Assembly: GCF_035989265.1 (NCBI RefSeq)
Contig: NZ_JAYKZX010000001.1
Coordinates: 62,001 to 126,000, forward strand
Reading direction: 5' to 3'
DNA from: Sphingobium sp. HWE2-09
Lineage (GTDB): Bacteria; Pseudomonadota; Alphaproteobacteria; Sphingomonadales; Sphingomonadaceae
DNA length: 64,000 nt
The position numbers and the translations under genes were made by a program. Under the pieces are notes generated by a model. It was given only the letters and a program-made list of their open reading frames with translations, searched no databases and was not told the origin of the DNA. This document shows positions 1 to 64,000 of the stretch, piece by piece (the stretch's first letter is position 1; each line of letters starts with the position of its first letter).

Positions 1-206
1 ACTCCGCATTCCTCCCCTAGTCTTTGCAAGGCGGTTTGGCCTAGCAAGCCTCTCTTGGTTGCGCCAGCGCCGTTCGTCTATCGCTAAAGATTTGCAGGCT
101 TAAAAGATCAGCTTTGTCGATTAGCGCATTCATTCCGCAAAAATCGGCATTAATGAGCATTTATTGGGATATATCGTAGCAAAAAGAGAGATAAATTGCG
201 GGATGT

Positions 207-932
207 TCAGACCGCCATCACGTCGGCATCGATAAATAGATAGGCCGGGTCGAATTCACTGAGCCGGTAAAGGGCAGGGCGATCCAGAATGTCGATCATA
301 TTGCCGCGCATGGCCAGGATGCCGCGCTCGCGCAATTCCCGCAACATACGGTTGACGTGAACCGGTGTCAGGCCGCAGGCTTCGGCCAGATCAGCCTGGG
401 TCATGGGCAGGAGATAATGCTTCCCGTCGCTCTGACCGACGATGCGCAGCTTTATTTCCACTTCGCATAGAAAATGCCCGAGCCGCTGAACCGCGTCGAG
501 ACGACCGAGCCGGAAAATCCATTCCCGATGCATCGCCGCATCCAGGAGCGTGCTGAACCACAGCAATTTGGACATGGCCGGGCGTTGCGCCATGATGTCA
601 TCCAGGCGGCTATGGGGAATTTGGACGATGTGGCAGGCCGTCAGGGTGGCGACATCATGATCCAGCTTTTTAAGCGGATAAGCATGAAGATCAACAAAAT
701 CGCCGGCGACATGAACGGCGACGAGTTGCCTCTGCCCCTCCCGATCATCCTTGTAACGGCACATGAACCCGTCGACCAGATAAGTGCTCTGGCTGACGGG
801 ATCGCCTTCCCGTATCAACATGCTGCGTGGCCCCAGCGCGGATACCGGACCTGCCACCTGCTCCAGCGCCGTCAGGTCGCCATCGGTCAGTTGATCACGA
901 CGTCGGCCAAGAAGAAATTTATCGAAAACCAC
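207..932 (-). CDS. Crp/Fnr family transcriptional regulator
   Basis: The protein has about 241 residues: an N-terminal cyclic-nucleotide-binding-type beta-roll (STYLVDGFMCRYKDD and following residues) and a C-terminal winged helix-turn-helix (LAEACGLTPVHVNRMLREL). There is no cysteine cluster of the kind that holds an Fe-S centre in FNR, so oxygen sensing by that route is unlikely. I chose the GTG at 932 because GGGGG lies about 9 nt upstream; a GTG at 968 would add 12 residues. It is divergent from the TonB receptor that follows. The effector and targets are unknown. The family call is secure, the start less so. Confidence 0.87.
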   Translation of the reverse strand: MVFDKFLLGRRRDQLTDGDLTALEQVAGPVSALGPRSMLIREGDPVSQSTYLVDGFMCRYKDDREGQRQLVAVHVAGDFVDLHAYPLKKLDHDVATLTACHIVQIPHSRLDDIMAQRPAMSKLLWFSTLLDAAMHREWIFRLGRLDAVQRLGHFLCEVEIKLRIVGQSDGKHYLLPMTQADLAEACGLTPVHVNRMLRELRERGILAMRGNMIDILDRPALYRLSEFDPAYLFIDADVMAV

Positions 933-1340
933 TGTGAAACCCCCAAGACGACGAGAGCAATATGGCACGCATCGGCGATCGATGGCTATGCTCCTCGTCG
1001 TCTGCCGTAGCTATATAGCAAAAATTCCGAATGTTGCTGATTTTCGGTAACGCCCGCACCAAGTACGGCCAACGCCATGTGGCTTCCGGGAAACCGGCAT
1101 CCCGTCTATGGCGGCATCTGGCGATCGTATATCTCCAAACAATCCATACCGCGCTACGTTGCTGAAGTCCGCTCAGCATGGCCCATGCCAATCAGATGCG
1201 CCTTCGACATGTCAGCATAGTAACAAATCATTGCTTAGGGCGCATGTCATCCTCCGTCGATTGACCAACCACCAAAGCCCACGCAGAGCGCGAGCATCTA
1301 ATGCGACTTATTCGCACTCTTAGTAACAGGGGGTTGTTCC
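933..1340. promoter_or_regulatory. Divergent intergenic region, Crp-type regulator / TonB receptor
   Basis: These 408 bases contain no convincing gene on either strand. They must hold the promoters for the minus-strand regulator and the plus-strand receptor. The one clear structure is the dyad at 1302-1316, described separately. AGGGGG at about 1327-1332 is the receptor's ribosome-binding site. Confidence 0.6.
1300..1318 (+). promoter_or_regulatory. Fur/Irr-like operator, AATGCGA-N5-TCGCACT
   Basis: TGCGA and TCGCA form a perfect inverted repeat with a 5-bp spacer (1302-1316). It lies 24 bp upstream of the start of a ferric-siderophore-type TonB receptor. The same element (AATGCGA-N5-TCGCAGT) recurs on the minus strand at 15579-15597, ahead of the decayed receptor of a second iron operon. 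The position and the iron-gene targets suggest a Fur-family operator; that assignment is inference. Confidence 0.5.
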
Positions 1341-3479
1341 ATGTTTTTCATCTCGCTTGCGGCCGCGCGTCGCTCTCTCCAGCGCGCCAGCATGGTCGCC
1401 CTCGCCACCGCCAGCATGGCCCCGGCCATGGCGGCGAACGCCCCCTTACCGGATGCCGATGATCAATCCGGCGCCATCGTCGTTACCGCTACGGGCTATG
1501 AGCAGAATATCATAGAGGCGCCTGCCAGCATTACCGTTCTGGGTCGTGAGGAATTGCAGGAGAAGCGGTTCGGCAGCCTGGCCGAGGCTTTGCAGGACGT
1601 GCAAGGTGTCGACGTCGGCGGCGAAGCGGGCAAGACTGGCGGCCTGAACATTTCAATCCGCGGCATGCCCAGCGACTATACGCTTGTCCTGATCGACGGG
1701 CGGCGACAAAATGCGCCGGGTGGGGTGACACCGAATGGCTTTGGCGAAACGTCCACTAGTTTCCTCCCGCCCTTTGCCGCGATCGATCGGATCGAGGTGG
1801 TGCGGGGTCCGATGTCCACGCTTTACGGGTCGGACGCGATGGGCGGCGTCGTCAACATCATCACGCGCAAGGTCGGCAATCGCTGGGTCGGCACCGCGAC
1901 GGCGGAAAGCACGATCCAGGGCGACGACCGGTTCGGCAATATCCAGTCGATCAACGGTTTCGCCCAAGGCCCGATCATCGAAAATCTGGTGGGATTGACC
2001 CTTCGTGGGAGCGTGTTCCACCGCGAGGGTTCCAATATTGACATCCCGGGCGATCCCGCGCTCACCCTGGGCCGCAATCCGGTGGAATCCGATATCTACA
2101 CCTATGGTGGCCGGATCAGCATCACGCCGCATGTCGATCATGACCTGTGGATCGAATATGACCGCAACGAACAGCGCTACGACAATAGCGAGGGACAGCT
2201 CGGCACTTTGGGTTCGGGGGGCTATGCGCCGGAACAGCGTTTCAACCGGTCCAATTATGTGGTGGCGCATAGCTGGCGCATGGGGTTCGGGCAACTCGAC
2301 ACCACGCTGACGCGGAACGAGACGGAGACGATCGGGCGGCAGATCCCCAATGGCACGCCGGGCGCCGTGGCGGGCAGCCCGCGCACGCTGGAGGCGCGCA
2401 ACGACATCCTGGATTCGCGCTTCGCGGGGAAGGTCGGGCCGGTCGCCTTCACCGTCGGCGGCCAATATTGGAAAGCGCGGATGGTGGAGGGCGTGGCGCC
2501 CGAGCCGTTCAAGTTCACGCAATGGGCGGGCTTTGCCGAAGCGACGCTGACCGTGGCCGACGGGTTCAACATTACGGGCGGCGTGCGCTACGACGATCAT
2601 TCGACATTCGGCAGCAAATGGTCGCCCCGCGCCTATGCCGTTTGGAATATGACCGACACGATCACGCTGAAGGGTGGCGTCAGCCGTGGTTTCAAGACGC
2701 CGCGGGTCGAACAGATCGCCAGCGGCATCATCGGCTTCGGCAGTCAGGGACGCGTGCCGTTGCTGGGGTCGCCGGGCCTGACGCCGGAAACCAGCACCAG
2801 TTACGAAGCAGGTCTTTATTATGACGGGCCGGAATTTTTCAGCGGCAACCTGACGTTGTTCAACAATGACTTCAAGGACAAGATCGCGTCCGGTCCCGGT
2901 GTCGCGAACTGCACCTTCGCTGGTTATAACGGGCAACCGCCGGCCGGCTGCGTCGATGTCGGCAATTTTCCGGCGGTCGAACTGTTCAGCCAATCGATCA
3001 ATATCGACAAGGCGCGCACGCGCGGCATAGAGGTCGCGACCCGGTTCGCCTTCACGCCCAGCCTGTCGCTGTCGGCCAACTATACCTACACGCAAACCGA
3101 ACAGTTGAGTGGTGCGGAGAAGGGGTTGCCGTTGGTGGGGATGCCCAAGCATATGCTGAACGGCAATCTGCGCTGGAAACTGGACGACAAGGCAAGTGTG
3201 TGGGCGCGAGCGGAGGTCCGATCCAGTCGCTATCGCGGAGCCAATGTGCAGCAGGATGCAGTCGGCGACTTCCGCAGCTACGAAGTCTTTCACCTGGGCG
3301 GCAATTACCAGATCACGCCCGCTTTCCGCCTGTCCGCTACGATCAACAATATTCTCGACACCGATTATGCCGTCTATGTTCCTTATCAAACCACCGCCAA
3401 TGTGACGGCTTTCACCCCGGCCTATTCGATCAATCAGGAAGGGCGCCGCCTCTGGCTTTCCGCCACGGTCGATTTCTGA
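1341..3479 (+). CDS. TonB-dependent receptor (FepA/CirA-like siderophore receptor)
   Basis: This is a 712-residue outer-membrane gated porin for TonB/ExbBD-driven uptake. A signal peptide ends near ASMAPAMAAN. The plug domain contains GAIVVTATGYEQNI, SIRGMPSDYTLVLIDGRRQ and IEVVRGPMSTLYGSDAMGG, and the long barrel ends in aromatic F (WLSATVDF). The plug motif with LIDGRRQ resembles catecholate-siderophore receptors such as FepA/CirA. The ATG at 1341 is preceded by AGGGGG. The Fur-like dyad 24 bp upstream supports iron regulation. It is a single-gene unit closed by the terminator at 3671-3700. The exact ligand cannot be read from sequence. Confidence 0.93.
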   Translation: MFFISLAAARRSLQRASMVALATASMAPAMAANAPLPDADDQSGAIVVTATGYEQNIIEAPASITVLGREELQEKRFGSLAEALQDVQGVDVGGEAGKTGGLNISIRGMPSDYTLVLIDGRRQNAPGGVTPNGFGETSTSFLPPFAAIDRIEVVRGPMSTLYGSDAMGGVVNIITRKVGNRWVGTATAESTIQGDDRFGNIQSINGFAQGPIIENLVGLTLRGSVFHREGSNIDIPGDPALTLGRNPVESDIYTYGGRISITPHVDHDLWIEYDRNEQRYDNSEGQLGTLGSGGYAPEQRFNRSNYVVAHSWRMGFGQLDTTLTRNETETIGRQIPNGTPGAVAGSPRTLEARNDILDSRFAGKVGPVAFTVGGQYWKARMVEGVAPEPFKFTQWAGFAEATLTVADGFNITGGVRYDDHSTFGSKWSPRAYAVWNMTDTITLKGGVSRGFKTPRVEQIASGIIGFGSQGRVPLLGSPGLTPETSTSYEAGLYYDGPEFFSGNLTLFNNDFKDKIASGPGVANCTFAGYNGQPPAGCVDVGNFPAVELFSQSINIDKARTRGIEVATRFAFTPSLSLSANYTYTQTEQLSGAEKGLPLVGMPKHMLNGNLRWKLDDKASVWARAEVRSSRYRGANVQQDAVGDFRSYEVFHLGGNYQITPAFRLSATINNILDTDYAVYVPYQTTANVTAFTPAYSINQEGRRLWLSATVDF

Positions 3480-3646
3480 CGATTGTCGAGCAATCCAGGC
3501 ATCGATCTGCAACAACCGTACCGGCCAGCCTGGACGTCTGAATGCCATGGCGGAACGCAGAGGCTGCGACTGCAAATCCAAAAGACGCTGCTAAAACCGT
3601 TCGCACTTGCAGCAAATTACGAGTTGGTGCATAAGGATATCGCCTT

Positions 3647-3925
3647 TCAGGCATCCTCTCCTAAACTTTCAGGGCCGGTCTTGGGATCGGCCCTTTTTTT
3701 GCCTTCCTGCCGCGGCATATCGTCCAGCCCTTGCGGCCGCTGCCAAGCGATGCCTTCGTCCAGATAGGCTTCCAATTCGCGCCAATGCCTGTCCCAGCCC
3801 GGACCGCGGCGGCTGGGCGGCACTTCCTGCTCGACGATCAACCGCGCGCGCCGCACGGGGTTGGAGGGCCGCTGCTCCATCCGTACGACGATGTCGCGAA
3901 CATCCTGGGGCCGATCCTTGCTCAT
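3647..3925 (-). CDS. Small hypothetical protein (~92 aa)
   Basis: An Arg/Glu/Pro-rich soluble protein with no signal peptide or membrane segment, beginning MSKDRPQDVRDIVVRMEQR. I recognise no domain. GGAG lies 6 nt before the ATG at 3925, and an in-frame GTG at 3937 would add four residues. Its last ~15 codons coincide with the terminator hairpin of the convergent receptor gene, so the two 3' ends share DNA. The coding call rests on the ribosome-binding site and the charged but non-repetitive composition. Confidence 0.55.
   Translation of the reverse strand: MSKDRPQDVRDIVVRMEQRPSNPVRRARLIVEQEVPPSRRGPGWDRHWRELEAYLDEGIAWQRPQGLDDMPRQEGKKRADPKTGPESLGEDA
3671..3700 (+). terminator. Rho-independent terminator of the TonB receptor gene
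   Basis: Arms AGGGCCGGTC (3671-3680) and GATCGGCCCT (3685-3694) form a 10-bp stem with one G-T pair around TTGG, followed by a T run. It is about 190 bp after the receptor stop and overlaps the 3' end of the opposite-strand small gene. Confidence 0.8.
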
Positions 3926-4049
3926 ATGCTTCTCCACAGGGCGTCTGCTGCCTAAGCCCTTGGCCGCGAACGCGATGGACGGGCAATGGCCTTTGTCAGT
4001 TCAACGCAACAAATATTGTCTAATCGTCATCCTTCCGTCATAAAGCCCC

Positions 4050-4730
4050 ATGTCATTGCCATCCGGCCAGTCGGCCCCGCCCATCGCACGTATCCAGCAG
4101 AATGTTCTTGCCGCAGCGGAGCGCCGCCTGCTCAATTGGCTCTGCGCGCATATGCCGCGCTGGGTCACGCCCGATATCCTGACCGCGCTGGGGATGGTGG
4201 GGGCGTTCGCGATTTTCGCAGGCTATGCCGCGAGCAATTGGGGCGTCGACTGGCTTTGGCTCGCGATCGCGGGCTATGCGGTGCAGTGGTTCGGTGACTC
4301 GCTCGATGGCAGCCTGGCCCGGTTCCGGCATATCGAGCGGCCATCCTATGGCTATTTCATCGATCATAGCTGTGATGGTCTGGCAACGCTGCTCATTCTG
4401 GCGGGCATGGGGGCAAGCCCCTATATCCGCATGGATGTGGCGCTGGTCGCATTGGCCGGTTATCTGCTGTTGTCGATCCACGCCTATCTGTCGGCACGGG
4501 TTTTAGGCGAATTCAAGCTGTCTTACCTGGCCGCCGGCCCTACCGAATTGCGCCTGCTGCTGATCGGCCTGACGATCGCGATGATGCTGCTGGGCTATGC
4601 CCCGGGCTGGTTCGGCGCGGTGTCGGGGTTCGACCTGTTTGTCGGCGTGGTCGGCGCCATATTGGTGCTGTTGTTCATCATGCAGACGCTGACGACGGCC
4701 AAGCGACTCGCCATATCCGAACGGCGCTGA
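4050..4730 (+). CDS. CDP-alcohol phosphatidyltransferase family protein
   Basis: A 226-residue integral membrane protein with about six hydrophobic segments. It carries the CDP-alcohol phosphotransferase signature D-x2-DG-x2-AR ... G-x-F-x-D-x3-D (DSLDGSLARF, then GYFIDHSCD). The family transfers a phosphoalcohol from a CDP-alcohol in phospholipid synthesis at the inner membrane. Between AR and the conserved Gly I count nine residues where the usual pattern has seven or eight. No neighbour identifies the acceptor alcohol (inositol, glycerol phosphate or other). It appears monocistronic. Confidence 0.85.
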   Translation: MSLPSGQSAPPIARIQQNVLAAAERRLLNWLCAHMPRWVTPDILTALGMVGAFAIFAGYAASNWGVDWLWLAIAGYAVQWFGDSLDGSLARFRHIERPSYGYFIDHSCDGLATLLILAGMGASPYIRMDVALVALAGYLLLSIHAYLSARVLGEFKLSYLAAGPTELRLLLIGLTIAMMLLGYAPGWFGAVSGFDLFVGVVGAILVLLFIMQTLTTAKRLAISERR

Positions 4731-4755
4731 TTTAGTTGGCGTGACCTGAACGGGC

Positions 4756-4878
4756 TCAAGGACGCCGGTGTTCTCGCGTGCCGCATCGCGAAATCAATTG
4801 GTTGAGCCGCACTTCATCCTGTGCGCTCGACGCAAATAGCTGACATAGCCAGTCCAGGCATTTCGCCAGAAGCAGCAT
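4756..4878 (-). CDS. Small protein, 40 aa, strong ribosome-binding site
   Basis: A short open frame begins MLLLAKCLDWLCQLFASSAQ. It is preceded by AAAGGAGAG about 6 nt before the ATG, one of the best ribosome-binding sites in the window. It has an amphipathic N-terminal half with two Cys and a charged C-terminal half rich in Arg. There is no known family. It sits alone between the phosphatidyltransferase and the efflux operon, downstream of and co-oriented with the latter (59 bp from the NodT stop), so it could be read as the last gene of that operon. Confidence 0.5.
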   Translation of the reverse strand: MLLLAKCLDWLCQLFASSAQDEVRLNQLISRCGTREHRRP

Positions 4879-4937
4879 GGTTTCTCTCCTTTATTATCCG
4901 CGGATCATAGCCGATTCGCGCATAGAGAGAAGAGGGA

Positions 4938-6305
4938 TTATTGGTCGGCGCCAATTACCCGATAAAGGAGCACCCTGTTGCTGACCAACGCCAAGTTGGT
5001 GGCAATCGCGGACTGCCGCGCATTGTAGAGGCTGCGCTGGCTGGTCAGCGCATTCAGGAACGTATCGATGCCCGATCGATAGCGCTGTTCGGCCAGATCA
5101 TAAGCGCGCTGGCTGGCGGTCACCAGCCGCTGTTGCGCGCCCTGCTGCGCATCGATCGTGCCTTCACGGGCCAGGCCATCGGCGACTTCGCGAAAGGCCG
5201 TCTGGACCGCCTTTTCATATTGCGCGACATAGAGATCCCGCTGCGCCTTGCTATAGTCCAGATTGCCCCGATTGGCGCCGCCAAAGATCGGCAGGCTGGC
5301 AGAGGGGCTGGCGGACCAGGCGAATCCACTGCCGGTGAAGAGCGACGACAGGGCGGAACTGGCCACGCCGATCGCCGACGTCAGGCTGATCGTGGGGAAC
5401 ATCGCCGCGCGGGCCGCGCCGACATCGGCATTGGCGGCTTTAAGCTGATGTTCGGCCTGAAGCACATCGGGCCGTTGCAGCAATATGTCGGAAGACAGAC
5501 CGCCCGGCACCTTTGCCACGCCCGTGATCAAGCTGTCGAGCGAGGCTGGCAGCAAGGCGTCTTCCACCGGCGCACCGACCAGCAGATCCAGCGCGTTGCG
5601 GTCTTGCGCGACCTGCGTGATGTTGGCGGCAGTGTCCGACGCGGCCTGTTCCACCGTGGTTTCAGCCTGATGGACGTCGAGCTTGCCGATCAGGCCTGCA
5701 GCGTTGAGCGAGCGCGTAATATCGAGCGTGCGCTGCGCGCTCGCCTGCGTCTGGCGCGACAATGCAAGCAGCTCCTGGTCCGCCGCCAACGTCGCATAGG
5801 CGGTAGCGGTTTCCGCGATCAGCGCGATCCGGGTCGATCGCGCGCCTTCCTCAGTCGCCAGATAGGTTTCCAGCGCCGCTTGCGTCAGGCTGCGGACGCG
5901 GCCGAACAGATCGATCTCGAACGCGCTGAAGCCGATGTCCGCGCTATAATTATTCTGCCGAACGTCATTCTGGCGGCTGAAACTCGCGCCCGCGTCACCA
6001 GTGATGGTCGGCAATTGTGCGGACCGCTGCACCCTATATTGCGCGCGCGCTGACAATATGTTGGCGGTCGCCGCACGCAGGTCGCGATTGTTCGCCAGCG
6101 CGCGCTCGACGACGGTCCGCAATTTGGCGTCGGCGACCAGTTCGGTCCAAGCCAGACCAGCCTTCTGTCCTGGCAGTGGGGGAGCATAGGCTTCGCCGCT
6201 GGGCAGGGTAGCCGGTACAGGGGCCGTCGGCCGTATATAGGTCGGCGTCATATTGCATCCGGCCAGCGCCAGGCACGATCCGATCGACAATAGAGCGCGC
6301 GTCAT
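4938..6305 (-). CDS. Outer-membrane efflux lipoprotein (NodT/OprM family)
   Basis: This 455-residue trimeric outer-membrane channel is the TolC-like exit duct of an RND pump. It has a lipoprotein signal with lipobox LAGC, acylated Cys at residue 17. Two tandem efflux repeats with long helices follow (for example LAEQRYRSGIDTFLNALTSQ near the end). Its ATG overlaps the stop of the pump gene by 4 bp, so it is the third gene of the operon. NodT-type factors are standard partners of HAE1 pumps in sphingomonads. Confidence 0.94.
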   Translation of the reverse strand: MTRALLSIGSCLALAGCNMTPTYIRPTAPVPATLPSGEAYAPPLPGQKAGLAWTELVADAKLRTVVERALANNRDLRAATANILSARAQYRVQRSAQLPTITGDAGASFSRQNDVRQNNYSADIGFSAFEIDLFGRVRSLTQAALETYLATEEGARSTRIALIAETATAYATLAADQELLALSRQTQASAQRTLDITRSLNAAGLIGKLDVHQAETTVEQAASDTAANITQVAQDRNALDLLVGAPVEDALLPASLDSLITGVAKVPGGLSSDILLQRPDVLQAEHQLKAANADVGAARAAMFPTISLTSAIGVASSALSSLFTGSGFAWSASPSASLPIFGGANRGNLDYSKAQRDLYVAQYEKAVQTAFREVADGLAREGTIDAQQGAQQRLVTASQRAYDLAEQRYRSGIDTFLNALTSQRSLYNARQSAIATNLALVSNRVLLYRVIGADQ

Positions 6306-9300
6306 GCCGGAACTCCCGCGTCAGGGGCAGGGGGTGGTGCCTTTGCCTCCGTGGCTTTAGCCTTGCCACTGAACAGCCCAGCGATGGTCAGGAAGAACAG
6401 CGGCACATAGAAGATCGCCAGCACCGTGGCCGTCGTCATGCCGCCGATCACCGCCGTGCCGATCGCGACCCGGCTCTGTGCGCCGGCGCCGGTCGCGATC
6501 GCCAGGGGAATAACGCCAGCAATGAAGGCCAGGCTGGTCATCAGGATGGGGCGGAAGCGCAGTCGGGCGGCTTCGAGCGCGGCGGTCCGGGGATCTTTGC
6601 CCTGTTTATAGGCGAGTTCGGCAAATTCCACGATCAGAATGGCGTTCTTGGCGGCCAAGCCCATGGTGGTCAGCAACCCAACCTGGAAGAAGATATTATT
6701 CTCCAGCCCACGCGCCCATACCGCCAGCACGGCCCCGATCAGGCCGAGCGGAATGACCAGCAGCACCGCCAGAGGAATCGACCAGCTTTCATATAGCGCG
6801 GCAAGGCACAGGAACACGACCAGGACCGACAGGCCGTAGAGCAGGGGAGCCTGACCGCCCGAAAGCTGCTCCTGATAGGACAGGCCGCTCCAGGCGTAGC
6901 TGGTGCCCGACGGCAATTGCTTCTGCAGTTCGACCATGCGATCCATCGCGTCACCCGAACTGGCGCCAGCGCCTGCTTCGCCCTGGATTTCGAACGAAGA
7001 CAGGCCGTTGAAGCGCGCCACCGTGCTTGGCCCCATCGTCCAATGGGTGGTCGCAAAGGCGGAAAAGGGCACCATCTCGCCGGTACTGCTTGATCGGACC
7101 ATCCAGTTGTCGATGTCTGTGGGCAAGGCGCGATAAGGTGCATCCGCCTGCATATAGACGCGCTTGACCCGGCCGCGATCGACGAAATCGTTGATATAGG
7201 TGCTGCCCCATGCGGAACTGAGAACATTGTCGACGTCGTTTTGGGTAAGGCCGAGCACGGCCAGCTTCTCGTTGTCGATATCGACCTTCAACTGCGGCGT
7301 GTCCTCCAGCGACGCGGCCCGCACGCCAGCCAGCAGCGGATCCTTGGACGCCGCGTCAATCAGCTGATTGCGCAAGGCGAGGAAGCGTTCGCGGCTGAGG
7401 CTGCCATTGTTGAGCAATTCAAACGTGAAGCCGTTCGACTGGCCAAGGCCGCGAATGGCGGGCGGGGTCATCCCCATCACCCTGGCGTCGCGGATGGCGG
7501 CCAGTTTCTGGGTCGCGCGATCCGCGATCGAAGAGGCTGTATTCGCCGATCCCTTGCGATCCGCCCACGGGGCGAGATTGACGAAGCCCTGACCGACATT
7601 TTCGCCCTGACCCTGAAAACTGAAACCCGTCATGATGAAGGCGTAGGACACATTATCCTTTTCATCGTTCAGGAAATAATTCTGCACCTGATCGATGACG
7701 GCGGCCGTGCGGCCGGATTTCGCGCCTGCGGGCAGGGTGACCTGCACCATCACCTGTCCCTGATCCTCGACCGGCAGGAAACTGGTAGGCAGGCGGACGA
7801 ATACGACAACCAGGACCGCGATGACGACGGCATATAAGCCCCAGAACAGCTTGCGCCGACCCAGCATCTGTTCGGTGCGACGAACATAGCCGCCCGTCAG
7901 CCGCTCGAACCAGCGATTGAACTTGCCGGCCCAGCCCTTGTCACGATGCTCCTCGCTCGCCGACTTGAGGATAGTGGCGCACAGGGCGGGCGACAGAATG
8001 AGTGCGACGACCACCGACAGCAGCATCGAAGACACGATGGTGATCGAAAATTGCCGATAAATGACGCCGGTCGATCCGCCGAAGAAGGCCATGGGCAGCA
8101 ACACGGCGGACAGGACAAGGGCGATGCCGACCAGGGCGCTGCCGATTTCCCCCATCGACTTGATCGTCGCCTCGCGCGGCGACAATCCTTCTTCCTCCAT
8201 GATGCGTTCGACATTTTCGACCACGACGATCGCGTCATCGACCAGCAGGCCGATCGACAGTACCATGCCAAACAGCGTCAACGTGTTGATGGAATAGCCA
8301 AACAGGGCGAGAATGCCGAAGGTGCCGAGCAACACGACCGGCACGGCGATGGCCGGGATCAGCGTTGCGCGCCAGCTCTGGAGGAAGACGAACATGACGA
8401 CGACCACCAGACCGACCGCTTCGAGCAGCGTCTGGATGACCTCTTCCACCGACAATTTGATGAAGGGCGTGGTGTCGCGGGGATAGACGACTTTATAGCC
8501 ATGCGGGAGGTTGGCGGACAGTTCGGCCACCTTAGCCTTGACCAGTTCCGCGGTCTTGAGCGCGTCGGCGCCCGGCGCCAGTTGCAGCGCCACGCCGGAC
8601 GCCGGATGCCCGTTCAGCCGCGCCGCCGTGGTATAGCTTTCATTGCCCAGCTCGATCCGCGCCACGTCCGACAAGCGCACGACGGACCCGTCGCTTTGTG
8701 TCTTGACGATGATGTTGCGGAACTGATCGGGCGTTTCCAGACGCGCCCGCGCGGTTACGGTCGCGTTGATCTGTTGTCCCGCAGGAGCCGGATCGGCACC
8801 GATCTGCCCGGCCGATACTTCGACATTCTGCGCCGAAATCGCGCTTTGCACGTCCGACGGCATCAGCTTGACGGCTGCCAGCTTGTATGGGTCAAGCCAG
8901 ACCCGCATAGCATATTGCGATCCGAAAATCTGGGTGGCGCCGATGCCGTCGATACGGGCGATGGGATCCTGGAAATTATTGACGAGATAGTCGGCTATGT
9001 CCGCCTGCGTCGCCGTGTCGGTTTCGTCGTAGAGGCCCACGAGCATCAGGAAGTCGCTCTGCTGCTTGCTGACCGACAGTCCCTGTTGCTGCACCGCATT
9101 GGGCAGACGGCTGAGCGCCTGCTGCACCCGGTTCTGCACCTGGACCTGCGCCGTGTCGGGATCGGTGCCCTTCTGGAAGGTGACGGTGATCGACGCCCGT
9201 CCCGTGGCGGAGGACGAGGAAGAGAAATACATCAGGCCGTCAATGCCGGTCAGCTGCTGCTCCAGAATCTGGGTGACGCTGGTTTCGACGGTTTCGGCCG

Positions 9301-9460
9301 ATGCGCCGGGGTAGGTGGCGCTGATGCCGACGCCGGGCGGCGCGATGTCCGGATATTGGGCGATGGGCAGCGTCGTGATCGCGCCCAGGCCGCCCAGCAT
9401 GATGCCGATGGCGATGACCCACGCGAAGATCGGCCGTTCGATGAAAAAGCGACTGAGCAA
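6302..9460 (-). CDS. RND efflux transporter, HAE1 (AcrB/MexB) family
   Basis: This 1052-residue inner-membrane drug/proton antiporter starts MLSRFFIERPIFAWV, the usual AcrB-type N-terminus. The proton-relay residues are present: the Asp pair in TM4 (VDDAIVVVENV) and the Lys in TM10 (GLAAKNAILIVEF). Two large periplasmic loops and twelve membrane segments are evident and the length is normal. It starts 10 bp after the fusion-protein gene and overlaps the NodT gene by 4 bp. Expected substrates are hydrophobic drugs, solvents or aromatic intermediates. Confidence 0.96.
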   Translation of the reverse strand: MLSRFFIERPIFAWVIAIGIMLGGLGAITTLPIAQYPDIAPPGVGISATYPGASAETVETSVTQILEQQLTGIDGLMYFSSSSSATGRASITVTFQKGTDPDTAQVQVQNRVQQALSRLPNAVQQQGLSVSKQQSDFLMLVGLYDETDTATQADIADYLVNNFQDPIARIDGIGATQIFGSQYAMRVWLDPYKLAAVKLMPSDVQSAISAQNVEVSAGQIGADPAPAGQQINATVTARARLETPDQFRNIIVKTQSDGSVVRLSDVARIELGNESYTTAARLNGHPASGVALQLAPGADALKTAELVKAKVAELSANLPHGYKVVYPRDTTPFIKLSVEEVIQTLLEAVGLVVVVMFVFLQSWRATLIPAIAVPVVLLGTFGILALFGYSINTLTLFGMVLSIGLLVDDAIVVVENVERIMEEEGLSPREATIKSMGEIGSALVGIALVLSAVLLPMAFFGGSTGVIYRQFSITIVSSMLLSVVVALILSPALCATILKSASEEHRDKGWAGKFNRWFERLTGGYVRRTEQMLGRRKLFWGLYAVVIAVLVVVFVRLPTSFLPVEDQGQVMVQVTLPAGAKSGRTAAVIDQVQNYFLNDEKDNVSYAFIMTGFSFQGQGENVGQGFVNLAPWADRKGSANTASSIADRATQKLAAIRDARVMGMTPPAIRGLGQSNGFTFELLNNGSLSRERFLALRNQLIDAASKDPLLAGVRAASLEDTPQLKVDIDNEKLAVLGLTQNDVDNVLSSAWGSTYINDFVDRGRVKRVYMQADAPYRALPTDIDNWMVRSSSTGEMVPFSAFATTHWTMGPSTVARFNGLSSFEIQGEAGAGASSGDAMDRMVELQKQLPSGTSYAWSGLSYQEQLSGGQAPLLYGLSVLVVFLCLAALYESWSIPLAVLLVIPLGLIGAVLAVWARGLENNIFFQVGLLTTMGLAAKNAILIVEFAELAYKQGKDPRTAALEAARLRFRPILMTSLAFIAGVIPLAIATGAGAQSRVAIGTAVIGGMTTATVLAIFYVPLFFLTIAGLFSGKAKATEAKAPPPAPDAGVPA

Positions 9461-9470
9461 GGGTCGGCTC

Positions 9471-10604
9471 CTACTTCGCTGTCTTGACGGCGACGGGCTT
9501 CACCACATCGTTGGGCTTCACCTTGTCCGTACCCTCCACGATCAGGCGGTCGCCGGTCTTGAGACCCGCGGTGATCAGCCATTTGTCGCCGATCGCCTGG
9601 GCTGCAGTGACGGTGCGGCGTTCGACCTTGTTCGCCTTGTTGACGATCAACACGGTCGCATTCCCCTTGGGATCGCGATTGATGCCCTGTTGCGGCGCGA
9701 GGATGGCGCCGGGCACCACGGATTGGGGCGCGACGACGCGCACGAACATGCCGGGCATCAACAGCCCATCGGGATTGGGGAAGCGCGCGCGCAACGTTAC
9801 CGTACCGCTGTTGACGTCGACGATCGGCTCGGCAAACTCAATCCGGCCTTCCTGCGGATAGTCGGTGCCGTCGTCCAGTTTGAGACGAATGACCGCGCTG
9901 GCCGCCAATGTCTTGCCCGCGGCGAGCGACCGGCGCAGGGCCATGATCTGCGAGCTGGACTGCGTCACGTCGACATAGATGGGGTCGAGTTGCTGGATGG
10001 TCGTCAAGGGGTCGGTCTGGCTGGCGGTCACTAGCGCGCCGGGCGTAAACAGCGTACGGCCGATCCGGCCGCTGATCGGCGCACGCACCAGCGTGAATTC
10101 CAGGTTGACGTTGCTGGTCTGCAGGGTAGCGCGAGCCTGCTGCACCGCTGCGCTGGCCTGCCGCGCGGTGGCGATCACATCGTCGCGATCCTGCGCGCTG
10201 ACGGCTTCGGTATCGCCAAGAGTGCGATAGCGCTGCGCCTTCGCCTGCGCCGCGACGGCGGTCGCCTGCGCACTTGCGAGGCTGGCCTGCGCTTCGTCCC
10301 GCGACGCGCGATACAGGCGAGGATCGATCTGGTAGAGCGGTTGACCGGCGCTGACCAACGATCCTTCGGTGAACAGGCGCTTCTTGATGAGGCCCGCCAC
10401 CTGGGGCCGGACTTCCGACATCATGGTCGATACCGTCCGGCCAGGCAATTCGCTCGAAACGGTGGCGTTCTGGGCCGTGAGGGTAACCACGCCAACCTCT
10501 ACCGGTCCTCTTTTGGGCGGCTTTTGCTGACCGCAGGCAGTCAACGCCATACAAAGAGCGATGGGTGCAACCGTCAGGCTGCGCACGGTAACGGCAATAG
10601 GCAT
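9471..10604 (-). CDS. RND efflux periplasmic adaptor (membrane fusion protein)
   Basis: This 377-residue lipoprotein adaptor is homologous to AcrA/MexA. The N-terminus MPIAVTVRSLTVAP is followed by lipobox LTAC (Cys24). Downstream are the lipoyl/hairpin and beta-barrel regions (PQVAGLIKKRLFTEGSLVSA, then DPLTTIQQLDPIYVDVTQS). The open frame runs upstream to 11081, but the lipoprotein signal fixes the start at 10604 and removes overlap with the divergent regulator. It is the first gene of the efflux operon. Confidence 0.94.
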   Translation of the reverse strand: MPIAVTVRSLTVAPIALCMALTACGQQKPPKRGPVEVGVVTLTAQNATVSSELPGRTVSTMMSEVRPQVAGLIKKRLFTEGSLVSAGQPLYQIDPRLYRASRDEAQASLASAQATAVAAQAKAQRYRTLGDTEAVSAQDRDDVIATARQASAAVQQARATLQTSNVNLEFTLVRAPISGRIGRTLFTPGALVTASQTDPLTTIQQLDPIYVDVTQSSSQIMALRRSLAAGKTLAASAVIRLKLDDGTDYPQEGRIEFAEPIVDVNSGTVTLRARFPNPDGLLMPGMFVRVVAPQSVVPGAILAPQQGINRDPKGNATVLIVNKANKVERRTVTAAQAIGDKWLITAGLKTGDRLIVEGTDKVKPNDVVKPVAVKTAK

Positions 10605-10963
10605 GGTGCGACGCTTATCCTCAAACACGGGCCGAACTGGTCCTTGCGACGCCTGCCGAGGCATGGAGCAAACCGGACCGCACACACGAGGGGGAGGGGA
10701 GAGGGACGTGCGCATATGGTTCGGTCCACCGCATCGGCGCTCCAGCCATATTGGCAAGATCAGGCATCGCAAGGACTCCGTTGGCGTCGGCATAGGGGCC
10801 GACCGGCTCCTCATCGCGGCTTTGCCTGTCTTATGGTAGAGCGACTTACTTTCCGATTGCGACGATGCGTTGCACTGCGGCCTATATGCGTAACGCTTTG
10901 TATCAGCCTGTATCAAGCGCGAAGAAGCGCAGACTTTTCCCTTGTCGCACGCTAGGACGGGAC
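10605..10963. promoter_or_regulatory. Divergent promoter region, efflux operon / two-component system
   Basis: These 359 bases hold no credible gene. They contain a separated inverted repeat: GTCCTTGCGACGCCTG at 10640-10655 and CAGGCATCGCAAGGAC at 10761-10776, matching in 15 of 16 positions with 105 bp between. Two such half-sites between a response regulator gene and the pump operon it probably controls are plausible regulator binding sites. Confidence 0.5.
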
Positions 10964-11695
10964 ATGGCCGATCCTTCATTCCTGCGTCCCGCCACGGTGC
11001 TGGTGGTCGATGACGATGCCGATATTCGCGACCTGATCCTGGGGCAGTTGCGGCAGGAAAATTATCGTCTGCTGGGCGCATCCAATCTGGCCGAATTGCG
11101 CCAGACGTTGCGCGACGAGGCGATCGACCTTATCGTGCTCGACCTTAATTTGCCCGATGGCGACGGTCTGTCGCTATGCCGCGAGTTGCGCGCGGACGGG
11201 TCGGACGTGCAGATCATCATGGTGACCGCGCGCAGCAGTGCGATCGACCGGGTGCTGGGGTTGGAACTGGGCGCGGACGACTATCTGACCAAGCCGTTCG
11301 AACCGCGGGAATTGCTGGTGCGTATCCGCAACCTGCTGCGCCGCGCCCGCAACAATTCAGCCGCGCGCGCCAGCGCCACCATGCGCTATGCCCATGTCGG
11401 GCCATGGCGGGTCGATCTGGTGCAGCGCCGACTGGTCGCGCCGGACGACCGGCTGGTGATGCTGTCATCCGCCGAGTTCCGGTTGCTCAGTCGCTTCATC
11501 GACGAACCCAATGTCGTGCTGGATCGCGAAACCTTGCTGCCCGAACGGCGCGCGACGGCCGCGTTCGATCGTTCGATCGATCTGCAGATCAGCCGGTTGC
11601 GGCATAAATTATCGACCCTGGCGGGCGGCGAAGACCTGATCCTGACGGTGCGGGGCGAAGGCTATGTCCTGGCCTGCACGGTGGATCATTCATGA
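10964..11695 (+). CDS. OmpR/PhoB-family response regulator
   Basis: This 243-residue DNA-binding response regulator has a receiver domain at residues ~10-125, with acidic pocket VVDDDADIRD, phospho-acceptor Asp in LIVLDLNLPDGDG, and the conserved Lys in YLTKPFEPREL. A C-terminal winged helix runs to RLRHKLSTLAGG and VRGEGYVL. I start it at the ATG at 10964 (MADPSFLRPATVLVV); longer forms would add a non-homologous leader. It overlaps the kinase gene by 4 bp and diverges from the efflux operon, its likely target. Confidence 0.93.
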   Translation: MADPSFLRPATVLVVDDDADIRDLILGQLRQENYRLLGASNLAELRQTLRDEAIDLIVLDLNLPDGDGLSLCRELRADGSDVQIIMVTARSSAIDRVLGLELGADDYLTKPFEPRELLVRIRNLLRRARNNSAARASATMRYAHVGPWRVDLVQRRLVAPDDRLVMLSSAEFRLLSRFIDEPNVVLDRETLLPERRATAAFDRSIDLQISRLRHKLSTLAGGEDLILTVRGEGYVLACTVDHS

Positions 11696-13059
11696 TCGGC
11701 AAGACGGCCCGGCGCGCGCTGGCCTTTTTCCGCTCGATGGCGGGGCAGATATTCCTGATCCTGACGCTGGGCATGTCGATCGCGGCGATCATCGCGCTTC
11801 TGGTGGCCGAACAGACACGGCAGCGTGATTTCGAGCGGGTGCGCCGCCAGCGCGTCGTCGCCAGCGCCACCGATATCATGGACCGGTTGCGGCATGATCC
11901 AACCCGCATCGAACCGATGCTGGCGGCGCGGCGCATCATGGGCGCCTATGTCGCGCCTGACGGGGTTGCGTTGACCGAACCGGACACGGCGATGGAGGAG
12001 ATGCTGACGGATCGGCTTGGCGCTTCGACCGATCCGGAAGCCGGGCAAGTGCCGATCGGCCTTTGCTTTCCGCGGCCTTCGAACCTGGAGCAGAAGGCAG
12101 CCGGCCTGATCGGCGCGCCACGTCCGGACTGCTGGATCGTGCGCCTGACCGACATTTATGGGCAACGCCGATCGATGGCGCTCAGCTTTCCGCACATCGT
12201 CAAGCCGCAAAGTACGATATTCAACCCGCTCTATCTGATCGTCATCGTCGCCGCATCAGCCGGGCTGGCGATCCTGGTGGCGCGGATCGTGTCGAAACCA
12301 TTGCGCCGGTTGGAACAGGCCGCCGAGGCCTTTTCCCTGTCGCTAGATCCCGAAGAAATACCCGAGCGCGGACCGGAGGAAGTGCGGGCTGCGCTATCCA
12401 CCTTCAACCTGATGCAGCGCCGCGCCCGCGCTGGCTTTGCCGAAAGGACTCAGTTGCTCGCGGCGATCAGCCATGATCTGCAAACCCCGCTGACACGGTT
12501 GCGGCTGCGGCTGGAACTGGTGGATAATGAGGAGTTGCGTGCGCGTTTGTTGCAGGATCACCAAGCGATGCAGACGCTGGTGCGCGAAGGGCTTGACCTG
12601 GCCAGCAGCATCGAAGCGCGGGAGGAATGGTCTTCGCTCGATATCGATTCCCTGCTGACCAGCATGGCCGAGGATGCCGAGGATCTGGGCGCGCCGGTGC
12701 GCTTCGTCAGCGGTTGCGGCGGCACGGTGCGGGTCAAGCCCAACGCCCTGACGCGCTGCATCGCCAATCTGGTCGACAATGCCGTGAAATATGGCGGGAG
12801 CGCGGACATTAGTTGCGCGCGCGCGCATGGCCGCCTGCTCATTCATGTGCGCGATCATGGCCCAGGCATTCCCGCCGACCAACTCGACCAGATGTTCGAG
12901 CCTTTCACGCGCGGCGCCAGCAGTCAACCGGGCGGACGGCACGGCACTGGGATCGGCCTGACCATCAGCCGATCGCTGGCGATGAGTTTCGAGGGGTCGG
13001 TGCGGTTGCGCAATGCCGACGATGGCGGGTTGATCGCCACCATCGATATGAAAGCCTAG
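11692..13059 (+). CDS. Sensor histidine kinase
   Basis: This 455-residue inner-membrane kinase has TM1 at residues ~15-37, a periplasmic sensor of ~120 residues, TM2 near LIVIVAASAGLAILVARI, a HAMP linker, and an H-box with the phospho-accepting His in AAISHDLQTPLTRLRLR. The ATP-binding domain has N box NLVDNAVKYGG, G1 VRDHGPGIP and G2 GTGIGLTIS. The ATGA overlap pairs it with the preceding regulator. Its 3' end overlaps the convergent DUF3325 gene by 4 bp (13056-13059). Confidence 0.93.
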   Translation: MIGKTARRALAFFRSMAGQIFLILTLGMSIAAIIALLVAEQTRQRDFERVRRQRVVASATDIMDRLRHDPTRIEPMLAARRIMGAYVAPDGVALTEPDTAMEEMLTDRLGASTDPEAGQVPIGLCFPRPSNLEQKAAGLIGAPRPDCWIVRLTDIYGQRRSMALSFPHIVKPQSTIFNPLYLIVIVAASAGLAILVARIVSKPLRRLEQAAEAFSLSLDPEEIPERGPEEVRAALSTFNLMQRRARAGFAERTQLLAAISHDLQTPLTRLRLRLELVDNEELRARLLQDHQAMQTLVREGLDLASSIEAREEWSSLDIDSLLTSMAEDAEDLGAPVRFVSGCGGTVRVKPNALTRCIANLVDNAVKYGGSADISCARAHGRLLIHVRDHGPGIPADQLDQMFEPFTRGASSQPGGRHGTGIGLTISRSLAMSFEGSVRLRNADDGGLIATIDMKA

Positions 13060-13376
13060 ACCAGCAATCCTGCGACCGTCAGAGCCGCCGCGATCGGCAC
13101 AGCTGCGCGCGTAAAGGCCGGGCGGTAGGTCATGCCCAGCAACAGCGCGCCCGCCAATAGCGGCAGCAGGCCGATCCAGGCGACCAACGCCATGCCAATG
13201 TCCCGCCAAAGAGCCAGGCTGAGCAGCGACAGACCAAACAGGGTCCACCCGGCCAGTTCCAGATGGGCGGTGAATGGCCTGCGTTGCCAGGCGTCAAGCA
13301 GGACCGGGCGGTGCCGTTGCATCCGGGCCACCAGCGCGAAGAGCGACAGATAGAGCAGGCCGATGGTCAGCATCAT
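13056..13376 (-). CDS. DUF3325 family membrane protein
   Basis: A 106-residue protein with three or four hydrophobic helices, starting MMLTIGLLYLSLFALVARMQ. DUF3325 proteins are the small partners of PepSY proteins in siderophore-iron operons (compare the FpvGHJK set of Pseudomonas, which releases iron from ferripyoverdine). The start codon overlaps the PepSY stop by 4 bp, which fixes the ATG at 13376 (the next codon, 13373, is also ATG). It is last in the operon. Confidence 0.8.
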   Translation of the reverse strand: MMLTIGLLYLSLFALVARMQRHRPVLLDAWQRRPFTAHLELAGWTLFGLSLLSLALWRDIGMALVAWIGLLPLLAGALLLGMTYRPAFTRAAVPIAAALTVAGLLV

Positions 13377-14881
13377 GCGGGGGCGACCCGGCGGCGGACG
13401 GGCGCGGGCGCGCTTCGCCGACATTGCTGCTTCCAGACCAGCAAGCCGAGCGAAACCGCTGTCGCCGTCAGCAGCATGTTGCCGGTCAGGACGACGGCAT
13501 CGCCTGCCCAGATCGGCCCCAGGGCGGCGGCAAAGGCGCATGATGCCGCCAGCAGGCTTAGCAGGATCGGCCAGCCCAGCGCGGGCGGCAGGACCAGCCC
13601 CCCCAACAGCGCTGCGCCGGCACTATAGAGCGCGACCGACACTTCGGTTTCCGCACGCGCCGTCAGGCCCAGTGGCAGCAAACGGTTCGCGATCAGGAAA
13701 GCTGCCATGCCGATCGGCACGCCAGCCAGCCCCCCGACATTCAGCCGTTCCAGCAGCCGGTTGCCGATCGACAGCGGTGCGCGTTCGCGGCGTTTCACGA
13801 TCCACAAGACCATCCCGCTCGCGATCGCCAGCGTCAGCATCGCGCCGCCCAGAAAATAGAGCCACCGGGTCACTATCGGCGCGAAATGCGCCATGTGCAG
13901 TCCATAGACGGTCTGGTAGGTGCGCACGGCTGCGCGATTTTCCGTCCAGGCCTTGATCAGCTTGCCGGTCGCGCCGTCGAAGCTGACTTCGGCAGGCAGG
14001 TTGCCGATCGCCCCGGTTTCAACGGGATAGACGGTCACCACCGCAGCGGCATCCCCCGGATTGAAGATATAGACCCGGCTGACTGCTGCACCCTGGAAAT
14101 AGCGTTGCGCTTGTGTGAGCATCGGGCCGATCGGGGCCAGCGGCGCCTTGGTCCCGCTCGCTACCCGGCTGACCGCGCCGGGGGTCAGGTCGGTATAGAG
14201 CGTCGTGACATCGGTGCCATAGCCCGCCGCAATGCCCCAAGGCATGTTGAGCGATGCCAACGTCAGCAGCCCGGTAAAGGTGATCATGATATGGAAGGGC
14301 AGGGACAGGACACCCAGCGCATTATGGCCGTCGAGCCAGGACCGTTGGCCCTTGGCGGGGCGGAAGGTGAAGATATCCTTGAAGAAGCGCTTGTGCGCGA
14401 TGATGCCGGTGACGATTGCCACCAGCATCAGCATCGCCGCCAGCGATGCCAGCAACCGGCCCCAGGGATAGGGGAGTTCCAGTTCGAAATGCAGGCGGTA
14501 GAAAAATTCGCCGCCCAGCGTGTCGCGCGGTACTGGTGCACCGCTGACCGGATCGAGCGCACGGCTAAGATAGGCGCCGCCGCTGTCATAGCTCGCCTCA
14601 ACCACGTTGGACCGTCCATCGGGTGCGGAGAGATACCAGCCGGTCGATCCGGCCGTATGCGTCGATAGCCAGTCGGTCGCGGCGATGATGGCGCGCGCCG
14701 GATCGGCCTGTCCGCTAACCTCCGGCCGCATCCATCGACCGATTTCCGGCTTGAAGACGCTCAGCGTCCCGGCCAGGCACATGATGAAGAGAATATGGCC
14801 CAGCAGCAGTCCGGCCCAGCCATGCAGCCAAGCCATCGCCTGCCGCGTGCCGTCGCGCACCATGGCCGACGCTGCGCTCAT
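13373..14881 (-). CDS. PepSY-associated TM protein (FpvG/PiuB-like, siderophore iron reduction)
   Basis: A 502-residue inner-membrane protein with an N-terminal helix (LHGWAGLLLGHILFIMCLAG), two periplasmic PepSY-type regions and further helices. His residues are positioned for haem or metal binding (RLHFELELP, GHNALGVLSLPFHIMIT, YGLHMAHFAP). In Pseudomonas the homologue FpvG supports reduction of ferric siderophores in the periplasm. ATGA overlaps on both sides place it between DUF3649 and DUF3325. The ATG at 14881 is chosen because of that overlap. Confidence 0.86.
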   Translation of the reverse strand: MSAASAMVRDGTRQAMAWLHGWAGLLLGHILFIMCLAGTLSVFKPEIGRWMRPEVSGQADPARAIIAATDWLSTHTAGSTGWYLSAPDGRSNVVEASYDSGGAYLSRALDPVSGAPVPRDTLGGEFFYRLHFELELPYPWGRLLASLAAMLMLVAIVTGIIAHKRFFKDIFTFRPAKGQRSWLDGHNALGVLSLPFHIMITFTGLLTLASLNMPWGIAAGYGTDVTTLYTDLTPGAVSRVASGTKAPLAPIGPMLTQAQRYFQGAAVSRVYIFNPGDAAAVVTVYPVETGAIGNLPAEVSFDGATGKLIKAWTENRAAVRTYQTVYGLHMAHFAPIVTRWLYFLGGAMLTLAIASGMVLWIVKRRERAPLSIGNRLLERLNVGGLAGVPIGMAAFLIANRLLPLGLTARAETEVSVALYSAGAALLGGLVLPPALGWPILLSLLAASCAFAAALGPIWAGDAVVLTGNMLLTATAVSLGLLVWKQQCRRSAPAPVRRRVAPA

Positions 14882-15183
14882 ATCGGCTGTCCCGCCATCC
14901 AAGCGATGCCGCCCAGCAGCAATGCCGCCAGTAGAACGCCCGCGACCGCACGCCATGGTCCGCGCGCCAGGAAGGCCCAGATGGTGACGGCGGGCGCGAC
15001 GAGATAGGCGATCATCGTCGCGATCGTCACCGCCTCCACCCGCGCCATTGGCAAGGTGCGGGCCAGCGCCGCAGCGGCAAGCGCGGCGACGCCATAGGCG
15101 CCCGCCGTCCCGGCGATCGTGCGCAACGCGACATTGGCGCGATAGGGCCAACCGTGGCGCGCGTTACGGCGATTGGCGGGCAC
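14878..15183 (-). CDS. DUF3649 family membrane protein
   Basis: A ~101-residue protein with three hydrophobic helices (TIAGTAGAYGVAALAAAALA; TIATMIAYLVAPAVTIWAFL; VAGVLLAALLLGGIAWMAG). DUF3649 members precede PepSY and DUF3325 genes after TonB siderophore receptors. I use the GTG at 15183, 8 bp after the receptor remnant's stop codon. An ATG at 15255 would extend into the remnant's coding frame and is not favoured. Confidence 0.72.
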   Translation of the reverse strand: MPANRRNARHGWPYRANVALRTIAGTAGAYGVAALAAAALARTLPMARVEAVTIATMIAYLVAPAVTIWAFLARGPWRAVAGVLLAALLLGGIAWMAGQPI

Positions 15184-15191
15184 GGCCTTGC

Positions 15192-15596
15192 TCAATAGCC
15201 GATGCTCAGGGTTGCGACCGCGCTGCGCGGGGCGGCATGACCGGTCAACTTCCATATCAGGCTGGTGAAGCTGTACATGTCGATGGCGTAGCGCATATTA
15301 TGATCGTCGCCGATATTGCGGGCGAGCTGGATGAAAGCGTTCAGGCCCAGCACGGCATGGCCTTTATATGCGACTGCACCGCTGTTGATATCGACGCGGA
15401 TGTAGCGCTGCTAACTTCGACGAACGTGTCACCTTTTGAATCCAGACTAACCGTTCCGTCTGCCGGGCACATCGTCTGCACCGGCGGTGAAGCGGGGGCG
15501 CTGGTGCACATAGCGAGAGGTGTAAAAATCGACATCATATTCCTGGGGAAACAGGATAGCGCCATTATCCATCTCTTCACTGCGAGTCAATCGCAT
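15192..15596 (-). pseudogene. TonB-dependent receptor remnant (C-terminal fragment)
   Basis: On the minus strand the frame ending at the TGA at 15192 reads RYIRVDINSGAVAYKG, then LGLNAFIQLARNIGDD, and finishes APRSAVATLSIGY. That ending, with a Pro-Arg turn and a last beta-strand closing in Tyr, is typical of TonB receptors. Upstream the same frame is broken by stops at 15411-15413, 15429-15431 and 15447-15449, then continues open to an ATG at 15596. Signal peptide, plug and most of the barrel are missing. It occupies the position where siderophore receptors precede DUF3649-PepSY-DUF3325 operons. The call as a receptor rests on context plus the C-terminal pattern. Confidence 0.62.
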
Positions 15597-15597
15597 T
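15579..15597 (-). promoter_or_regulatory. Fur/Irr-like operator (second copy)
   Basis: On the minus strand this reads AATGCGA-TTGAC-TCGCAGT. It is the same arrangement as AATGCGA-CTTAT-TCGCACT at 1300-1318: seven identical bases, five variable, then TCGCA. It lies immediately upstream of the receptor remnant and the DUF3649-PepSY-DUF3325 operon, which it may still control. Confidence 0.45.
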
Positions 15598-16008
15598 AGC
15601 ATTGCGTGAGGACGACGAGGGATTTTGTCAGAGGGAAATAACGTTCATGTCAGTGGACTGTGAGACAGCGAGTTGGACAGTTGCTCGCGGTTTCAACCAT
15701 AACGTTAATTAACATAATATATATTATCGATTATTATTGTATACGTATTGATGTCTCGCGCGCAGGACGAAATTTAAAAATGGATATTGACTATTTAGTT
15801 CATTATTGTTCTTTATAGTCATAATATGGCGGCGTTGGTAGTGATCCGCCGACAAAGACAAAAAACGGGAGAAGATAATAAGCGCAGGCGCTTCGCCTAT
15901 AAGGCTAATTCAAGCGTGTCAGCACATCATAAGTCCGGCCCGCCCTGCCCGCGTCGCAAAGAACGCGGCGGGTGAGATAGTATAATAGCAAAAATAGGGG
16001 AGAAAAAA
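15597..16008. promoter_or_regulatory. AT-rich upstream region of the 16.0-kb TonB receptor
   Basis: I see no gene in these ~410 bases. A stretch at about 15700-15830 is strikingly AT-rich for this GC-rich window, with runs such as AACGTTAATTAACATAATAT. GGGGAGA about 8 nt before the ATG at 16009 is the receptor's ribosome-binding site. The AT-rich DNA may be a promoter or nucleoid-protein target, or a junction scar from the deletion that removed the neighbouring receptor. Confidence 0.5.
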
Positions 16009-18228
16009 ATGAGAGGATTTCTGACAGCGACGGCGCTTGCGAGCATTTTCGTAAGCATACCGGCGCTTGCACAAAATAATAGCGCCACGGACGATAATGG
16101 CATCAGCGATATCATCGTGACGGCGCAACGCCGCGATGAAAATCTGCAAAAGTCGGCCTTGGCGGTCAGCGTCTTGGGTGGCGACAACCTGATACGGGCT
16201 GGCGTCAGTCAGGCGCAGGATTTGAGCAGGCTGGTGCCAGCGCTAAAACTATCCGCCGCCGGTGGAGGTGGCACGCAGATCACGATCCGGGGCATCGGCA
16301 GCTTCGTCGGCAATCCATTCGCCGAGCCTGGCGTCGCGATCAACCTGGACGGCGTCTATCTGCCCCGTTCGAGCGGTCCGACCGGCCTTTATTATGATCT
16401 GGAGCGCGTCGAAGTGCTCAAAGGGCCGCAGGGCACGCTATATGGACGCAATGCGACGGCAGGCGCGGTCAATATCATCACCCGCAAGCCGAAGGAGGAA
16501 TGGCAGCTGCGCGCCAATCTGGACGCCGGTAATTATGGCAAGATGCGTGGCGAACTGGCGATCAACGTGCCTATCCGCGGTGTCGGAGGTGTGCGGGTCG
16601 CGGGCGTCGTGTCGCGGCAGGACGGCTATTTCAAGGACGGCTACGGCAACGACGACACCAACGCCGTGCGCGGCCAGTTTAATTATGATCAGGGTGGCCC
16701 CTTCACGCTATTGCTGAGCGCCGATTACGCCCATGTCGGCGGCAAAGGCGTCGGCGGCGTGTTCGCGGTTTCGGAGACGGGTTTCGTGTCCTCCGATCCC
16801 CGTCTGGGCGCCACGCTGGACGGGTCCAATGCTATCCTGCAAGCCGTATCCAATCAGATCAGCGGTGGGGCAAACCCCAATCTGCTGCCCCGGTTCAAGA
16901 CCGACGGTTTTATCGATGTGACCAATTGGGGCGTCAGTGCGACCGCCAATTATGATTTCGGCAAGGCTGCGCTGACGGTCACGCCCGCTTATCGCAAGAA
17001 TGAGAACCATTATCTCCACTATAATGCCGGTTACCCGGTCGGATCGGACGAATATAGCAAGGCGACATCGGTCGAGGCGCGACTGGCATCGACCGACAAG
17101 AGCGCCGCGCTCCAATGGCTGGTCGGGGGCTATTATTTCGACGAGGATCTGAATTTCGAACTGCGCCCCTATCAGGGTGTCGCCTATGGCGTGACGCGCC
17201 CGGTGCTAAACACGCGCAGCTATGCCGCGTTCGGCCAGCTGAGCTATGCGCTGGCCGACGCGCTGCGCGTGACCGGCGGATTGCGCTATACCGACGAAAA
17301 GAAGACGATGGACGGCGAATTGGGCTTTCAGAACCCTGCACGCGGGCCAGGCTTTCCAGTGAATTTCCTGCCGCTGACGGGACGGATCAGCGACAGCAGC
17401 CTGACATGGAAGGGCGGCGTGGAATTTGACGCGGGACCAGCTTCGCTCATCTACGCCAGCGTCGCGACCGGCTTCAAGGCGGGCGGTTTCTTCGCCTCGC
17501 AGCCGCCCAATACCGCCAAGCCGGAAAAGCTGATCGCGTACACGTTGGGCACCAAGAACCGCTTCTTTGGCAACAGCCTGCAAATCAATGCCGAAGCCTT
17601 CCTCTGGAAATATCGGGACAAACAGGTCACCCATATCGGACCGATCCAGCCTTTCGGATTCAATCTGATCACCGAAAATGCCGGTCGAGCGCAAGTCTAT
17701 GGCATCGAGGCGGATATTATCTGGCAACCTAGTCCCAACGATCGCCTGTCCGCCAATGCGCAATATCTGCAATCCGAATATAAGGATTTCGTCTATACGC
17801 AGAGCACGGTCACCGGACCGCCACAGACGGCCTGCGCGATTTCACCCCTGTCGGCGACATCGGTCAGCGTGGATTGTAGCGGTCGCGAATTGCCGCGAGC
17901 GCCCAAATGGACGCTGAACCTTGCCTATCTACATAGCTTCGAGATCGGGACCGGTCATCTCGACGCGCTGGTCGGCACCCGGATCGAAAGCCGATCGGTC
18001 ATCGGCGAAGAATATTTGGCGGGCCAATATCAGAAGGGCTATATGCTCTCGAACGCGAGCCTGACCTGGCGCGGCGCTGAAGATCGCTATTCGGTCAGCG
18101 TCTATATCGACAATATCGAGGATGAAGTCGTCAAGACCAGTTCCTTTGTACAGCCGGTCGTCGGCCTTCCGGTCGTGACGCTGGCTGCGCCGCGGACCTA
18201 TGGCGTGCGGCTCGGCTTCGATTTCTGA
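16009..18228 (+). CDS. TonB-dependent receptor (sphingomonad type)
   Basis: This 739-residue outer-membrane receptor has signal peptide MRGFLTATALASIFVSIPAL followed by AQ. The plug has SDIIVTAQRRDENLQ, ITIRGIGSFVGNP and VEVLKGPQGTLYGRNATAGA, and the barrel ends GVRLGFDF. The DIIVTAQRR type of plug is the large sphingomonad receptor class used for many organic substrates as well as iron chelates, so the ligand is open. It is transcribed alone, with a good ribosome-binding site and a perfect terminator hairpin 20 bp after the stop. Confidence 0.93.
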   Translation: MRGFLTATALASIFVSIPALAQNNSATDDNGISDIIVTAQRRDENLQKSALAVSVLGGDNLIRAGVSQAQDLSRLVPALKLSAAGGGGTQITIRGIGSFVGNPFAEPGVAINLDGVYLPRSSGPTGLYYDLERVEVLKGPQGTLYGRNATAGAVNIITRKPKEEWQLRANLDAGNYGKMRGELAINVPIRGVGGVRVAGVVSRQDGYFKDGYGNDDTNAVRGQFNYDQGGPFTLLLSADYAHVGGKGVGGVFAVSETGFVSSDPRLGATLDGSNAILQAVSNQISGGANPNLLPRFKTDGFIDVTNWGVSATANYDFGKAALTVTPAYRKNENHYLHYNAGYPVGSDEYSKATSVEARLASTDKSAALQWLVGGYYFDEDLNFELRPYQGVAYGVTRPVLNTRSYAAFGQLSYALADALRVTGGLRYTDEKKTMDGELGFQNPARGPGFPVNFLPLTGRISDSSLTWKGGVEFDAGPASLIYASVATGFKAGGFFASQPPNTAKPEKLIAYTLGTKNRFFGNSLQINAEAFLWKYRDKQVTHIGPIQPFGFNLITENAGRAQVYGIEADIIWQPSPNDRLSANAQYLQSEYKDFVYTQSTVTGPPQTACAISPLSATSVSVDCSGRELPRAPKWTLNLAYLHSFEIGTGHLDALVGTRIESRSVIGEEYLAGQYQKGYMLSNASLTWRGAEDRYSVSVYIDNIEDEVVKTSSFVQPVVGLPVVTLAAPRTYGVRLGFDF

Positions 18229-18248
18229 GGATTGCGAATTGTACCGAC

Positions 18249-18290
18249 GGACGACGCCGCTCCATCTGGCGGCGTCGTCCGGTTTTCTTT
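18249..18290 (+). terminator. Rho-independent terminator after TonB receptor
   Basis: Perfect 12-bp arms GGACGACGCCGC (18249-18260) and GCGGCGTCGTCC (18269-18280) around an 8-nt loop, followed by GGTTTTCTTT. It lies between the convergent receptor and DUF1838 genes. Confidence 0.85.
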
Positions 18291-18310
18291 GGTCCAGTAA
18301 TCCGCATGTA

Positions 18311-19186
18311 TCAGGCCTTGCGGTCCAGCGCCGCGATCGGGTCGGCGGCGATGTCCGGGAAACTGTCCTTCAGCATGGCGCGCCAGTCGGCGGGCAGATC
18401 TTCGAACCGGCTGACCTTGCCGCCATTGCCGAACAGCGCCAGATGCCCCGCACGATCGCCCATCTTCAGCCAGGACGGCCAGCTGCGCACGTCATTGGCC
18501 TGGAGACGGGCGTTGACGGTGGGCACTGACGGGTCGAGCACGATGGAACTGGGACCGGACAGGGTGCTGACTTCGTTGAGCATCGATACCGAGCCGTCGG
18601 GCGCAGTCACGCGCGAATGCGAGCGATCGCGCAGGACGATTTCATTGCCCAGGGCGAACGCGCGGACGGGCGGATGCGTATGTTCGTACTTGGTGCCGTT
18701 CGGCAGGTTCGAAATCTGCACTTCATTGTCGCGCGTCACCAGCAATCGGTTCGGCCCCTGCGGCTTCACCACCACCGGCACCGTTTCCCCGGTCACCGGA
18801 TTGCGCAGGCTGTCGAGGCGCTCGCCGGTGTTGACGTCGGTGCGGAAGCTGATTTCCAGGTCTATGAGGTCGAAACCGCCATCGGGCCGCTGCGTGACGC
18901 GGGAAATGGCGCCGAGGTTGATCGCATACATGGGGATCAGGTCACCGTCGATCACGGCCATATACGGCCCCTTGACCCAGGAAAACAGCAAGCCGCTATC
19001 GGTGCGATAGCGCAATTTGCGGTAGATCAACCGCGCATCTTCATCATTGTTCGGGTCCAGCATCCGCTTGGCTACAGCGCCCTGCGCAGGCGCGGCCGCG
19101 AGCGCGACCGCCCCCACGCCGAGCGCGAGCGCATGACGGCGATCCACCAGAGAGGCGGGCTTATTTTCCTGGTGCGGACTGGACAT
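18311..19186 (-). CDS. DUF1838 family protein, Tat-exported
   Basis: A 291-residue protein with a twin-arginine leader (DRRHALALGVGAVALAAAP) and a processing site near AQGAVA, so it acts in the periplasm. The mature part (YRKLRYRTDSGLLFSWVKGP and onward) matches DUF1838, a family of unknown activity common in sphingomonads beside catabolic genes. The C-terminus includes SWPSWLKMGDRAGHLALFGN, typical of the family. It diverges from the HMG-CoA-lyase-like operon across 344 bp. I infer a role in the same catabolic island. Confidence 0.8.
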   Translation of the reverse strand: MSSPHQENKPASLVDRRHALALGVGAVALAAAPAQGAVAKRMLDPNNDEDARLIYRKLRYRTDSGLLFSWVKGPYMAVIDGDLIPMYAINLGAISRVTQRPDGGFDLIDLEISFRTDVNTGERLDSLRNPVTGETVPVVVKPQGPNRLLVTRDNEVQISNLPNGTKYEHTHPPVRAFALGNEIVLRDRSHSRVTAPDGSVSMLNEVSTLSGPSSIVLDPSVPTVNARLQANDVRSWPSWLKMGDRAGHLALFGNGGKVSRFEDLPADWRAMLKDSFPDIAADPIAALDRKA

Positions 19187-19530
19187 TGGACGAACCCCTT
19201 TTGATCATAAGAACGCGGCCCCCGGCCGCGCCCCTGAACAGGTCGCAGATCAATGAGCTTGGCGGGGATGAGACAAGGTCGGATGGCTTGCCCGAGCAAT
19301 GTGGATCAAGGGACTATCCGACAAATGGAGAGAGGCGTGGAGCATTGCGGAATATATTGCTGGCATCCGGCCTGAACACTTATTCTTTTCTCCGCAGCGC
19401 GATCAGTGCTTTGGGCGTGGATGCAGGATGTCGCCAAGTGAGGGAATGACGGCCTTTGCAGCCCTTTATCGCTGGCAATCCCACGTCGGCCCTTCATCAC
19501 TACCACATAGACGTTGGAGTATCGCAAGCC
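19187..19530. promoter_or_regulatory. Divergent intergenic region, DUF1838 / HMG-CoA-lyase operon
   Basis: These 344 bases contain no gene I can support. A short GC palindrome (GCGGCCCCCGGCCGC) occurs at about 19217-19231, near the DUF1838 start. GGAG at 19516-19519 is the probable ribosome-binding site for the lyase gene. No operator was recognised. Confidence 0.4.
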
Positions 19531-20442
19531 ATGTATCCCACGATGGTCGAAATCGTCGAAGTGTCCGCACGCGACGGCCTGCAGAATGAGGATATGGTCT
19601 TTCCGACCGAGCGCAAGATCGCGCTGATCCGGCATATGATCGCCGCAGGCGCAAAGCGGCTGGAAGTCGCGAGTTTCGTGCGGGCCGATCGGGTGCCGCA
19701 GATGGCCGATGCCGAAGCGGTGATCGCCGGGCTGGGCGCGTTGCCGGACGAGGTCGTGACCATTGGCTTGGTGATGAACAAGCACGGGGCATTGCGCGCG
19801 CTGGACACGACGATCCGCCAGATCGGCGCGGTGTGCGTGGCGAGCGACAGCTTTGCGCAGCGCAATCAGGGGCAGACGTCGATGGAATTGGTGGACGTCG
19901 CGATCGACATCATCCGCCTCTCCCACAGCGCAGGCCGCAGCGCGCAGGTGACGATCGGCGCGGCCTTTGGCTGTCCGTTCGAGGGCGAAGTCGATCCCGA
20001 CCATGTCGTCGCCATGGCGCGCCGTCTGGCCGAGGCGGACCCGAGCGAAATCGCGCTGGCCGACACGATCGGCGTCGCCGTGCCGCAGCATGTGTTCGAC
20101 CTGGTGTCCCGGGTGCGCGAGGCGATCGCCCCCATCCCGGTGCGGGTTCACCTGCACAATACGCGCAACACCGGGATCGCCAATGGCTGGGCCGCGGTGC
20201 AGGCGGGCGCGGCGACGCTGGACAGCGCGGTGGGCGGCATTGGCGGCTGCCCCTTCGCGCCTGCCGCGACCGGCAATATCGCGACCGAAGATCTGCTTTA
20301 CATGCTCGACCGATCCGGCGTGGCGACCGGGCTGGACCTCACCCGCACGATCGAGGCGGCGCAATGGCTTTCGACGCAGATGGAACGCACCCTGCCCGCA
20401 ATGGTGAGCCGCGCCGGCCCCTTCCCCCGCCCTACCCTTTAA
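19531..20442 (+). CDS. Hydroxymethylglutaryl-CoA lyase family protein
   Basis: This ~303-residue TIM-barrel aldol lyase of the HMGL/DRE family cleaves a 3-hydroxy-3-methyl acyl-CoA. Seen motifs are the N-terminal VEVSARDGLQNED (metal and acyl-CoA site), the metal-binding HLHNTRNTG, and the signature loop GGIGGCPFAPAATGNIATED with its catalytic Cys. I start it at the ATG at 19531, with GGAG about 11 nt upstream; an ATG at 19543 also fits. The partner CoA transferase begins 26 bp after its stop. Together they suggest CoA activation of a branched acid followed by retro-aldol cleavage. The exact substrate is unknown. Confidence 0.9.
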   Translation: MYPTMVEIVEVSARDGLQNEDMVFPTERKIALIRHMIAAGAKRLEVASFVRADRVPQMADAEAVIAGLGALPDEVVTIGLVMNKHGALRALDTTIRQIGAVCVASDSFAQRNQGQTSMELVDVAIDIIRLSHSAGRSAQVTIGAAFGCPFEGEVDPDHVVAMARRLAEADPSEIALADTIGVAVPQHVFDLVSRVREAIAPIPVRVHLHNTRNTGIANGWAAVQAGAATLDSAVGGIGGCPFAPAATGNIATEDLLYMLDRSGVATGLDLTRTIEAAQWLSTQMERTLPAMVSRAGPFPRPTL

Positions 20443-20468
20443 ATCCCTATAATGACGAAAGACGGCAT

Positions 20469-21659
20469 ATGACGAACAATGGCGCCTTGGCTGGCATACG
20501 CGTGATCGAAATGGGGCAGTTGATCGCCGGTCCCTTTTGCGGCCAGTTGCTGGGCGACATGGGCGCGGAAGTCATCAAGGTCGAGCCGCCCAAGCAGGGC
20601 GATCCGATGCGCGTATGGGGCCATGGCGACGCCAAATTATGGTGGGAAGTGGTCGCGCGGAACAAGAAGTCCGTGTCGGCGAACCTGCGCATTCCCGAAG
20701 GCCAGGAAATCGTGCGGCGTCTGGCGGCGAGCGCCGACATATTGATCGAAAATTTCAAGCCCGGCACGCTGGAGAAATGGGGGCTTGGCCCCGACGCGCT
20801 ACACGCCATCAACCCGCGCCTGATCATCGTGCGGGTGTCGGGCTATGGCCAGACCGGTCCCTATGCGTCGCGCGCCGGGTTTGGCGGGATCGGCGAGGCG
20901 ATGGGCGGGTGGCGCTATATCGTGGGCGACGCGGACCGCGCGCCCAGTCGCATGGGCGTGTCGATCGGCGACAGCCTGGCCGCGACCTATGGCTGCATGG
21001 GCGCACTGGCGGCGCTGCATGCGCGCGAACGGACCGGCAAGGGGCAGGTCGTTGACAGCGCGCTTTATGAAGCGGTGTTGCAGGTCATGGAAAGCCTGGT
21101 CCCCGAATATATGGTGTCCAACCATGTTCGCCAGCGGACCGGATCGGTGCTGGAGGGCGTCGCGCCATCCAACGTCTATCCCTGCGTCGACGGCGAATAT
21201 CTGATCGGCGCGAACCAGGATGCGATCTTCGGGCGGCTGTGTCAGGCGATGGGGCGGCCGGAACTGGCGAGCGATCCCCGCTACGCCACCCATGTCGCGC
21301 GTGGCGACCGGCAGCATGAACTGGACGCGTTGATCGCGGATTGGACGCGGACGCTCACCGTCGAGGATCTGGAAGCGCTGATGATCAAGCACAGCATTCC
21401 GGCGGGGAAAATCTATCGTGCGGCGGAGATGCTGGAAGATCCGCATTTCGCGGCGCGCGAGGCGTTGGTGGAGGTGGACAGCCCGCGTTGGGGTCCGTTC
21501 AAGATGCAGAACAGCTTCCCCAAATTCTCCGACACGCATGGCGGCATCCGCAGCCTGGCGCCGCAGGAAATCGGCCAGCATAATGATGAGGTCTATCGCG
21601 ATCTGCTGGGTATGGACGATGCGGAGATTGCGCGGCTGAAGGCTGCCGACGCTATATAG
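20469..21659 (+). CDS. Class III CoA transferase (CaiB/BaiF family)
   Basis: This 396-residue enzyme moves CoA between carboxylates. It has N-terminal GIRVIEMGQLIAGPFCGQLL and the family's ADILIENFKPGTLEKWGL. Asp168 in SIGDSLAATYG sits at the position of the catalytic Asp that forms the mixed anhydride. The frame is open upstream through the lyase gene, but MTNNGALAGIRVIEM at 20469 fits the family start. It is co-transcribed with the HMG-CoA-lyase-like gene, so it probably makes that enzyme's substrate. It ends beside a large palindromic repeat. Confidence 0.92.
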   Translation: MTNNGALAGIRVIEMGQLIAGPFCGQLLGDMGAEVIKVEPPKQGDPMRVWGHGDAKLWWEVVARNKKSVSANLRIPEGQEIVRRLAASADILIENFKPGTLEKWGLGPDALHAINPRLIIVRVSGYGQTGPYASRAGFGGIGEAMGGWRYIVGDADRAPSRMGVSIGDSLAATYGCMGALAALHARERTGKGQVVDSALYEAVLQVMESLVPEYMVSNHVRQRTGSVLEGVAPSNVYPCVDGEYLIGANQDAIFGRLCQAMGRPELASDPRYATHVARGDRQHELDALIADWTRTLTVEDLEALMIKHSIPAGKIYRAAEMLEDPHFAAREALVEVDSPRWGPFKMQNSFPKFSDTHGGIRSLAPQEIGQHNDEVYRDLLGMDDAEIARLKAADAI

Positions 21660-21694
21660 TGGCAATGGTTGTTGATAAGCACCTTTAGCTTGGT

Positions 21695-21759
21695 GTTCCC
21701 CGGCGCAGGCCGGGGCCAGTCCCACGGTCAGAACTGGACCCCGACCTGCGCCGGGGAAC
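21695..21759. repeat. Palindromic REP-like element between convergent genes
   Basis: GTTCCCCGGCGCAGGCCGGG (arm from 21695 to 21720) and its imperfect complement ending CGACCTGCGCCGGGGAAC (21733-21759) form ~26-bp arms around 12 bp. Elements with the core CCCCGGCGCAGG are, to my knowledge, scattered between genes in sphingomonad genomes. Its position, with genes converging on it, fits a bidirectional terminator or REP-type repeat. Confidence 0.7.
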
Positions 21760-21796
21760 GTCGGCTTCTAGGAAGGCAAGGTAACGGTATGAACGA

Positions 21797-23239
21797 TCAA
21801 ATGCCCATGCAGAGATATTTGATTTCCATATAGTCATCCAAGCCGTGGCTGGAGCCTTCGCGGCCCAAGCCCGATTGCTTCACCCCGCCGAACGGTGCGA
21901 CTTCGGTGGAGATCAGCCCGGTGTTGATCCCGACGATCCCGGCCTCCAGCGCTTCAGCCACGCGCCAGACCCGCGACAGATCGCGGCTGTAGAAATAGCT
22001 GGCAAGGCCAAATTCGCTGTCGTTCGCCTGGGCGATCGCTTCGGCTTCGTCCGTGAAGCGGATGACGCCGGCCAACGGGCCGAATGTTTCCTCGCTCGCG
22101 ATCTTCATGTCCGCGGTTACGCCCGACAGGACCGTAGGCGTGAAATATGTGCCGCCCAGCGGACTGCGGTCGCCACCGGCCACCACGGTCGCGCCCTTGG
22201 ACAGCGCATCGGCGACATGTTCCTCCACCTTGGCGACGGCGGCGTCATCGATCAGCGGGCCGGTGTCGACGCCACCGTCCATGCCGTTGCCCAGCTTCAA
22301 CGCGGTGGTGCGCTTCGCCAGCTTGGCGACGAAATCGTCATAGACGCCGTCCTGCACATAGAAGCGGTTGGTGCAGACGCAGGTCTGGCCTGCGTTGCGG
22401 AATTTGGACGCGATCGCGCCTTCGACGGCCGCATCGACGTCCGCATCATCGAACACCAGGAACGGCGCGTTGCCGCCCAGTTCCAGGCTGAGCTTCTTGA
22501 TCGTGTCAGCCGACTGGCGCATCAGTTCGCGCCCGACTTCAGTCGATCCGGTAAAGCTGATCTTGCGCACGATCGGGCTGGCGGTCAGCGCGCCGCCGAT
22601 CGCCCGGGCGCTGCCGGTCAACACATTGAACACGCCCTTGGGCACGCCTGCTTCTTCGGCCAGTGCCGCCAGTGCGAGCGCGGAAAAAGGCGTTTGCGAT
22701 GCGGGTTTGAGGACCACGGTGCAACCGGCGGCCAGTGCCGGGCCGATCTTGCGGGTGATCATCGCGGCGGGGAAATTCCAAGGCGTGATCGCGCCGACGA
22801 CGCCGATCGGCTGTTTCAGGCAGACGATGCGGCGATCGGCGGCATGGCCGGGAACGACATCGCCATAGGCGCGCTTGGCCTCTTCCGAAAACCATTCGAT
22901 GAAGCTGGCGGCATAGGCGATTTCGCCCTTCGCTTCGGCCAGCGGCTTGCCCTGTTCGCGGGTCAGCAATTCGCCCAGCGCATCTTGGTTGGCCATCATC
23001 AGGTCGAAGAAGCGACGCAATATGGTCGAGCGATCCTTGGCTGTGCGCGCCGCCCATGCGGGCATCGCGGCCTGCGCGGCGGCGATGGCGCGATCGGTTT
23101 CGGCCGCGCCCATGTTGGGCACCGTGCCGATCTGTTCGCCGGTCGCCGGGTTGGTGACGGCCAGCGTGCTGCCATCGTCGGCTGCAACCCATGCGCCGTC
23201 GATATAGGCGGATTGTTTCAGGAAATCGGTGAAGGGCAT
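21797..23239 (-). CDS. gabD: NAD(P)-dependent succinate-semialdehyde dehydrogenase
   Basis: This 480-residue aldehyde dehydrogenase has cofactor and active-site segments ITPWNFPAAMITRKIGPALA, LELGGNAPFLVFDDADVD (general-base Glu) and NAGQTCVCTN, with nucleophile Cys287. The ending SGLGREGSSHGLDDYMEIKY is characteristic of the GabD subfamily, which oxidises succinate semialdehyde to succinate. The start MPFTDFLKQSAYIDG at 23239 replaces a longer frame. It lies 83 bp after the esterase gene on the same strand, probably the last gene of the long catabolic operon, feeding a C4 fragment to the TCA cycle. Confidence 0.88.
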   Translation of the reverse strand: MPFTDFLKQSAYIDGAWVAADDGSTLAVTNPATGEQIGTVPNMGAAETDRAIAAAQAAMPAWAARTAKDRSTILRRFFDLMMANQDALGELLTREQGKPLAEAKGEIAYAASFIEWFSEEAKRAYGDVVPGHAADRRIVCLKQPIGVVGAITPWNFPAAMITRKIGPALAAGCTVVLKPASQTPFSALALAALAEEAGVPKGVFNVLTGSARAIGGALTASPIVRKISFTGSTEVGRELMRQSADTIKKLSLELGGNAPFLVFDDADVDAAVEGAIASKFRNAGQTCVCTNRFYVQDGVYDDFVAKLAKRTTALKLGNGMDGGVDTGPLIDDAAVAKVEEHVADALSKGATVVAGGDRSPLGGTYFTPTVLSGVTADMKIASEETFGPLAGVIRFTDEAEAIAQANDSEFGLASYFYSRDLSRVWRVAEALEAGIVGINTGLISTEVAPFGGVKQSGLGREGSSHGLDDYMEIKYLCMGI

Positions 23240-23322
23240 GGGATCATCCTGTGCAGGCTCATGGAAAGACGCAGCGACCAAGTCGCCTTGCGCCGCTTAA
23301 CGATCGAAGGTCGCGGCCGGGT

Positions 23323-24489
23323 TCAGCGAAACAGCAGCGGCGCAAATTCGTGGAGATAATCGCGCCAGTTGGGCCAGTCATGGCCGCCGCCGCTTTCGCG
23401 ATAGAGGTAGCGGATATGATAATCGTCCATCAGCTGTCGCGTCGGCGCGGACATGGCGTAGAGAAAATCGTCGCGCCCGAAGCCGTAAAAGACCGGCGCA
23501 TTTATCTTGGCGCGGGCTTTCAGTGCAGCATCATGGGCTGCGCGATAGGCGTCAATCTGCGCGCCCTGGGTCAGACCGATGCTGAAGATGCCGATCGGCC
23601 CGAACAGGTCGGGGCGCGCCAGCCCGAAATGGATCGTATGCGCGCCGCCCATCGATAGCCCGGCCATCGCCCGGTGCGCCGACCCTTTCAAGGTCCGGAA
23701 ATGGGCATCGATATAGGGAATCAGCCTATCGGCCAGATCCGCGCCAAAATCGGTATTGCGCATCCGCTCCACGCCATCGCGGGCGGGCGTGTGACCGAAC
23801 GGCATGACGATGATCATCGGCTTCGCCTTGCCCGCCGCGATCAGATTGTCGAGGATCAGATGCGCATGGCCGATGGATGTCCAGCTATCGTCGCTGTCGC
23901 CCGCGCCATGGACCAGATAGAGGACGGGATAGCGCTTGCCCCCTGCCCCTTCATAGCCCGGCGGCGTATAAACATGGGCGCGGCGCATGATGCCCAGCGC
24001 GTCTGAGCGGTAATCGATGGTTGAGACGAGGCCGTGCGGCACGTCGGCGCGCCAGCTTTGAAACGCGGCCTCCTCGCCCGGCACCTCCAGCACGGATCGG
24101 ACGCCGCGAAAACTCTCGCTGAACTGCATCCCCTGCGGATCGGCCATATCGACGCCGTCGACGTTGAAAGCGAAGCGGTAGGGGCCGGGCTTAACCGGCG
24201 TATCGATCCGGGCGGTCCAATAGCCCTGCGCATCCCTGGTGATCGGCAGGCCCGCAGCTTTGCCATCCAGACCGTTGGGCACCATGGGCAGTTCGCTGCT
24301 GCTCAGCTTCACACTCTGGGCGCGGGGGGCGCACAGGCGGAACAGGATATGGCGGTCGGCGCCGACCTCCACCGACTCATATTCGAGCCGACGCTGGAGC
24401 GCGGTGGTTTCGACGCACGCAGGTGGGGGCGCGGCCTGCGCGATGGCAGGAACCAGAGCGAACAAGGCCGCGACCATTGGCAAGCGCAT
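23323..24489 (-). CDS. Secreted esterase, CE1/Fes-like alpha/beta hydrolase
   Basis: This 388-residue protein has a signal peptide (MRLPMVAALFALVPAIAQA), an N-terminal E-set/CBM48-like domain (~30-150) and a CE1-type hydrolase domain. The latter shows YPVLYLVHGAGDSDDSW, nucleophile motif GLSMGG, and catalytic His in SGGGHDWPNWRDYLH. Related enzymes include feruloyl and acetyl-xylan esterases and enterochelin esterase. Export and position next to a GPH sugar-type porter suggest it removes an acyl or aryl ester outside the inner membrane before uptake. It begins 3 bp after the porter's stop. Confidence 0.85.
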   Translation of the reverse strand: MRLPMVAALFALVPAIAQAAPPPACVETTALQRRLEYESVEVGADRHILFRLCAPRAQSVKLSSSELPMVPNGLDGKAAGLPITRDAQGYWTARIDTPVKPGPYRFAFNVDGVDMADPQGMQFSESFRGVRSVLEVPGEEAAFQSWRADVPHGLVSTIDYRSDALGIMRRAHVYTPPGYEGAGGKRYPVLYLVHGAGDSDDSWTSIGHAHLILDNLIAAGKAKPMIIVMPFGHTPARDGVERMRNTDFGADLADRLIPYIDAHFRTLKGSAHRAMAGLSMGGAHTIHFGLARPDLFGPIGIFSIGLTQGAQIDAYRAAHDAALKARAKINAPVFYGFGRDDFLYAMSAPTRQLMDDYHIRYLYRESGGGHDWPNWRDYLHEFAPLLFR

Positions 24490-24492
24490 CGA

Positions 24493-25878
24493 TCAGAAAC
24501 CCGCGGGTTCGGGATCGATCACCGCCGGGGCGGGCTGACGTCCGCCCAGCGTGTAGAACCAGATGCACAGCGCGTTCAGCAGGAACAGCGCCACCGGAAT
24601 GAGCGCGTAGCAGATATAGAGGGCGTGGACCGCTGACTGAGGCTGCTCGACCAGCGCGCCATTGCGGGTCGGCACATAGTTTGCGACCTTGAGGTAGATG
24701 CCGACCACTGCGACGCCGCCTGCAAAGGCGATCTTTTCAATCATCGCGATGACGCTCGACAGCAGCCCTTCACGCCCCTGCCCCGTCAGTTCGCGGTCAT
24801 AGGCCATGGTGTCGCCCAGCATCGATATCGACAGCAGGATCATGCCGCCCGATCCGAACCCGAATATCACGCCACGGGTCAGCAGTTCGGCGGTCGACAC
24901 ATCCTTGCCCGTGACCAGCCAGCTGAGCGAAACCGCGCACATGACGGCGATGCCGAGCAGATAGGCGTTGCGCTTGCCAAAGCGGCGTTCCAGCCAGAGC
25001 CACAGCGGCATGGACGCGGCCACCACCAGGTTGGCGCTCATCGAATAGATCATCTGCCCGGTATAGCCGACGCCCAGAACGTTGAGCATGAACAGCAGTG
25101 TCGTCGTCGCCGTGCTGGCGAAGGCGAGGAACTGGAAAATCTTGGCGCCGACCAGCAGCATGAAGGGCCGGTTGCGCAGCAGCAGGCGGATTTGTCCGGC
25201 ATCGGCGTGGATTTCGGGCCGTGTCGCTTCCAGTTGGCGCGCCTTTGCCGTGCCGAAGAAGCAGGTCAACATGGCCGAGAAGATGATGAGCGCCATCACC
25301 ACACCCATCACCATATAGCCGGTGCGGCCGCCGCCGCCCGCCGAAATGATGCTGGCGGTCGCGGCCACGGCTAGCAATTGACCGATCGACACGAATACAG
25401 TGCGGAAGGAGAGAAGCCGCGACCGTTCATAACGCGATGCCGTCATTTCCGACGGCATCGTCATATAGGGCACGTTGAACAGCGTGTAGCCGGTCGAATA
25501 GAGCACCAGCGCCGCCAGCATATAGAGGGTGATGGCGCTGTCGCTCATTTCGGGCGGCGCGAAGATCATCAGGAACGACAGGGCGGACACCAAAGCGCCT
25601 GCGAGCAGATAGGGGCGGCGACGTCCCCAGCGGCTGCGCGTGCGATCGCTCATCATGCCGACCGCAATGTCCGCCAGCACGTCGTACAGTTTGGAGATCA
25701 TCAGCAGATAGCCGGCAATTTCCGGCGACTTGCCAAGGACCGTCGAACAGAAGGCCGGGAAATAGGCCGTCACGGTATTGAGCATGATCGACACGCCGAC
25801 CGTGCCGACGCCAAAGCCCAGGCAAAGTTTCACCGGCAGCCGGTCCGCCGCTGCCCCGTTCATGGTAGCGTTGGTCAT
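24493..25878 (-). CDS. GPH-family MFS transporter (cation symporter)
   Basis: This 461-residue, twelve-helix inner-membrane porter carries the glycoside-pentoside-hexuronide:cation symporter signature [20 protein letters not shown]. Members import sugars or glycosides with Na+ or H+, though many sphingomonad homologues sit in aromatic or terpenoid clusters. The start [15 protein letters not shown] at 25878 overlaps the preceding 2Fe-2S gene stop by 4 bp. A second GPH gene lies at 59854-61233. Confidence 0.88.
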
Positions 25879-26354
25879 CGTGGATCTCCCGGAGAGGATG
25901 AAAGGGTCACAGCCGCGCGATGGATGGCGCGACGTATGCGGGGATAGGTGCCGCAGCGGCAAATATTGGTGATTTGTTCGTCAATGTCGGCATCGGTCGG
26001 CTTGGGCGTCGTCGCCAGCATCGCCGCGACGGCCATGACCATGCCGGGCTGGCAATAGCCGCATTGCGGCACCTGCTCGGCGACCCAGGCGGCTTGCACG
26101 GCATGGTCGCCGGGCGTCGGAGCCAGCCCTTCGATCGTGGTGATCTTCGCTTCGCCGATGTCGCCCACGCCGACCGAACAGCTGCGCACGGCAATGCCAT
26201 CGGCATGGACGGTGCACGCGCCGCAGATGCCGACGCCGCAACCGAATTTCGTACCTTTGAGGCCAACCTCGTCCCGGATTGCCCATAGCAATGGCGTGTC
26301 CGCCGGAACATCGATCTCGCGCGCGACGCCGTTGACGGTCAGGGTGATGCTCAT
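25875..26354 (-). CDS. 2Fe-2S subunit of molybdenum hydroxylase (IorA-like)
   Basis: This 159-residue small subunit has two [2Fe-2S] centres: [16 protein letters not shown] binds the plant-ferredoxin-type cluster, and [11 protein letters not shown] with [14 protein letters not shown] binds the second. It has the two-domain length of isoquinoline 1-oxidoreductase small subunits and no export signal of its own, so it probably co-exports folded with the Tat-bearing large subunit. Unusually it is separated from the large-subunit gene by the FGE-like gene. Both junctions are 4-bp overlaps. Confidence 0.92.
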
Positions 26355-27271
26355 GGCAGGTCCATCGCGATGCGCAGGCCGAACAACTGGCTCACCCGAT
26401 CGACCGGATCGCGCCCCCGGAAGGTCGGGCGGGCGCGGGTGACGTTGGTCGCCCAGCTCGCGCCGCGCACCGAACGCCGATCGCAGGTGCCCGCTTCATA
26501 GGGCCGTTCGTCCACCGCCGCCGCCGGATAGGGCATGACATAGCAGTCCTGCGTCCAGGTCCACACATTGCCGATCATGTCGCGAATGCCAAAGGCGTTG
26601 GGCGCGAAGCTGCCGACGGGCGCCAACGTGGCATAGCCATCGGAGCAGCTATTGGCCTTGCCCTCCACCACGGCGCTGGGCGCGGCGCTGGCGTCGAGCA
26701 GGTTGGCGTAGCGGCAGGCGTCCGCTGGATTGTCACCCCAGGGATAGAGCGACTTCGCGCCCGCGCGCGCCGCATATTCCCATTCCGCTTCGCTCAACAG
26801 GCGATAGGGCTTGCCCGTCTTCTTCGCGATCCATGCGACATAGGCAGTCGCGTCGCGCCAGTCGATGCAGACCACTGGATCATTGGCACGCGGCTTGCGC
26901 CCCAGCGCGGGATCGGCCCAGCCTACCCCCTTCGCCACGGCATAGGTGCCATCGCGCGGCAGGATGCAGTCGGTCGCCGCCTTATGCCCCGTCGCCTTCA
27001 CGAAGGCCGCGAACTGGGCATAAGTGACAGGCACCACGCCGATGGCGAAACCCTTGCGGATCGTCACCTCATGCACCGGGCCTTCATAGCGTTCCGGTTC
27101 GCCGCCATCTGCGCCCATAGTGAAACGGCCGGGCGCGACCACGACCATTTGCGAACAGTCGGCGCAATCACGGAAGGTCGTTCCGGGTTTGGGCGTGGCG
27201 GGCTTAGCCGATGCGGTTTGGGCCGACACCAGCCCCGACAGGGCCAGAAGGGAAAGGGCCAGAAACTTCAT
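26351..27271 (-). CDS. Secreted FGE/SUMF1-fold protein lacking FGE cysteines
   Basis: A 306-residue protein with a signal peptide ([20 protein letters not shown]) and a full formylglycine-generating-enzyme-type fold: [70 protein letters not shown] and RSVRGASW. True FGEs need a Cys pair just after the RGGSW-type motif. Here that stretch is [16 protein letters not shown] with no Cys, so sulfatase activation is not expected. PvdO- and EgtB-like members show the fold can do other oxidations. It sits between the two molybdenum-hydroxylase subunit genes, with ATGA overlaps on both sides. Confidence 0.85.
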
Positions 27272-29451
27272 GCAGTCACCTCGAAACCGGCGTCGATGAT
27301 CGGGAGGGCGCGGATGCGGCGGCCCGTTGCGGCATGGATCGCGCTGCACAAGGCAGGCGCGATGGCGGGGACGCCCGCTTCGCCGACGCCGCCGACCGGC
27401 GCGTCGCTGGAAACCAGATGCACCTCGATGCGGGGGGCGGAGCGCATCAGGAGGACGGGATAGTCGCCGAAGCTGCCCTCGACCACTGCGCCGTCCTTAA
27501 GCGTAATCTTGCCGAACAAAGCGGCCGACAGGCCGAAGATCGCCGCGCCTTCCAATTGCGAGACGATATTGTCGGGTGCGATCTGCTGTCCGCAATCGAA
27601 GGCGCAAACGATGCGATCGACGCGCAGCGCCTTGCCCTCCACCGCGACCTCAACCACCATGGCGCAGCGCGATCCCCAGCCGGTGGCGAGCGCGATGCCG
27701 CGCCCATGACCCTTGGGCATCGGCTTGCCCCAGCCTGCCTTTTCGCCGACCTGTTGCAGGACCGCGCGGGTGCGGGGATCGTCCTTCGCAATAGCGAGGC
27801 GATATTCGAGCGGATCGCGCTTCAGCTTCGCGGCGATCTCATCAATGATCGCTTCGGAGAAGAAGCCGTTCTGCGATCCCGAGACGGATCGCCAGTAGCC
27901 GGTGCGGACCGGCCCGTCGATCTCCACCGCATCGATCCGCTGCGCGCCAAGCGCGTAGTCGGGCGACAACAACCCGCCCGCGACCGCGCCGTCGGCAAGG
28001 CCGGGGAAGCGGAATTGCGACATGGTCGACAAGGGCTGGCCGGAGATACGGCCGCGCATGGCCGTGATGCTGCCATCGGCTGCGACGCCTGCGGTCAGCC
28101 GCGCGGCGAAACCGGGCCGGTAGAAATCGTTGCGCATATCTTCGTCGCGCGGCCAGATCAGCATGACCGGGCGTCCTGGCACTGCCATGGCGAGGCGCAC
28201 GGCCTGATGCACGAAGTCGCGCTCATTCTTACGCCCGAAGCCGCCGCCTAAATAGGTGCGGTTGACCATGATCGCCTCAGCAGGCAGGCCGGTAATCTTC
28301 GCCAGTTCGGGTGCGACGACATCGGCGCACTGGAGCGGTCCCCATATCTCGCAGGAATCGCCCTGCACCAGCGCGGTGCAGCAAAGCGGCTCCATCGTCG
28401 CATGGGCGAGATAGGGGACTTCGTAGGTCGCTTCGACCTTGACCGACGCGGCGGCCAGCATGTTGTCGATCGTGTCAGCACTGGCGCCCATGTCGGGCTT
28501 TTGCCCGTCAAACGCGATCGGGAAAGGCAGCCAGCCATCGCTGCGATCAAGGCCCGCAACGATCCGCTGGCGCAACGTCGCACTATCGATGCGGGGGCCG
28601 GGCTGCGCGGACAGGTCCAGCGCCAGTGCGCCTTTTTGCGCCTGCCAATAGCGATCCGCGACGACGCCTACCGCATTGCCGACCGGCACGACCTTGCGCA
28701 CGCCCGGCACGGCCAGGGCAGGTTCGGGCGCCACCGGACCCAGGGTGCCGCCAGCGACGGGCACGTGGCGGATGGCGGCGTAGAGCATGTCCGGCAGGAC
28801 CAGGTCCATGCCGAACAGCGCCGTGCCATCGACCTTGGCCGGGATATCCTTGCGCGGGAAATTCTGGCCGATCAGCCGGAAGCCCTTGCGGTCCTTGAGC
28901 GGGACGGACGTGGGCACGGGGATTTTGGCGGCATCGACGGCGACATCGCCATAGACCATGGTCCGACCGCTGGCAGCATGGGTCAGCCGCCCATCCTGCG
29001 TCGTGATCGTACCCGGATCGACGCTCCATCGCGCGGCCGCGGCGGCGACCAGCATTGCGCGGGCGCTGGCCCCGACCTGCCGCAGCACATCATAATAGCC
29101 GGTGACGGCATCGCTATTGGCGCTGCGTTGCCGCTTGTTCTTCGCGGCAAAGGCGCTGCTGGCGCCTGATAGCCGCACGGTGACGCGGCTCCAGTCTGCG
29201 TCCAGTTCCTCCGCCACGATACGCGGCAGGGCGTCGGCGACCCCCTGCCCCATTTCGGCGCCAGGCGTCACAATCTCGACAGCGCCGTCAGGCGATATCG
29301 TCACATAAGCATTGAGCCTGGCGTCCGGCGTCTGCGCGCCCGCCTTGTCCGGGACACCCAGCGCCGCGCCGACGGCGAGGCCGCCGCCAAGCGCCAGGAA
29401 CCCCCGGCGATTGAGGGAAATCACTCGATCGGCGGGCAAGGCGTCGCGCAT
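27268..29451 (-). CDS. Molybdopterin-binding subunit of molybdenum hydroxylase (IorB-like)
   Basis: This 727-residue catalytic subunit belongs to the xanthine dehydrogenase/isoquinoline 1-oxidoreductase family. It has a twin-arginine leader (NRRGFLALGGGLAVGAALG), so it works in the periplasm. Family segments include AEMGQGVADALPRIVAEELD, NRTYLGGGFGRKNERDF, and GVGEAGVPAIAPAL with the catalytic Glu. It is expected to hydroxylate a heteroaromatic ring or aldehyde with water-derived oxygen, passing electrons to the cytochrome c encoded 7 bp upstream. A nearer M26 start (29451) is used rather than 29526. Confidence 0.93.
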   Translation of the reverse strand: MRDALPADRVISLNRRGFLALGGGLAVGAALGVPDKAGAQTPDARLNAYVTISPDGAVEIVTPGAEMGQGVADALPRIVAEELDADWSRVTVRLSGASSAFAAKNKRQRSANSDAVTGYYDVLRQVGASARAMLVAAAAARWSVDPGTITTQDGRLTHAASGRTMVYGDVAVDAAKIPVPTSVPLKDRKGFRLIGQNFPRKDIPAKVDGTALFGMDLVLPDMLYAAIRHVPVAGGTLGPVAPEPALAVPGVRKVVPVGNAVGVVADRYWQAQKGALALDLSAQPGPRIDSATLRQRIVAGLDRSDGWLPFPIAFDGQKPDMGASADTIDNMLAAASVKVEATYEVPYLAHATMEPLCCTALVQGDSCEIWGPLQCADVVAPELAKITGLPAEAIMVNRTYLGGGFGRKNERDFVHQAVRLAMAVPGRPVMLIWPRDEDMRNDFYRPGFAARLTAGVAADGSITAMRGRISGQPLSTMSQFRFPGLADGAVAGGLLSPDYALGAQRIDAVEIDGPVRTGYWRSVSGSQNGFFSEAIIDEIAAKLKRDPLEYRLAIAKDDPRTRAVLQQVGEKAGWGKPMPKGHGRGIALATGWGSRCAMVVEVAVEGKALRVDRIVCAFDCGQQIAPDNIVSQLEGAAIFGLSAALFGKITLKDGAVVEGSFGDYPVLLMRSAPRIEVHLVSSDAPVGGVGEAGVPAIAPALCSAIHAATGRRIRALPIIDAGFEVTA

Positions 29452-29458
29452 CGGCGGA

Positions 29459-29836
29459 TTATTTCGCCGCGTCGCGAAGATAGGCGATGATCGCCTTGCG
29501 CAAATCCGCATTGGCGACGCCGCCAAAGGTCATGCGGTTGCCGGGCACGACGGCTTGGGGCTTGGCGATGAAAGCGTCGAGCTTCTTGTCGTCCCAGTTG
29601 AACCCCGCCTTGGCCAACGCCGGCGAATAGGCGAAGCCTGCGCGCGTCCCCGCCTTGGCCCCGAACAGGCCGTTAAGGTTGGGTCCGACCTTGTTCGGCG
29701 CCCCCTTCACGACGCTGTGGCAAGCGGTGCACTGCAGGAACAGCATCTTGCCCTTGGTAACTTCGGGGGACGGCGCAGCCTGCGCCGGGACGGCGACAAG
29801 AGCAGCTGCCAGGAGGATCGTCGCGCGTATCATCAT
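29459..29836 (-). CDS. Class I c-type cytochrome
   Basis: A 125-residue periplasmic electron carrier with a signal peptide (MIRATILLAAALVAVPAQAA), haem motif CTACH, PNKVGPNLNGLFGAKAGTR after it, and axial Met in GNRMTFGG. It resembles cytochrome c2/c550. Its start overlaps the monooxygenase stop by 4 bp and the molybdenum hydroxylase follows 7 bp later, so it is the likely electron acceptor of that enzyme. Confidence 0.94.
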   Translation of the reverse strand: MMIRATILLAAALVAVPAQAAPSPEVTKGKMLFLQCTACHSVVKGAPNKVGPNLNGLFGAKAGTRAGFAYSPALAKAGFNWDDKKLDAFIAKPQAVVPGNRMTFGGVANADLRKAIIAYLRDAAK

Positions 29837-31032
29837 GGGATTGAGGCCTCATGCGCTAGAGAGTTGAACATCGACTGGGTCAGCAGATAGTCGCGCCGCG
29901 CGACGTCGTCGCCCGCCAGTTTTTCCAGATAGGCTTCCCGATCCGCAAAATTCTCGCTCATCGCCTTTTTATTGGCGATCGTCTGCGTTTGCACGAAGCT
30001 GTTGGTAACGGTCCGCCGCTGGCGATCATAACGGCCCAGCTGTTCGTCGGGATCGGCGCCATCGAGCAGGATCGCCATCAATTTCTGCGACAGGCTCCAG
30101 GCGTCGTGAATGCCCGAATTCATACCGAAGCCGCCCAACGGATTGTTGAGATGCGCTGCATCCCCCGCCAGGATCACGCGGCCTTCGCGGAAACTCTTGG
30201 CGACGCGCTGATGCACGCGATAGACCGTCCTGTGCTCCGTCTTGATCACCGGCGCGTCGGGGCCGAGCAGATCGCGGAATACCTTGTCCTTGCGCGCGTC
30301 GCTCAGCATGTCGGCGGCGCTGGCGTCGTCGGACTGCGGCAGCAGGATGCGCCACAAACCGGGCACGCGCAGCAACACGCACCAGTTTGGCGGATCGGCG
30401 ACATAATTGACGTCCGACAGCCAGGGCAGATGCTTTTCGATCGGATAGGCGGTCGAGAGCGTCAGGAAGCTTTCCGGATAGGTGAAGCCGTCAAATTCGA
30501 TCCCCAGCCATTTGCGGACCATGGAGTTCGCCCCGTCCGCACCGACCAGATAGTCGGCGGTATAGGTTTTGAGGTCGAACGGCCCTTCCGCCGTCGCGGT
30601 GACGCCATCGGCATCCTGTACCAGATGGACGAGCCGCCGGGAAAATTCCACTTCGGCATTGGGCATGGCCGCCAGCCGTTCCGCCACCAGCCGGGTCAGC
30701 TTGAACTGTTCGCACTGCAACCGGTAGGGGAATTGTGTGACATCGCCTAATTCGCTGACGCTGAGCGAGAAGCTCTTGTTGGTCTGGCGATTATGGTAGG
30801 TGTAGCTGGGCGCCTTCAGCCCTTGCTCTTCCAAGACGGGCAGCAGGCCCAGTTCGTCCATCATCTCCAGCGTCGGCGGATGGAAGGTCGATGCGCGCAT
30901 ATCTTCCAGGCAGGTGGCGGCGGCTTCCAGCACGCGCACGCTGATTCCTTTGGACGCGAGCGCAAAGGCCAGCACCATCCCCGACGGACCGCCGCCCGCG
31001 ATCAATACCTGCGCATGGTCTATGTTACTCAT
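29833..31032 (-). CDS. FAD-dependent monooxygenase (class A flavoprotein hydroxylase)
   Basis: This 399-residue cytosolic hydroxylase has the ADP-binding IAGGGPSGMVLAFALASKGI, the DG motif VGADGANSMVRKWLGIEF, and the GD motif VILAGDAAHLNNPLGGFGMN. It has the length of PheA/UbiH/TetX-type NAD(P)H-dependent monooxygenases that hydroxylate phenols or quinones. The start MSNIDHAQVLIAGGG at 31032 is fixed by the FAD motif; upstream codons do not resemble the family. It is the first gene of the eight-gene minus-strand operon that runs to 21797. Confidence 0.91.
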   Translation of the reverse strand: MSNIDHAQVLIAGGGPSGMVLAFALASKGISVRVLEAAATCLEDMRASTFHPPTLEMMDELGLLPVLEEQGLKAPSYTYHNRQTNKSFSLSVSELGDVTQFPYRLQCEQFKLTRLVAERLAAMPNAEVEFSRRLVHLVQDADGVTATAEGPFDLKTYTADYLVGADGANSMVRKWLGIEFDGFTYPESFLTLSTAYPIEKHLPWLSDVNYVADPPNWCVLLRVPGLWRILLPQSDDASAADMLSDARKDKVFRDLLGPDAPVIKTEHRTVYRVHQRVAKSFREGRVILAGDAAHLNNPLGGFGMNSGIHDAWSLSQKLMAILLDGADPDEQLGRYDRQRRTVTNSFVQTQTIANKKAMSENFADREAYLEKLAGDDVARRDYLLTQSMFNSLAHEASIP

Positions 31033-31239
31033 GTCCGGACCCCCAAAGACGCCGCAGCGGACGTACCCGAATATGCCGTTCCCCCGGCCGTCATGTGAAA
31101 TTCGGCTGTCATGCCCGCTCCCTGTGAATTCATCGGGATAAGGGTAGGCGAAGCGTTTCGGGCGGGGGATGCAACGCACCGTTTGTCCGCGCTGCGGAGA
31201 ATGCGATGCGCAGGGCCGACGGAAAATACCATCGATCAA

Positions 31240-31276
31240 CAAAAATAAGGGGGACTGCCCGATTCGGCAGCCCCCC
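31240..31276 (-). terminator. Rho-independent terminator of the TonB receptor gene
   Basis: On the minus strand, GGGGGGCTGCC (31276-31266) pairs with GGCAGTCCCCC (31259-31249) in an 11-bp stem with one G-T pair, followed by TTATTTTTG. It separates the receptor gene from the monooxygenase operon, so that operon must have its own promoter at about 31033-31240. Confidence 0.82.
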
Positions 31277-31304
31277 GTTCATAATCCGGATATATGTTGG
31301 ATAA

Positions 31305-33425
31305 TCAGAAGCTGTAGCGCAGCGTCCCCAATATGGTGCGCGGATCGATCGCAAAGCGCGGCTGGATGACGGAAAAGCCGAAGCCGGTCTGCCAGCCCTG
31401 TTCCTGCAACAAATTCTTGGCCGTCACCTGCAGCTTCCACTGGCCCAGTTCATAGCCGACATAGCCGTTCAAAATGTCCTGCTTGTCGATCCAGCCGATC
31501 ATCGCATTGTCGGGCGTCGAATAATAGGAATCGCGCAGGCTGTAGTCCGATCCGAAGATCAGCTTGCCCGGACCCACCGGAATGTCGCCATCGAAGCCCA
31601 TATTGACCTGATATTTGGGGAAGACGGGCAATTGCTTGCCAATGAGCGAACCGATGTCGCCATTATATTTCCCTTTGTTGAGCGACCCGTTCCCCCACAC
31701 GGTCAGCCCCGGCATCACGCGCCAGGACAGTTCGGCCTCCAGACCCTTTAGCGTCGCATCGTAATTTTCGACCAGGAAGCCGCCGTCATTGGTGTTCACC
31801 GGCTGCTGGCGATCCTTGATCTTGTTGTAGAAGGCCGACAGGTTCACGCGGACCTTCCGCCCGAACAGGTCGGACTTGATTCCAGCTTCATAGGCTTTGG
31901 TGATCTGCGGCTTGAACGGCTCCGACAGTTCCGTCGCGGTGGAGGCCAGGCCGTTATAACCGCCCGATTTGAAGCCTTCGCTATAGGAGGCGTAGGCCAA
32001 AATGTCCGGCGTCAGCTTGTAGTTGACGCCCAGCTTCGGCGTAAAGCGTTCATAGCGGTTAGCCAGCAAGACCGGCGTGCCGCCGATCACCGAATTGAGA
32101 CGCTTGTCATCGATCGTATAGCGCCCTGCGCCGATCAGGGAGAGCTGGTCCGTCAGGTTGAAGGTCAGCTGCCCATAGCCCGCGAAACTGTTCGTCTCGA
32201 TATTATAAACGGTGCGGCTAGGCGTGAAGAAGATCGCCGAATCGACGGTCTGACCCGCCTTTTCATTGAAATAATAAATGCCTGCGACATAGTCGATCAG
32301 GCCGTCGGCCGCGCTGCCGGTTGCCTGCAATTCCTGGCTGAACTGATGCTGGTCGCCCGCCGCCGTGCGATCGAACAGCGCCAGCGGCGTGGTGCCGGGC
32401 AGACCCAGGAAGGATGGCGGCACGCCGCCCGAAAAATCTTCGGTCCAACTGTCCTTGAGTTCCGAATAAGCGGTGATCGACGTCAGCTTGCCACCGGGCA
32501 TATCCGCCGACAGGCGCAGCGTGCCGCCATATTGTTCCAGCCGCGTGGCCGACGGCGTCGGCGACAGTACGGTGCGGTAGGAGCCGCTGACCGGTACGAT
32601 CTCGCCGCTGTTATCGATCCGGGTGGAGACGGCATATTGGCCGTCCGACTTGCCATGCATATAATAGCCGGTCAGGCGCCCTTCGATCGCATCGCCGACA
32701 TAGGCGATGTCGCCCTGCACGCCTTCGAAACTTTCCTTGCCGACCTTGCGGTCGAGCGTCGCATTATATTGGCGGCCGCCGTCGCGGGCGCGGATCATGC
32801 CGTTGAGCGACGCGCGCCAGCGGCCATCGGCCGACAGCGGCCCGGTGACATAACCCTTGGCCCGACGCTCGTTCCAGCTGCCATAGCCAAGCTGCACCGA
32901 CCCGCCAAATTCATCCTGTGGCGCCTTGGTGATGATATTCACCGCACCGGCCGAGGAATTGCGACCGTAAAGGACGCCCTGCGGCCCGCGCAGCACCTCG
33001 ATCCGTTCCAGCTCGACAAATTCGAGCATCGAACCGGACAGGCGCGCGCGATAGACGTCATCGACATAGATGGCGACTTCCAATTCGGACGTCACGAACG
33101 CGCCGTCGGTGATGCCGCCGCCGCGAATGAAGGGCTTGAGGCCAGCGGTGCCGCCAGTGACGCCATCGAACTTCACATTGGGCGCCATGCGATTAAGGTC
33201 CATGGGCGACTGGATCTGCAGGCGATCGATCGTTTCGCTGCCGATCGCGGTGACGCTGACCGGCACATCCTGCAGCCGTTGCCCCGTGCGCTGGGCCGTG
33301 ACCGTGATTTCTTGCAGCATGGAGGCGTCGGCCTGCGGTTGGTCCGTCTGCGCCCGAGCCACGGCCGGGCCGCCGATGGCGGCGATCGTCAGCGCAATCG
33401 CCGACGACGTGTTAAACAATGACAT
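31305..33425 (-). CDS. TonB-dependent receptor of the catabolic island
   Basis: This 706-residue outer-membrane receptor has a signal peptide ending IGGPAVARA-Q. The plug has LQEITVTAQRTGQRLQDVPV, GLKPFIRGGGI, and IEVLRGPQGVLYGRNSSAGA. The barrel includes LTPDILAYASYSEGFKSGGY, and the C-terminus is LGTLRYSF. This class imports many large organic molecules in sphingomonads. The ATG at 33425 has AAGGGG 9 nt upstream. It lies directly upstream of the hydroxylase operon and has a strong hairpin in its leader, so I infer it imports the island's substrate. Confidence 0.93.
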   Translation of the reverse strand: MSLFNTSSAIALTIAAIGGPAVARAQTDQPQADASMLQEITVTAQRTGQRLQDVPVSVTAIGSETIDRLQIQSPMDLNRMAPNVKFDGVTGGTAGLKPFIRGGGITDGAFVTSELEVAIYVDDVYRARLSGSMLEFVELERIEVLRGPQGVLYGRNSSAGAVNIITKAPQDEFGGSVQLGYGSWNERRAKGYVTGPLSADGRWRASLNGMIRARDGGRQYNATLDRKVGKESFEGVQGDIAYVGDAIEGRLTGYYMHGKSDGQYAVSTRIDNSGEIVPVSGSYRTVLSPTPSATRLEQYGGTLRLSADMPGGKLTSITAYSELKDSWTEDFSGGVPPSFLGLPGTTPLALFDRTAAGDQHQFSQELQATGSAADGLIDYVAGIYYFNEKAGQTVDSAIFFTPSRTVYNIETNSFAGYGQLTFNLTDQLSLIGAGRYTIDDKRLNSVIGGTPVLLANRYERFTPKLGVNYKLTPDILAYASYSEGFKSGGYNGLASTATELSEPFKPQITKAYEAGIKSDLFGRKVRVNLSAFYNKIKDRQQPVNTNDGGFLVENYDATLKGLEAELSWRVMPGLTVWGNGSLNKGKYNGDIGSLIGKQLPVFPKYQVNMGFDGDIPVGPGKLIFGSDYSLRDSYYSTPDNAMIGWIDKQDILNGYVGYELGQWKLQVTAKNLLQEQGWQTGFGFSVIQPRFAIDPRTILGTLRYSF

Positions 33426-33445
33426 GAAAAACCCCTTTGAACATG

Positions 33446-33480
33446 GGCGGACGGGCGCTTTACAACCGCGCCCGTCCGCC
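33446..33480 (-). promoter_or_regulatory. Strong hairpin in the 5' leader of the TonB receptor gene
   Basis: Perfect 13-bp inverted repeat GGCGGACGGGCGC (33446-33458) / GCGCCCGTCCGCC (33468-33480) with a 9-nt loop, 20 bp upstream of the receptor ATG and just ahead of its ribosome-binding site. There is no T run, so simple termination is less likely than an operator or a leader-RNA control element. The next operon starts on the opposite strand at ~33.7 kb. Confidence 0.6.
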
Positions 33481-33712
33481 GAACTTGTTCCCTGCCTGCG
33501 ACGCGCGGTGGTCTTTGCCATCCGTCATGCCTGCGTCACAAAGCACGCCATGTTGGCAGGCTGGCGTCTGCGTTTCTGATATCGCCTATCCGCCTGCCGG
33601 ACAGTGATCCGCGCGACCCTGCCCTCGCCCTGTCGGACAACTAGCCTTGTCTTGCTGTGCAGGCCCGAGCAGCCTTATGTTCCGGGCCAGCCCCGGGCAG
33701 TCGCTGCCCCAG

Positions 33713-34942
33713 ATGGAGATCAAGGTCGTGCTCAATACCTTTCAGCAGGCGCCCCACGCGGCATTGCCCCAGTCCACGCCGGAGGAAGCCGCGCGGCAGG
33801 AATTTTCCAAGAGCCTCAAGCAGTTCGTCCAGCAGGGGCTGCTGCCCGGTCTTGGCCCCGTCTATCGCAGCCGCGCCGCCCGCCGATTCGAGCGCGAGGC
33901 GGGCCGCGCACCGACCGACCGGCATGACATCCGCAAGGCGATGGTGCCCGACAGCTATTTCCAGCATTATGCCGCCGTCAACCGGATCAGCCAGGAATTG
34001 CTGTGGGATGGTGTGATCGACAGCATCGACCGCGATGCCGACGGATTGCGCGCGCGGACGGACGCGGCGTCGGAAAAGAATCAGGGCGAATTGCGGATTC
34101 CCGAGACATTCGACGTGCCGCGTTATGTCAGCGCGCTGGACATCCATTGCATGCCGGGCGGTTATGCCGGGCATGGCGTGGGCAATGATCCGGCGCTCGG
34201 CGCGCTCTACGATCGCGGCGTGTTCCTTTATGCCATGGGCTATACCGGGCCGGACAATGACGACATGGGCCGGTCCGTCTGCAACTATATCAAGCGGCGA
34301 CTGAACGGGTTCAGCCCCAAGCGCATCCTCGACATGGGCTGCACCGTCGGTCATTCGACGCTGCCATATAAGGAACTGTTCCCGGACGCGGAAATCTGGG
34401 GCATCGACGTCGCTGGTGCGCAGGTGCGCTACGCCCATGCCCGTGCGGGCGCGATGGGTCTGGACGTCAATTTCGCCCAGATGAATGCCGAGAGCGTGGA
34501 CTTTCCCGATGGGCATTTCGACCTGGTGGTCAGCCACATCCTGCTGCACGAAACGTCTGGCAAGGCGATGCCAAAAATCTTCAAGGAATGCCATCGCCTG
34601 CTGGCACCGGGCGGCTATATGATCCACGCCGATCTGCCGCCGTTCGACCTCATGGACCCGTTCACCCAGTTCATCCTGGATAACGAAACCTATTATAACA
34701 ACGAGCCTTTCTGGGGCGCGATGCGCGATCTGGACCAGGTGAAGCTGGCGACCGACGCAGGCTTCCCGGCCGATAGCATCCGGTTCGACACCGCGCCGAT
34801 GGCGGTGATGGAATTCGCCGCCAGCGAAGCAGCAGGCTATAGCCAGGACGCCGCGGACAGCGTTGCCGAACGCGATTTTACAGCTGGCGAATTCGCCCCC
34901 GGCGGCGGCTGGGAAGTGCTGATCGCCCAGAAGGCTGCCTGA
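33713..34942 (+). CDS. SAM-dependent methyltransferase, HCMPG-segment type (copy 1)
   Basis: A ~409-residue protein with a ~200-residue N-terminal region of unknown fold and a class I Rossmann methyltransferase domain. The N-terminal region contains DVPRYVSALDIHCMPGGY. The SAM motif I is RILDMGCTVGHSTLP at about residue 203, with acidic residue in IWGID, then LLHETSG and LLAPGGYMIHAD. NNEPFW lies near the end. It shares all these blocks with 43588-44811. The start is uncertain: ATGs at 33677 and 33647 are in frame. It heads an operon with a small helical protein and an FAD oxidase. The substrate is unknown. Confidence 0.85.
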   Translation: MEIKVVLNTFQQAPHAALPQSTPEEAARQEFSKSLKQFVQQGLLPGLGPVYRSRAARRFEREAGRAPTDRHDIRKAMVPDSYFQHYAAVNRISQELLWDGVIDSIDRDADGLRARTDAASEKNQGELRIPETFDVPRYVSALDIHCMPGGYAGHGVGNDPALGALYDRGVFLYAMGYTGPDNDDMGRSVCNYIKRRLNGFSPKRILDMGCTVGHSTLPYKELFPDAEIWGIDVAGAQVRYAHARAGAMGLDVNFAQMNAESVDFPDGHFDLVVSHILLHETSGKAMPKIFKECHRLLAPGGYMIHADLPPFDLMDPFTQFILDNETYYNNEPFWGAMRDLDQVKLATDAGFPADSIRFDTAPMAVMEFAASEAAGYSQDAADSVAERDFTAGEFAPGGGWEVLIAQKAA

Positions 34943-34965
34943 ACGGACCGCTTTAGAAAGACCTG

Positions 34966-35313
34966 ATGATGACCCAGATGCAACGTAGCGCCCGTGGCAA
35001 GCGCCCGACCTTTTACGAAACGCCCGCCCTGGACCAGATGATGTCGATGATCATGGTGCTGGCGAGCGAAGTGTCCGTCCTGGCCGACCAGATCGACGGC
35101 ATGCAGCGTGTCGCCAGTGCCAATGGCCTGGACCTCAAGGCAGGCATGGAAGCGCTCGTGCTGGATCAGCCTGCGCTGGAGGAACGCGAAGCGCGGCGGC
35201 AGGCGATGCTGGGCCGCCTCTTCTACCTGATGCGCAAGGAGGCCGACGAGGCCACCGCCAGCGAAACCAGCGAAGGCTATCACAAGGTGCTTGACGAGAT
35301 CGCACAGGGATGA
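34966..35313 (+). CDS. Small helical partner protein of the methyltransferase (copy 1)
   Basis: A 115-residue protein of no named family, with an N-terminal GKRPTFYETPALDQMM, a long helix (MIMVLASEVSVLADQIDGMQ), a linker, then a second helical half. The paralogue at 44811-45170 shares the GKRPxFxEP block, the long amphipathic helix and the length, and also follows an HCMPG methyltransferase. No signal or membrane segment is seen. The pattern suggests a dedicated subunit or scaffold. It begins 23 bp after the methyltransferase and overlaps the oxidase gene by 4 bp. Confidence 0.82.
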   Translation: MMTQMQRSARGKRPTFYETPALDQMMSMIMVLASEVSVLADQIDGMQRVASANGLDLKAGMEALVLDQPALEEREARRQAMLGRLFYLMRKEADEATASETSEGYHKVLDEIAQG

Positions 35314-36887
35314 GCGTCGCCGTCGATCACGATACCGCAGTCATCGCCGCGTTCCAGCAGATCGTCGGAGCCGACAACGTCCTGACGGGTGAAGCGCTGC
35401 TGCCGGTCGCCACCGATGTCTATCGCCAGGGCGCCCTGCCGGTGGCGGCGGTACGGCCGACCAGCATCGACCAGTTGCAGGCGGTCGTGCGGGCGGCGGC
35501 GGATTTCAAACTGCCCGTCACCGTGCGCGGCGGCGGGGCGTCCTATACGGACGGCTATATCGCGCGCGATGCCGGACAGTTGCTGATCGACATGAGCGGG
35601 CTGAACCGGATCGTCGCGATCGATGAGATAAACGGCCATGTCACGGTCGAGGCTGGCGTCACCTGGGCCACGCTGCGCGACGCACTGGCGGAAAAGGATT
35701 TGCGGACGCCATTTTGGGGGCCGTTCTCCGGGCTGGCCGCGACGGTCGGCGGATCGATGTCGCAAAATTCGATCAGCCATGGATCGGGTGCTTATGGCAT
35801 TTCCGCCGATTCAGCGCTGTCGTTCGACATCGTGACCGCCGATGGGGCGCTGTTGCGTACCGGGGTGGCGGCGGCAGGCGCGACGCCGGTCATGCGGCAT
35901 TTCGGGCCGGACCTGACGGGGCTGTTCACCGGCGATTGCGGCACCTTAGGGGTGAAGGCGCGGATCACCCTGCCCGTCATCCGTCGACGCCCCGCCCATC
36001 GCCCGATATCCTTCGCATTCCCGGATTTCGCATCGCTGCATGAATCCATGCGGCGGATCGCGATCGAGCGGATCGAGGACACGCATTTCGCGCTGGATGC
36101 CGCGCTGTCGCAGGGGCAGATCGCGCGGCAGGACCGGGCGGGCGCATCGCTGGACATGGCGCTGTCGATCGTCAAAAGTTCGCCCTCGCTGATCGCCGGG
36201 ATCAAGCAGGTGGTGCGGGCGGGCCTGTCCGCGCGCAAGGTTATCAGCAACTCCGCCTTTATGACCCATTATATCGTCGAAGGGTTCGACGATGCCGAAG
36301 TGAAGGCGCGCCTGCATCGGTTGCGCCAACTGGTCGAGGGGTTGGGGCGTGAGATTCCCGCCACGGTCGCCGCCGTGGTGCGCGGCATGCCGTTTGCGCC
36401 GCTGTTCAACACGCTGGGTCCGGCGGGCGAGCGCTGGGTGCCGTTGCACGGTATCCTCAAGCACAGCGCGGTGCCGGGGTTCGAGAAAGCCTATCAGGCG
36501 TTCTTGGCCGAACGGTCGGCCGACATGAAGCGGCTGGGCATCTGGACCGGGGGCATGTATGGCGCGGTCAATTCGGGCGGTTTCCTGTATGAAATCGCCA
36601 TTTACTGGCCGGACGAGATCACCGCCTATCATAGGGCCAATGTCCCTGCCGACTATCTGGCGAGCCTGCCGGTCTATCCCGCCAATGTCGAAGGGCGGGA
36701 CTATGTCCACCAGTTGAAGACCGATATGACGGCGCTGTTCGTGGCGCACGGATCGACCAATTTCCAGCTGGGCCGCGCCTATCCCTATGCGGACCGGCTG
36801 GCGGCCGAACCATTGGCGCTGGTCAAGGCGATCAAAAGCGCGCTGGACCCGGACGGGCGGATGACGCCGGGGGGGTTGGGGCTTTAA
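35310..36887 (+). CDS. FAD-linked oxidase (FAD_binding_4 / GlcD-VAO superfamily), copy 1
   Basis: A 525-residue flavoprotein with the PCMH-type FAD domain: VTVRGGGASYTDGYIARDAG, VTVEAGVTWATLRDAL, RTPFWGPFSGLAATVGG and a C-terminal substrate domain ending LDPDGRMTPGGLGL. Relatives oxidise alcohols, phenols or hydroxy acids. The RGGG segment lacks a His for covalent FAD. It shares the RGGGxSYTxGY and RTPFWGPxSG blocks with 48126-49733, so both derive from one duplication. It starts within the stop of the small helical gene. Its 3' end overlaps the convergent VOC gene by 4 bp. Confidence 0.9.
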   Translation: MSVAVDHDTAVIAAFQQIVGADNVLTGEALLPVATDVYRQGALPVAAVRPTSIDQLQAVVRAAADFKLPVTVRGGGASYTDGYIARDAGQLLIDMSGLNRIVAIDEINGHVTVEAGVTWATLRDALAEKDLRTPFWGPFSGLAATVGGSMSQNSISHGSGAYGISADSALSFDIVTADGALLRTGVAAAGATPVMRHFGPDLTGLFTGDCGTLGVKARITLPVIRRRPAHRPISFAFPDFASLHESMRRIAIERIEDTHFALDAALSQGQIARQDRAGASLDMALSIVKSSPSLIAGIKQVVRAGLSARKVISNSAFMTHYIVEGFDDAEVKARLHRLRQLVEGLGREIPATVAAVVRGMPFAPLFNTLGPAGERWVPLHGILKHSAVPGFEKAYQAFLAERSADMKRLGIWTGGMYGAVNSGGFLYEIAIYWPDEITAYHRANVPADYLASLPVYPANVEGRDYVHQLKTDMTALFVAHGSTNFQLGRAYPYADRLAAEPLALVKAIKSALDPDGRMTPGGLGL

Positions 36888-37384
36888 GCCCCTTCCCGTC
36901 CCGTCATCTCCTGTTCGGCGGGGTCCGTCTCCACCAGGTTGAGCAATATGCCATCAGGATCGCGCAGGCAGACTTCCTGCTGCGCGCGATGGGGCATGAC
37001 GAACAGCTCCGGTTCCGGGGACCAGGTCGCGCCCGCCGCGCGCAAGGCCGCGAGCGTCGCCGCCATCGATCGCACATAGAAAACCAGCGCCACCTCCCCG
37101 ATGCGCGCGGGGCCGGTGGCGGGCGCGACGACATCGGGATGCAGCGCCGGGTCGATCAGGAACAGGCCGATCATCCCGTAATTAGGGCCGCCGCTTTTGA
37201 CAATGCGCACGCTGAGCGGGCCGTGGTCGGCAAAACCCAATATGGTCGATGCCGACGGGGCGGTGAGGACGCCTTCATAATAGATGTCGGGAAAACCCAA
37301 CGCGGCATAAAAAGCGCTCGCTTGATCCAGATCGCGCACGAAGATGGTGCCGCGAATGAGGGCGGAAACCGCGCGGTCGGTCAT
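36884..37384 (-). CDS. VOC (glyoxalase/extradiol dioxygenase fold) protein
   Basis: A 166-residue protein with paired beta-alpha-beta-beta-beta modules: SALIRGTIFVRDLDQASAFY near the N-terminus and VCLRDPDGILLNLVET near the C-terminus, where a metal Glu is usually found. Function within the superfamily (lyase, isomerase, dioxygenase) is open. The start MTDRAVSALIRGTIF at 37384 overlaps the upstream gene by 4 bp, making a two-gene operon. Confidence 0.82.
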   Translation of the reverse strand: MTDRAVSALIRGTIFVRDLDQASAFYAALGFPDIYYEGVLTAPSASTILGFADHGPLSVRIVKSGGPNYGMIGLFLIDPALHPDVVAPATGPARIGEVALVFYVRSMAATLAALRAAGATWSPEPELFVMPHRAQQEVCLRDPDGILLNLVETDPAEQEMTGREGA

Positions 37385-38079
37385 GGATAGCGCTCCTCGG
37401 TAAAGGCAGCGAGTTGATAGGTGGTGGGCACATGGCTCCACCGCATCGCCAGGAACAGGCAGTCCTCTTGCCGCACCCAAAGATCGGCCGGGGGCCAGTC
37501 GTCCCGCCAGCGCAACTGATAATGGCGCGCGGCGAAGTCGCCCGCTGGGACGGTGATGGATGCCTGGCCCATATAGGCGACATCGATCCGTACCGGGCAG
37601 GCACCTACCCTTTCATCGCCATTGGGGGAGATGCTGTTGGTGATCGCGTCGATCGATACGAACGCGCCCGGCCGATCGACCCCGCGACATTGTACGATCA
37701 GGGCGTCCCCCTGCAGTGGATGCAGGCCAAGATAGGCGAGCGGGCCGTCCGTCGGCATATGCTGTGTCGGCAGGGACAGGCCGTCAACGCGCCCTTCGAC
37801 CCGCACGGCATCGGCGCCGACATCAAACCACAAAGCCGCCTCTTCCCACCCGTCCCTGATCAACCGGCAATAGCCATCGCGCGGACGCCAGTCCTCGTCC
37901 ATCGACAAGGAAACGTCGCGCAACAGCGCCGCATCGTCCAGCACGCACAGCGCGCGCAGGAGGTGGCCGCCGGGATGGGAGGACAGTTCGAAATCCTCAT
38001 GGCCGCAAGGAGTGCCGTCGGCGGCAAGATAGGCGATCCGGCCGGACAGGCGGCGGGATATGGCGGGGGAATAGGTCAT
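37381..38079 (-). CDS. Unknown-function beta-rich protein, ~232 aa (copy 1)
   Basis: There is no named family I can assign with confidence. Sequence blocks near the end (ASITVPAGDFAARHYQLRW, then ADLWVRQEDCLFL and TYQLAAF) recur in the protein at 52241-52966 as VTVQAGTFDCRHFRF, YDLWVTADEDAIF and TWYELVEL. The VxAGxFxxxHxxx pattern resembles DUF3108-like beta-barrels. It is cytosolic by sequence (no signal). It is paired with a VOC gene here, and the second copy lies beside another VOC gene, which hints at a shared step. Confidence 0.75.
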   Translation of the reverse strand: MTYSPAISRRLSGRIAYLAADGTPCGHEDFELSSHPGGHLLRALCVLDDAALLRDVSLSMDEDWRPRDGYCRLIRDGWEEAALWFDVGADAVRVEGRVDGLSLPTQHMPTDGPLAYLGLHPLQGDALIVQCRGVDRPGAFVSIDAITNSISPNGDERVGACPVRIDVAYMGQASITVPAGDFAARHYQLRWRDDWPPADLWVRQEDCLFLAMRWSHVPTTYQLAAFTEERYP

Positions 38080-38238
38080 CGACCAACGCTAACCGTGCGG
38101 CGATGCTGCCTTCCCCGCCAATCGGTGCTGACCGACAGGCGGGCATCCACGCGCCTCCATATTCCGGCATCGCGTCGGGCCGCCATTGTCCCCCGGTCGT
38201 TAGCGGGGGCGTCGCGCCCGGACCCATGAGGAAATAGC

Positions 38239-39213
38239 GTGTCGGGAATGGTCGAAATGCTGTGGAGCGTGTTCGACATCGACCGCGCCTGTGCGGCGTT
38301 GATTGATGTCGGCGGCTATGTGCGCACCGATCTGCCCGACGCTGGTGCCGATCAGGCGGCGGCATGGGGTTTGCCGGACGATTGCAGCCGGATCGCCCAG
38401 GTGCTGCTCACCGCTCCGTCCGACCCGGCAACCGTCCTGCGCCTCGTCCGCTTCGACGGATGCGAACAGGCCTTGATCCGACCGAGCCAGCGGGTCTGGG
38501 ATACAGGCGGCATCTTCGACATCGATATATTCTCGCGCGATGCGCGCGCCGCCTATCGCGCTTTGGTCGAGCGCCATGGCTGGACCGCCTTTGGCGAACC
38601 GGCAGATTATGTGCTGGGCGATTTCGATGTGACGCAGGTGGTGGCGCGCGGGCCGGACGGCATGGTGGCGGCCATCATCGAACCGCGCCAGCAAAGCGAC
38701 GTGGCCCTGCCGCGGCCCGGCGCCCTGTCCCGCCCGTTCAACGCGACGCAGATCGTGCGCGACATGGACGCGACGATCGCTTTTTTCACCGACATTTTGG
38801 GCTGGCGCGTCACGATGGCGATGGACGTGGAAGGGGCAGTCGAACCCGGCGCCGATGTGCTGGGCCTCCCCCTGCCCCATGCTCGCACGACTCGTCGGCG
38901 GATGGCGATCGTGCATCCCGACGGCACCAATGATGGATCGGTCGAATTGTTGCAGATCGTCGGCCTGCATGGGCATGATCATGCCGACCGGGCGGTCGCG
39001 CCGAATATCGGGCTGTTCGCCGCGCGCTTTCCGGTCGCCGACACGGACATCGCCGCCGCGACCATCGTCGCGCGCGGCGGGACGCTGCATTGCCCGCCTT
39101 GCGATGTCACGATCGCAGGCATCGGCCGCACCCGCCTGTTCGCGATCCGCACGCCCGATGGCGCGATCCTTGAATTTTTCCAAATTACAAACTCCGAAAG
39201 GCCCATCCCATGA
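38239..39213 (+). CDS. Two-domain VOC family protein (copy 1)
   Basis: A 324-residue protein with two glyoxalase-fold halves: an N-terminal half starting MVEMLWSVFDIDRACAALID and a C-terminal half with NATQIVRDMDATIAFFTDIL and LFAIRTPDGAILEFFQI. The GTG at 38239 follows GAGGAAATAGC. The N-terminal half resembles the VOC protein at 53114-54001. It overlaps the racemase-like gene by 4 bp. It could be an isomerase, lyase or dioxygenase. Confidence 0.82.
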   Translation: MSGMVEMLWSVFDIDRACAALIDVGGYVRTDLPDAGADQAAAWGLPDDCSRIAQVLLTAPSDPATVLRLVRFDGCEQALIRPSQRVWDTGGIFDIDIFSRDARAAYRALVERHGWTAFGEPADYVLGDFDVTQVVARGPDGMVAAIIEPRQQSDVALPRPGALSRPFNATQIVRDMDATIAFFTDILGWRVTMAMDVEGAVEPGADVLGLPLPHARTTRRRMAIVHPDGTNDGSVELLQIVGLHGHDHADRAVAPNIGLFAARFPVADTDIAAATIVARGGTLHCPPCDVTIAGIGRTRLFAIRTPDGAILEFFQITNSERPIP

Positions 39214-39968
39214 CTGACTCGCTAGGCCATCGCATGAAATTCGCGGTGGTGGCCCCGTCCACCAATACCAGCGTCGAGCCGGAATATGCCGCGATGCAGC
39301 CGCGCGGCGTCACCAATCACTTCTCGCGCATCGCCATCCCCGATACGCGCGTGACCGACGACGACAGTTTCATGGTGATGCTGGAAAATATTCGCGCCGC
39401 CACCTTCGACGCGGTCGATGTGTCGATGTCGATGGAGCCGGGCTGCGTCATCATGGGCATGTCGGCCGAAACCTTCTGGGACGGTGCGGAGGGCGCGGAT
39501 CGCCTGCACAAGAAGATGCTGGAGCGCACTGGCGGCGTGCCGGTCATCATGGGATCGACCGCCGTGGACGCGGCGATCAAGGCCTATGAAAGCGAAACCG
39601 GCCCGATCAAGAAGATCGGCATCCTGACCCCCTATGCCCCGGTCGGCGACGCCAACGTCAAGAAATTCTTCGAAGATCAGGGTTATGAGGTCGTCAACAT
39701 CATCGGCCTCAAATCGCCATCGCCGATGATGATCGCGCATGAATCCAAGCAGACGTTGAAACGCACCGCCATCGCCGTGTCCGAAGGCGTCGATGCGATC
39801 ATCCAGGCGGGCACCAACCTCGCTTTCGCCGAAGTCGCCGCCATTGCTGAATTTTGGCTGGAAAAGCCGGTGATCGCGATCAATACCGCCACCTATTGGC
39901 ACGCGCTGCGTTCGATGGGCATCCAGGACCAGATGGACGGGTTTGGCACGCTGCTCAGCCGCTTCTAA
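39210..39968 (+). CDS. Maleate isomerase / arylmalonate decarboxylase family protein
   Basis: This 252-residue Asp/Glu-racemase-superfamily enzyme starts with the family's VVAPSTNTSVEPEY. Maleate isomerases use two Cys. Here the second site reads AIIQAGTNLAF, with Gly201 where SAC is expected, and the nearest Cys to the first site is Cys79 (SMEPGCVIMG), which does not align cleanly. Catalysis may thus rely on one or no Cys. It is co-transcribed with a VOC and a deacetylase-fold gene. I infer action on a dicarboxylic ring-cleavage product. Confidence 0.82.
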   Translation: MTDSLGHRMKFAVVAPSTNTSVEPEYAAMQPRGVTNHFSRIAIPDTRVTDDDSFMVMLENIRAATFDAVDVSMSMEPGCVIMGMSAETFWDGAEGADRLHKKMLERTGGVPVIMGSTAVDAAIKAYESETGPIKKIGILTPYAPVGDANVKKFFEDQGYEVVNIIGLKSPSPMMIAHESKQTLKRTAIAVSEGVDAIIQAGTNLAFAEVAAIAEFWLEKPVIAINTATYWHALRSMGIQDQMDGFGTLLSRF

Positions 39969-39985
39969 GCATAAGGGTCGTACAT

Positions 39986-40900
39986 ATGGACTATGATTAT
40001 ATCCCCCTTCCCCAGCGCAAGCCGCTGGTGTGGCCGAACGGCGCGCGCGTCGCGCTGATCCTGACGTTCAACCTCGAAACCTGGGATCTGACGAAGGATA
40101 CCGACAAGCCCTATTATGCCGGTGGTCCAGCGATCCTGCCCGATATCCTGCCGGGCAATATTCCCGATTTTCCCAACTTCACCTGGCGCGAATATGGCCA
40201 GCGCGTTGGCATCTGGCGCCTGTTCGACCTGTTCGACAAGCTGGGCGCGAAGGCGAGCTGCACTACCAACGCGGTGACGTTCGAACGGCGCAAGGCGATG
40301 ACCGACGCGGTGCTGGAACGCGGTTGGGAATTGCTGACGCATAATTGGGAACAGGGCGAACTGCTGACCAATTTCGCGGGCGATCCGGCCAAGGAGCGCG
40401 AGATCGTAATGCGCACGCTCGACCAGTTCGAGAAGTTCACCGGGCGCAAGTCCAAGGGCTGGCTCTCATCCTCCTTGCGCGGCACGATGCAGACGGCGGA
40501 CATCCTCGCCGAATATGGCGCGACCTTCTACTGCGACATCATGAATGACGATCAGCCCTATCTGCTGAAGACGCCGCACGGCCCGATCGTGTCGGTACCC
40601 TATTCCAACGAAATCAACGATTTCACCTTCATCACGCGTAAGAATTTCACGACCGACCAGTTCGCCCAGGCGCTGATCGAGGAACTGGACGTGCTGTATG
40701 AGGAAGGCGCGACCAGCGGGCGGATCATGAATGTCGGCCTGCACCCGCATGTCTCGGGCCGCGCGCATCGCATCCGGGCGATCGCGGAGTTTATCGAACA
40801 TGCCAAGTCGCTGCCCGGCGTGTGGTGGGCGACGCGTGAGGAGATTGCCGACTGGTATCTCCAGAACCATGAAAGCCATATCCCCGGCCAGCTTGGCTGA
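39986..40900 (+). CDS. Polysaccharide-deacetylase-fold hydrolase (PuuE-like)
   Basis: This 304-residue NodB-homology protein has VALILTFNLETWDLTK near the N-terminus, YGQRVGIWRLFDLFDKLGAK, WELLTHNWEQGE, and the metal-type LHPHVSGRAHR near the end. Layout and length are closer to the cofactor-independent allantoinase PuuE subgroup than to chitin deacetylases. It has no signal peptide, so a cytosolic amide or ring hydrolase is likelier than a cell-wall enzyme. The start MDYDYIPLPQRKP at 39986 lies 17 bp after the previous stop. A terminator follows. Confidence 0.85.
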   Translation: MDYDYIPLPQRKPLVWPNGARVALILTFNLETWDLTKDTDKPYYAGGPAILPDILPGNIPDFPNFTWREYGQRVGIWRLFDLFDKLGAKASCTTNAVTFERRKAMTDAVLERGWELLTHNWEQGELLTNFAGDPAKEREIVMRTLDQFEKFTGRKSKGWLSSSLRGTMQTADILAEYGATFYCDIMNDDQPYLLKTPHGPIVSVPYSNEINDFTFITRKNFTTDQFAQALIEELDVLYEEGATSGRIMNVGLHPHVSGRAHRIRAIAEFIEHAKSLPGVWWATREEIADWYLQNHESHIPGQLG

Positions 40901-40908
40901 ACCGGACA

Positions 40909-40937
40909 GAGGGGGAGCAGCGATGCTCCCCCTTTTT
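40909..40937 (+). terminator. Rho-independent terminator
   Basis: GGGGGAGC (40911-40918) and GCTCCCCC (40925-40932) form a perfect stem with loop AGCGAT and a following T5 run. It closes the VOC-racemase-deacetylase operon. The convergent MmgE/PrpD gene ends within it. Confidence 0.85.
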
Positions 40938-42300
40938 ATGCCGCGCCCATGATCCCGGTGGCGCGCAGGCTGGCGATTGCGTCGTCGCTGTCATGCAGAC
41001 CGGCTACCGCGTCGATCAGCGGTTGATGCGCCGCAGGAAGGCCGCCGAAGCTGAGGCAGCCCAACGCTTTGTCATCATGCTGCTGCCGGGTCAGTGGCCA
41101 TTGCGGCGATCCCAACTGAGCGTCGATCGCCATGTCCAGGCTGCGACCGTCCGACAACCGGGCCACCGCCCGCGCTGGCACGAAGGCCGCCGGATCGGCA
41201 TTGCCGTCGTTGACGACCGCGATGCGCGCGGCGAGAGCCAGCAGCGCCGGATCGTCCAGGCTTTCGCGTCGGAAATCGGCTAGCGATACCGTACCGCGCG
41301 TCAGCGTCACGGCGATGAGCCAGGGCAGGCACAGCCGCGCATAGCCCGGTTCCATATGCGGCCTGGTTGGACGCCCGACGAGGCGATGGATCAGCGGCGG
41401 CGCATGATAGTCCAGCCGTTCCAGCCATTCGGGCCGCAGCCCCTGTTCCGCCATCAGCCTTTGCGTGGCAACGATACCGCCATGCCCTGCGCGGCCTGTC
41501 GGAAAGGGCTTCCAACTGACTTCGGTGATCCGGTGTCCTTGCGCCAGCAGCGCCAGCGCGGCAGGTAAATCGTGACTCACCTCCTGCAACGCCAGATAGC
41601 CGAACGGCCCGTCGATCGGCGCGGCGACGCCGGGCATCCCCGCCCGCGCCAGATCGATCGCGACGAGGGAGGAGCGCGCCGCATTGGCGACCTGCACCGG
41701 CAAGGCAGGCTTGCCCTCGACATGCGCCTGCATCGTGCCCGACGCAAAGGCGAGCGCATGGCCGAAGGCGTCGAGCGCCTGTTGCCGCTCCATCCGCCGC
41801 AACCGGGTGATCGCGGCGACGCAGCCGAAAATGCCCGCGGTGGCGGGACGGAAGAAACTCAGCGGCCCGGTCGCGGCCAGGCCGAGTGTGACAGCGACAT
41901 CGACACCTGCAACGATGGCGCCGAGGAAGTCGCTGCCACTGACCGGCGCGCCCCGCTCCGCTTCGCCCAGCAGCGCCGCCAGCACGGTCGCCATCGGGTG
42001 CAGCACGGCGGGTTCATGGACGCAGTCATATTCCTGCCCATGAATCTGGAACGCATTGACGAAAGCAGCCGAGGCGGCGGGCAAGGTCAAGCCCGGCCGA
42101 CCGAGCACGGAGGCCGAACCGCCCTCACCCCATCCCTGCGCTATCGCCAACACCGCGTCGGCATGGGCGGCATTGCGTCCGGCCACTCCGACGCACAGGC
42201 TGTCGTGCAGAAAGATACGAGTCGCCTCCCGCGCCGGGGCGGGCACGGCAGCCCATTCGATGCCCAGCGCATGATCGATCAACGTTTCGGACGCGCTCAA
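40936..42300 (-). CDS. MmgE/PrpD family protein
   Basis: A 454-residue protein of the 2-methylcitrate dehydratase-like fold: HDSLCVGVAGRNAAHADAVL, FQIHGQEYDCVHEPAVLHPM, and SWKPFPTGRAGHGGIVATQR. The family dehydrates or isomerises tricarboxylic or substituted acids, with iminodisuccinate epimerase and cis-aconitate decarboxylase as relatives. I place the start at the TTG at 42300, which overlaps the SDR stop as TTGA (MSASETLIDHALGIEW). No ATG fits the family N-terminus. It is third in a HapK-SDR-PrpD operon. Confidence 0.87.
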   Translation of the reverse strand: MSASETLIDHALGIEWAAVPAPAREATRIFLHDSLCVGVAGRNAAHADAVLAIAQGWGEGGSASVLGRPGLTLPAASAAFVNAFQIHGQEYDCVHEPAVLHPMATVLAALLGEAERGAPVSGSDFLGAIVAGVDVAVTLGLAATGPLSFFRPATAGIFGCVAAITRLRRMERQQALDAFGHALAFASGTMQAHVEGKPALPVQVANAARSSLVAIDLARAGMPGVAAPIDGPFGYLALQEVSHDLPAALALLAQGHRITEVSWKPFPTGRAGHGGIVATQRLMAEQGLRPEWLERLDYHAPPLIHRLVGRPTRPHMEPGYARLCLPWLIAVTLTRGTVSLADFRRESLDDPALLALAARIAVVNDGNADPAAFVPARAVARLSDGRSLDMAIDAQLGSPQWPLTRQQHDDKALGCLSFGGLPAAHQPLIDAVAGLHDSDDAIASLRATGIMGAA

Positions 42301-43118
42301 TGCGGTTCCTCGCCACCCGACACGTTCATGCTTTCGCCGGTGATATAGACGGCTTCGTCCGAACACAGGAAGGCGACGGCGCTCGCGGTATCGCCCGGCA
42401 CGCCCGGCCGCCCCATGGGAATGCGACCGGCCATGCGCTTGAGATATTCTTCCACCGAAATGCCCTGCAAAGCAGCAAAATGTTCGTTCTGCCATTGGCC
42501 CAGGCCCGTCGTCACATGATTAGGACAGACGTTGTTGACGGTGATGCCATGGCCGCCCAATTCGATGGACGCCGACCGGACCAAGCCCACAAGGCCGTGT
42601 TTCGATGCGGTATAAGCCTGCGCATGGGGGAAGCCGGACTTAGCCGCCTGGCTGGCAATATTGACGATGCGGCCGCCCTTGCCTTGCGCGATCATGATCT
42701 CCGCCGCTGCCTGAAGCCCGAAGAACGCGCCGGTCAGGTTGACGTCGATCACCGCGCGCCAGTCATTGGCGGACACGTCCATCAACGGCTTCATGATATA
42801 GCCGATACCGGCATTGTTGATCCAGATGTCGAGCGATCCATGGACCGCCTGCGCATGGGCCGCCAGCGCGCGCACCTGATCTGGATCACGCACATCGCAG
42901 GGGAAAGTCGATCCAGGCGTGGCGAGCGACGCGGCGATCCGCTGCATTTCGTCTGTACCGCCGATCATGCCGTCGGGCGTCGCGGCGTCGCGCGACGCAC
43001 CGATGTCGGAAATTACGACCGCCGCGCCCTCTTCCGCCAGTCGCCGGGCGATCGCCTCGCCCAGCCCGCCCGCGCGGCCCGATCCGGTGACGACGGCGGT
43101 CTTGCCCGCAAACCTCAT
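42297..43118 (-). CDS. Short-chain dehydrogenase/reductase (SDR)
   Basis: This 273-residue classical SDR has cofactor motif VTGSGRAGGLGEAIARRLAE (a TGxGxxxGxG variant), the NNAG block INNAGIGYIMKP, the catalytic Ser in IVNIASQAAKSG and the YxxxK in AYTASKHGLVG. The end includes VAFLCSDEAVYITGE. It oxidises or reduces a hydroxyl/keto group with NAD(P). The start at 43118 overlaps the HapK-like stop by 4 bp. The frame is open far upstream but only this ATG fits. Confidence 0.93.
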   Translation of the reverse strand: MRFAGKTAVVTGSGRAGGLGEAIARRLAEEGAAVVISDIGASRDAATPDGMIGGTDEMQRIAASLATPGSTFPCDVRDPDQVRALAAHAQAVHGSLDIWINNAGIGYIMKPLMDVSANDWRAVIDVNLTGAFFGLQAAAEIMIAQGKGGRIVNIASQAAKSGFPHAQAYTASKHGLVGLVRSASIELGGHGITVNNVCPNHVTTGLGQWQNEHFAALQGISVEEYLKRMAGRIPMGRPGVPGDTASAVAFLCSDEAVYITGESMNVSGGEEPH

Positions 43119-43423
43119 GGATGAACCTGCTCGGTCGTCAGGAACGTCACGTCGGCCATGTCCTGGAATGCGGCGGCGATCGCCTGCATCTTGTCGGTCG
43201 CAGCGTCGCGGCCGAACTGCTCCATATCCTCGACATCGATGATCTCGACATAGTGATAGGGCGGGGCCGCATCGGTGCCGAGCTGCCCGGTGGTGCGGAA
43301 CAGGTCGAAACCGCCGATGGAGGGCAGCGCGTTGACCGTCGGCAGATCGACGGTGCGCGCCCATTGTTCGTAGCTTTCGACCGAAATGCCGGGCTTCAGG
43401 TTCAACAGGGCGATCAGGCGCAT
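43115..43423 (-). CDS. REDY/HapK-like small ferredoxin-fold protein
   Basis: A 102-residue protein, MRLIALLNLKPGISVESYEQ at the start and YHYVEIIDVEDMEQFGRD in the middle. This matches the REDY-like/HapK family (dimeric alpha-beta barrel) known from prodigiosin-type biosynthesis loci and from catabolic clusters. The role is probably a small lyase, cyclase or isomerase, but no activity can be assigned. It is the first gene of the three-gene operon and diverges from methyltransferase copy 2. Confidence 0.8.
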   Translation of the reverse strand: MRLIALLNLKPGISVESYEQWARTVDLPTVNALPSIGGFDLFRTTGQLGTDAAPPYHYVEIIDVEDMEQFGRDAATDKMQAIAAAFQDMADVTFLTTEQVHP

Positions 43424-43587
43424 CACATGGTCCTCGCGATGGAAGGGAAGCGCCACGCTAATGGGCGGCGGCCGGGGTTCAGCACGCCCGGCGCTTTTGA
43501 CCGCGATGCGAGCAGATGACGCCCCGCGCCTTGCCGGCGGGCGGGCTTGTGCCCTGATACCCGCCACATCTGTCAGTCGAGGAAGCC

Positions 43588-44811
43588 GTGGTGGACGATA
43601 GCCGTAGCAACGATCCAGCAGCCCAATATGATGGCCCGCCCGATTATCGCGTGGTCGGCCGCCATGCCCTGTTTCCGCAGACGGGGCATGACGAGGTTGA
43701 GCGGATCAATTTCCTGGCGCAGATGAACCGCCATCTCGCCGCGCGCATCGTGCCGGGGGTGAAGGCCGCCTATGAGCAACGCGTCGTGCCCAAGTTCGAG
43801 GCCGAACAGGGCCGCCCCATCGCCAATCGGCACGAAGCGCGCAAGGCGCTGCTGGGTGATGCGGCATTCCAGACCTGGTCCGCGCTGCGCCGCATGACGA
43901 TGGAACAGCGGCAGCAGGCCGGACGCTGGACGGTGATCCGCCAGCGCGAACGGCTGGCCCGCATTGCCGCCGATCTGACCGATGGCGACGATCGGCTCTC
44001 GCTAGATCCGTCCCTGCCCATTCCCCGCTATGTGTCGGCGGTCGATCATCATTGCATGCCCGGCAGCTATCATAGCGAGGCCTTTGCCGGCGACGTCGCC
44101 AATGGCGCCAATTATGATCATGCCGGTTTCGTAACGACTGGTGGTCTGTTAGGTAAATATTCCGATGGTGGCGGCCATGCCGTGGTCCGTTGGGTGAAAC
44201 GCAACCTGCCCGATTTCCAGCCGCATCACATATTGGAAATCGGCGGCACCGTCGGTCACAGCAGCCTGCCGCTGGCGCAGGCCTTTCCGGATGCCGAGAT
44301 GACGGTCGCCGACCTTGGCGCGCCGATGCTGCGCTACGGCCTGGCCCGCGCCAAGTCGCTGGGCGTGGACAATATCCGCTTCGTGCAGGCGAGCGGCGAG
44401 GATCTGTCGATCTTCCCGGACCAGAGTTTCGACTGGATCCAGACCACGATGTTCCTGCACGAACTGTCGACCACCGCGCTGCGCAACATTTTTGCCGAGA
44501 CGCGGCGGCTGCTCAAGCCCGGCGGCATCGTGCTGCATGTCGAGCAGCCGCAATATGCGCCCGACATGCCGCTGTTCGAACAGGCGATGCGCGATTGGGA
44601 CGCCTTCTACAATAACGAGCCTTTCTGGAGCCGGATGCACGAAATGGACCTGGACAAGGCCATGATCGATGCCGGGTTCGATGCCGACAGTCTGATCCAT
44701 GGGGGGGTCACCGCGGTCGTGGATCGCGACCTGTTCCCGGACGCGCAGGATGACGACACCGAGGACTATGGGCGCAAGGCGGCCTGGCACGTGATTGGGG
44801 CGATGGTCTGA
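43588..44811 (+). CDS. SAM-dependent methyltransferase, HCMPG-segment type (copy 2)
   Basis: A ~407-residue paralogue of 33713-34942. Shared blocks are PRYVSAVDHHCMPGSYH at about residue 146, the SAM site HILEIGGTVGHSSLPL at ~213, FLHELSTTALRN, RLLKPGGIVLHVEQ and FYNNEPFWSRM. The second acidic SAM ligand region is MTVADLG. Motif I has GG where copy 1 has GC. It starts at one of two adjacent GTG codons (43588/43591) after GAGGAAGCC. The next gene, a small helical protein, begins in TGATG overlap with its stop. Confidence 0.86.
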   Translation: MVDDSRSNDPAAQYDGPPDYRVVGRHALFPQTGHDEVERINFLAQMNRHLAARIVPGVKAAYEQRVVPKFEAEQGRPIANRHEARKALLGDAAFQTWSALRRMTMEQRQQAGRWTVIRQRERLARIAADLTDGDDRLSLDPSLPIPRYVSAVDHHCMPGSYHSEAFAGDVANGANYDHAGFVTTGGLLGKYSDGGGHAVVRWVKRNLPDFQPHHILEIGGTVGHSSLPLAQAFPDAEMTVADLGAPMLRYGLARAKSLGVDNIRFVQASGEDLSIFPDQSFDWIQTTMFLHELSTTALRNIFAETRRLLKPGGIVLHVEQPQYAPDMPLFEQAMRDWDAFYNNEPFWSRMHEMDLDKAMIDAGFDADSLIHGGVTAVVDRDLFPDAQDDDTEDYGRKAAWHVIGAMV

Positions 44812-45170
44812 TGAGTTTTGCAGAGGCATTGAACGAGGCGGGCGCAAAGCCCGCTGGCAAGCGGCCCTATTTCCTGGAGCCGCAGGTCGAGCGCGTCCTG
44901 GCGATCACCATGACCATCGCGCAGGAACTGGCCGTCGCGCGGCAACGCGTCGATACGCTGGAACGGCTGCTGGCGGACAAGGGCATCCTGTCGGCCACGG
45001 AGATCGAAGCGTTTGCGCCCGATCCGCAGGCCGCCGCCGAGCGCGCCATGTGGAACCAGGAATATATCGCCCGTATCCTGCGCATCGTGACCCAGGAAAA
45101 TGAGGCGGCGGTCGCCAGCGGCGATATGGCATCAGGCGATGTCGGCGATGAGATCGCGGCGCAGAAATGA
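44811..45170 (+). CDS. Small helical partner protein of the methyltransferase (copy 2)
   Basis: A 119-residue protein with GKRPYFLEPQVERVLAITMT, then a coiled-coil-like helix (AQELAVARQRVDTLERLLAD) and a second helical half. It is the counterpart of 34966-35313: it follows the same kind of methyltransferase, with which it shares a 1-bp stop/start overlap. The N-terminal GKRPxF block is the most conserved part. I recognise no database family. Likely a subunit. Confidence 0.82.
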   Translation: MSFAEALNEAGAKPAGKRPYFLEPQVERVLAITMTIAQELAVARQRVDTLERLLADKGILSATEIEAFAPDPQAAAERAMWNQEYIARILRIVTQENEAAVASGDMASGDVGDEIAAQK

Positions 45171-45177
45171 TCCGGGC

Positions 45178-46560
45178 ATGAACGACAGCTTCGAATTTAC
45201 CGTCCCCGTCCTGGTCATAGGCGGCGGCGCCTGCGGCTGTATCGCGGCGCTGGCGGCGAAAGACGCGGGCGTGGACGTGCTGCTGGTAGAGGCCGACGCC
45301 CGGCCGATGGGGTCGAGCGGCATGTCGCAGGGGCTGATCTGCGCGGCGGGCACGCAGGCGCAGGCGGCGCTGGGGGTCGAGGATGATGCCGAGACCTTCT
45401 TCGCCGACATCATGGCCAAGACGCAGGGGCAGACCGATACGGTGATCGCCCGCGCACTGGCAGAGCAATCGGGGCCGACGCTGGACTGGATGGTCGAACG
45501 CCACCAATTGCCGTGGGAACTCGATACCGGATTCCGGCCCGTCTACGGCAATAGCCGGTTCCGCGTCCATGGCTGGCGCGGCCATGGCGGGCAGGAGATG
45601 GTGGACTTGCTCCACCAGAAACTGGCCGACGAAGGCGTCGACGTGCTGCTGGAAGCCAAGCTGGTCGATATGGTCGCGGATGCCGATGGCCGCGTGTTGG
45701 GCGTGGTGCTGGAACGGCCCGACGGATCGCATGAACGCGTCGGGTGCGAAACGATCATCTTCGCCGCGGGCGGCTTTGCCGCCAATCATGCGATGGTCGC
45801 GCAGTTCATGCCCGACATGGCGAATGCGCGGAACAACGGCCATGAACGCAGCCAGGGCATCGCCGTACGGATGGGCCAGCGCATCGGCGCGGCGCTGGGC
45901 GACATGGGCGCCTATCAGGGTTACGCGATGCTGACCGAGCCGCAGGGCATTCCGGTGCCGCCGGGCGTGCTGGTGGAAGGCGGGATGATCGTCAACATGG
46001 CTGGCGAACGCTTTACCGACGAAAGCGCGGACATTGCGGGCATGTGCCATCCGGTGATGGCGCAGCCGGGCACGCATTGCTGGGTGATCTATGACGCGGG
46101 CATCGAAGAGCGCTGCGCCTATATCCCCGAAACACAAGCGCTGATGGAGTTGAACGCGGCCAAATGCGGCGACACGGTCGCGGCGCTGGCGCAGGCGATC
46201 GGCGTGGATGCTGACGCCCTGGCGCAAACGCTGGCACAGGCGCATGACGCGCAACGGGCCGGGACGCCCGACCGGTTCGGCCGGGATTGGGGCAAGGACA
46301 CGCCGCCATCCGGATCGCTCCGCGCGCTCAAGGTGGTCGGCGCGATCTTCCATACCCAGGGCGGTTTGCAGATCGACGGGTCGGCGCGCGTGCTGCGCCC
46401 CGATGGCAGCGCGCTGCCCAACGTCTTTGCCGGGGGCGGATCGGCCCGTAGCGTATCGGGACCGTCAAGCTGGGGCTATCTGCCCGCCATGGGCCTGTGC
46501 ACCGCCGTCACGCTGGGCCGTATCGCGGGTGAGGCTGCTGCAGCGCAAGTCAAAGGATAG
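45178..46560 (+). CDS. FAD-dependent oxidoreductase (fumarate reductase/KsdD flavoprotein family)
   Basis: A 460-residue FAD_binding_2 protein with ADP-binding PVLVIGGGACGCIAALAAKD, FAD-family SSGMSQGLICAAGTQ, the capping domain in the middle, IIFAAGGFAAN, and C-terminal NVFAGGGSARSVSGPSSWGY. Relatives are 3-ketosteroid dehydrogenases and fumarate reductases, which remove or add hydrogens next to a carbonyl. It starts 7 bp after the small helical gene, taking the place of the FAD oxidase in the first module. Its last ~46 bases are duplicated in tandem downstream. Confidence 0.9.
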   Translation: MNDSFEFTVPVLVIGGGACGCIAALAAKDAGVDVLLVEADARPMGSSGMSQGLICAAGTQAQAALGVEDDAETFFADIMAKTQGQTDTVIARALAEQSGPTLDWMVERHQLPWELDTGFRPVYGNSRFRVHGWRGHGGQEMVDLLHQKLADEGVDVLLEAKLVDMVADADGRVLGVVLERPDGSHERVGCETIIFAAGGFAANHAMVAQFMPDMANARNNGHERSQGIAVRMGQRIGAALGDMGAYQGYAMLTEPQGIPVPPGVLVEGGMIVNMAGERFTDESADIAGMCHPVMAQPGTHCWVIYDAGIEERCAYIPETQALMELNAAKCGDTVAALAQAIGVDADALAQTLAQAHDAQRAGTPDRFGRDWGKDTPPSGSLRALKVVGAIFHTQGGLQIDGSARVLRPDGSALPNVFAGGGSARSVSGPSSWGYLPAMGLCTAVTLGRIAGEAAAAQVKG

Positions 46561-46638
46561 ACGCGTCAGAACGGCAGGGCCGTATCGCGGGTGAGGCTGC
46601 TGCCGCGCAAGTCAAAGGATAGACGCGTCAGAACGGCA
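46515..46638. repeat. 62-bp tandem duplication across a gene's 3' end
   Basis: The segment starting GGGCCGTATCGCGGGTGAGG occurs at 46515-46576 and again at 46577-46638 with one base difference (CAG versus CCG in the middle), then GGGCCG begins a third time at 46639. Each unit covers the last codons of the flavoprotein gene plus 16 bp of downstream DNA. The extra copy lies after the stop codon and leaves the protein intact. Confidence 0.95.
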
Positions 46639-46639
46639 G

Positions 46640-46670
46640 GGCCGGTGTGCGAGAGGATCGCGCACCGGCC
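46640..46670. terminator. Hairpin between convergent genes
   Basis: GGCCGGTGTGCGA (46640-46652) and TCGCGCACCGGCC (46658-46670) form a 13-bp stem with one wobble around GAGGA. There is no T run. It sits between the flavoprotein gene and the convergent MFS gene and may end both transcripts. Confidence 0.55.
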
Positions 46671-46678
46671 TGCCTGCT

Positions 46679-47941
46679 TCAGCCCTTCATCGGCTCGTCG
46701 GGAAAGACGCGATAGCGGCCCAGCAGCAGGAAGGACGCCGCCGCGATCAACAGCATGACGAAGGATGCCTTAAGCGCCAGATCATAGCTGCCATGCGCGT
46801 CATAATCCCAGCCGAAGCCGAGCGGCCCGAAGCCCGATCCCATCGCGAAGAACACATAGAGGATGCCGTAGATCGCCGCATAGCTCCGCAGCCCGAAATA
46901 GCGCGCGACGAAAAAGGCCATCACATCATATTCGATACCCAGCGCAAAGCCGATCAGGAAGATCGCCAGCGCCGCCGTGCCGAACCCGATGCCGTCGATC
47001 GTCAGCAGCCAGCAGGACAGGCCCGGTACGGCCAAGATGACGAAGGCGACCGCAGGCGCCCAGAAGCGATCAAGCAGCCAGCCGCCCGCGATCCGCCCGA
47101 TCAACGCCGACAGGCCGATGATCGGCGTCAGCATCAACACCGTATCGACGGCGATGCCCTTGCTGGTCAGGATGACTTCCATATTGGGCACCGGCCCGCC
47201 GAGCGCGAAGGAAATCGGCATCAGCGCGACGGCCAGCAACCAGAAGCGCCAGTCGCGAAACGCCTGCCGCACGGTCAGTCCGCCCGGCGTGGTCGTACGC
47301 ACGACCGCGCTGGGATGCGTATCGGTATCGCGGAACAGGAAATAGGCGGTCGGCAGCGCGATCAACAGCGGCAACAGCCCCAGCCCGACATAGGCGGCGC
47401 GCCAGCCGAAACTCTCGATCAGCCAGCCGACATAGGATTTGGAAAACATGCCGAACAGGCCCGTGCCCATCAGCGACAGGCCAAGCGCCAGCCCCTTGCG
47501 CCGGTCGAACCAGTGATTGACCGCCTTCGTCCAGGTGATCGGCAAGGTGCCCGCGCCCAGCACGGCGATCATCGCCCAACTGGTATAATATTGCACCAGC
47601 GATCCGGTGGAGAGGCCCAGCGACATGAAGGACAGGCCGAACAGCACCAGCGACGCCATCGCCACCGGCCGCACGCCAACCCGCCCGGCCAATAGGCCGA
47701 CTGCTGGCCCGGCCCATAGCACCATCAGCGTCATGACGCTGATGCCACCCATGATCTGCCCCATCGACCAGCCGAATTCCTGCGCCAGATGGGGCGCGAA
47801 TACGCCGATCGTATAGAAGGGCATGGGCGACAGCCCAAGACCGATGCCGAGCAGCGATGCAAGCACCACCTGCCAGCCCCGGCGAAACTCGCCATAGGTT
47901 GACGCCGGGCGGCTGAGTGGTGGCTCCACGGCGAAGTCCAT
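46679..47941 (-). CDS. MFS transporter (OFA/monocarboxylate-porter-like)
   Basis: This 420-residue, twelve-helix porter starts RRGWQVVLASLLGIGLGLSP, with MPFYTIGVFAPHLAQEFGWS typical of the oxalate/formate and monocarboxylate porter branch, and WFDRRKGLALGLSLMGTGL between helices 4 and 5. It most likely imports a small organic acid or an aromatic acid. The ATG at 47941 has AAAGGA 9 nt upstream. It diverges from FAD oxidase copy 2. Confidence 0.88.
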   Translation of the reverse strand: MDFAVEPPLSRPASTYGEFRRGWQVVLASLLGIGLGLSPMPFYTIGVFAPHLAQEFGWSMGQIMGGISVMTLMVLWAGPAVGLLAGRVGVRPVAMASLVLFGLSFMSLGLSTGSLVQYYTSWAMIAVLGAGTLPITWTKAVNHWFDRRKGLALGLSLMGTGLFGMFSKSYVGWLIESFGWRAAYVGLGLLPLLIALPTAYFLFRDTDTHPSAVVRTTTPGGLTVRQAFRDWRFWLLAVALMPISFALGGPVPNMEVILTSKGIAVDTVLMLTPIIGLSALIGRIAGGWLLDRFWAPAVAFVILAVPGLSCWLLTIDGIGFGTAALAIFLIGFALGIEYDVMAFFVARYFGLRSYAAIYGILYVFFAMGSGFGPLGFGWDYDAHGSYDLALKASFVMLLIAAASFLLLGRYRVFPDEPMKG

Positions 47942-48018
47942 CAATATCTATCCTTTGTTACAGCTTGGGAGCGAATGGGCGCGGGTCGCAGGCTGCTCGC
48001 AAGCCGGGCCGGACCATG

Positions 48019-48033
48019 ATCCGCAGTGCGGAT
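48019..48033. promoter_or_regulatory. Perfect 15-bp palindrome in divergent promoter
   Basis: ATCCGCA-G-TGCGGAT is a perfect inverted repeat located in the 184-bp gap between the divergent MFS porter and FAD-oxidase genes. Position and symmetry suggest the operator of a dimeric regulator, such as the UTRA-type GntR protein encoded at 55.7 kb. That link is a guess. Confidence 0.4.
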
Positions 48034-48125
48034 AGTCGGACGCGACAGGGCAGGAGCGGCCCGGCGCATTTGCCATATCGTCGGCAACCAGATGGCCGAT
48101 CGCGGCTCCAGATGAGGATAATGCC

Positions 48126-49733
48126 ATGCAGGCCGATGTTCAGACCCCTACCGCCGGAACCGCCGCACCGCTGAAAGCCGCCTTTGCCGCGATCGTCGGT
48201 GCCGAGCATGTCAGCGACGACCCGGCGCAACGCGCGCTGTTCAGCGAGGATGTGTGGGAAGCCAGCGCGCATGTCGCGATGCTGATCGTAGCGCCGGGAT
48301 CGACGCAGGAATTGAGCGCAGTCATCGCGGCGGCCAACAAGGCCGGGGTCGCGCTGGCCCCACGCGGCGGCGGCATGAGCTATACCAGCGGCTATCTGCC
48401 CGCGACTGACAGCAGCGTCACGCTGGACATGCGGCGCATGAACCGGGTGGTGCGGATCAGTGCCGAAGACATGACCGTGACCGTGGAAGCGGGCTGCACC
48501 TGGCTGGCACTCAACGAAGCGCTGGCGCCCCATGGCGTGCGCACGCCATTCTGGGGGCCGATGTCGGGCATCTATTCGACCATCGGCGGTGGCCTGTCGA
48601 ACCTCAACGCCATGTTCGGCGCGGGCCATTATGGCACGTCGAGCGAAAGCGTGATCGCGCTGACCGTCGTGCTGGGCGACGGGCAGATCTTGCGCACCGG
48701 TGCGCGCGGACCGGATGGCGATACGCCCTTCTATCGCCATTATGGCCCCGATCTGGCCGGGCTGTTCTGCGGCGACGCGGGCACGCTGGGCATCAAGGCC
48801 GAAGTGACGATGCGCCTGATGCGCACGCCTGCGCATGAAGATTCCGCCTCTTTCTCGTTCAAGAGCGGCGAATCTATGCTGAAGGCTTTGGCGGAGATCG
48901 CACGGACCGGCGTGGCGGCGGAAACCTGCGCGTTCGACCCTGGCCTCACCAAGATCCGCATGAAGCGCATGTCGTTGATGAGCGACGTCAAGACGCTGGG
49001 CGCGGTCGTCGCCAAGCAGAAGTCGCTGGGCAAGGGGCTGATGGCGGCGGCGAAGATCGCGCTGGGCGGCCGCGACTTCATCGAGGCGGACGATTATCCG
49101 CTGCACATCACCGCCGAAGGCCGATCAAAGGAGGGCGTCGCCGCCGACATGGCGACCGCGCGCGCCATCGTCAAACAGCATGACGGGACGGAGATCGAGA
49201 ACACCATCGCCAAGGTGATCCGCGCCATGCCCTTCCCCGCGCCCAATTCCATGCTGGGGCCGGAGGGCGAAAGCTGGGTGCCGGTCCATGGCCATGTGTC
49301 GCTATCCAACGCGCCCGCCATGTTCGCCGATATCCAGGCGCTGTTCGCCAATATGGCGGACCGGTTCGCGACGCATAAAATCCATACCGGTTTCCTGTTC
49401 ACGTCCATGTCCACCAATGCGATCACGATCGAGCCGGTGTTTTTCTGGCCCCATGGCTACCGCCCGGTGCACGCCTCCATGATCGAGCCTGCGCATCTAG
49501 CGCGCCTGCCGCTGCTGCCCGAAAATCCGGAAGCGACCGCCGTCGTGACCGAAGCGCGCGAAGCGGTGAAGGCGATCGGCGCGCGATATGGCGCGGCGCA
49601 TTTCCAGATCGGGCGCGCCTATGCCTATCGCGACAGCCGGGACGATGCGTCCAAGGCGCTGCTGGACACCATCAAGGCGCTGGTCGATCCCGCGCGCCAG
49701 TTCAACCCCGGCGCGCTGGGCTTCGACGCATGA
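48126..49733 (+). CDS. FAD-linked oxidase (FAD_binding_4 / GlcD-VAO superfamily), copy 2
   Basis: A 535-residue paralogue of 35310-36887 with VALAPRGGGMSYTSGYLPAT, VTVEAGCTWLALNEAL, RTPFWGPMSGIYSTIGGG and C-terminal LVDPARQFNPGALGFDA. The FAD half is more conserved than the substrate half, so the two enzymes may act on different but related alcohols or phenols. It overlaps the MDR gene by 4 bp and heads a three-gene operon. Confidence 0.9.
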   Translation: MQADVQTPTAGTAAPLKAAFAAIVGAEHVSDDPAQRALFSEDVWEASAHVAMLIVAPGSTQELSAVIAAANKAGVALAPRGGGMSYTSGYLPATDSSVTLDMRRMNRVVRISAEDMTVTVEAGCTWLALNEALAPHGVRTPFWGPMSGIYSTIGGGLSNLNAMFGAGHYGTSSESVIALTVVLGDGQILRTGARGPDGDTPFYRHYGPDLAGLFCGDAGTLGIKAEVTMRLMRTPAHEDSASFSFKSGESMLKALAEIARTGVAAETCAFDPGLTKIRMKRMSLMSDVKTLGAVVAKQKSLGKGLMAAAKIALGGRDFIEADDYPLHITAEGRSKEGVAADMATARAIVKQHDGTEIENTIAKVIRAMPFPAPNSMLGPEGESWVPVHGHVSLSNAPAMFADIQALFANMADRFATHKIHTGFLFTSMSTNAITIEPVFFWPHGYRPVHASMIEPAHLARLPLLPENPEATAVVTEAREAVKAIGARYGAAHFQIGRAYAYRDSRDDASKALLDTIKALVDPARQFNPGALGFDA

Positions 49734-50734
49734 ACGAAACTTACGGCGCGATCAGGCTGGAGCGTATCGCGGAAAGTTTCCGTGCAGGCGCCGACATCGT
49801 ACAGCTGCCGCTGACCCAGCCGGGACCGGGCGAAATTCGCGTGCGCAACCGGCATTGCGGGATCAACGGCATTTTCGACACGCAGATCGCCCGCGACCTG
49901 GTGGATTATGTGCCGATCAAGCTGCCGACCTTTACCGGCGTGGAAGCGATCGGCATGGTCGATGCCATCGGTGAAGGCGTAACGAAGTTCGCGGTCGGCG
50001 ACGCGGCGGTCACCGTGCGCTTCACCGGTGGCTATCGGGAGGCCAATATCGGCGCCGAAAGCCAGTTCGCCAAGGCGCCGCTGGTCAGCCGCGACTATCT
50101 GGCGCTGGCGTCCACCGGCGTGTCCGCGCTGCTGGCGCTGGAGCGGATCGGCGAGGTGAAGGATGGCGAGACCGTCGCCATCTCCGCCGCGGCCGGGGGG
50201 CTGGGTCATCTGCTGGTGCAACTGGCGCTGCTGCGCGGATGTCATGTCGTCGCCGTGTGCGGCGGCAAGCGCAAGTGCGATTTCGTCGCCGCGCTGGGCG
50301 CGCAGCGGGTGATCGATTATCGCAGCGAAGATGTCGGCGCGGTGCTGGCGGCGGAATATCCCAAGGGGATCGATGTCGCGATCGATACGGTGAGCGGCGG
50401 CATCTTCGACGCTTTCCTCGCCAACATCGCCTATCATGGTCGGTTGGTCGTGGGTGGCGCGGCCTCGGACCTGGAGGGGCGACCCGAAGTCGTCACCGCC
50501 CCCCGCATCGCGCACAGCATCTATTATAAGGGCGCATCGGTTCGCGGTTTCATGAACGGGCTGCTGACCCCCTATTGGGACGACGCGCGCGGCCGGCTGT
50601 TCCGCCTCTATGCCGATGGCCGCATCGCGGTCACTTTCGATGACATGCCCTTTGCCGGATTGCCCGGCATTTATGACGCGGTGGAGCGGCTGCTGTCGGG
50701 GCAGTCGATGGGCAAGGTCGTCGTCGATCTTTGA
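49730..50734 (+). CDS. MDR-family quinone oxidoreductase-like protein (copy 1)
   Basis: This 334-residue medium-chain reductase lacks the structural-zinc Cys block, so it belongs with NADPH:quinone/enoyl reductases. N-terminal NRHCGINGIFDTQIARDLVD forms the catalytic domain, and AAAGGLGHLLVQLALLRGCH is the Rossmann motif, followed by LGAQRVIDYRSED. It probably reduces a conjugated double bond or quinone in the pathway. Its start overlaps the oxidase stop by 4 bp. A second MDR gene lies at 56566. Confidence 0.9.
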   Translation: MNETYGAIRLERIAESFRAGADIVQLPLTQPGPGEIRVRNRHCGINGIFDTQIARDLVDYVPIKLPTFTGVEAIGMVDAIGEGVTKFAVGDAAVTVRFTGGYREANIGAESQFAKAPLVSRDYLALASTGVSALLALERIGEVKDGETVAISAAAGGLGHLLVQLALLRGCHVVAVCGGKRKCDFVAALGAQRVIDYRSEDVGAVLAAEYPKGIDVAIDTVSGGIFDAFLANIAYHGRLVVGGAASDLEGRPEVVTAPRIAHSIYYKGASVRGFMNGLLTPYWDDARGRLFRLYADGRIAVTFDDMPFAGLPGIYDAVERLLSGQSMGKVVVDL

Positions 50735-50760
50735 ACCGATGCAATTTTTGGGAGGCAGAT

Positions 50761-51285
50761 ATGGCAAATAAACCGTCGCAGCCGGGCATTCGCGAAGCGA
50801 TGCCGCTGCTGGTCAGTAATGAGGGCATTTGGGAAGGCTGGTATCGCTATTATGATGCCAAGACCGGCCTGCTGACCGACCAGCATCGTTCGCGTCTCTA
50901 CTGCCGTTTCGTCGGGGAGCCTGGCTGCGAAGAATATCATCAGACCAACCATTATTACTGGGACGATGGCCGCACCGAAATCCGCGACTTCCCGGCCTGG
51001 TATGAAAATGGCCGCATCTGGTGGGACAATGACCTGATCAAGGGCTGGGCCGCCGCGATGCAGCCGGACGATTATGATCGCTCGACCTGCCTCAACTGGA
51101 CCCGCCACAACGAACCCGACATCTATCTGTACGAGATGATCCAGGTGAACGAGGATCGCACGAAGCGCGCCCGCACTTGGCAGTGGTTCCGCAATGGCGA
51201 ATGCTACATGCGCACGCTGATCGATGAAACGCTGGTCACGCGCGACTGGCAGAATTTCGTCGATCCGGGCGTCCCCAACGTCTGA
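50761..51285 (+). CDS. Lipocalin-like protein (possible DUF3598 family)
   Basis: A 174-residue soluble protein rich in Trp and Tyr: NEGIWEGWYRYYDAKTGLLT, then EEYHQTNHYYWDDGRTEIRD and TWQWFRNGECYMRTLIDETL. The G-x-W and Y-rich strands look like a DUF3598/lipocalin-type barrel that could bind a hydrophobic small molecule, though I am not certain of the family. The start ATG at 50761 has GGGAGG 6 nt upstream. Third gene of its operon. A perfect terminator hairpin follows. Confidence 0.75.
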   Translation: MANKPSQPGIREAMPLLVSNEGIWEGWYRYYDAKTGLLTDQHRSRLYCRFVGEPGCEEYHQTNHYYWDDGRTEIRDFPAWYENGRIWWDNDLIKGWAAAMQPDDYDRSTCLNWTRHNEPDIYLYEMIQVNEDRTKRARTWQWFRNGECYMRTLIDETLVTRDWQNFVDPGVPNV

Positions 51286-51293
51286 TCCGATAG

Positions 51294-51318
51294 GAGAGCC
51301 GGGGCGGTCCCGGCTCTC
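51294..51318. terminator. Hairpin between convergent genes
   Basis: GAGAGCCGGG (51294-51303) and CCCGGCTCTC (51309-51318) are perfect 10-bp arms around GCGGT, 9 bp after the lipocalin-like gene's stop and before the convergent metallo-hydrolase's end. There is no long T run. Confidence 0.65.
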
Positions 51319-51323
51319 TGTCG

Positions 51324-52241
51324 TCAGGGCCGATCGCGCGCTTCCTGCGCCAGTCGCTCGTCAAAGGCGGCTTCGTAGCGATCGGCCAGGGTCCGGCAGG
51401 CGCCGGGATCGCGGAACGCGTCGCTGGCAGGATTTGCGGCCAGCCGGTCGCGCTTGGCCGTACCGTCGGAATGCTCCGGATGGCCGGTGATGAGAATGTC
51501 GCAGGGCAAGGCGCGGACCATCGCGAACGTGCGCCGGAACCGACGCACCACGGTGCGATGGGCGGCGTCGGCATAGCGATAATGGCCATCGGTGAGCGAA
51601 TTGAGACTGGCGGCGAAGACCATCGACGCGCAGTCCTGCCCCGCGTCGCAGGATGTCCAGGACCAGCTCATGCTGCCGGGCGTATGCCCCGGCGACGCAT
51701 GGGCCGTGATCCGGACATTGCCCAGCCGGACGACTTCCCCATCCCGCACGACGCGCACGCGCTCCACCGGTGGATAGGCGAACAGTGTCGCCCGTTGCGG
51801 ATCTTCCGCCCCGCTATGGCCTGCGCGCAGGACGGCCGCGCCGGGCGCGCTCGCCAGGACGGTAGCGCCACTGTCCCGCGCCAGCGCCGCCAGCCCGCCC
51901 GCATGATCATAATGCGGCTCGCTGCTCAGGATCAGCTTGACGTTGCGGATGGAAAAGCCCGCCTGCGCGATCGTCCGTTCGAGCATGGGGATAGCCTGCG
52001 GCAGGCCTGCGTCGATCAGGATCAGCCCCGCGCCGCTGTCGATCAGCACGATGTTCATTCGCGTGGAACCGACCAGCCATGTGGTGCCATGGACCCGCAC
52101 CGGCGCTTGCGGCACCAGCCACAGCGGCGCCAGATCCGGGGCGATCGGCTGGATCAGCGGATCGTCGCCAGCGGCCCAGGCGACCGGGACCGGACCGAAC
52201 ACCAGCCCGATCGTCGCCAGCGCCCGGATCGCACGCGTCAT
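51324..52241 (-). CDS. Subclass B3 metallo-beta-lactamase, Glu-variant (B3-E)
   Basis: A 305-residue exported MBL-fold hydrolase with signal peptide MTRAIRALATIGLVFGPVPV. The usual HxHxDH is SSEPHYDHAGG: Glu108 replaces the first His, with His110, Asp112 and His113 kept. His186 (SPGHTPGSMSW) and His254 (TGHPEH) complete the site. Enzymes with this Glu are the B3-E group, of which SIE-1 from Sphingobium indicum is the described example. Here the gene is second in an operon with a beta-rich unknown protein inside a catabolic island, so its natural substrate may be an ester or lactone rather than a drug. Confidence 0.88.
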   Translation of the reverse strand: MTRAIRALATIGLVFGPVPVAWAAGDDPLIQPIAPDLAPLWLVPQAPVRVHGTTWLVGSTRMNIVLIDSGAGLILIDAGLPQAIPMLERTIAQAGFSIRNVKLILSSEPHYDHAGGLAALARDSGATVLASAPGAAVLRAGHSGAEDPQRATLFAYPPVERVRVVRDGEVVRLGNVRITAHASPGHTPGSMSWSWTSCDAGQDCASMVFAASLNSLTDGHYRYADAAHRTVVRRFRRTFAMVRALPCDILITGHPEHSDGTAKRDRLAANPASDAFRDPGACRTLADRYEAAFDERLAQEARDRP

Positions 52242-52966
52242 CACGACCGGGTCAGTTCGACCAGTTCGTACCAGGTCTGCATATAGCCGCCAACGCCGCC
52301 CTGCACGAAGATCGCATCCTCGTCCGCCGTCACCCACAGATCATAAGCGGGATGCGCGCCCTTGTCCGTCACCATGCCGCCATGTTCGTCGGTAAAGCGG
52401 AAATGGCGGCAGTCGAACGTGCCGGCCTGCACCGTCACCGTCTCGTCACCCACATAGCTCAACTGCATATTAGCCTCTGCGATCATCGGCGGGGTTGCGC
52501 CGCGATGGTCGGTGGACGGCAGGAATGTGCGCAACTGGTGCGTGTGCGGCCCCTTCGACACGTCCACCTTCTTAGTGATATAGGCATCGCCCTGGATCGG
52601 ATGGGTGCCAAAGCCGTCATAATCGCCGACGATCTGCACCGTCTGCGACAGGCGGCCGATCGAGGGACCATAGCTTTCGCATTCGATCTGGCCGTCGCGC
52701 ATGATGAACAACCCCGCGCCCATGAAGCGGTCGCCAATCGTCAGGCGGACAAAGCAGTCCATCGGCATGTCGTTTTCGTCCAGCGCATAGGTAATGTCGC
52801 GCAATACGGTGGGGCTAGGCTCCTCGATCTCGCACTGGGCGCGCAGGATACGCTTGCCGTCTGCGTGCACGGTGAAGGTGAAGTTCTCGCGGCCGCGCTC
52901 TTCTCCCATGCGTTCGGGCTTCCGCGAGGTGTAGAGGATTTTGCCTGTAATGGTCCGATGCTGCAT
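52241..52966 (-). CDS. Unknown-function beta-rich protein, ~241 aa (copy 2)
   Basis: A 241-residue protein, no signal, starting MQHRTITGKILYTSRKPERM. Repeated beta-strands and the blocks VTVQAGTFDCRHFRF, AYDLWVTADEDAIF and MQTWYELVEL match the protein at 37381-38079. It shares a TGATG junction with the metallo-hydrolase, and a VOC gene diverges from its 5' side. Ligand binding or a lyase role is possible. I assign no function. Confidence 0.78.
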   Translation of the reverse strand: MQHRTITGKILYTSRKPERMGEERGRENFTFTVHADGKRILRAQCEIEEPSPTVLRDITYALDENDMPMDCFVRLTIGDRFMGAGLFIMRDGQIECESYGPSIGRLSQTVQIVGDYDGFGTHPIQGDAYITKKVDVSKGPHTHQLRTFLPSTDHRGATPPMIAEANMQLSYVGDETVTVQAGTFDCRHFRFTDEHGGMVTDKGAHPAYDLWVTADEDAIFVQGGVGGYMQTWYELVELTRS

Positions 52967-53113
52967 CGCCTGCCTTTCCCATGAAAATGCTCGCGGCGAT
53001 GGTTGCAGAGACGATCGTCGGATCGCACCGCGATGATCGCCCTGTCCGCACAGCAGCCATTTCGACGGACGCGCCCCGCGCTTTTCACGCATTCCCCCTG
53101 AATAGGAGTTGAT

Positions 53114-54001
53114 ATGAACCTGTTGCGCTGCGCCACGCATAGCGTGGTCGATCTGGATGCCGCCACGGCGCGCTTTGCCCAGTGGCTGGACTATAGCGTG
53201 GTCGAGGAGGGCGACGTCCCTGCCGACCTGGCCGCCGCCTGGGGCGCCCCGCTCAGCGCAGGCCGCCGCTATGCCGTGATGCAGCCTGCGTCGGGCGCGG
53301 CGGTGTTCCTGCGCTTTATCGAGGGCGATCGGGTGCCGGACTATCTGCCGATCCGCAGCTATGGCTGGGCTGCGATCGAGATTTGCGTGCAGGACGTGCT
53401 GGCGGTGAACGAGCGGATGCTCTCACCGGAATCGCCTTTCCCCGTCATCGGTCCGCCCACGAAGATCGCCGGGATCGACACCATCTATCCGATGCAGGTG
53501 CGCGGTCCCGACCAGGAAACGCTCTACTTCACCCAGATCACGACCGATGCGCCCGACAGCGGACTGCCCACGGCGAACTCCCTGATCGACAAGCTGTTCA
53601 TTCTGGTGCTCGCCTGCCCCGACATGCGCGCCACGGCCGATTGGTTCGCCCGCACACTGAAGCTGGACATGACCAGCCCGATGGCGATCCGCTATTCGAT
53701 GATCTCCTTGGCGTTCGGCCTGCCGATCAGCGACCTGCATGAAATCGTCACCGCCAAATATGACAATGACGTGTTCCTTGAGTTCGACCAATATCCCGAC
53801 GGCACGGTCGAGCGCCCCGGTCAGCCGGGCGCTCTGCCGCCGGGCGTATCGATCTGCACCCTGTCCCATCCCGACTTCGACACGCTAGACGCCGATTGGT
53901 TCACCGCCCCGGTGGTGCGCGATGGGCCGCTATATGCCGGGCGTCGCGTCGGCGTGCTCAAGACGCCCGAAGGCGCGCTGCTGGAAGTGATGGAAGGCTG
54001 A
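53114..54001 (+). CDS. Two-domain VOC family protein (copy 2)
   Basis: A 295-residue protein with two glyoxalase-type halves: RCATHSVVDLDAATARFAQW at the start, an intermediate DQETLYFTQITTDAP strand that carries the usual Glu position, and a second half from DKLFILVLACPDMRATADWF to TPEGALLEVMEG. It resembles the VOC protein at 38239-39213. The ATG at 53114 follows AGGAG 6-7 nt upstream. It is a single-gene unit with a perfect hairpin after the stop. Confidence 0.82.
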   Translation: MNLLRCATHSVVDLDAATARFAQWLDYSVVEEGDVPADLAAAWGAPLSAGRRYAVMQPASGAAVFLRFIEGDRVPDYLPIRSYGWAAIEICVQDVLAVNERMLSPESPFPVIGPPTKIAGIDTIYPMQVRGPDQETLYFTQITTDAPDSGLPTANSLIDKLFILVLACPDMRATADWFARTLKLDMTSPMAIRYSMISLAFGLPISDLHEIVTAKYDNDVFLEFDQYPDGTVERPGQPGALPPGVSICTLSHPDFDTLDADWFTAPVVRDGPLYAGRRVGVLKTPEGALLEVMEG

Positions 54002-54011
54002 TCCCATTGTC

Positions 54012-54039
54012 GACCCGCGCCCGATAGTGGGCGCGGGTC
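54012..54039. terminator. Hairpin between convergent genes
   Basis: GACCCGCGCCC (54012-54022) and GGGCGCGGGTC (54029-54039) are perfect 11-bp arms around GATAGT, 10 bp after the VOC stop and just before the convergent membrane gene's end. Confidence 0.65.
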
Positions 54040-54043
54040 CGCC

Positions 54044-54697
54044 TCAGACCGGTGTGGCGATGCCCAGCCAGGCGGCGACCAGCAGCAACAGCCACAAGCT
54101 GACCACCGATATGCGCGCCCGGCCGTTGACCTGGGCGATCGTCGCGTCCGTCTGCGGCGTGGGACCAGTCGCGATCATTTCCCGGATGGCGGGGAACAGC
54201 GGCACCAACTGACGGCGCACTACCAGGCCAAGAGTGATGCAGGTCGCCAGCACGATCATTTTGAGCGCGATAAAAAACGGCATCTCGATCACCTGCGCAA
54301 CCCCGGCAAGGCCGACGCCGTACAGCGCGACGAGAACGATATAGCGGATCGCCATGTCCACCCGCTTGATGCCTGCGCCGCCGCCATGGTTGAGGTGGAC
54401 GGCCCAGGCGAGCGCCAGCCATGCTAGGCTCGCCAGCGCCACCACCGCAGGCACCCAGCCGGGTAGCGTCAGCCACCCTTTCGCCCATGCCAGCGCCAGC
54501 CCGGTCGGAAACGCCAGGATCAACATGCTGCGCGGCGCCATGTCGATATTGTTGAGGATCTTGAGCGCCATCAGCCGCTCGGCCGCCGATCGCTTGGGAT
54601 CGACCATGAAGCTGGACCCATAGAAAGCGCCCAGATCGCCGCCCAGCCAATAGACGAGGATCAATATATGGAAAAGCGTCAACAAGGTGATCAGCAC
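54044..54697 (-). CDS. Hypothetical integral membrane protein
   Basis: A 217-residue protein with about five or six helices (LITLLTLFHILILVYWLGG at the start; VSLWLLLLVAAWLGI at the end). The first helix ends in WLGGDLGAFYGS, which resembles CopD/DUF2269-type membrane proteins, without certainty. It starts at GTG 54697 and overlaps the hydrolase gene by 7 bp, so the two are co-transcribed. No transport or catalytic motif is evident. Confidence 0.72.
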   Translation of the reverse strand: MLITLLTLFHILILVYWLGGDLGAFYGSSFMVDPKRSAAERLMALKILNNIDMAPRSMLILAFPTGLALAWAKGWLTLPGWVPAVVALASLAWLALAWAVHLNHGGGAGIKRVDMAIRYIVLVALYGVGLAGVAQVIEMPFFIALKMIVLATCITLGLVVRRQLVPLFPAIREMIATGPTPQTDATIAQVNGRARISVVSLWLLLLVAAWLGIATPV

Positions 54698-55527
54698 GGA
54701 AGACTATCCTTCAGAAATTGCGTGATGGCCGCGGCGCGCTCGCCTGAAAAACCCGGCGCGTCGAAGCGCGAAAGCGGCACGAACCGCCCGTCGGGCAGCA
54801 GGGGTTGGGCGGTGCGCGTCGCATCGAACAAGGGATCGTCCTGCGCCGCCATCAACAGCGTGGGACAAGGCACGAGGGGCAGCCGACCGGCCGCGTCCCA
54901 GGAAAAGGCAGCATGATAGGCCAGATGATAGGTTTCCGCCGCCTTCAGCACCTCGACTAGCCAGGCGTGGAATTCATCTGCAGGTCGCAGCCCGGCATCG
55001 CGGCGCGCGGCGCGGCTGCGGTCATACCAGGGGTAGAAGAGATATTGGTCGCGACAGAATTGGAAGGCGCGCATCAGATAGGCGCCATCGCTGTCGGGCG
55101 TGAAGGGATGGGCATAGCGCGACAGCAATTCGGCCTGCTCTTCCCCCGACCATAGGCCGATCCCGTCGATCAGCACATGGCTGACGCGGTCGGGATGCAG
55201 GATCGCCAGGTCGCAGGCGATCGCCGCGCCGGTGTGCGAACCATAGACCGCGACGCGATCCAGACCCAGCGCATCGAGCAGCAGCGGCAGGCGCGCGGCA
55301 TAATCGGCAATGGTCGGCTGATCGATGCCCAGCGGCGTACTGTCGCCATTGCCTGCGGTATCCGGCGCGATCACATGAAACGCGCCCTTTAACGCGTCCA
55401 TCATCCCAGTCATCTGGCGCGAACTGCCGGGCGAGGGGTGCAGCAACAGCAACGGCGCACCCTCACCCGCCTGCCGATAATGGATCTGCCCGTCTGGCAG
55501 GTCGAGGAAGGCACGCCGGATCGTCAT
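54691..55527 (-). CDS. Alpha/beta hydrolase-fold protein with His at the nucleophile position
   Basis: A 278-residue protein with the canonical fold: LLLLHPSPGSSRQM (oxyanion-hole region), nucleophile elbow VYGSHTGAAIA, and MAAQDDPLF where the acid Asp lies. In the elbow, His98 sits where Ser is normal (G-S-H-T-G), and the segment that should hold the catalytic His (PLSRFDAPGFSGERA) has none. A standard Ser-His-Asp hydrolase mechanism is therefore not supported. It may be a lyase, a cofactor-free oxygenase-like enzyme or a binding protein. It is upstream of a membrane-protein gene and diverges from the GntR regulator. Confidence 0.85.
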   Translation of the reverse strand: MTIRRAFLDLPDGQIHYRQAGEGAPLLLLHPSPGSSRQMTGMMDALKGAFHVIAPDTAGNGDSTPLGIDQPTIADYAARLPLLLDALGLDRVAVYGSHTGAAIACDLAILHPDRVSHVLIDGIGLWSGEEQAELLSRYAHPFTPDSDGAYLMRAFQFCRDQYLFYPWYDRSRAARRDAGLRPADEFHAWLVEVLKAAETYHLAYHAAFSWDAAGRLPLVPCPTLLMAAQDDPLFDATRTAQPLLPDGRFVPLSRFDAPGFSGERAAAITQFLKDSLPC

Positions 55528-55548
55528 TATGTGTCGTTCTCCCCTGCA

Positions 55549-55581
55549 GCGATTCGCGCGTTTGTGTACGATCAGAATCGC
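55549..55581. promoter_or_regulatory. Inverted repeat in hydrolase/GntR divergent promoter
   Basis: GCGATTC (55549-55555) and GAATCGC (55575-55581) are perfect 7-bp arms separated by 19 bp, in the gap between the divergent alpha/beta hydrolase and GntR genes. It is a candidate autoregulatory operator. Confidence 0.35.
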
Positions 55582-55722
55582 GGGCGGGGACCGCTATGGT
55601 TGCGCAATGCGCAGACTGACCGGCAGACGATCTTTCCGGCGCGTCGCCGGGCAAGAGGGCGTTGAGCGGACGCCATATTGCTTCTAGGGCGAAACGCACC
55701 GGACGAAGGGAAAGGGACCGAC

Positions 55723-56451
55723 TTGGTCGATCGCGCTGCGGCCATGCCGCTCTACCACCAGATTTATCTGCAACTGCGCGACGAGATCATGAGCGGCCAG
55801 CGCCCGCATGGCAGCCTGATGCCGACCGAACAGGAATTGTCGACCCTGTTCGCGGTGTCGCGCATCACCGCCCGTCGCGTCCTCGACGATCTGGCGCGCC
55901 AGGATTATGTTGTGCGCCGCCGCCGCATCGGCACGACCGTCACCTTCCACGCCCCGGCCCGCCCGATCGAGGCCAATATCGACCAGGCGCTCGATTCGCT
56001 GCTGGCGCTGGGCGACAATACCCGCGTCACGGTGCTGGACGTCGCGCAGGAAACGGCGCCCGCCAGCGTGGCCGAAGCGCTGGGACTGGCGCCCGGAGAA
56101 CAGGTGGTCCGCGCGGTCCGCCTGCGATCGCTCGATGATACGCCGCTCGGCTATATATTAAGCTATGTCCCCGCTCGCTTCGCCGATGTCGTGACGGTCG
56201 ACAGGCTGGCGACGACGCCGATGCTGCGCCTGCTGGAACAAGCCGGGCATAAGGTGGAAACAGCCGAGCAGACGATCGGTGCGATACTGGCCGACACGAC
56301 CATGGCTCGTGCCCTAGAGGTCGAACCGCCCGCCGCCCTGTTGCGCGTCACCCGCACCAGCCATGACCTGAGCGGCGCGCCGATCCTGCTGACCTTTGCC
56401 CATTATCGGTCGGATCGCTTCCATGTCCGGCTCGAACTCTCCCACAAATAG
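55723..56451 (+). CDS. GntR/HutC-family transcriptional regulator (UTRA domain)
   Basis: A ~242-residue regulator with an N-terminal winged helix (LYHQIYLQLRDEIMSGQRPH, TEQELSTLFAVSRITARRVL, YVVRRRRIGTTV) and a C-terminal UTRA ligand-binding domain (RAVRLRSLDDTPLGYILSYV, RVTRTSHDLSGAPILLTFAH). UTRA members usually repress a local catabolic operon until a small-molecule effector binds. The start is unsure: TTG 55723 has GGGAAAGGGA before it, TTG 55678 and ATG 55744 are alternatives. It is the only regulator seen in the 18-64 kb island. Confidence 0.87.
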   Translation: MVDRAAAMPLYHQIYLQLRDEIMSGQRPHGSLMPTEQELSTLFAVSRITARRVLDDLARQDYVVRRRRIGTTVTFHAPARPIEANIDQALDSLLALGDNTRVTVLDVAQETAPASVAEALGLAPGEQVVRAVRLRSLDDTPLGYILSYVPARFADVVTVDRLATTPMLRLLEQAGHKVETAEQTIGAILADTTMARALEVEPPAALLRVTRTSHDLSGAPILLTFAHYRSDRFHVRLELSHK

Positions 56452-56565
56452 GCGCGCACCGATGGGCTGCCTGCTCGCTCTGCGATCAAGATCGGGTGAG
56501 CCTTTGCCTGACGCGTCATCAAGGGGTTTGCCCTGTCGCAAATCCTCATATGTCAGGAGACAGAC

Positions 56566-57585
56566 GTGAAAGCCTATCAGATCGGATCGCAGACCGGCCT
56601 CAACTCCCTGACCGCCACCACGCGGCCCGATCCCGTCGCAGGTCCGGGCGAAGCGATCCTGAAGGTGAAGCTGGTGTGCCTCAACCATCGCGACATGCTG
56701 GTGCTGCAGGGCCGCTATGGCGCGCTGCGCCCCGAAGACCGCATTCCCGTGTCCGAAGGCGTAGGCGAAGTCGTGTCGGTGGGCGAAGGCGTCACGTCGG
56801 TGAAGGTCGGCGACCGCGCGGTGTTTGCGCATTTCGTGACCTGGATCGACGGCGATTTCTCTCCCGCCGCCTTCGGCAATGATCTGGGCATCACCCATGA
56901 CGGCTGGCTCGCGGAACAGGTCAAGGTGCCTGCCGCCGCGCTGATCCCCGTCCCTGCGGCGCTGAGCGACGAGCAGGTCGCGCCGCTGGCGTCCGCCGGG
57001 CTGACCGCCTGGCATGCAGTGGTCGAAGTGGGCAAGGTGAAGGCAGGCGACACCGTGCTGGCGCTGGGCACCGGGGGCGTGTCGATCGCCGCGCTGCAGA
57101 TCGCCAAGGCGAATGGCGCGCGCGTCGTCATCACTTCGTCCAGCGACGACAAGCTGGCGCTGGCCAAGGCGCTGGGCGCGGACATATTGATCAACTATCG
57201 TACCACGCCCGACTGGGCGGCCGAAGTCGCCAAGGCGACGGGCGGCAAGGGCGCGGACATCGTGGTGGAAACCGGTGGCCAGGCGACGCTGAGCCAATCG
57301 ATTACCGCGGCGGCCGCCAATGGCCGCATCGTCATCATCGGTGCCTTGGCTGGGGCCAGCGGCGAAGGTCTCGCCAATTATGGCACGATCATCGCCAAGA
57401 ATCTGGTGCTCAAGGGCATTGCCGAAGGCAGCCGGGCGATGCTGGCGCGCCTGGTGCGCGCGGTGGAAGCCAATAATATTCAGCCGGTAATCGACCGCAC
57501 CTTCCCGTTCGAAGAGGCGCGCGCAGCTTACGAATATCTGCACAGCGGCGCACATGTCGGCAAGGTGCTGATCAAGGTCGGCTGA
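56566..57585 (+). CDS. MDR-family alcohol dehydrogenase/quinone oxidoreductase (copy 2)
   Basis: This 339-residue medium-chain reductase/dehydrogenase has an N-terminal GroES-like domain (VKLVCLNHRDMLVLQGRYG, IPVSEGVGEVVSVGEGVTSV), the Rossmann motif LALGTGGVSIAALQIAKANG, and C-terminal HSGAHVGKVLIKVG. It has no structural-zinc Cys set, as in zinc-less NAD(P)-dependent reductases. The start GTG 56566 follows AGGAGA. It is read in the same direction as the GntR gene, 114 bp downstream. Confidence 0.9.
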   Translation: MKAYQIGSQTGLNSLTATTRPDPVAGPGEAILKVKLVCLNHRDMLVLQGRYGALRPEDRIPVSEGVGEVVSVGEGVTSVKVGDRAVFAHFVTWIDGDFSPAAFGNDLGITHDGWLAEQVKVPAAALIPVPAALSDEQVAPLASAGLTAWHAVVEVGKVKAGDTVLALGTGGVSIAALQIAKANGARVVITSSSDDKLALAKALGADILINYRTTPDWAAEVAKATGGKGADIVVETGGQATLSQSITAAAANGRIVIIGALAGASGEGLANYGTIIAKNLVLKGIAEGSRAMLARLVRAVEANNIQPVIDRTFPFEEARAAYEYLHSGAHVGKVLIKVG

Positions 57586-57599
57586 TCGCAGCAATCGAT

Positions 57600-57634
57600 G
57601 CGCAAGGGGGCTGTCATGCCCTCGCCCCTTGCGC
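57600..57634 (+). terminator. Hairpin after MDR gene
   Basis: GCGCAAGGGG (57600-57609) and CCCCTTGCGC (57625-57634) are perfect 10-bp arms around a 15-nt loop, in the 93-bp gap before the amine oxidase gene. There is no T run. It may attenuate read-through. Confidence 0.5.
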
Positions 57635-57678
57635 CATGATCGCACGCACAGGGCGGATCGGGAACGAAGGGGTTAGCC

Positions 57679-59115
57679 ATGCAGATCAATCGTCGTGACA
57701 TCATTGCCGGGGCCGCGCTGATGGGGCTGGCATCCTCACCGCTTGGCGCAGCCGTCAAGAAGGCCGCCGGGCCGTCCGACCCCGATGTCATCATTTTGGG
57801 CGCGGGGATTTCCGGCTTGAACGCTGCCTATCTGCTCGAGCAGCAGGGGGCCAAGGTGCTGGTGCTGGAAGCACGGCAACGCGTAGGCGGCCGGGTGCTG
57901 ACGCTGATGGATCAGCCGGGCTATCCCGAAATGGGGTTCAATTCCATGGCCGCAGGCTATGGCCGGGGCATCGACGCCGCGCAGCGCGCGGGCGTCGAAC
58001 TGGTCGATGTCGCGCCGCGCTACATGGTCGATCCCCGGCAGCAACTGGTGCTGAACGGCGAAAATTTCACGCGCGAACAATGGACGGCCTCGCCGCGCAA
58101 TCCCCTGCCCGCTGCGATGAAGGGCATGATGCCGTGGGAGGTGTTGCCTTCCTTGTTCATGAAGTCGCCTCACCTGCCCGATTGGAACGAGTGGATTCGG
58201 GTCGCACCGGCGCAGGATATTTCGGTGCAGGCCTATCTGGCGGCGCAGGGGCTGGACGATGCGGCGATCCGGCTGGTGTTCGACACTGCGCCCTATGCGG
58301 GCACCAACGCCTATGATTCCGCCGCCGTCAATTATGACTTCAACTTCGGCTGGACCAAGGACCAGATGGCCGGCAGCGCGAAGAGCTTTGCGGTGAAGGG
58401 CGGCAACCAGCAGCTGACCGACGCGATGGCGAAGATGGTGAAGGGCGACCTGCTGCGCGGCAAGGAAGTCATCGGCATCGAAAGCGGCCCCGGCGGCGCG
58501 ACCGTCACCTGCCGCGACGGCAGCAGTTACAAGGGCGGCAAGGTGCTTTCCACCCTGCCCTTCTCGACCCTGCGCAATATCAACCTGACCCCGGCCTTGA
58601 CCGGTGCGCAGGCGCAGGCGGTCATGACCCTGCCCTACCAGCCGCTGTCGATCGCCTTCCTGACCGTGCGCGAACCCTATTGGGAAAAGGATCAGCTGCC
58701 GGTGTCGATGTGGACCGACGGGCCGATGGGCACAGTGCTGGCGCAACGCTATGGACAGACCGTATCCGAAGTGACGGGCCTCAGCCTCTTTGCACGCGGG
58801 CGGCTGGCGCAATATTGGGATCGGCTGGGCAAGGACGCGGTGCTGAAACTCGTGGTCGAGGAACTGGCGCGCGTGCGCCCGGCGTCCAAGGGGCTGGTGA
58901 CCGGCGCAGCCTTCCACAGTTGGGGGCTGGAGCCGTTCAATGGCGGCGACTGGGCCTATTTCTCGCCCGGTCAGGTCAGCAGTTTCGGCCAGACGATGGC
59001 CACGCCTGCGGGCCGCCTCTATTTCTGCGGCGAACATACCGCGACCAGCAATCGAGGGCTGGAAGGCGCACTGGAATCGTCCGAACGGGCGGTGCTGGAA
59101 ATCCTGTCGGCCTGA
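57679..59115 (+). CDS. Flavin amine oxidase family protein, Tat-exported
   Basis: A 478-residue FAD enzyme with a twin-arginine leader (NRRDIIAGAALMGLASSPLG), FAD-binding VIILGAGISGLNAAYLLEQQ with EARQRVGGRV, and C-terminal RLYFCGEHTATSNRGLEGAL. This is the monoamine-oxidase/phytoene-desaturase superfamily, acting here in the periplasm. The aromatic-lined segment FNGGDWAYFSPGQ precedes the FAD-tail motif. Substrates may be amines or, as for some members, CH-OH or CH-CH groups of the imported compound. Its last 140 bp overlap the 3' end of the opposite-strand PheC-like gene. Confidence 0.88.
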   Translation: MQINRRDIIAGAALMGLASSPLGAAVKKAAGPSDPDVIILGAGISGLNAAYLLEQQGAKVLVLEARQRVGGRVLTLMDQPGYPEMGFNSMAAGYGRGIDAAQRAGVELVDVAPRYMVDPRQQLVLNGENFTREQWTASPRNPLPAAMKGMMPWEVLPSLFMKSPHLPDWNEWIRVAPAQDISVQAYLAAQGLDDAAIRLVFDTAPYAGTNAYDSAAVNYDFNFGWTKDQMAGSAKSFAVKGGNQQLTDAMAKMVKGDLLRGKEVIGIESGPGGATVTCRDGSSYKGGKVLSTLPFSTLRNINLTPALTGAQAQAVMTLPYQPLSIAFLTVREPYWEKDQLPVSMWTDGPMGTVLAQRYGQTVSEVTGLSLFARGRLAQYWDRLGKDAVLKLVVEELARVRPASKGLVTGAAFHSWGLEPFNGGDWAYFSPGQVSSFGQTMATPAGRLYFCGEHTATSNRGLEGALESSERAVLEILSA

Positions 59116-59854
59116 CGGACTGCCGGGTCAGGGAACGGCGCGCAAAGCCCGTTCCCACCCCTTTCTCCTGGCGCAACGCGGCATTGATGGACTGGACCAA
59201 GGCCGGGTCCGATCGGATCAGCCACGCCTTGGCCTGATGGGTGAAGGCTGTCCGCGTGGTCGCACATAGTCGGCCGCGATACCGCCGCGCCATATGATCG
59301 ACGACCACGCCATCGGTGATCCAGACATCGGCCCGTCCGTCCAGCAGCGCCTTTGGCAGGTCTTCGTCATCATCAGGATTGACGATGACGCTGGCCTGCC
59401 TGAACCATTGTTTCGCTAGCGCGGCGATAGCCGGACCGCGATTGATCTGCACCCGCACGCCCGGACGCTCGATAGCTTGCAGGTCGGCATAGGCCCGCCG
59501 TTCGGCACAGCGCGCCAATGGCCTTTTACCATCATCCGTCAGGACAAGCGAATAGGTGCCGACCGCCGCGCGATCCGGCGTGACGGTCAGACCGCCAATC
59601 ACCACATCGAAGCGGCCGGCCCGCAAATCCGTCGACAAGGCCTGCCAACTGGTCGGCACGAACATCGCGCGTTTGCCCAGGCGGGCGGCCACCCGGCGTG
59701 CCGTGACCACATCCGCGCCGGTCCAGATGCCATCCGTCCCCCGCAGCGCGTAAGGCGGATAATCGCCGGTCAGGCCGAACCGGATCACATCGTCCTGCGC
59801 CCCGGCGGCGGTGGGCGGCAAGACTGCCAGCACCGCCGCAACCAGCGTGCGCAT
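58976..59854 (-). CDS. PheC-like periplasmic protein (cyclohexadienyl dehydratase / solute-binding type 3)
   Basis: A 292-residue SBP_bac_3-fold protein with signal peptide MRTLVAAVLAVLPPTAAGA-Q. Segments FGLTGDYPPYALRG, TSWQALSTDLRAGRFDVVIG, DDGKRPLARC and GRADVWITD track PheC, which dehydrates prephenate or arogenate. PheC's NPGGTNE loop is here NRGPAIA, so the catalytic Glu appears lost; a binding protein or altered enzyme is likely. The last ~45 residues (after SINAALRQEKGVG) have no homology and run 140 bp into the amine-oxidase gene, as if the original stop was lost. It shares TGATG with the GPH porter. Confidence 0.72.
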   Translation of the reverse strand: MRTLVAAVLAVLPPTAAGAQDDVIRFGLTGDYPPYALRGTDGIWTGADVVTARRVAARLGKRAMFVPTSWQALSTDLRAGRFDVVIGGLTVTPDRAAVGTYSLVLTDDGKRPLARCAERRAYADLQAIERPGVRVQINRGPAIAALAKQWFRQASVIVNPDDDEDLPKALLDGRADVWITDGVVVDHMARRYRGRLCATTRTAFTHQAKAWLIRSDPALVQSINAALRQEKGVGTGFARRSLTRQSVRPTGFPAPPVRTIPVRLPALDCWSRYVRRRNRGGPQAWPSSGRNC

Positions 59855-61233
59855 CAGGCCGGTTCGACCAGCATCGATTCGTCCAGATCATAGCGGGTCA
59901 GCGCCAGGATCGCGCAGACCATCGCCAGGGCTGGCACGACGGCGAGGCAGATATAGATCGCCATGATCGCGCTGGGCGGCTGCTGCACCGTGCCGGTGGT
60001 GGAAGCGACATAGCCCATGCCGCTCAAGAACGCGCCCATGATGGCGATGCCCGCCGCCGCCGACAATTTGTCGAACAGGGTAGTAAAGCCTGCAAACGCG
60101 CCCTCCCGCCGCAGGCCGGTCTGGATATAGTCGTAGCGCATTGCGTCCGACATCATCGAATAGGCGCACAGGATAACCCCGCCCGACGACATGCCGATGG
60201 TGATGGCGCGCAGGAACAGCAGCCAGTCCGCCTCGCCCGGCAACGCGGTGAACCAGGCTAGATGCAAAGCGCCGAACATCGTCATCGCAGCGATATAGGC
60301 CCATTTCTTGCCCATGCGTTTGGAAACTCGAACCCAGATCGGCATCGATCCCACCGAACCGACGGTGGCGATCATATAATAGGTGCCGAGCCAGCCATCG
60401 GGCAGCAGCAGCACATATTTGCTGAAATAGGCGCTGCCGATCGAGGTGATGGCGGTGCCGAACAGCACGAAGATATGCGCGATGGCGAGGATGCGGAACG
60501 GGCGGTTGGCCCAGGCGAGCTTGGCCTGATCGACAAAGCTGTAGCGTTTGCGCGGGCCGTCCTCCGGCTGCGTGCGGGGGGCGTTGCGTAGCAGCCAGAT
60601 GCCCGCCATCCCGCCGACCAGCGTGATGCCCGCCACCACCAGCGACATCCAAGCATGGCCGGTCCGCGTCGCACCCCAATAACCCAGCAGCACCGCCGGA
60701 AGCGTGGAGCCGATCACGACGCCCAGCGAATTGCCGAACACGCGATAGGCCATCAGCGTGGTGCGCTCGTTATAATCGTCCGACCCCTCCACCAGCATCG
60801 CGATGCTGGGAATGGTGAGCGCGGTATAGGCGCTGGCGTGCAGCATCAGGGCGATGGTGACGAAGATCTGGGCGGCGATGACCGATCCGAAATCGGGCGT
60901 GTTGAACACCATAGCGATGCCCAGCGGCATCAATATGCCGCCCGCGAACAGGAAAGGCAGCCGACGGCCCCAGCGAGTGCGCGCATTGTCACTCCACGCG
61001 CCCAGCGCCGGGTCGAGCAGGCCGTCATAGATTTTGACCAGCGCGAACATGATGCCCGCAGCGCCCGCCGAAATCGCCAGATTATCGGTCAGGAAGCGGA
61101 AGGCGAGCAGGGTGATGATGTTCATGCCCGCCGAATGGCTGATCGGGATCAGGATGAAGCCGAAGCGCAGGGACCAGTTCGGCTTGGCCGCCGACGATTG
61201 TGCTCCGCCGCCCTGTTGTAATGCCCCGCTCAT
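59854..61233 (-). CDS. GPH-family MFS transporter (second copy)
   Basis: A 459-residue, twelve-helix porter with the GPH signature AWSDNARTRWGRRLPFLFAG and IYDGLLDPALGAW. It starts MSGALQQGGGAQSSAAKPNW; the first membrane helix follows at ~25. Its stop overlaps the PheC-like start by one base, so a porter and a periplasmic binding-type protein are co-expressed. It is a distant paralogue of 24493-25878. Confidence 0.88.
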   Translation of the reverse strand: MSGALQQGGGAQSSAAKPNWSLRFGFILIPISHSAGMNIITLLAFRFLTDNLAISAGAAGIMFALVKIYDGLLDPALGAWSDNARTRWGRRLPFLFAGGILMPLGIAMVFNTPDFGSVIAAQIFVTIALMLHASAYTALTIPSIAMLVEGSDDYNERTTLMAYRVFGNSLGVVIGSTLPAVLLGYWGATRTGHAWMSLVVAGITLVGGMAGIWLLRNAPRTQPEDGPRKRYSFVDQAKLAWANRPFRILAIAHIFVLFGTAITSIGSAYFSKYVLLLPDGWLGTYYMIATVGSVGSMPIWVRVSKRMGKKWAYIAAMTMFGALHLAWFTALPGEADWLLFLRAITIGMSSGGVILCAYSMMSDAMRYDYIQTGLRREGAFAGFTTLFDKLSAAAGIAIMGAFLSGMGYVASTTGTVQQPPSAIMAIYICLAVVPALAMVCAILALTRYDLDESMLVEPA

Positions 61234-61394
61234 GCCTGTCTCCCGCTAATTCGCTTGGCGATCAGGCTGGCACAGCGACGCGAGCCGCCACGCGCGGCGT
61301 CATATTTATCCGGCAAGCGGGGAGAGACGCAGGGCCGGTCGCCCCGCCCGGTTCGCGCCATAGTCTCAACCCATCACGACATGGGGAGCACGGC

Positions 61395-62366
61395 ATGAAG
61401 ATCTTGCGATGGACGGGCCTGGGATTGGGCGCGCTGCTGTTGATATTGGCGCTGTTTCTGGGATCGATGCGGCTAGGCCTGTGGAACCCGAGCTATGAGA
61501 CGGTGAAGGCCAAACAGGCGACGCCACCATCCAAATTCGTCAAGGTCGGCGACGTGCTATTGCATGTGCGGGATGAGGGCAAAGGCCCGGTGCTGCTGAT
61601 GCTGCACAGTTCGATGAGCAACCTGCGCATCTGGGACGCCTATGCCGACCGGTTCAAAGGCCGCTATCGGGTGATCCGATTGGACTGGCCGCCCTATGGC
61701 CTGAGCGTCGATCCCAAGCCGTCCACCGGGATGCAGGGCGTGGTCAAGCTGGTCGAGCGCTTCGTGGATCAGGAGAAATTAGGGCAGTTCACGCTGATCG
61801 GCAGTTCGAGCGGCGCGACATTGTCGGTGCTCTATGCGGCCGCGCATCCCGATCGGGTCAAGGCGCTGGCGCTGTCCACCCTGCCCTTGGCCGCGCCGCC
61901 ACCGACGGAATTTTCCCGCTGGGAACAGGCGATGATCTGGACCCACGAAACGCTGGTGCCCAACTATTATCCCAAATTCTATTATAAGTCGGTCATGGCC
62001 AGCCTGTATGGCGAGCCGTCGCGACTGAAGCCCGCAGTGGTCGACTGGTATTATGAGACCAACAATATCCCCGGCGGCTTTGCGCGCGTCCGGGAATATT
62101 ATGAGGCCAACAAGAAGGCCGTCTGGTCCAAGGGCGCGGGCAAGGAAGCCGCGTCGATCAAGGTGCCGGTACTGCTGCAATGGGGCGACCGCGATCCCGT
62201 GCTGGCCGCGCCGCTCGCGGACAAGGCGGTCGCACAGTTCAGCAACGCGCCGGTGACGCTGATCCACTATCCTGACGTTAGCCATTATCCGATGATCGAG
62301 CTGCCCGGCAAAACCGGCGACGACCTGGACGCCTTTTTGACCAAGGTTCATGGAGGGGCGCAATAA
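61395..62366 (+). CDS. Membrane-anchored alpha/beta hydrolase
   Basis: A 323-residue protein with an N-terminal anchor helix (GLGLGALLLILALFLGSM) and a hydrolase domain facing the periplasm: oxyanion segment LLMLHSSMSN, nucleophile Ser138 in LIGSSSGATLS, acid Asp in WGDRDPVLA, and His in DVSHYPMIE. The triad is intact, unlike the protein at 54691. It resembles C-C bond or ester hydrolases of aromatic catabolism. The start ATG 61395 has GGGGAG 6 nt upstream. The next gene starts within its stop (TAATG). Confidence 0.88.
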   Translation: MKILRWTGLGLGALLLILALFLGSMRLGLWNPSYETVKAKQATPPSKFVKVGDVLLHVRDEGKGPVLLMLHSSMSNLRIWDAYADRFKGRYRVIRLDWPPYGLSVDPKPSTGMQGVVKLVERFVDQEKLGQFTLIGSSSGATLSVLYAAAHPDRVKALALSTLPLAAPPPTEFSRWEQAMIWTHETLVPNYYPKFYYKSVMASLYGEPSRLKPAVVDWYYETNNIPGGFARVREYYEANKKAVWSKGAGKEAASIKVPVLLQWGDRDPVLAAPLADKAVAQFSNAPVTLIHYPDVSHYPMIELPGKTGDDLDAFLTKVHGGAQ

Positions 62367-62749
62367 TGACCGATATTTACGGGCAATGGGTGCTGACCGC
62401 GCAGGCGCTCAACCAGGACGGGTCTGTGCTTTACGATTGGGCAGCGCGGGTGCGGATCGATCCGGAGGACGGCGACAGGGTTCAGGTGACCGTCGATTCG
62501 GAGGGCGGCAAGTCATCCCGCGCCGTCAGCACCGGCGCGCAGCTGCGCGCGATGCCGGACGGGCGATCGACATTGCTCTACGACTATGTCGCCGACCCTG
62601 CCCATGAGGCGACGGCGAACCATGATTTCTTCGGGCTGGTGCGCTATGTCTTCGAACCGGACGGCCAGAGCGCGCAGGGCCATTATCTCAATTACAACAG
62701 CCGCTATACGTTCGGGAAACTGGCACTGACCCGCGCCGCCCGGGATTAA
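62366..62749 (+). CDS. Hypothetical small beta-rich protein
   Basis: A 127-residue cytosolic protein, MTDIYGQWVLTAQALNQDGS to YTFGKLALTRAARD. Alternating strands with GQW at the start suggest a small lipocalin-like barrel, but I recognise no family. It is translationally coupled to the hydrolase gene (TAATG) and ends in a 4-bp convergent overlap with the LLM gene (62746-62749). Confidence 0.72.
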   Translation: MTDIYGQWVLTAQALNQDGSVLYDWAARVRIDPEDGDRVQVTVDSEGGKSSRAVSTGAQLRAMPDGRSTLLYDYVADPAHEATANHDFFGLVRYVFEPDGQSAQGHYLNYNSRYTFGKLALTRAARD

Positions 62750-63819
62750 ACCCGGGCATCGCGATCGGCGACGGCGGCGCGGATCATCGGGATCAGCGCT
62801 TTCCCGAATAGCCGCACGTCTTCGATCGTATAAAAGCCGTTCAGCAGGAAGCGATCGACGCCGATGTCGTAATAGGCCATCAGCGACTGCGTGACCTGCT
62901 CCGCCGTGCCGACCAGCGCGGTGGCGTGTAGACGGCCCTGCGTCGCCTGCGTGATGCCGGTCCACAGGCGCTCATCCACGCGCGCGCCCAATCTCGCTAG
63001 CGCCAGCGCATCGCGGGTGCCGGGATCGCCCGCTTCCTTTTCGCGGCCCAATTTCATGCCGCCAGCCTGCACGCCCGTCACGGCCTCCAGCACTTGCGCG
63101 GCCTTGGCCCAGGCGGCCTCTTCGGTATCGCCGACGATGATGCGCATCGACATGGAGATGCCAGGGTCGCGGCCGTGGCTGGCTGCCTCCGCCTTAAAAC
63201 GGGAGACGAGCGCGCCCGTCTGCGCCAGCGTACCGGGACCGACGGCATAGACATCGGCGCATTGCGCGCCCAGCGCGATGGCGAGGTCCGACGCGCCGCC
63301 CCAGAATATCGGGATGGCGTCCTGCACCGGCTTCACGTCGGCATAGCCGCCGTTGAAGCGATAATGCGGGCAGTCATGGTCGATCGGTTTTTCGCTGGTC
63401 CAGATCGCGCGCAATATGTCGACATAATTGCGGCTGCGGCGATAGCGTTCGTCCTTGGTCAGGAAATCGCCGTCGCATTGCGTTTCGATGTCGCTCGCGC
63501 CGGTAATGATATGGACGCCCACGCGGCCATTGCTGATCCGGTCGAGCGTGGCGAACATGCGCGCGGCCATGGTCGGCGCGACGAAGCCGGGGCGATGGGC
63601 GATCATGAATTTCAGGCGACTGGTGACGGCGGCGACATGGGCGGCGGTCGCCAGCCCGTCGGGCCATGTCGCAGTCTGGCCGATCAGGATGCGATCGAAC
63701 CCGGCCTCTTCATGGGCGATGGCATAATCGCGCAGGAAGGCGGGGTCGAATACACCGCGCTTGGGATGCACTTCCGACGAATCGGCAAAATAGTGCAGGC
63801 CGACAATCTCGCACGGCAT
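62746..63819 (-). CDS. LLM-class flavin-dependent monooxygenase (SsuD-like)
   Basis: This 357-residue TIM-barrel FMNH2 monooxygenase resembles alkanesulfonate monooxygenase: HVAAVTSRLKFMIAHRPGFV, RISNGRVGVHIITGASDIE, DERYRRSRNYVDILRAIWTS, and VGTAEQVTQSLMAYYDIGVD. It needs a separate flavin reductase, none of which is visible here. Its start overlaps the stop of a further LLM gene by 1 bp, so two paralogous monooxygenases are co-transcribed. They may perform a Baeyer-Villiger-type or desulfonation step. Confidence 0.9.
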   Translation of the reverse strand: MPCEIVGLHYFADSSEVHPKRGVFDPAFLRDYAIAHEEAGFDRILIGQTATWPDGLATAAHVAAVTSRLKFMIAHRPGFVAPTMAARMFATLDRISNGRVGVHIITGASDIETQCDGDFLTKDERYRRSRNYVDILRAIWTSEKPIDHDCPHYRFNGGYADVKPVQDAIPIFWGGASDLAIALGAQCADVYAVGPGTLAQTGALVSRFKAEAASHGRDPGISMSMRIIVGDTEEAAWAKAAQVLEAVTGVQAGGMKLGREKEAGDPGTRDALALARLGARVDERLWTGITQATQGRLHATALVGTAEQVTQSLMAYYDIGVDRFLLNGFYTIEDVRLFGKALIPMIRAAVADRDARV

Positions 63820-64000
63820 CAGGCGGCCGCCTTTGCCGCGTCGCGTTCGGCCACGCGCGCGCGCAACAGCGGGATCACGTCGCGACCGATGCGCACCGTG
63901 TCGTCCACCGGCTCGAAACCGCGCAGGATGAATTTTGCGACCCCCGCATCATAATAGTCCAGCAGCGCATCGACGATTTGGTCGGGATCGCCAACCAGCG
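63819..64000 (-). CDS. LLM-class flavin-dependent oxidoreductase, partial (C-terminus)
   Basis: The minus-strand frame entering at the window edge reads LVGDPDQIVDALLDYYDAGV, then ILRGFEPVDD and ends RARVAERDAAKAAA before the TGA at 63819. The same layout occurs at the C-terminus of the downstream LLM protein (LVGTAEQVTQSLMAYYDIGV, then LLNGFYTIED). About 60 codons are visible; the 5' part lies beyond 64000. Clearly a paralogue of its neighbour. Confidence 0.85.
   Translation of the reverse strand, partial: LVGDPDQIVDALLDYYDAGVAKFILRGFEPVDDTVRIGRDVIPLLRARVAERDAAKAAA

Follow-up and report, generated by a model that had tools for sequence, protein, structure and literature searches.

The window, that is, the whole stretch of 64,000 nucleotides analyzed here, carries two gene pairs, A and B. 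In each, a gene for a putative methyltransferase is followed by one for a small, predicted helical protein. A flavoprotein gene lies downstream of each pair and is listed as a neighbor outside the module.

33728..34942, + strand: methyltransferase A, putative catalytic subunit; likely start GTG 33728
34966..35313, + strand: predicted small helical partner A, 115 aa
35310..36887, + strand: FAD_binding_4 flavoprotein, 4-cresol dehydrogenase/vanillyl-alcohol oxidase-like; neighbor, outside the module
39210..39968, + strand: maleate isomerase/Amdase-like protein, adjoining the A cluster
39854..40900, + strand: PuuE-like hydrolase (polysaccharide deacetylase family), a frequent neighbor
43588..44811, + strand: methyltransferase B, putative catalytic subunit
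44811..45170, + strand: predicted small helical partner B, 119 aa
45178..46560, + strand: FAD_binding_2 flavoprotein, flavocytochrome c fumarate reductase/urocanate reductase-like; neighbor, outside the module

Gene pairs A and B and their relationship

A preliminary description of this DNA had recognized two three-gene series, and both exist, with all six reading frames open where it placed them. There are several candidate starts for methyltransferase A: the longest reading frame begins at 33647, the preliminary description used ATG 33713, and GTG 33728 is the likely one since it is preceded by GGAG and the relatives begin with MLNTFQQ. The FAD_binding_2 flavoprotein probably starts at ATG 45178. 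Stop/start coupling, which had been proposed for the series, occurs between the methyltransferase and small genes of pair B (TGATG, 1-nt overlap) and between small gene A and its flavoprotein gene (ATGA, 4-nt overlap), but not between the two genes of pair A (23-nt gap) nor between small gene B and the flavoprotein gene (7-nt gap).

Methyltransferases A and B share 38% identity over 345 aa (E 7e-77); for the two small proteins the figure is 31% over 104 aa (E 2e-12, in a single comparison). The two series had been taken for a duplicated module. Each copy, however, has far closer relatives outside this DNA than its counterpart here: copy A is 81–83% identical to relatives in loci L092–L095 and copy B 78–86% identical to relatives on eight plasmid records. 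Together with the different families of the two flavoproteins, these closer outside relatives exclude a recent duplication of a three-gene module. Codon comparison with relatives indicates that in either pair the methyltransferase gene and the small gene alike are under purifying selection (for the small genes, dN 0.14/dS 1.03 for A against L092 and dN 0.18/dS 1.31 for B against L014).

The genome contains a third pair, located at 144.4–145.9 kb of the contig, 18 kb past the window (62.0–126.0 kb). Its gene order is reversed, with the small gene upstream of the methyltransferase gene, and no flavoprotein was found with Pfam among the ten ORFs scanned around it, eight of which had a match.

Distribution, linkage and gene neighborhood

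The host family was sampled with 199 genomes, at thresholds of E 1e-25 for the methyltransferase and E 1e-4 for the small protein and with up to 9 methyltransferase and 26 small-protein candidates scored per genome. The methyltransferase occupies 90 places in 37 genomes and the small protein 92 places in 39. The copy numbers of the two agree in all 37 methyltransferase-bearing genomes, while the two genomes with the small protein alone have weak matches (E 1.3e-8 and 7.9e-5, the latter with an internal stop). A small gene lies on the same strand within 500 bp of 82 of the 90 methyltransferase genes, downstream in 75 cases and upstream in 7. Seven of the remaining eight share a contig with a small-protein match at a distance of 0.9 to 15 kb; the eighth belongs to a genome of about 420 contigs, and no match lies on its own contig. 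The Fisher p value for co-occurrence, 3e-38, overstates the evidence because the genomes of the host family are related.

A scan with one genome per species yielded at least 570 stretches, out of 594, that encode relatives of the methyltransferase. We used the best 80 loci, a choice biased towards close, intact relatives of copy A. They come from alpha-, beta- and gammaproteobacteria, Myxococcota, Binatia and cyanobacteria. Family members adjoin a luciferase-like monooxygenase at a Binatia locus, a PLP enzyme at a cyanobacterial locus and an L,D-transpeptidase at a gammaproteobacterial locus. In the window and these best 80 loci, 93 of 101 methyltransferases have a same-strand small gene within 3 kb. 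The exceptions are six loci in which an unpaired methyltransferase lies about 3 kb from a paired one (L135, L137, L142, L143, L145 and L150), one with the small gene on the opposite strand (L132) and one without a small gene (L165).

At higher taxonomic levels the methyltransferase family is patchy. It occurs in 4 of 398 genomes of the phylum, the genome studied here included, in 25 of 337 genomes of the class and, in the phylum to which the Binatia locus belongs, in 1 of 59 genomes, namely the genome of the locus itself. A search of viral contigs with the single sequence of methyltransferase A retrieved no relative. All 21 class genomes with the small protein fall among the 25 with the methyltransferase, and in the four lacking a small-protein match the methyltransferase matches are weak (best 5e-53). 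In this class sample (up to 5 methyltransferase and 15 small-protein candidates scored per genome, adjacency counted by hand), 30 of the 68 methyltransferase places listed have a same-strand small-protein match within 500 bp, the three of the host genome included. Four genomes of one other family (G670, G785, G875 and G946) contribute 3 adjacent places out of 20, and the rest of the sample 27 out of 48.

The 12 stretches examined in genome G785 contain 14 methyltransferase genes and 7 small genes. Seven of the 14 adjoin a small gene, a further two are tandem copies and five have no small gene within about 4–5 kb; in one 8-kb stretch a small gene stands without a methyltransferase. Orphan methyltransferases also occur in G875 and in G587 (18 matches). 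Several methyltransferases may share a single small subunit, or some of them may work without it. The conserved adjacency on which the preliminary description relied is well established in the host family and in the best 80 loci plus the window, and is weaker in the class sample; adjacency as a strict rule almost holds in the host family but fails in the class sample and in G785, G875 and G587.

The flavoprotein, put forward earlier as a third partner, does not behave as one. The two in the window belong to different families, and in a count based on genes called by a simple script a flavoprotein (of the FAD_binding_4, _3 or _2 groups) directly follows only 23 of 83 pairs; 33 have no same-strand gene within 400 bp downstream and 27 are followed by other genes. 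With different families and a variable downstream gene, a fixed third part is excluded. Flavoproteins lie near 55 of 80 loci, and the flavoprotein is common company of the pair, outside the fixed module.

The gene neighborhood was surveyed in 8 kb around the methyltransferase at 126 partly overlapping loci, with genes called by a simple script. The 4-cresol dehydrogenase/vanillyl-alcohol oxidase-like flavoproteins are found at 53 of the 126 loci and PuuE-like hydrolases at 34. Other neighbors are MFS and GPH transporters, TonB receptors, alpha/beta hydrolases, DUF1838 proteins, FAD_binding_3 monooxygenases, aldehyde dehydrogenase, isochorismatase-fold amidases, caprolactamase-like HyuA/HyuB, and LeuC-like, methylisocitrate/dimethylmalate-lyase-like and maleate-isomerase-like proteins. 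These sets appear to be catabolic clusters equipped with transporters and receptors of the outer membrane, a setting that does not suit every member of the methyltransferase family. The neighboring hydrolases suggest substrates with nitrogen-containing rings that end in small branched dicarboxylates. The HyuA/HyuB, amidase, PuuE, maleate-isomerase, LeuC and lyase neighbors led us to consider the breakdown of tetrapyrroles or of other pyrroles or lactams, a route that we put forward as a lead.

The two proteins and their predicted complex

Methyltransferases A and B are, judging by their sequences, class I SAM-dependent methyltransferases, and methyl transfer is their probable reaction. They have a Rossmann-like core with a glycine loop and an acidic residue after strand 2, and the SAM motifs of this class I core are invariant in an alignment of 32 relatives. 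The common region noticed earlier ahead of the SAM core is confirmed: the H, P and G of its HxMPG motif are likewise invariant. Residues conserved throughout the alignment include H144, P147 and G148 (in the DxHxMPG loop), H278-E279 and N328/E330. Among the 60 PDB sequence matches shown, out of 81, the best-matching stretch begins at or beyond position 147 of the 378-position profile, so the first part of the methyltransferase has no sequence relative among these matches. In structural comparisons the core matches DnrK, CouO, ToxA, RdmB and TamK about equally well, and Foldseek places phosphoethanolamine methyltransferases, MitM and RebM among the high ranks.

The small proteins had been described as belonging to no recognizable family, and the searches agree. 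Pfam gave no match for either, and NCBIfam gave none for small A and one at chance level (E 0.023) for small B. When 36 members of the small family were compared with Pfam and NCBIfam, only single-member matches at chance level (E 0.004–0.009) appeared, and the family profile reached a best E of 0.1 against PDB sequences. The structure-match lists are filled by the methyltransferase core; no small-subunit relative is conspicuous in them, but for this reason nothing about such relatives follows. The family has a conserved G-x-R-P segment, and its helices conserve the residues E, V, R, D, E and R. Narrow term searches of the open-access literature, covering listings and the beginnings of abstracts, turned up no paper on the pair; the strain carrying one plasmid homologue is named in PMC10653915, whose main text does not contain the word 'methyltransferase'.

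Co-variation was analyzed in 126 non-redundant pairs, chosen from a total of 165 of which 147 are distinct. Comparing the distance matrix of the methyltransferase with that of the small protein gives a correlation of r = 0.88, the highest of 999 shuffles being 0.12, and r is 0.66 when distant pairs alone are considered. The methyltransferase and the small protein have travelled together, with linkage alone explaining part of the correlation.

At some loci the two genes share a reading frame and are separated by just one stop; when this stop is read as a residue, a natural fusion results that can be given to AlphaFold2. Two such read-through pairs were modelled: L123, whose methyltransferase is 69% identical to A (pLDDT 88.1, pTM 0.88), and L028, 54% identical to B and 35% to L123 (pLDDT 89.0, pTM 0.88). 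In both models the linker contains the sole stretch of at least three residues that scores below 50, the small protein forms a helix of 32–34 residues followed by shorter helices, and the methyltransferase opens with a long hairpin of helices, which shows a kink in the L028 model and may pack against the small protein. An unplaced small protein would be expected to keep pTM near or under 0.72, a rough bound, and the value of 0.88 in both models is as expected for a defined complex, although read-through fusions have a short linker, which can favor contact in AlphaFold2 models. The two predictions agree with the complex envisaged in the preliminary description.

A putative two-component methyltransferase and its relation to known systems

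We consider it probable, at roughly two chances in three, that the pair constitutes a two-component SAM methyltransferase of catabolic clusters with a new kind of small subunit, its activity being putative. Co-occurrence, co-variation and the predicted complex agree in supporting a two-protein system; the recount of the class sample, at 30 of 68, lowered our estimate from 0.72 to 0.66. Of the two-subunit methyltransferase originally suggested, a conserved two-protein system with an undescribed small partner is retained and the flavoprotein as third partner is not. The large subunit would combine a class I core for SAM binding with the N-terminal helical hairpin and the conserved D-x-H-x-M-P-G loop. 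Its dedicated partner, a small helical subunit that features a G-K-R-P segment and one long helix, would bind the large subunit and stabilize or activate it. The predicted complex would methylate intermediates of catabolic clusters that hold TonB receptors, transporters, flavin oxidases, alpha/beta hydrolases and lactam-, imide- and maleamate-type hydrolases, and paralogous pairs would serve different substrates. The pairing, the co-occurrence and co-variation, the conservation of the SAM motifs and the content of the clusters are observations and the complex is a prediction, whereas methyl transfer, the need for the small subunit and the class of substrate are all inferred.

The reading as a methyltransferase has a competitor in which the large protein binds SAM without methylating and carries out a decarboxylation, a hydroxylation or a similar reaction, with the small protein giving the active site its shape. 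Catabolic clusters do not usually include methylation steps, the DnrK group offers a precedent in its reused members, and the core fits RdmB and TamK, by title a hydroxylase and a decarboxylase, about as well as it fits true methyltransferases; the invariant H144, H278-E279 and N328/E330 could make an acid-base site. Since the SAM motifs are fully retained in 32 of 32 aligned relatives and the equally good structural matches are ordinary methyltransferases, we regard this as unlikely.

Two further explanations concern the small protein. It might be a dedicated folding chaperone, or a regulator of the methyltransferase or operon, outside the working enzyme: there are orphan methyltransferases and tandem methyltransferases beside one small gene, and a small helical protein could act transiently. 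The copy-number match in 37 of 37 genomes, the co-variation and the two predicted complexes fit a stable partner better, which makes such a role quite improbable. That the two genes are unrelated and merely co-travel in catabolic islands without physical contact would accord with the patchiness of the clusters (4 of 398 and 1 of 59 phylum genomes), their presence on plasmid records, the adjacency of just 30 of 68 in the class sample and the fact that linkage alone can yield correlated trees; yet the other cluster genes vary by locus whereas the pair persists, in both gene orders and from proteobacteria to cyanobacteria, and we give this explanation very little credence.

The pair may also represent a widespread, unrecognized class of SAM enzymes with two components, which would initiate or direct the degradation of a whole class of natural products, with one small subunit per several catalytic subunits in genomes where methyltransferases outnumber their partners. 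This extension is doubtful. Up to 18 catalytic-subunit matches are found in one freshwater genome of 2.7 Mb, and the candidate substrates would be compounds with nitrogen-containing rings whose degradation yields acids resembling maleamate, maleate or methylmalate.

Methyltransferases of small molecules are for the most part regarded as single chains that work by themselves, and a dedicated, unannotated partner could account for failures when such enzymes are expressed alone. The pairing also provides a function-by-association handle on a nameless family of small proteins, and the pairs, present in 37 of 199 host-family genomes and multiplied in some, mark catabolic clusters that lack a substrate assignment.

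Sequence likeness to the class I small-molecule methyltransferases RebM, MitM, CouO, DnrK and ToxA starts at or just before the SAM core, and none of them is known to require a small helical partner. The best NCBIfam matches, the corrinoid-associated methyltransferase CpaM and BioC, share the SAM core alone, with scores far below the family cut-offs (CpaM: 49.7 bits for A and 47.6 for B, cut-off 180; BioC: 49.7 and 37.2 bits, cut-off 184.95). In the DnrK/RdmB/TamK group, which includes members titled hydroxylase (RdmB) and decarboxylase (TamK), the class I core is likewise preceded by extra helices, and in whole-model comparisons some alignments extend into the N-terminal part, at an rmsd of about 4 and with 11–17% of the aligned residues identical; this group is not known to have a separate subunit. 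Trm112 is a small protein that partners and activates class I methyltransferases, a trait shared with the pair described here, and 6f5z, the methyltransferase chain of a Trm112 complex, is among the structural matches of the model. A Pfam search (E 0.01) detected no Trm112 domain in the sequences of the 36 small proteins. In contrast to the Trm112-activated systems, the small protein of this family is predicted to be all-helical and many of the genes sit with catabolic enzymes.

A third pair and genomes rich in methyltransferases

The genome that carries the window holds a third pair, on the same contig, in which the small gene comes first and is followed by the methyltransferase. Genes for alpha/beta hydrolases adjoin the pair, and both an MFS transporter gene and a gene of the aconitase family lie nearby.

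144.4-145.9 kb of the contig (8398-9880 of locus L009), third methyltransferase-small gene pair

Eighteen matches to the methyltransferase family were found in G587, a 2.7-Mb gammaproteobacterial MAG (the genome of locus L157), and within the stretches fetched from it (L178-L189) several methyltransferases have no adjoining small gene. In genome G785, methyltransferases outnumber small genes in the stretches fetched (L192-L203; 14 versus 7 found): one small gene is adjoined by tandem methyltransferases and five methyltransferases are orphans, with no small gene within about 4-5 kb.

Recurrent neighbours at other loci

Two groups recur within 8 kb of the methyltransferases among 126 partly overlapping loci: the uncharacterised family DUF1838 is often close to them (30 loci in all, median distance 291 bp), and the group of a 432-aa protein lies close in 14. 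The latter protein has a cytochrome c-550-like match at its C-terminus; a Pfam scan of it gave no match.

L065 7124-8155, DUF1838 protein (example)
L061 1165-2463, 432-aa protein

Other genes of the window

The molybdopterin-binding ORF adjoins the FGE-sulfatase gene, and a REDY/HapK-like gene is divergent from methyltransferase B.

26351-27349, minus strand, FGE-sulfatase (sulfatase-modifying factor-like) protein
27268-29526, molybdopterin-binding ORF
43115-43567, minus strand, REDY/HapK-like protein

The annotation of plasmid pJE1 (L012) also includes a REDY/HapK-like protein, and such proteins are linked to prodigiosin clusters.
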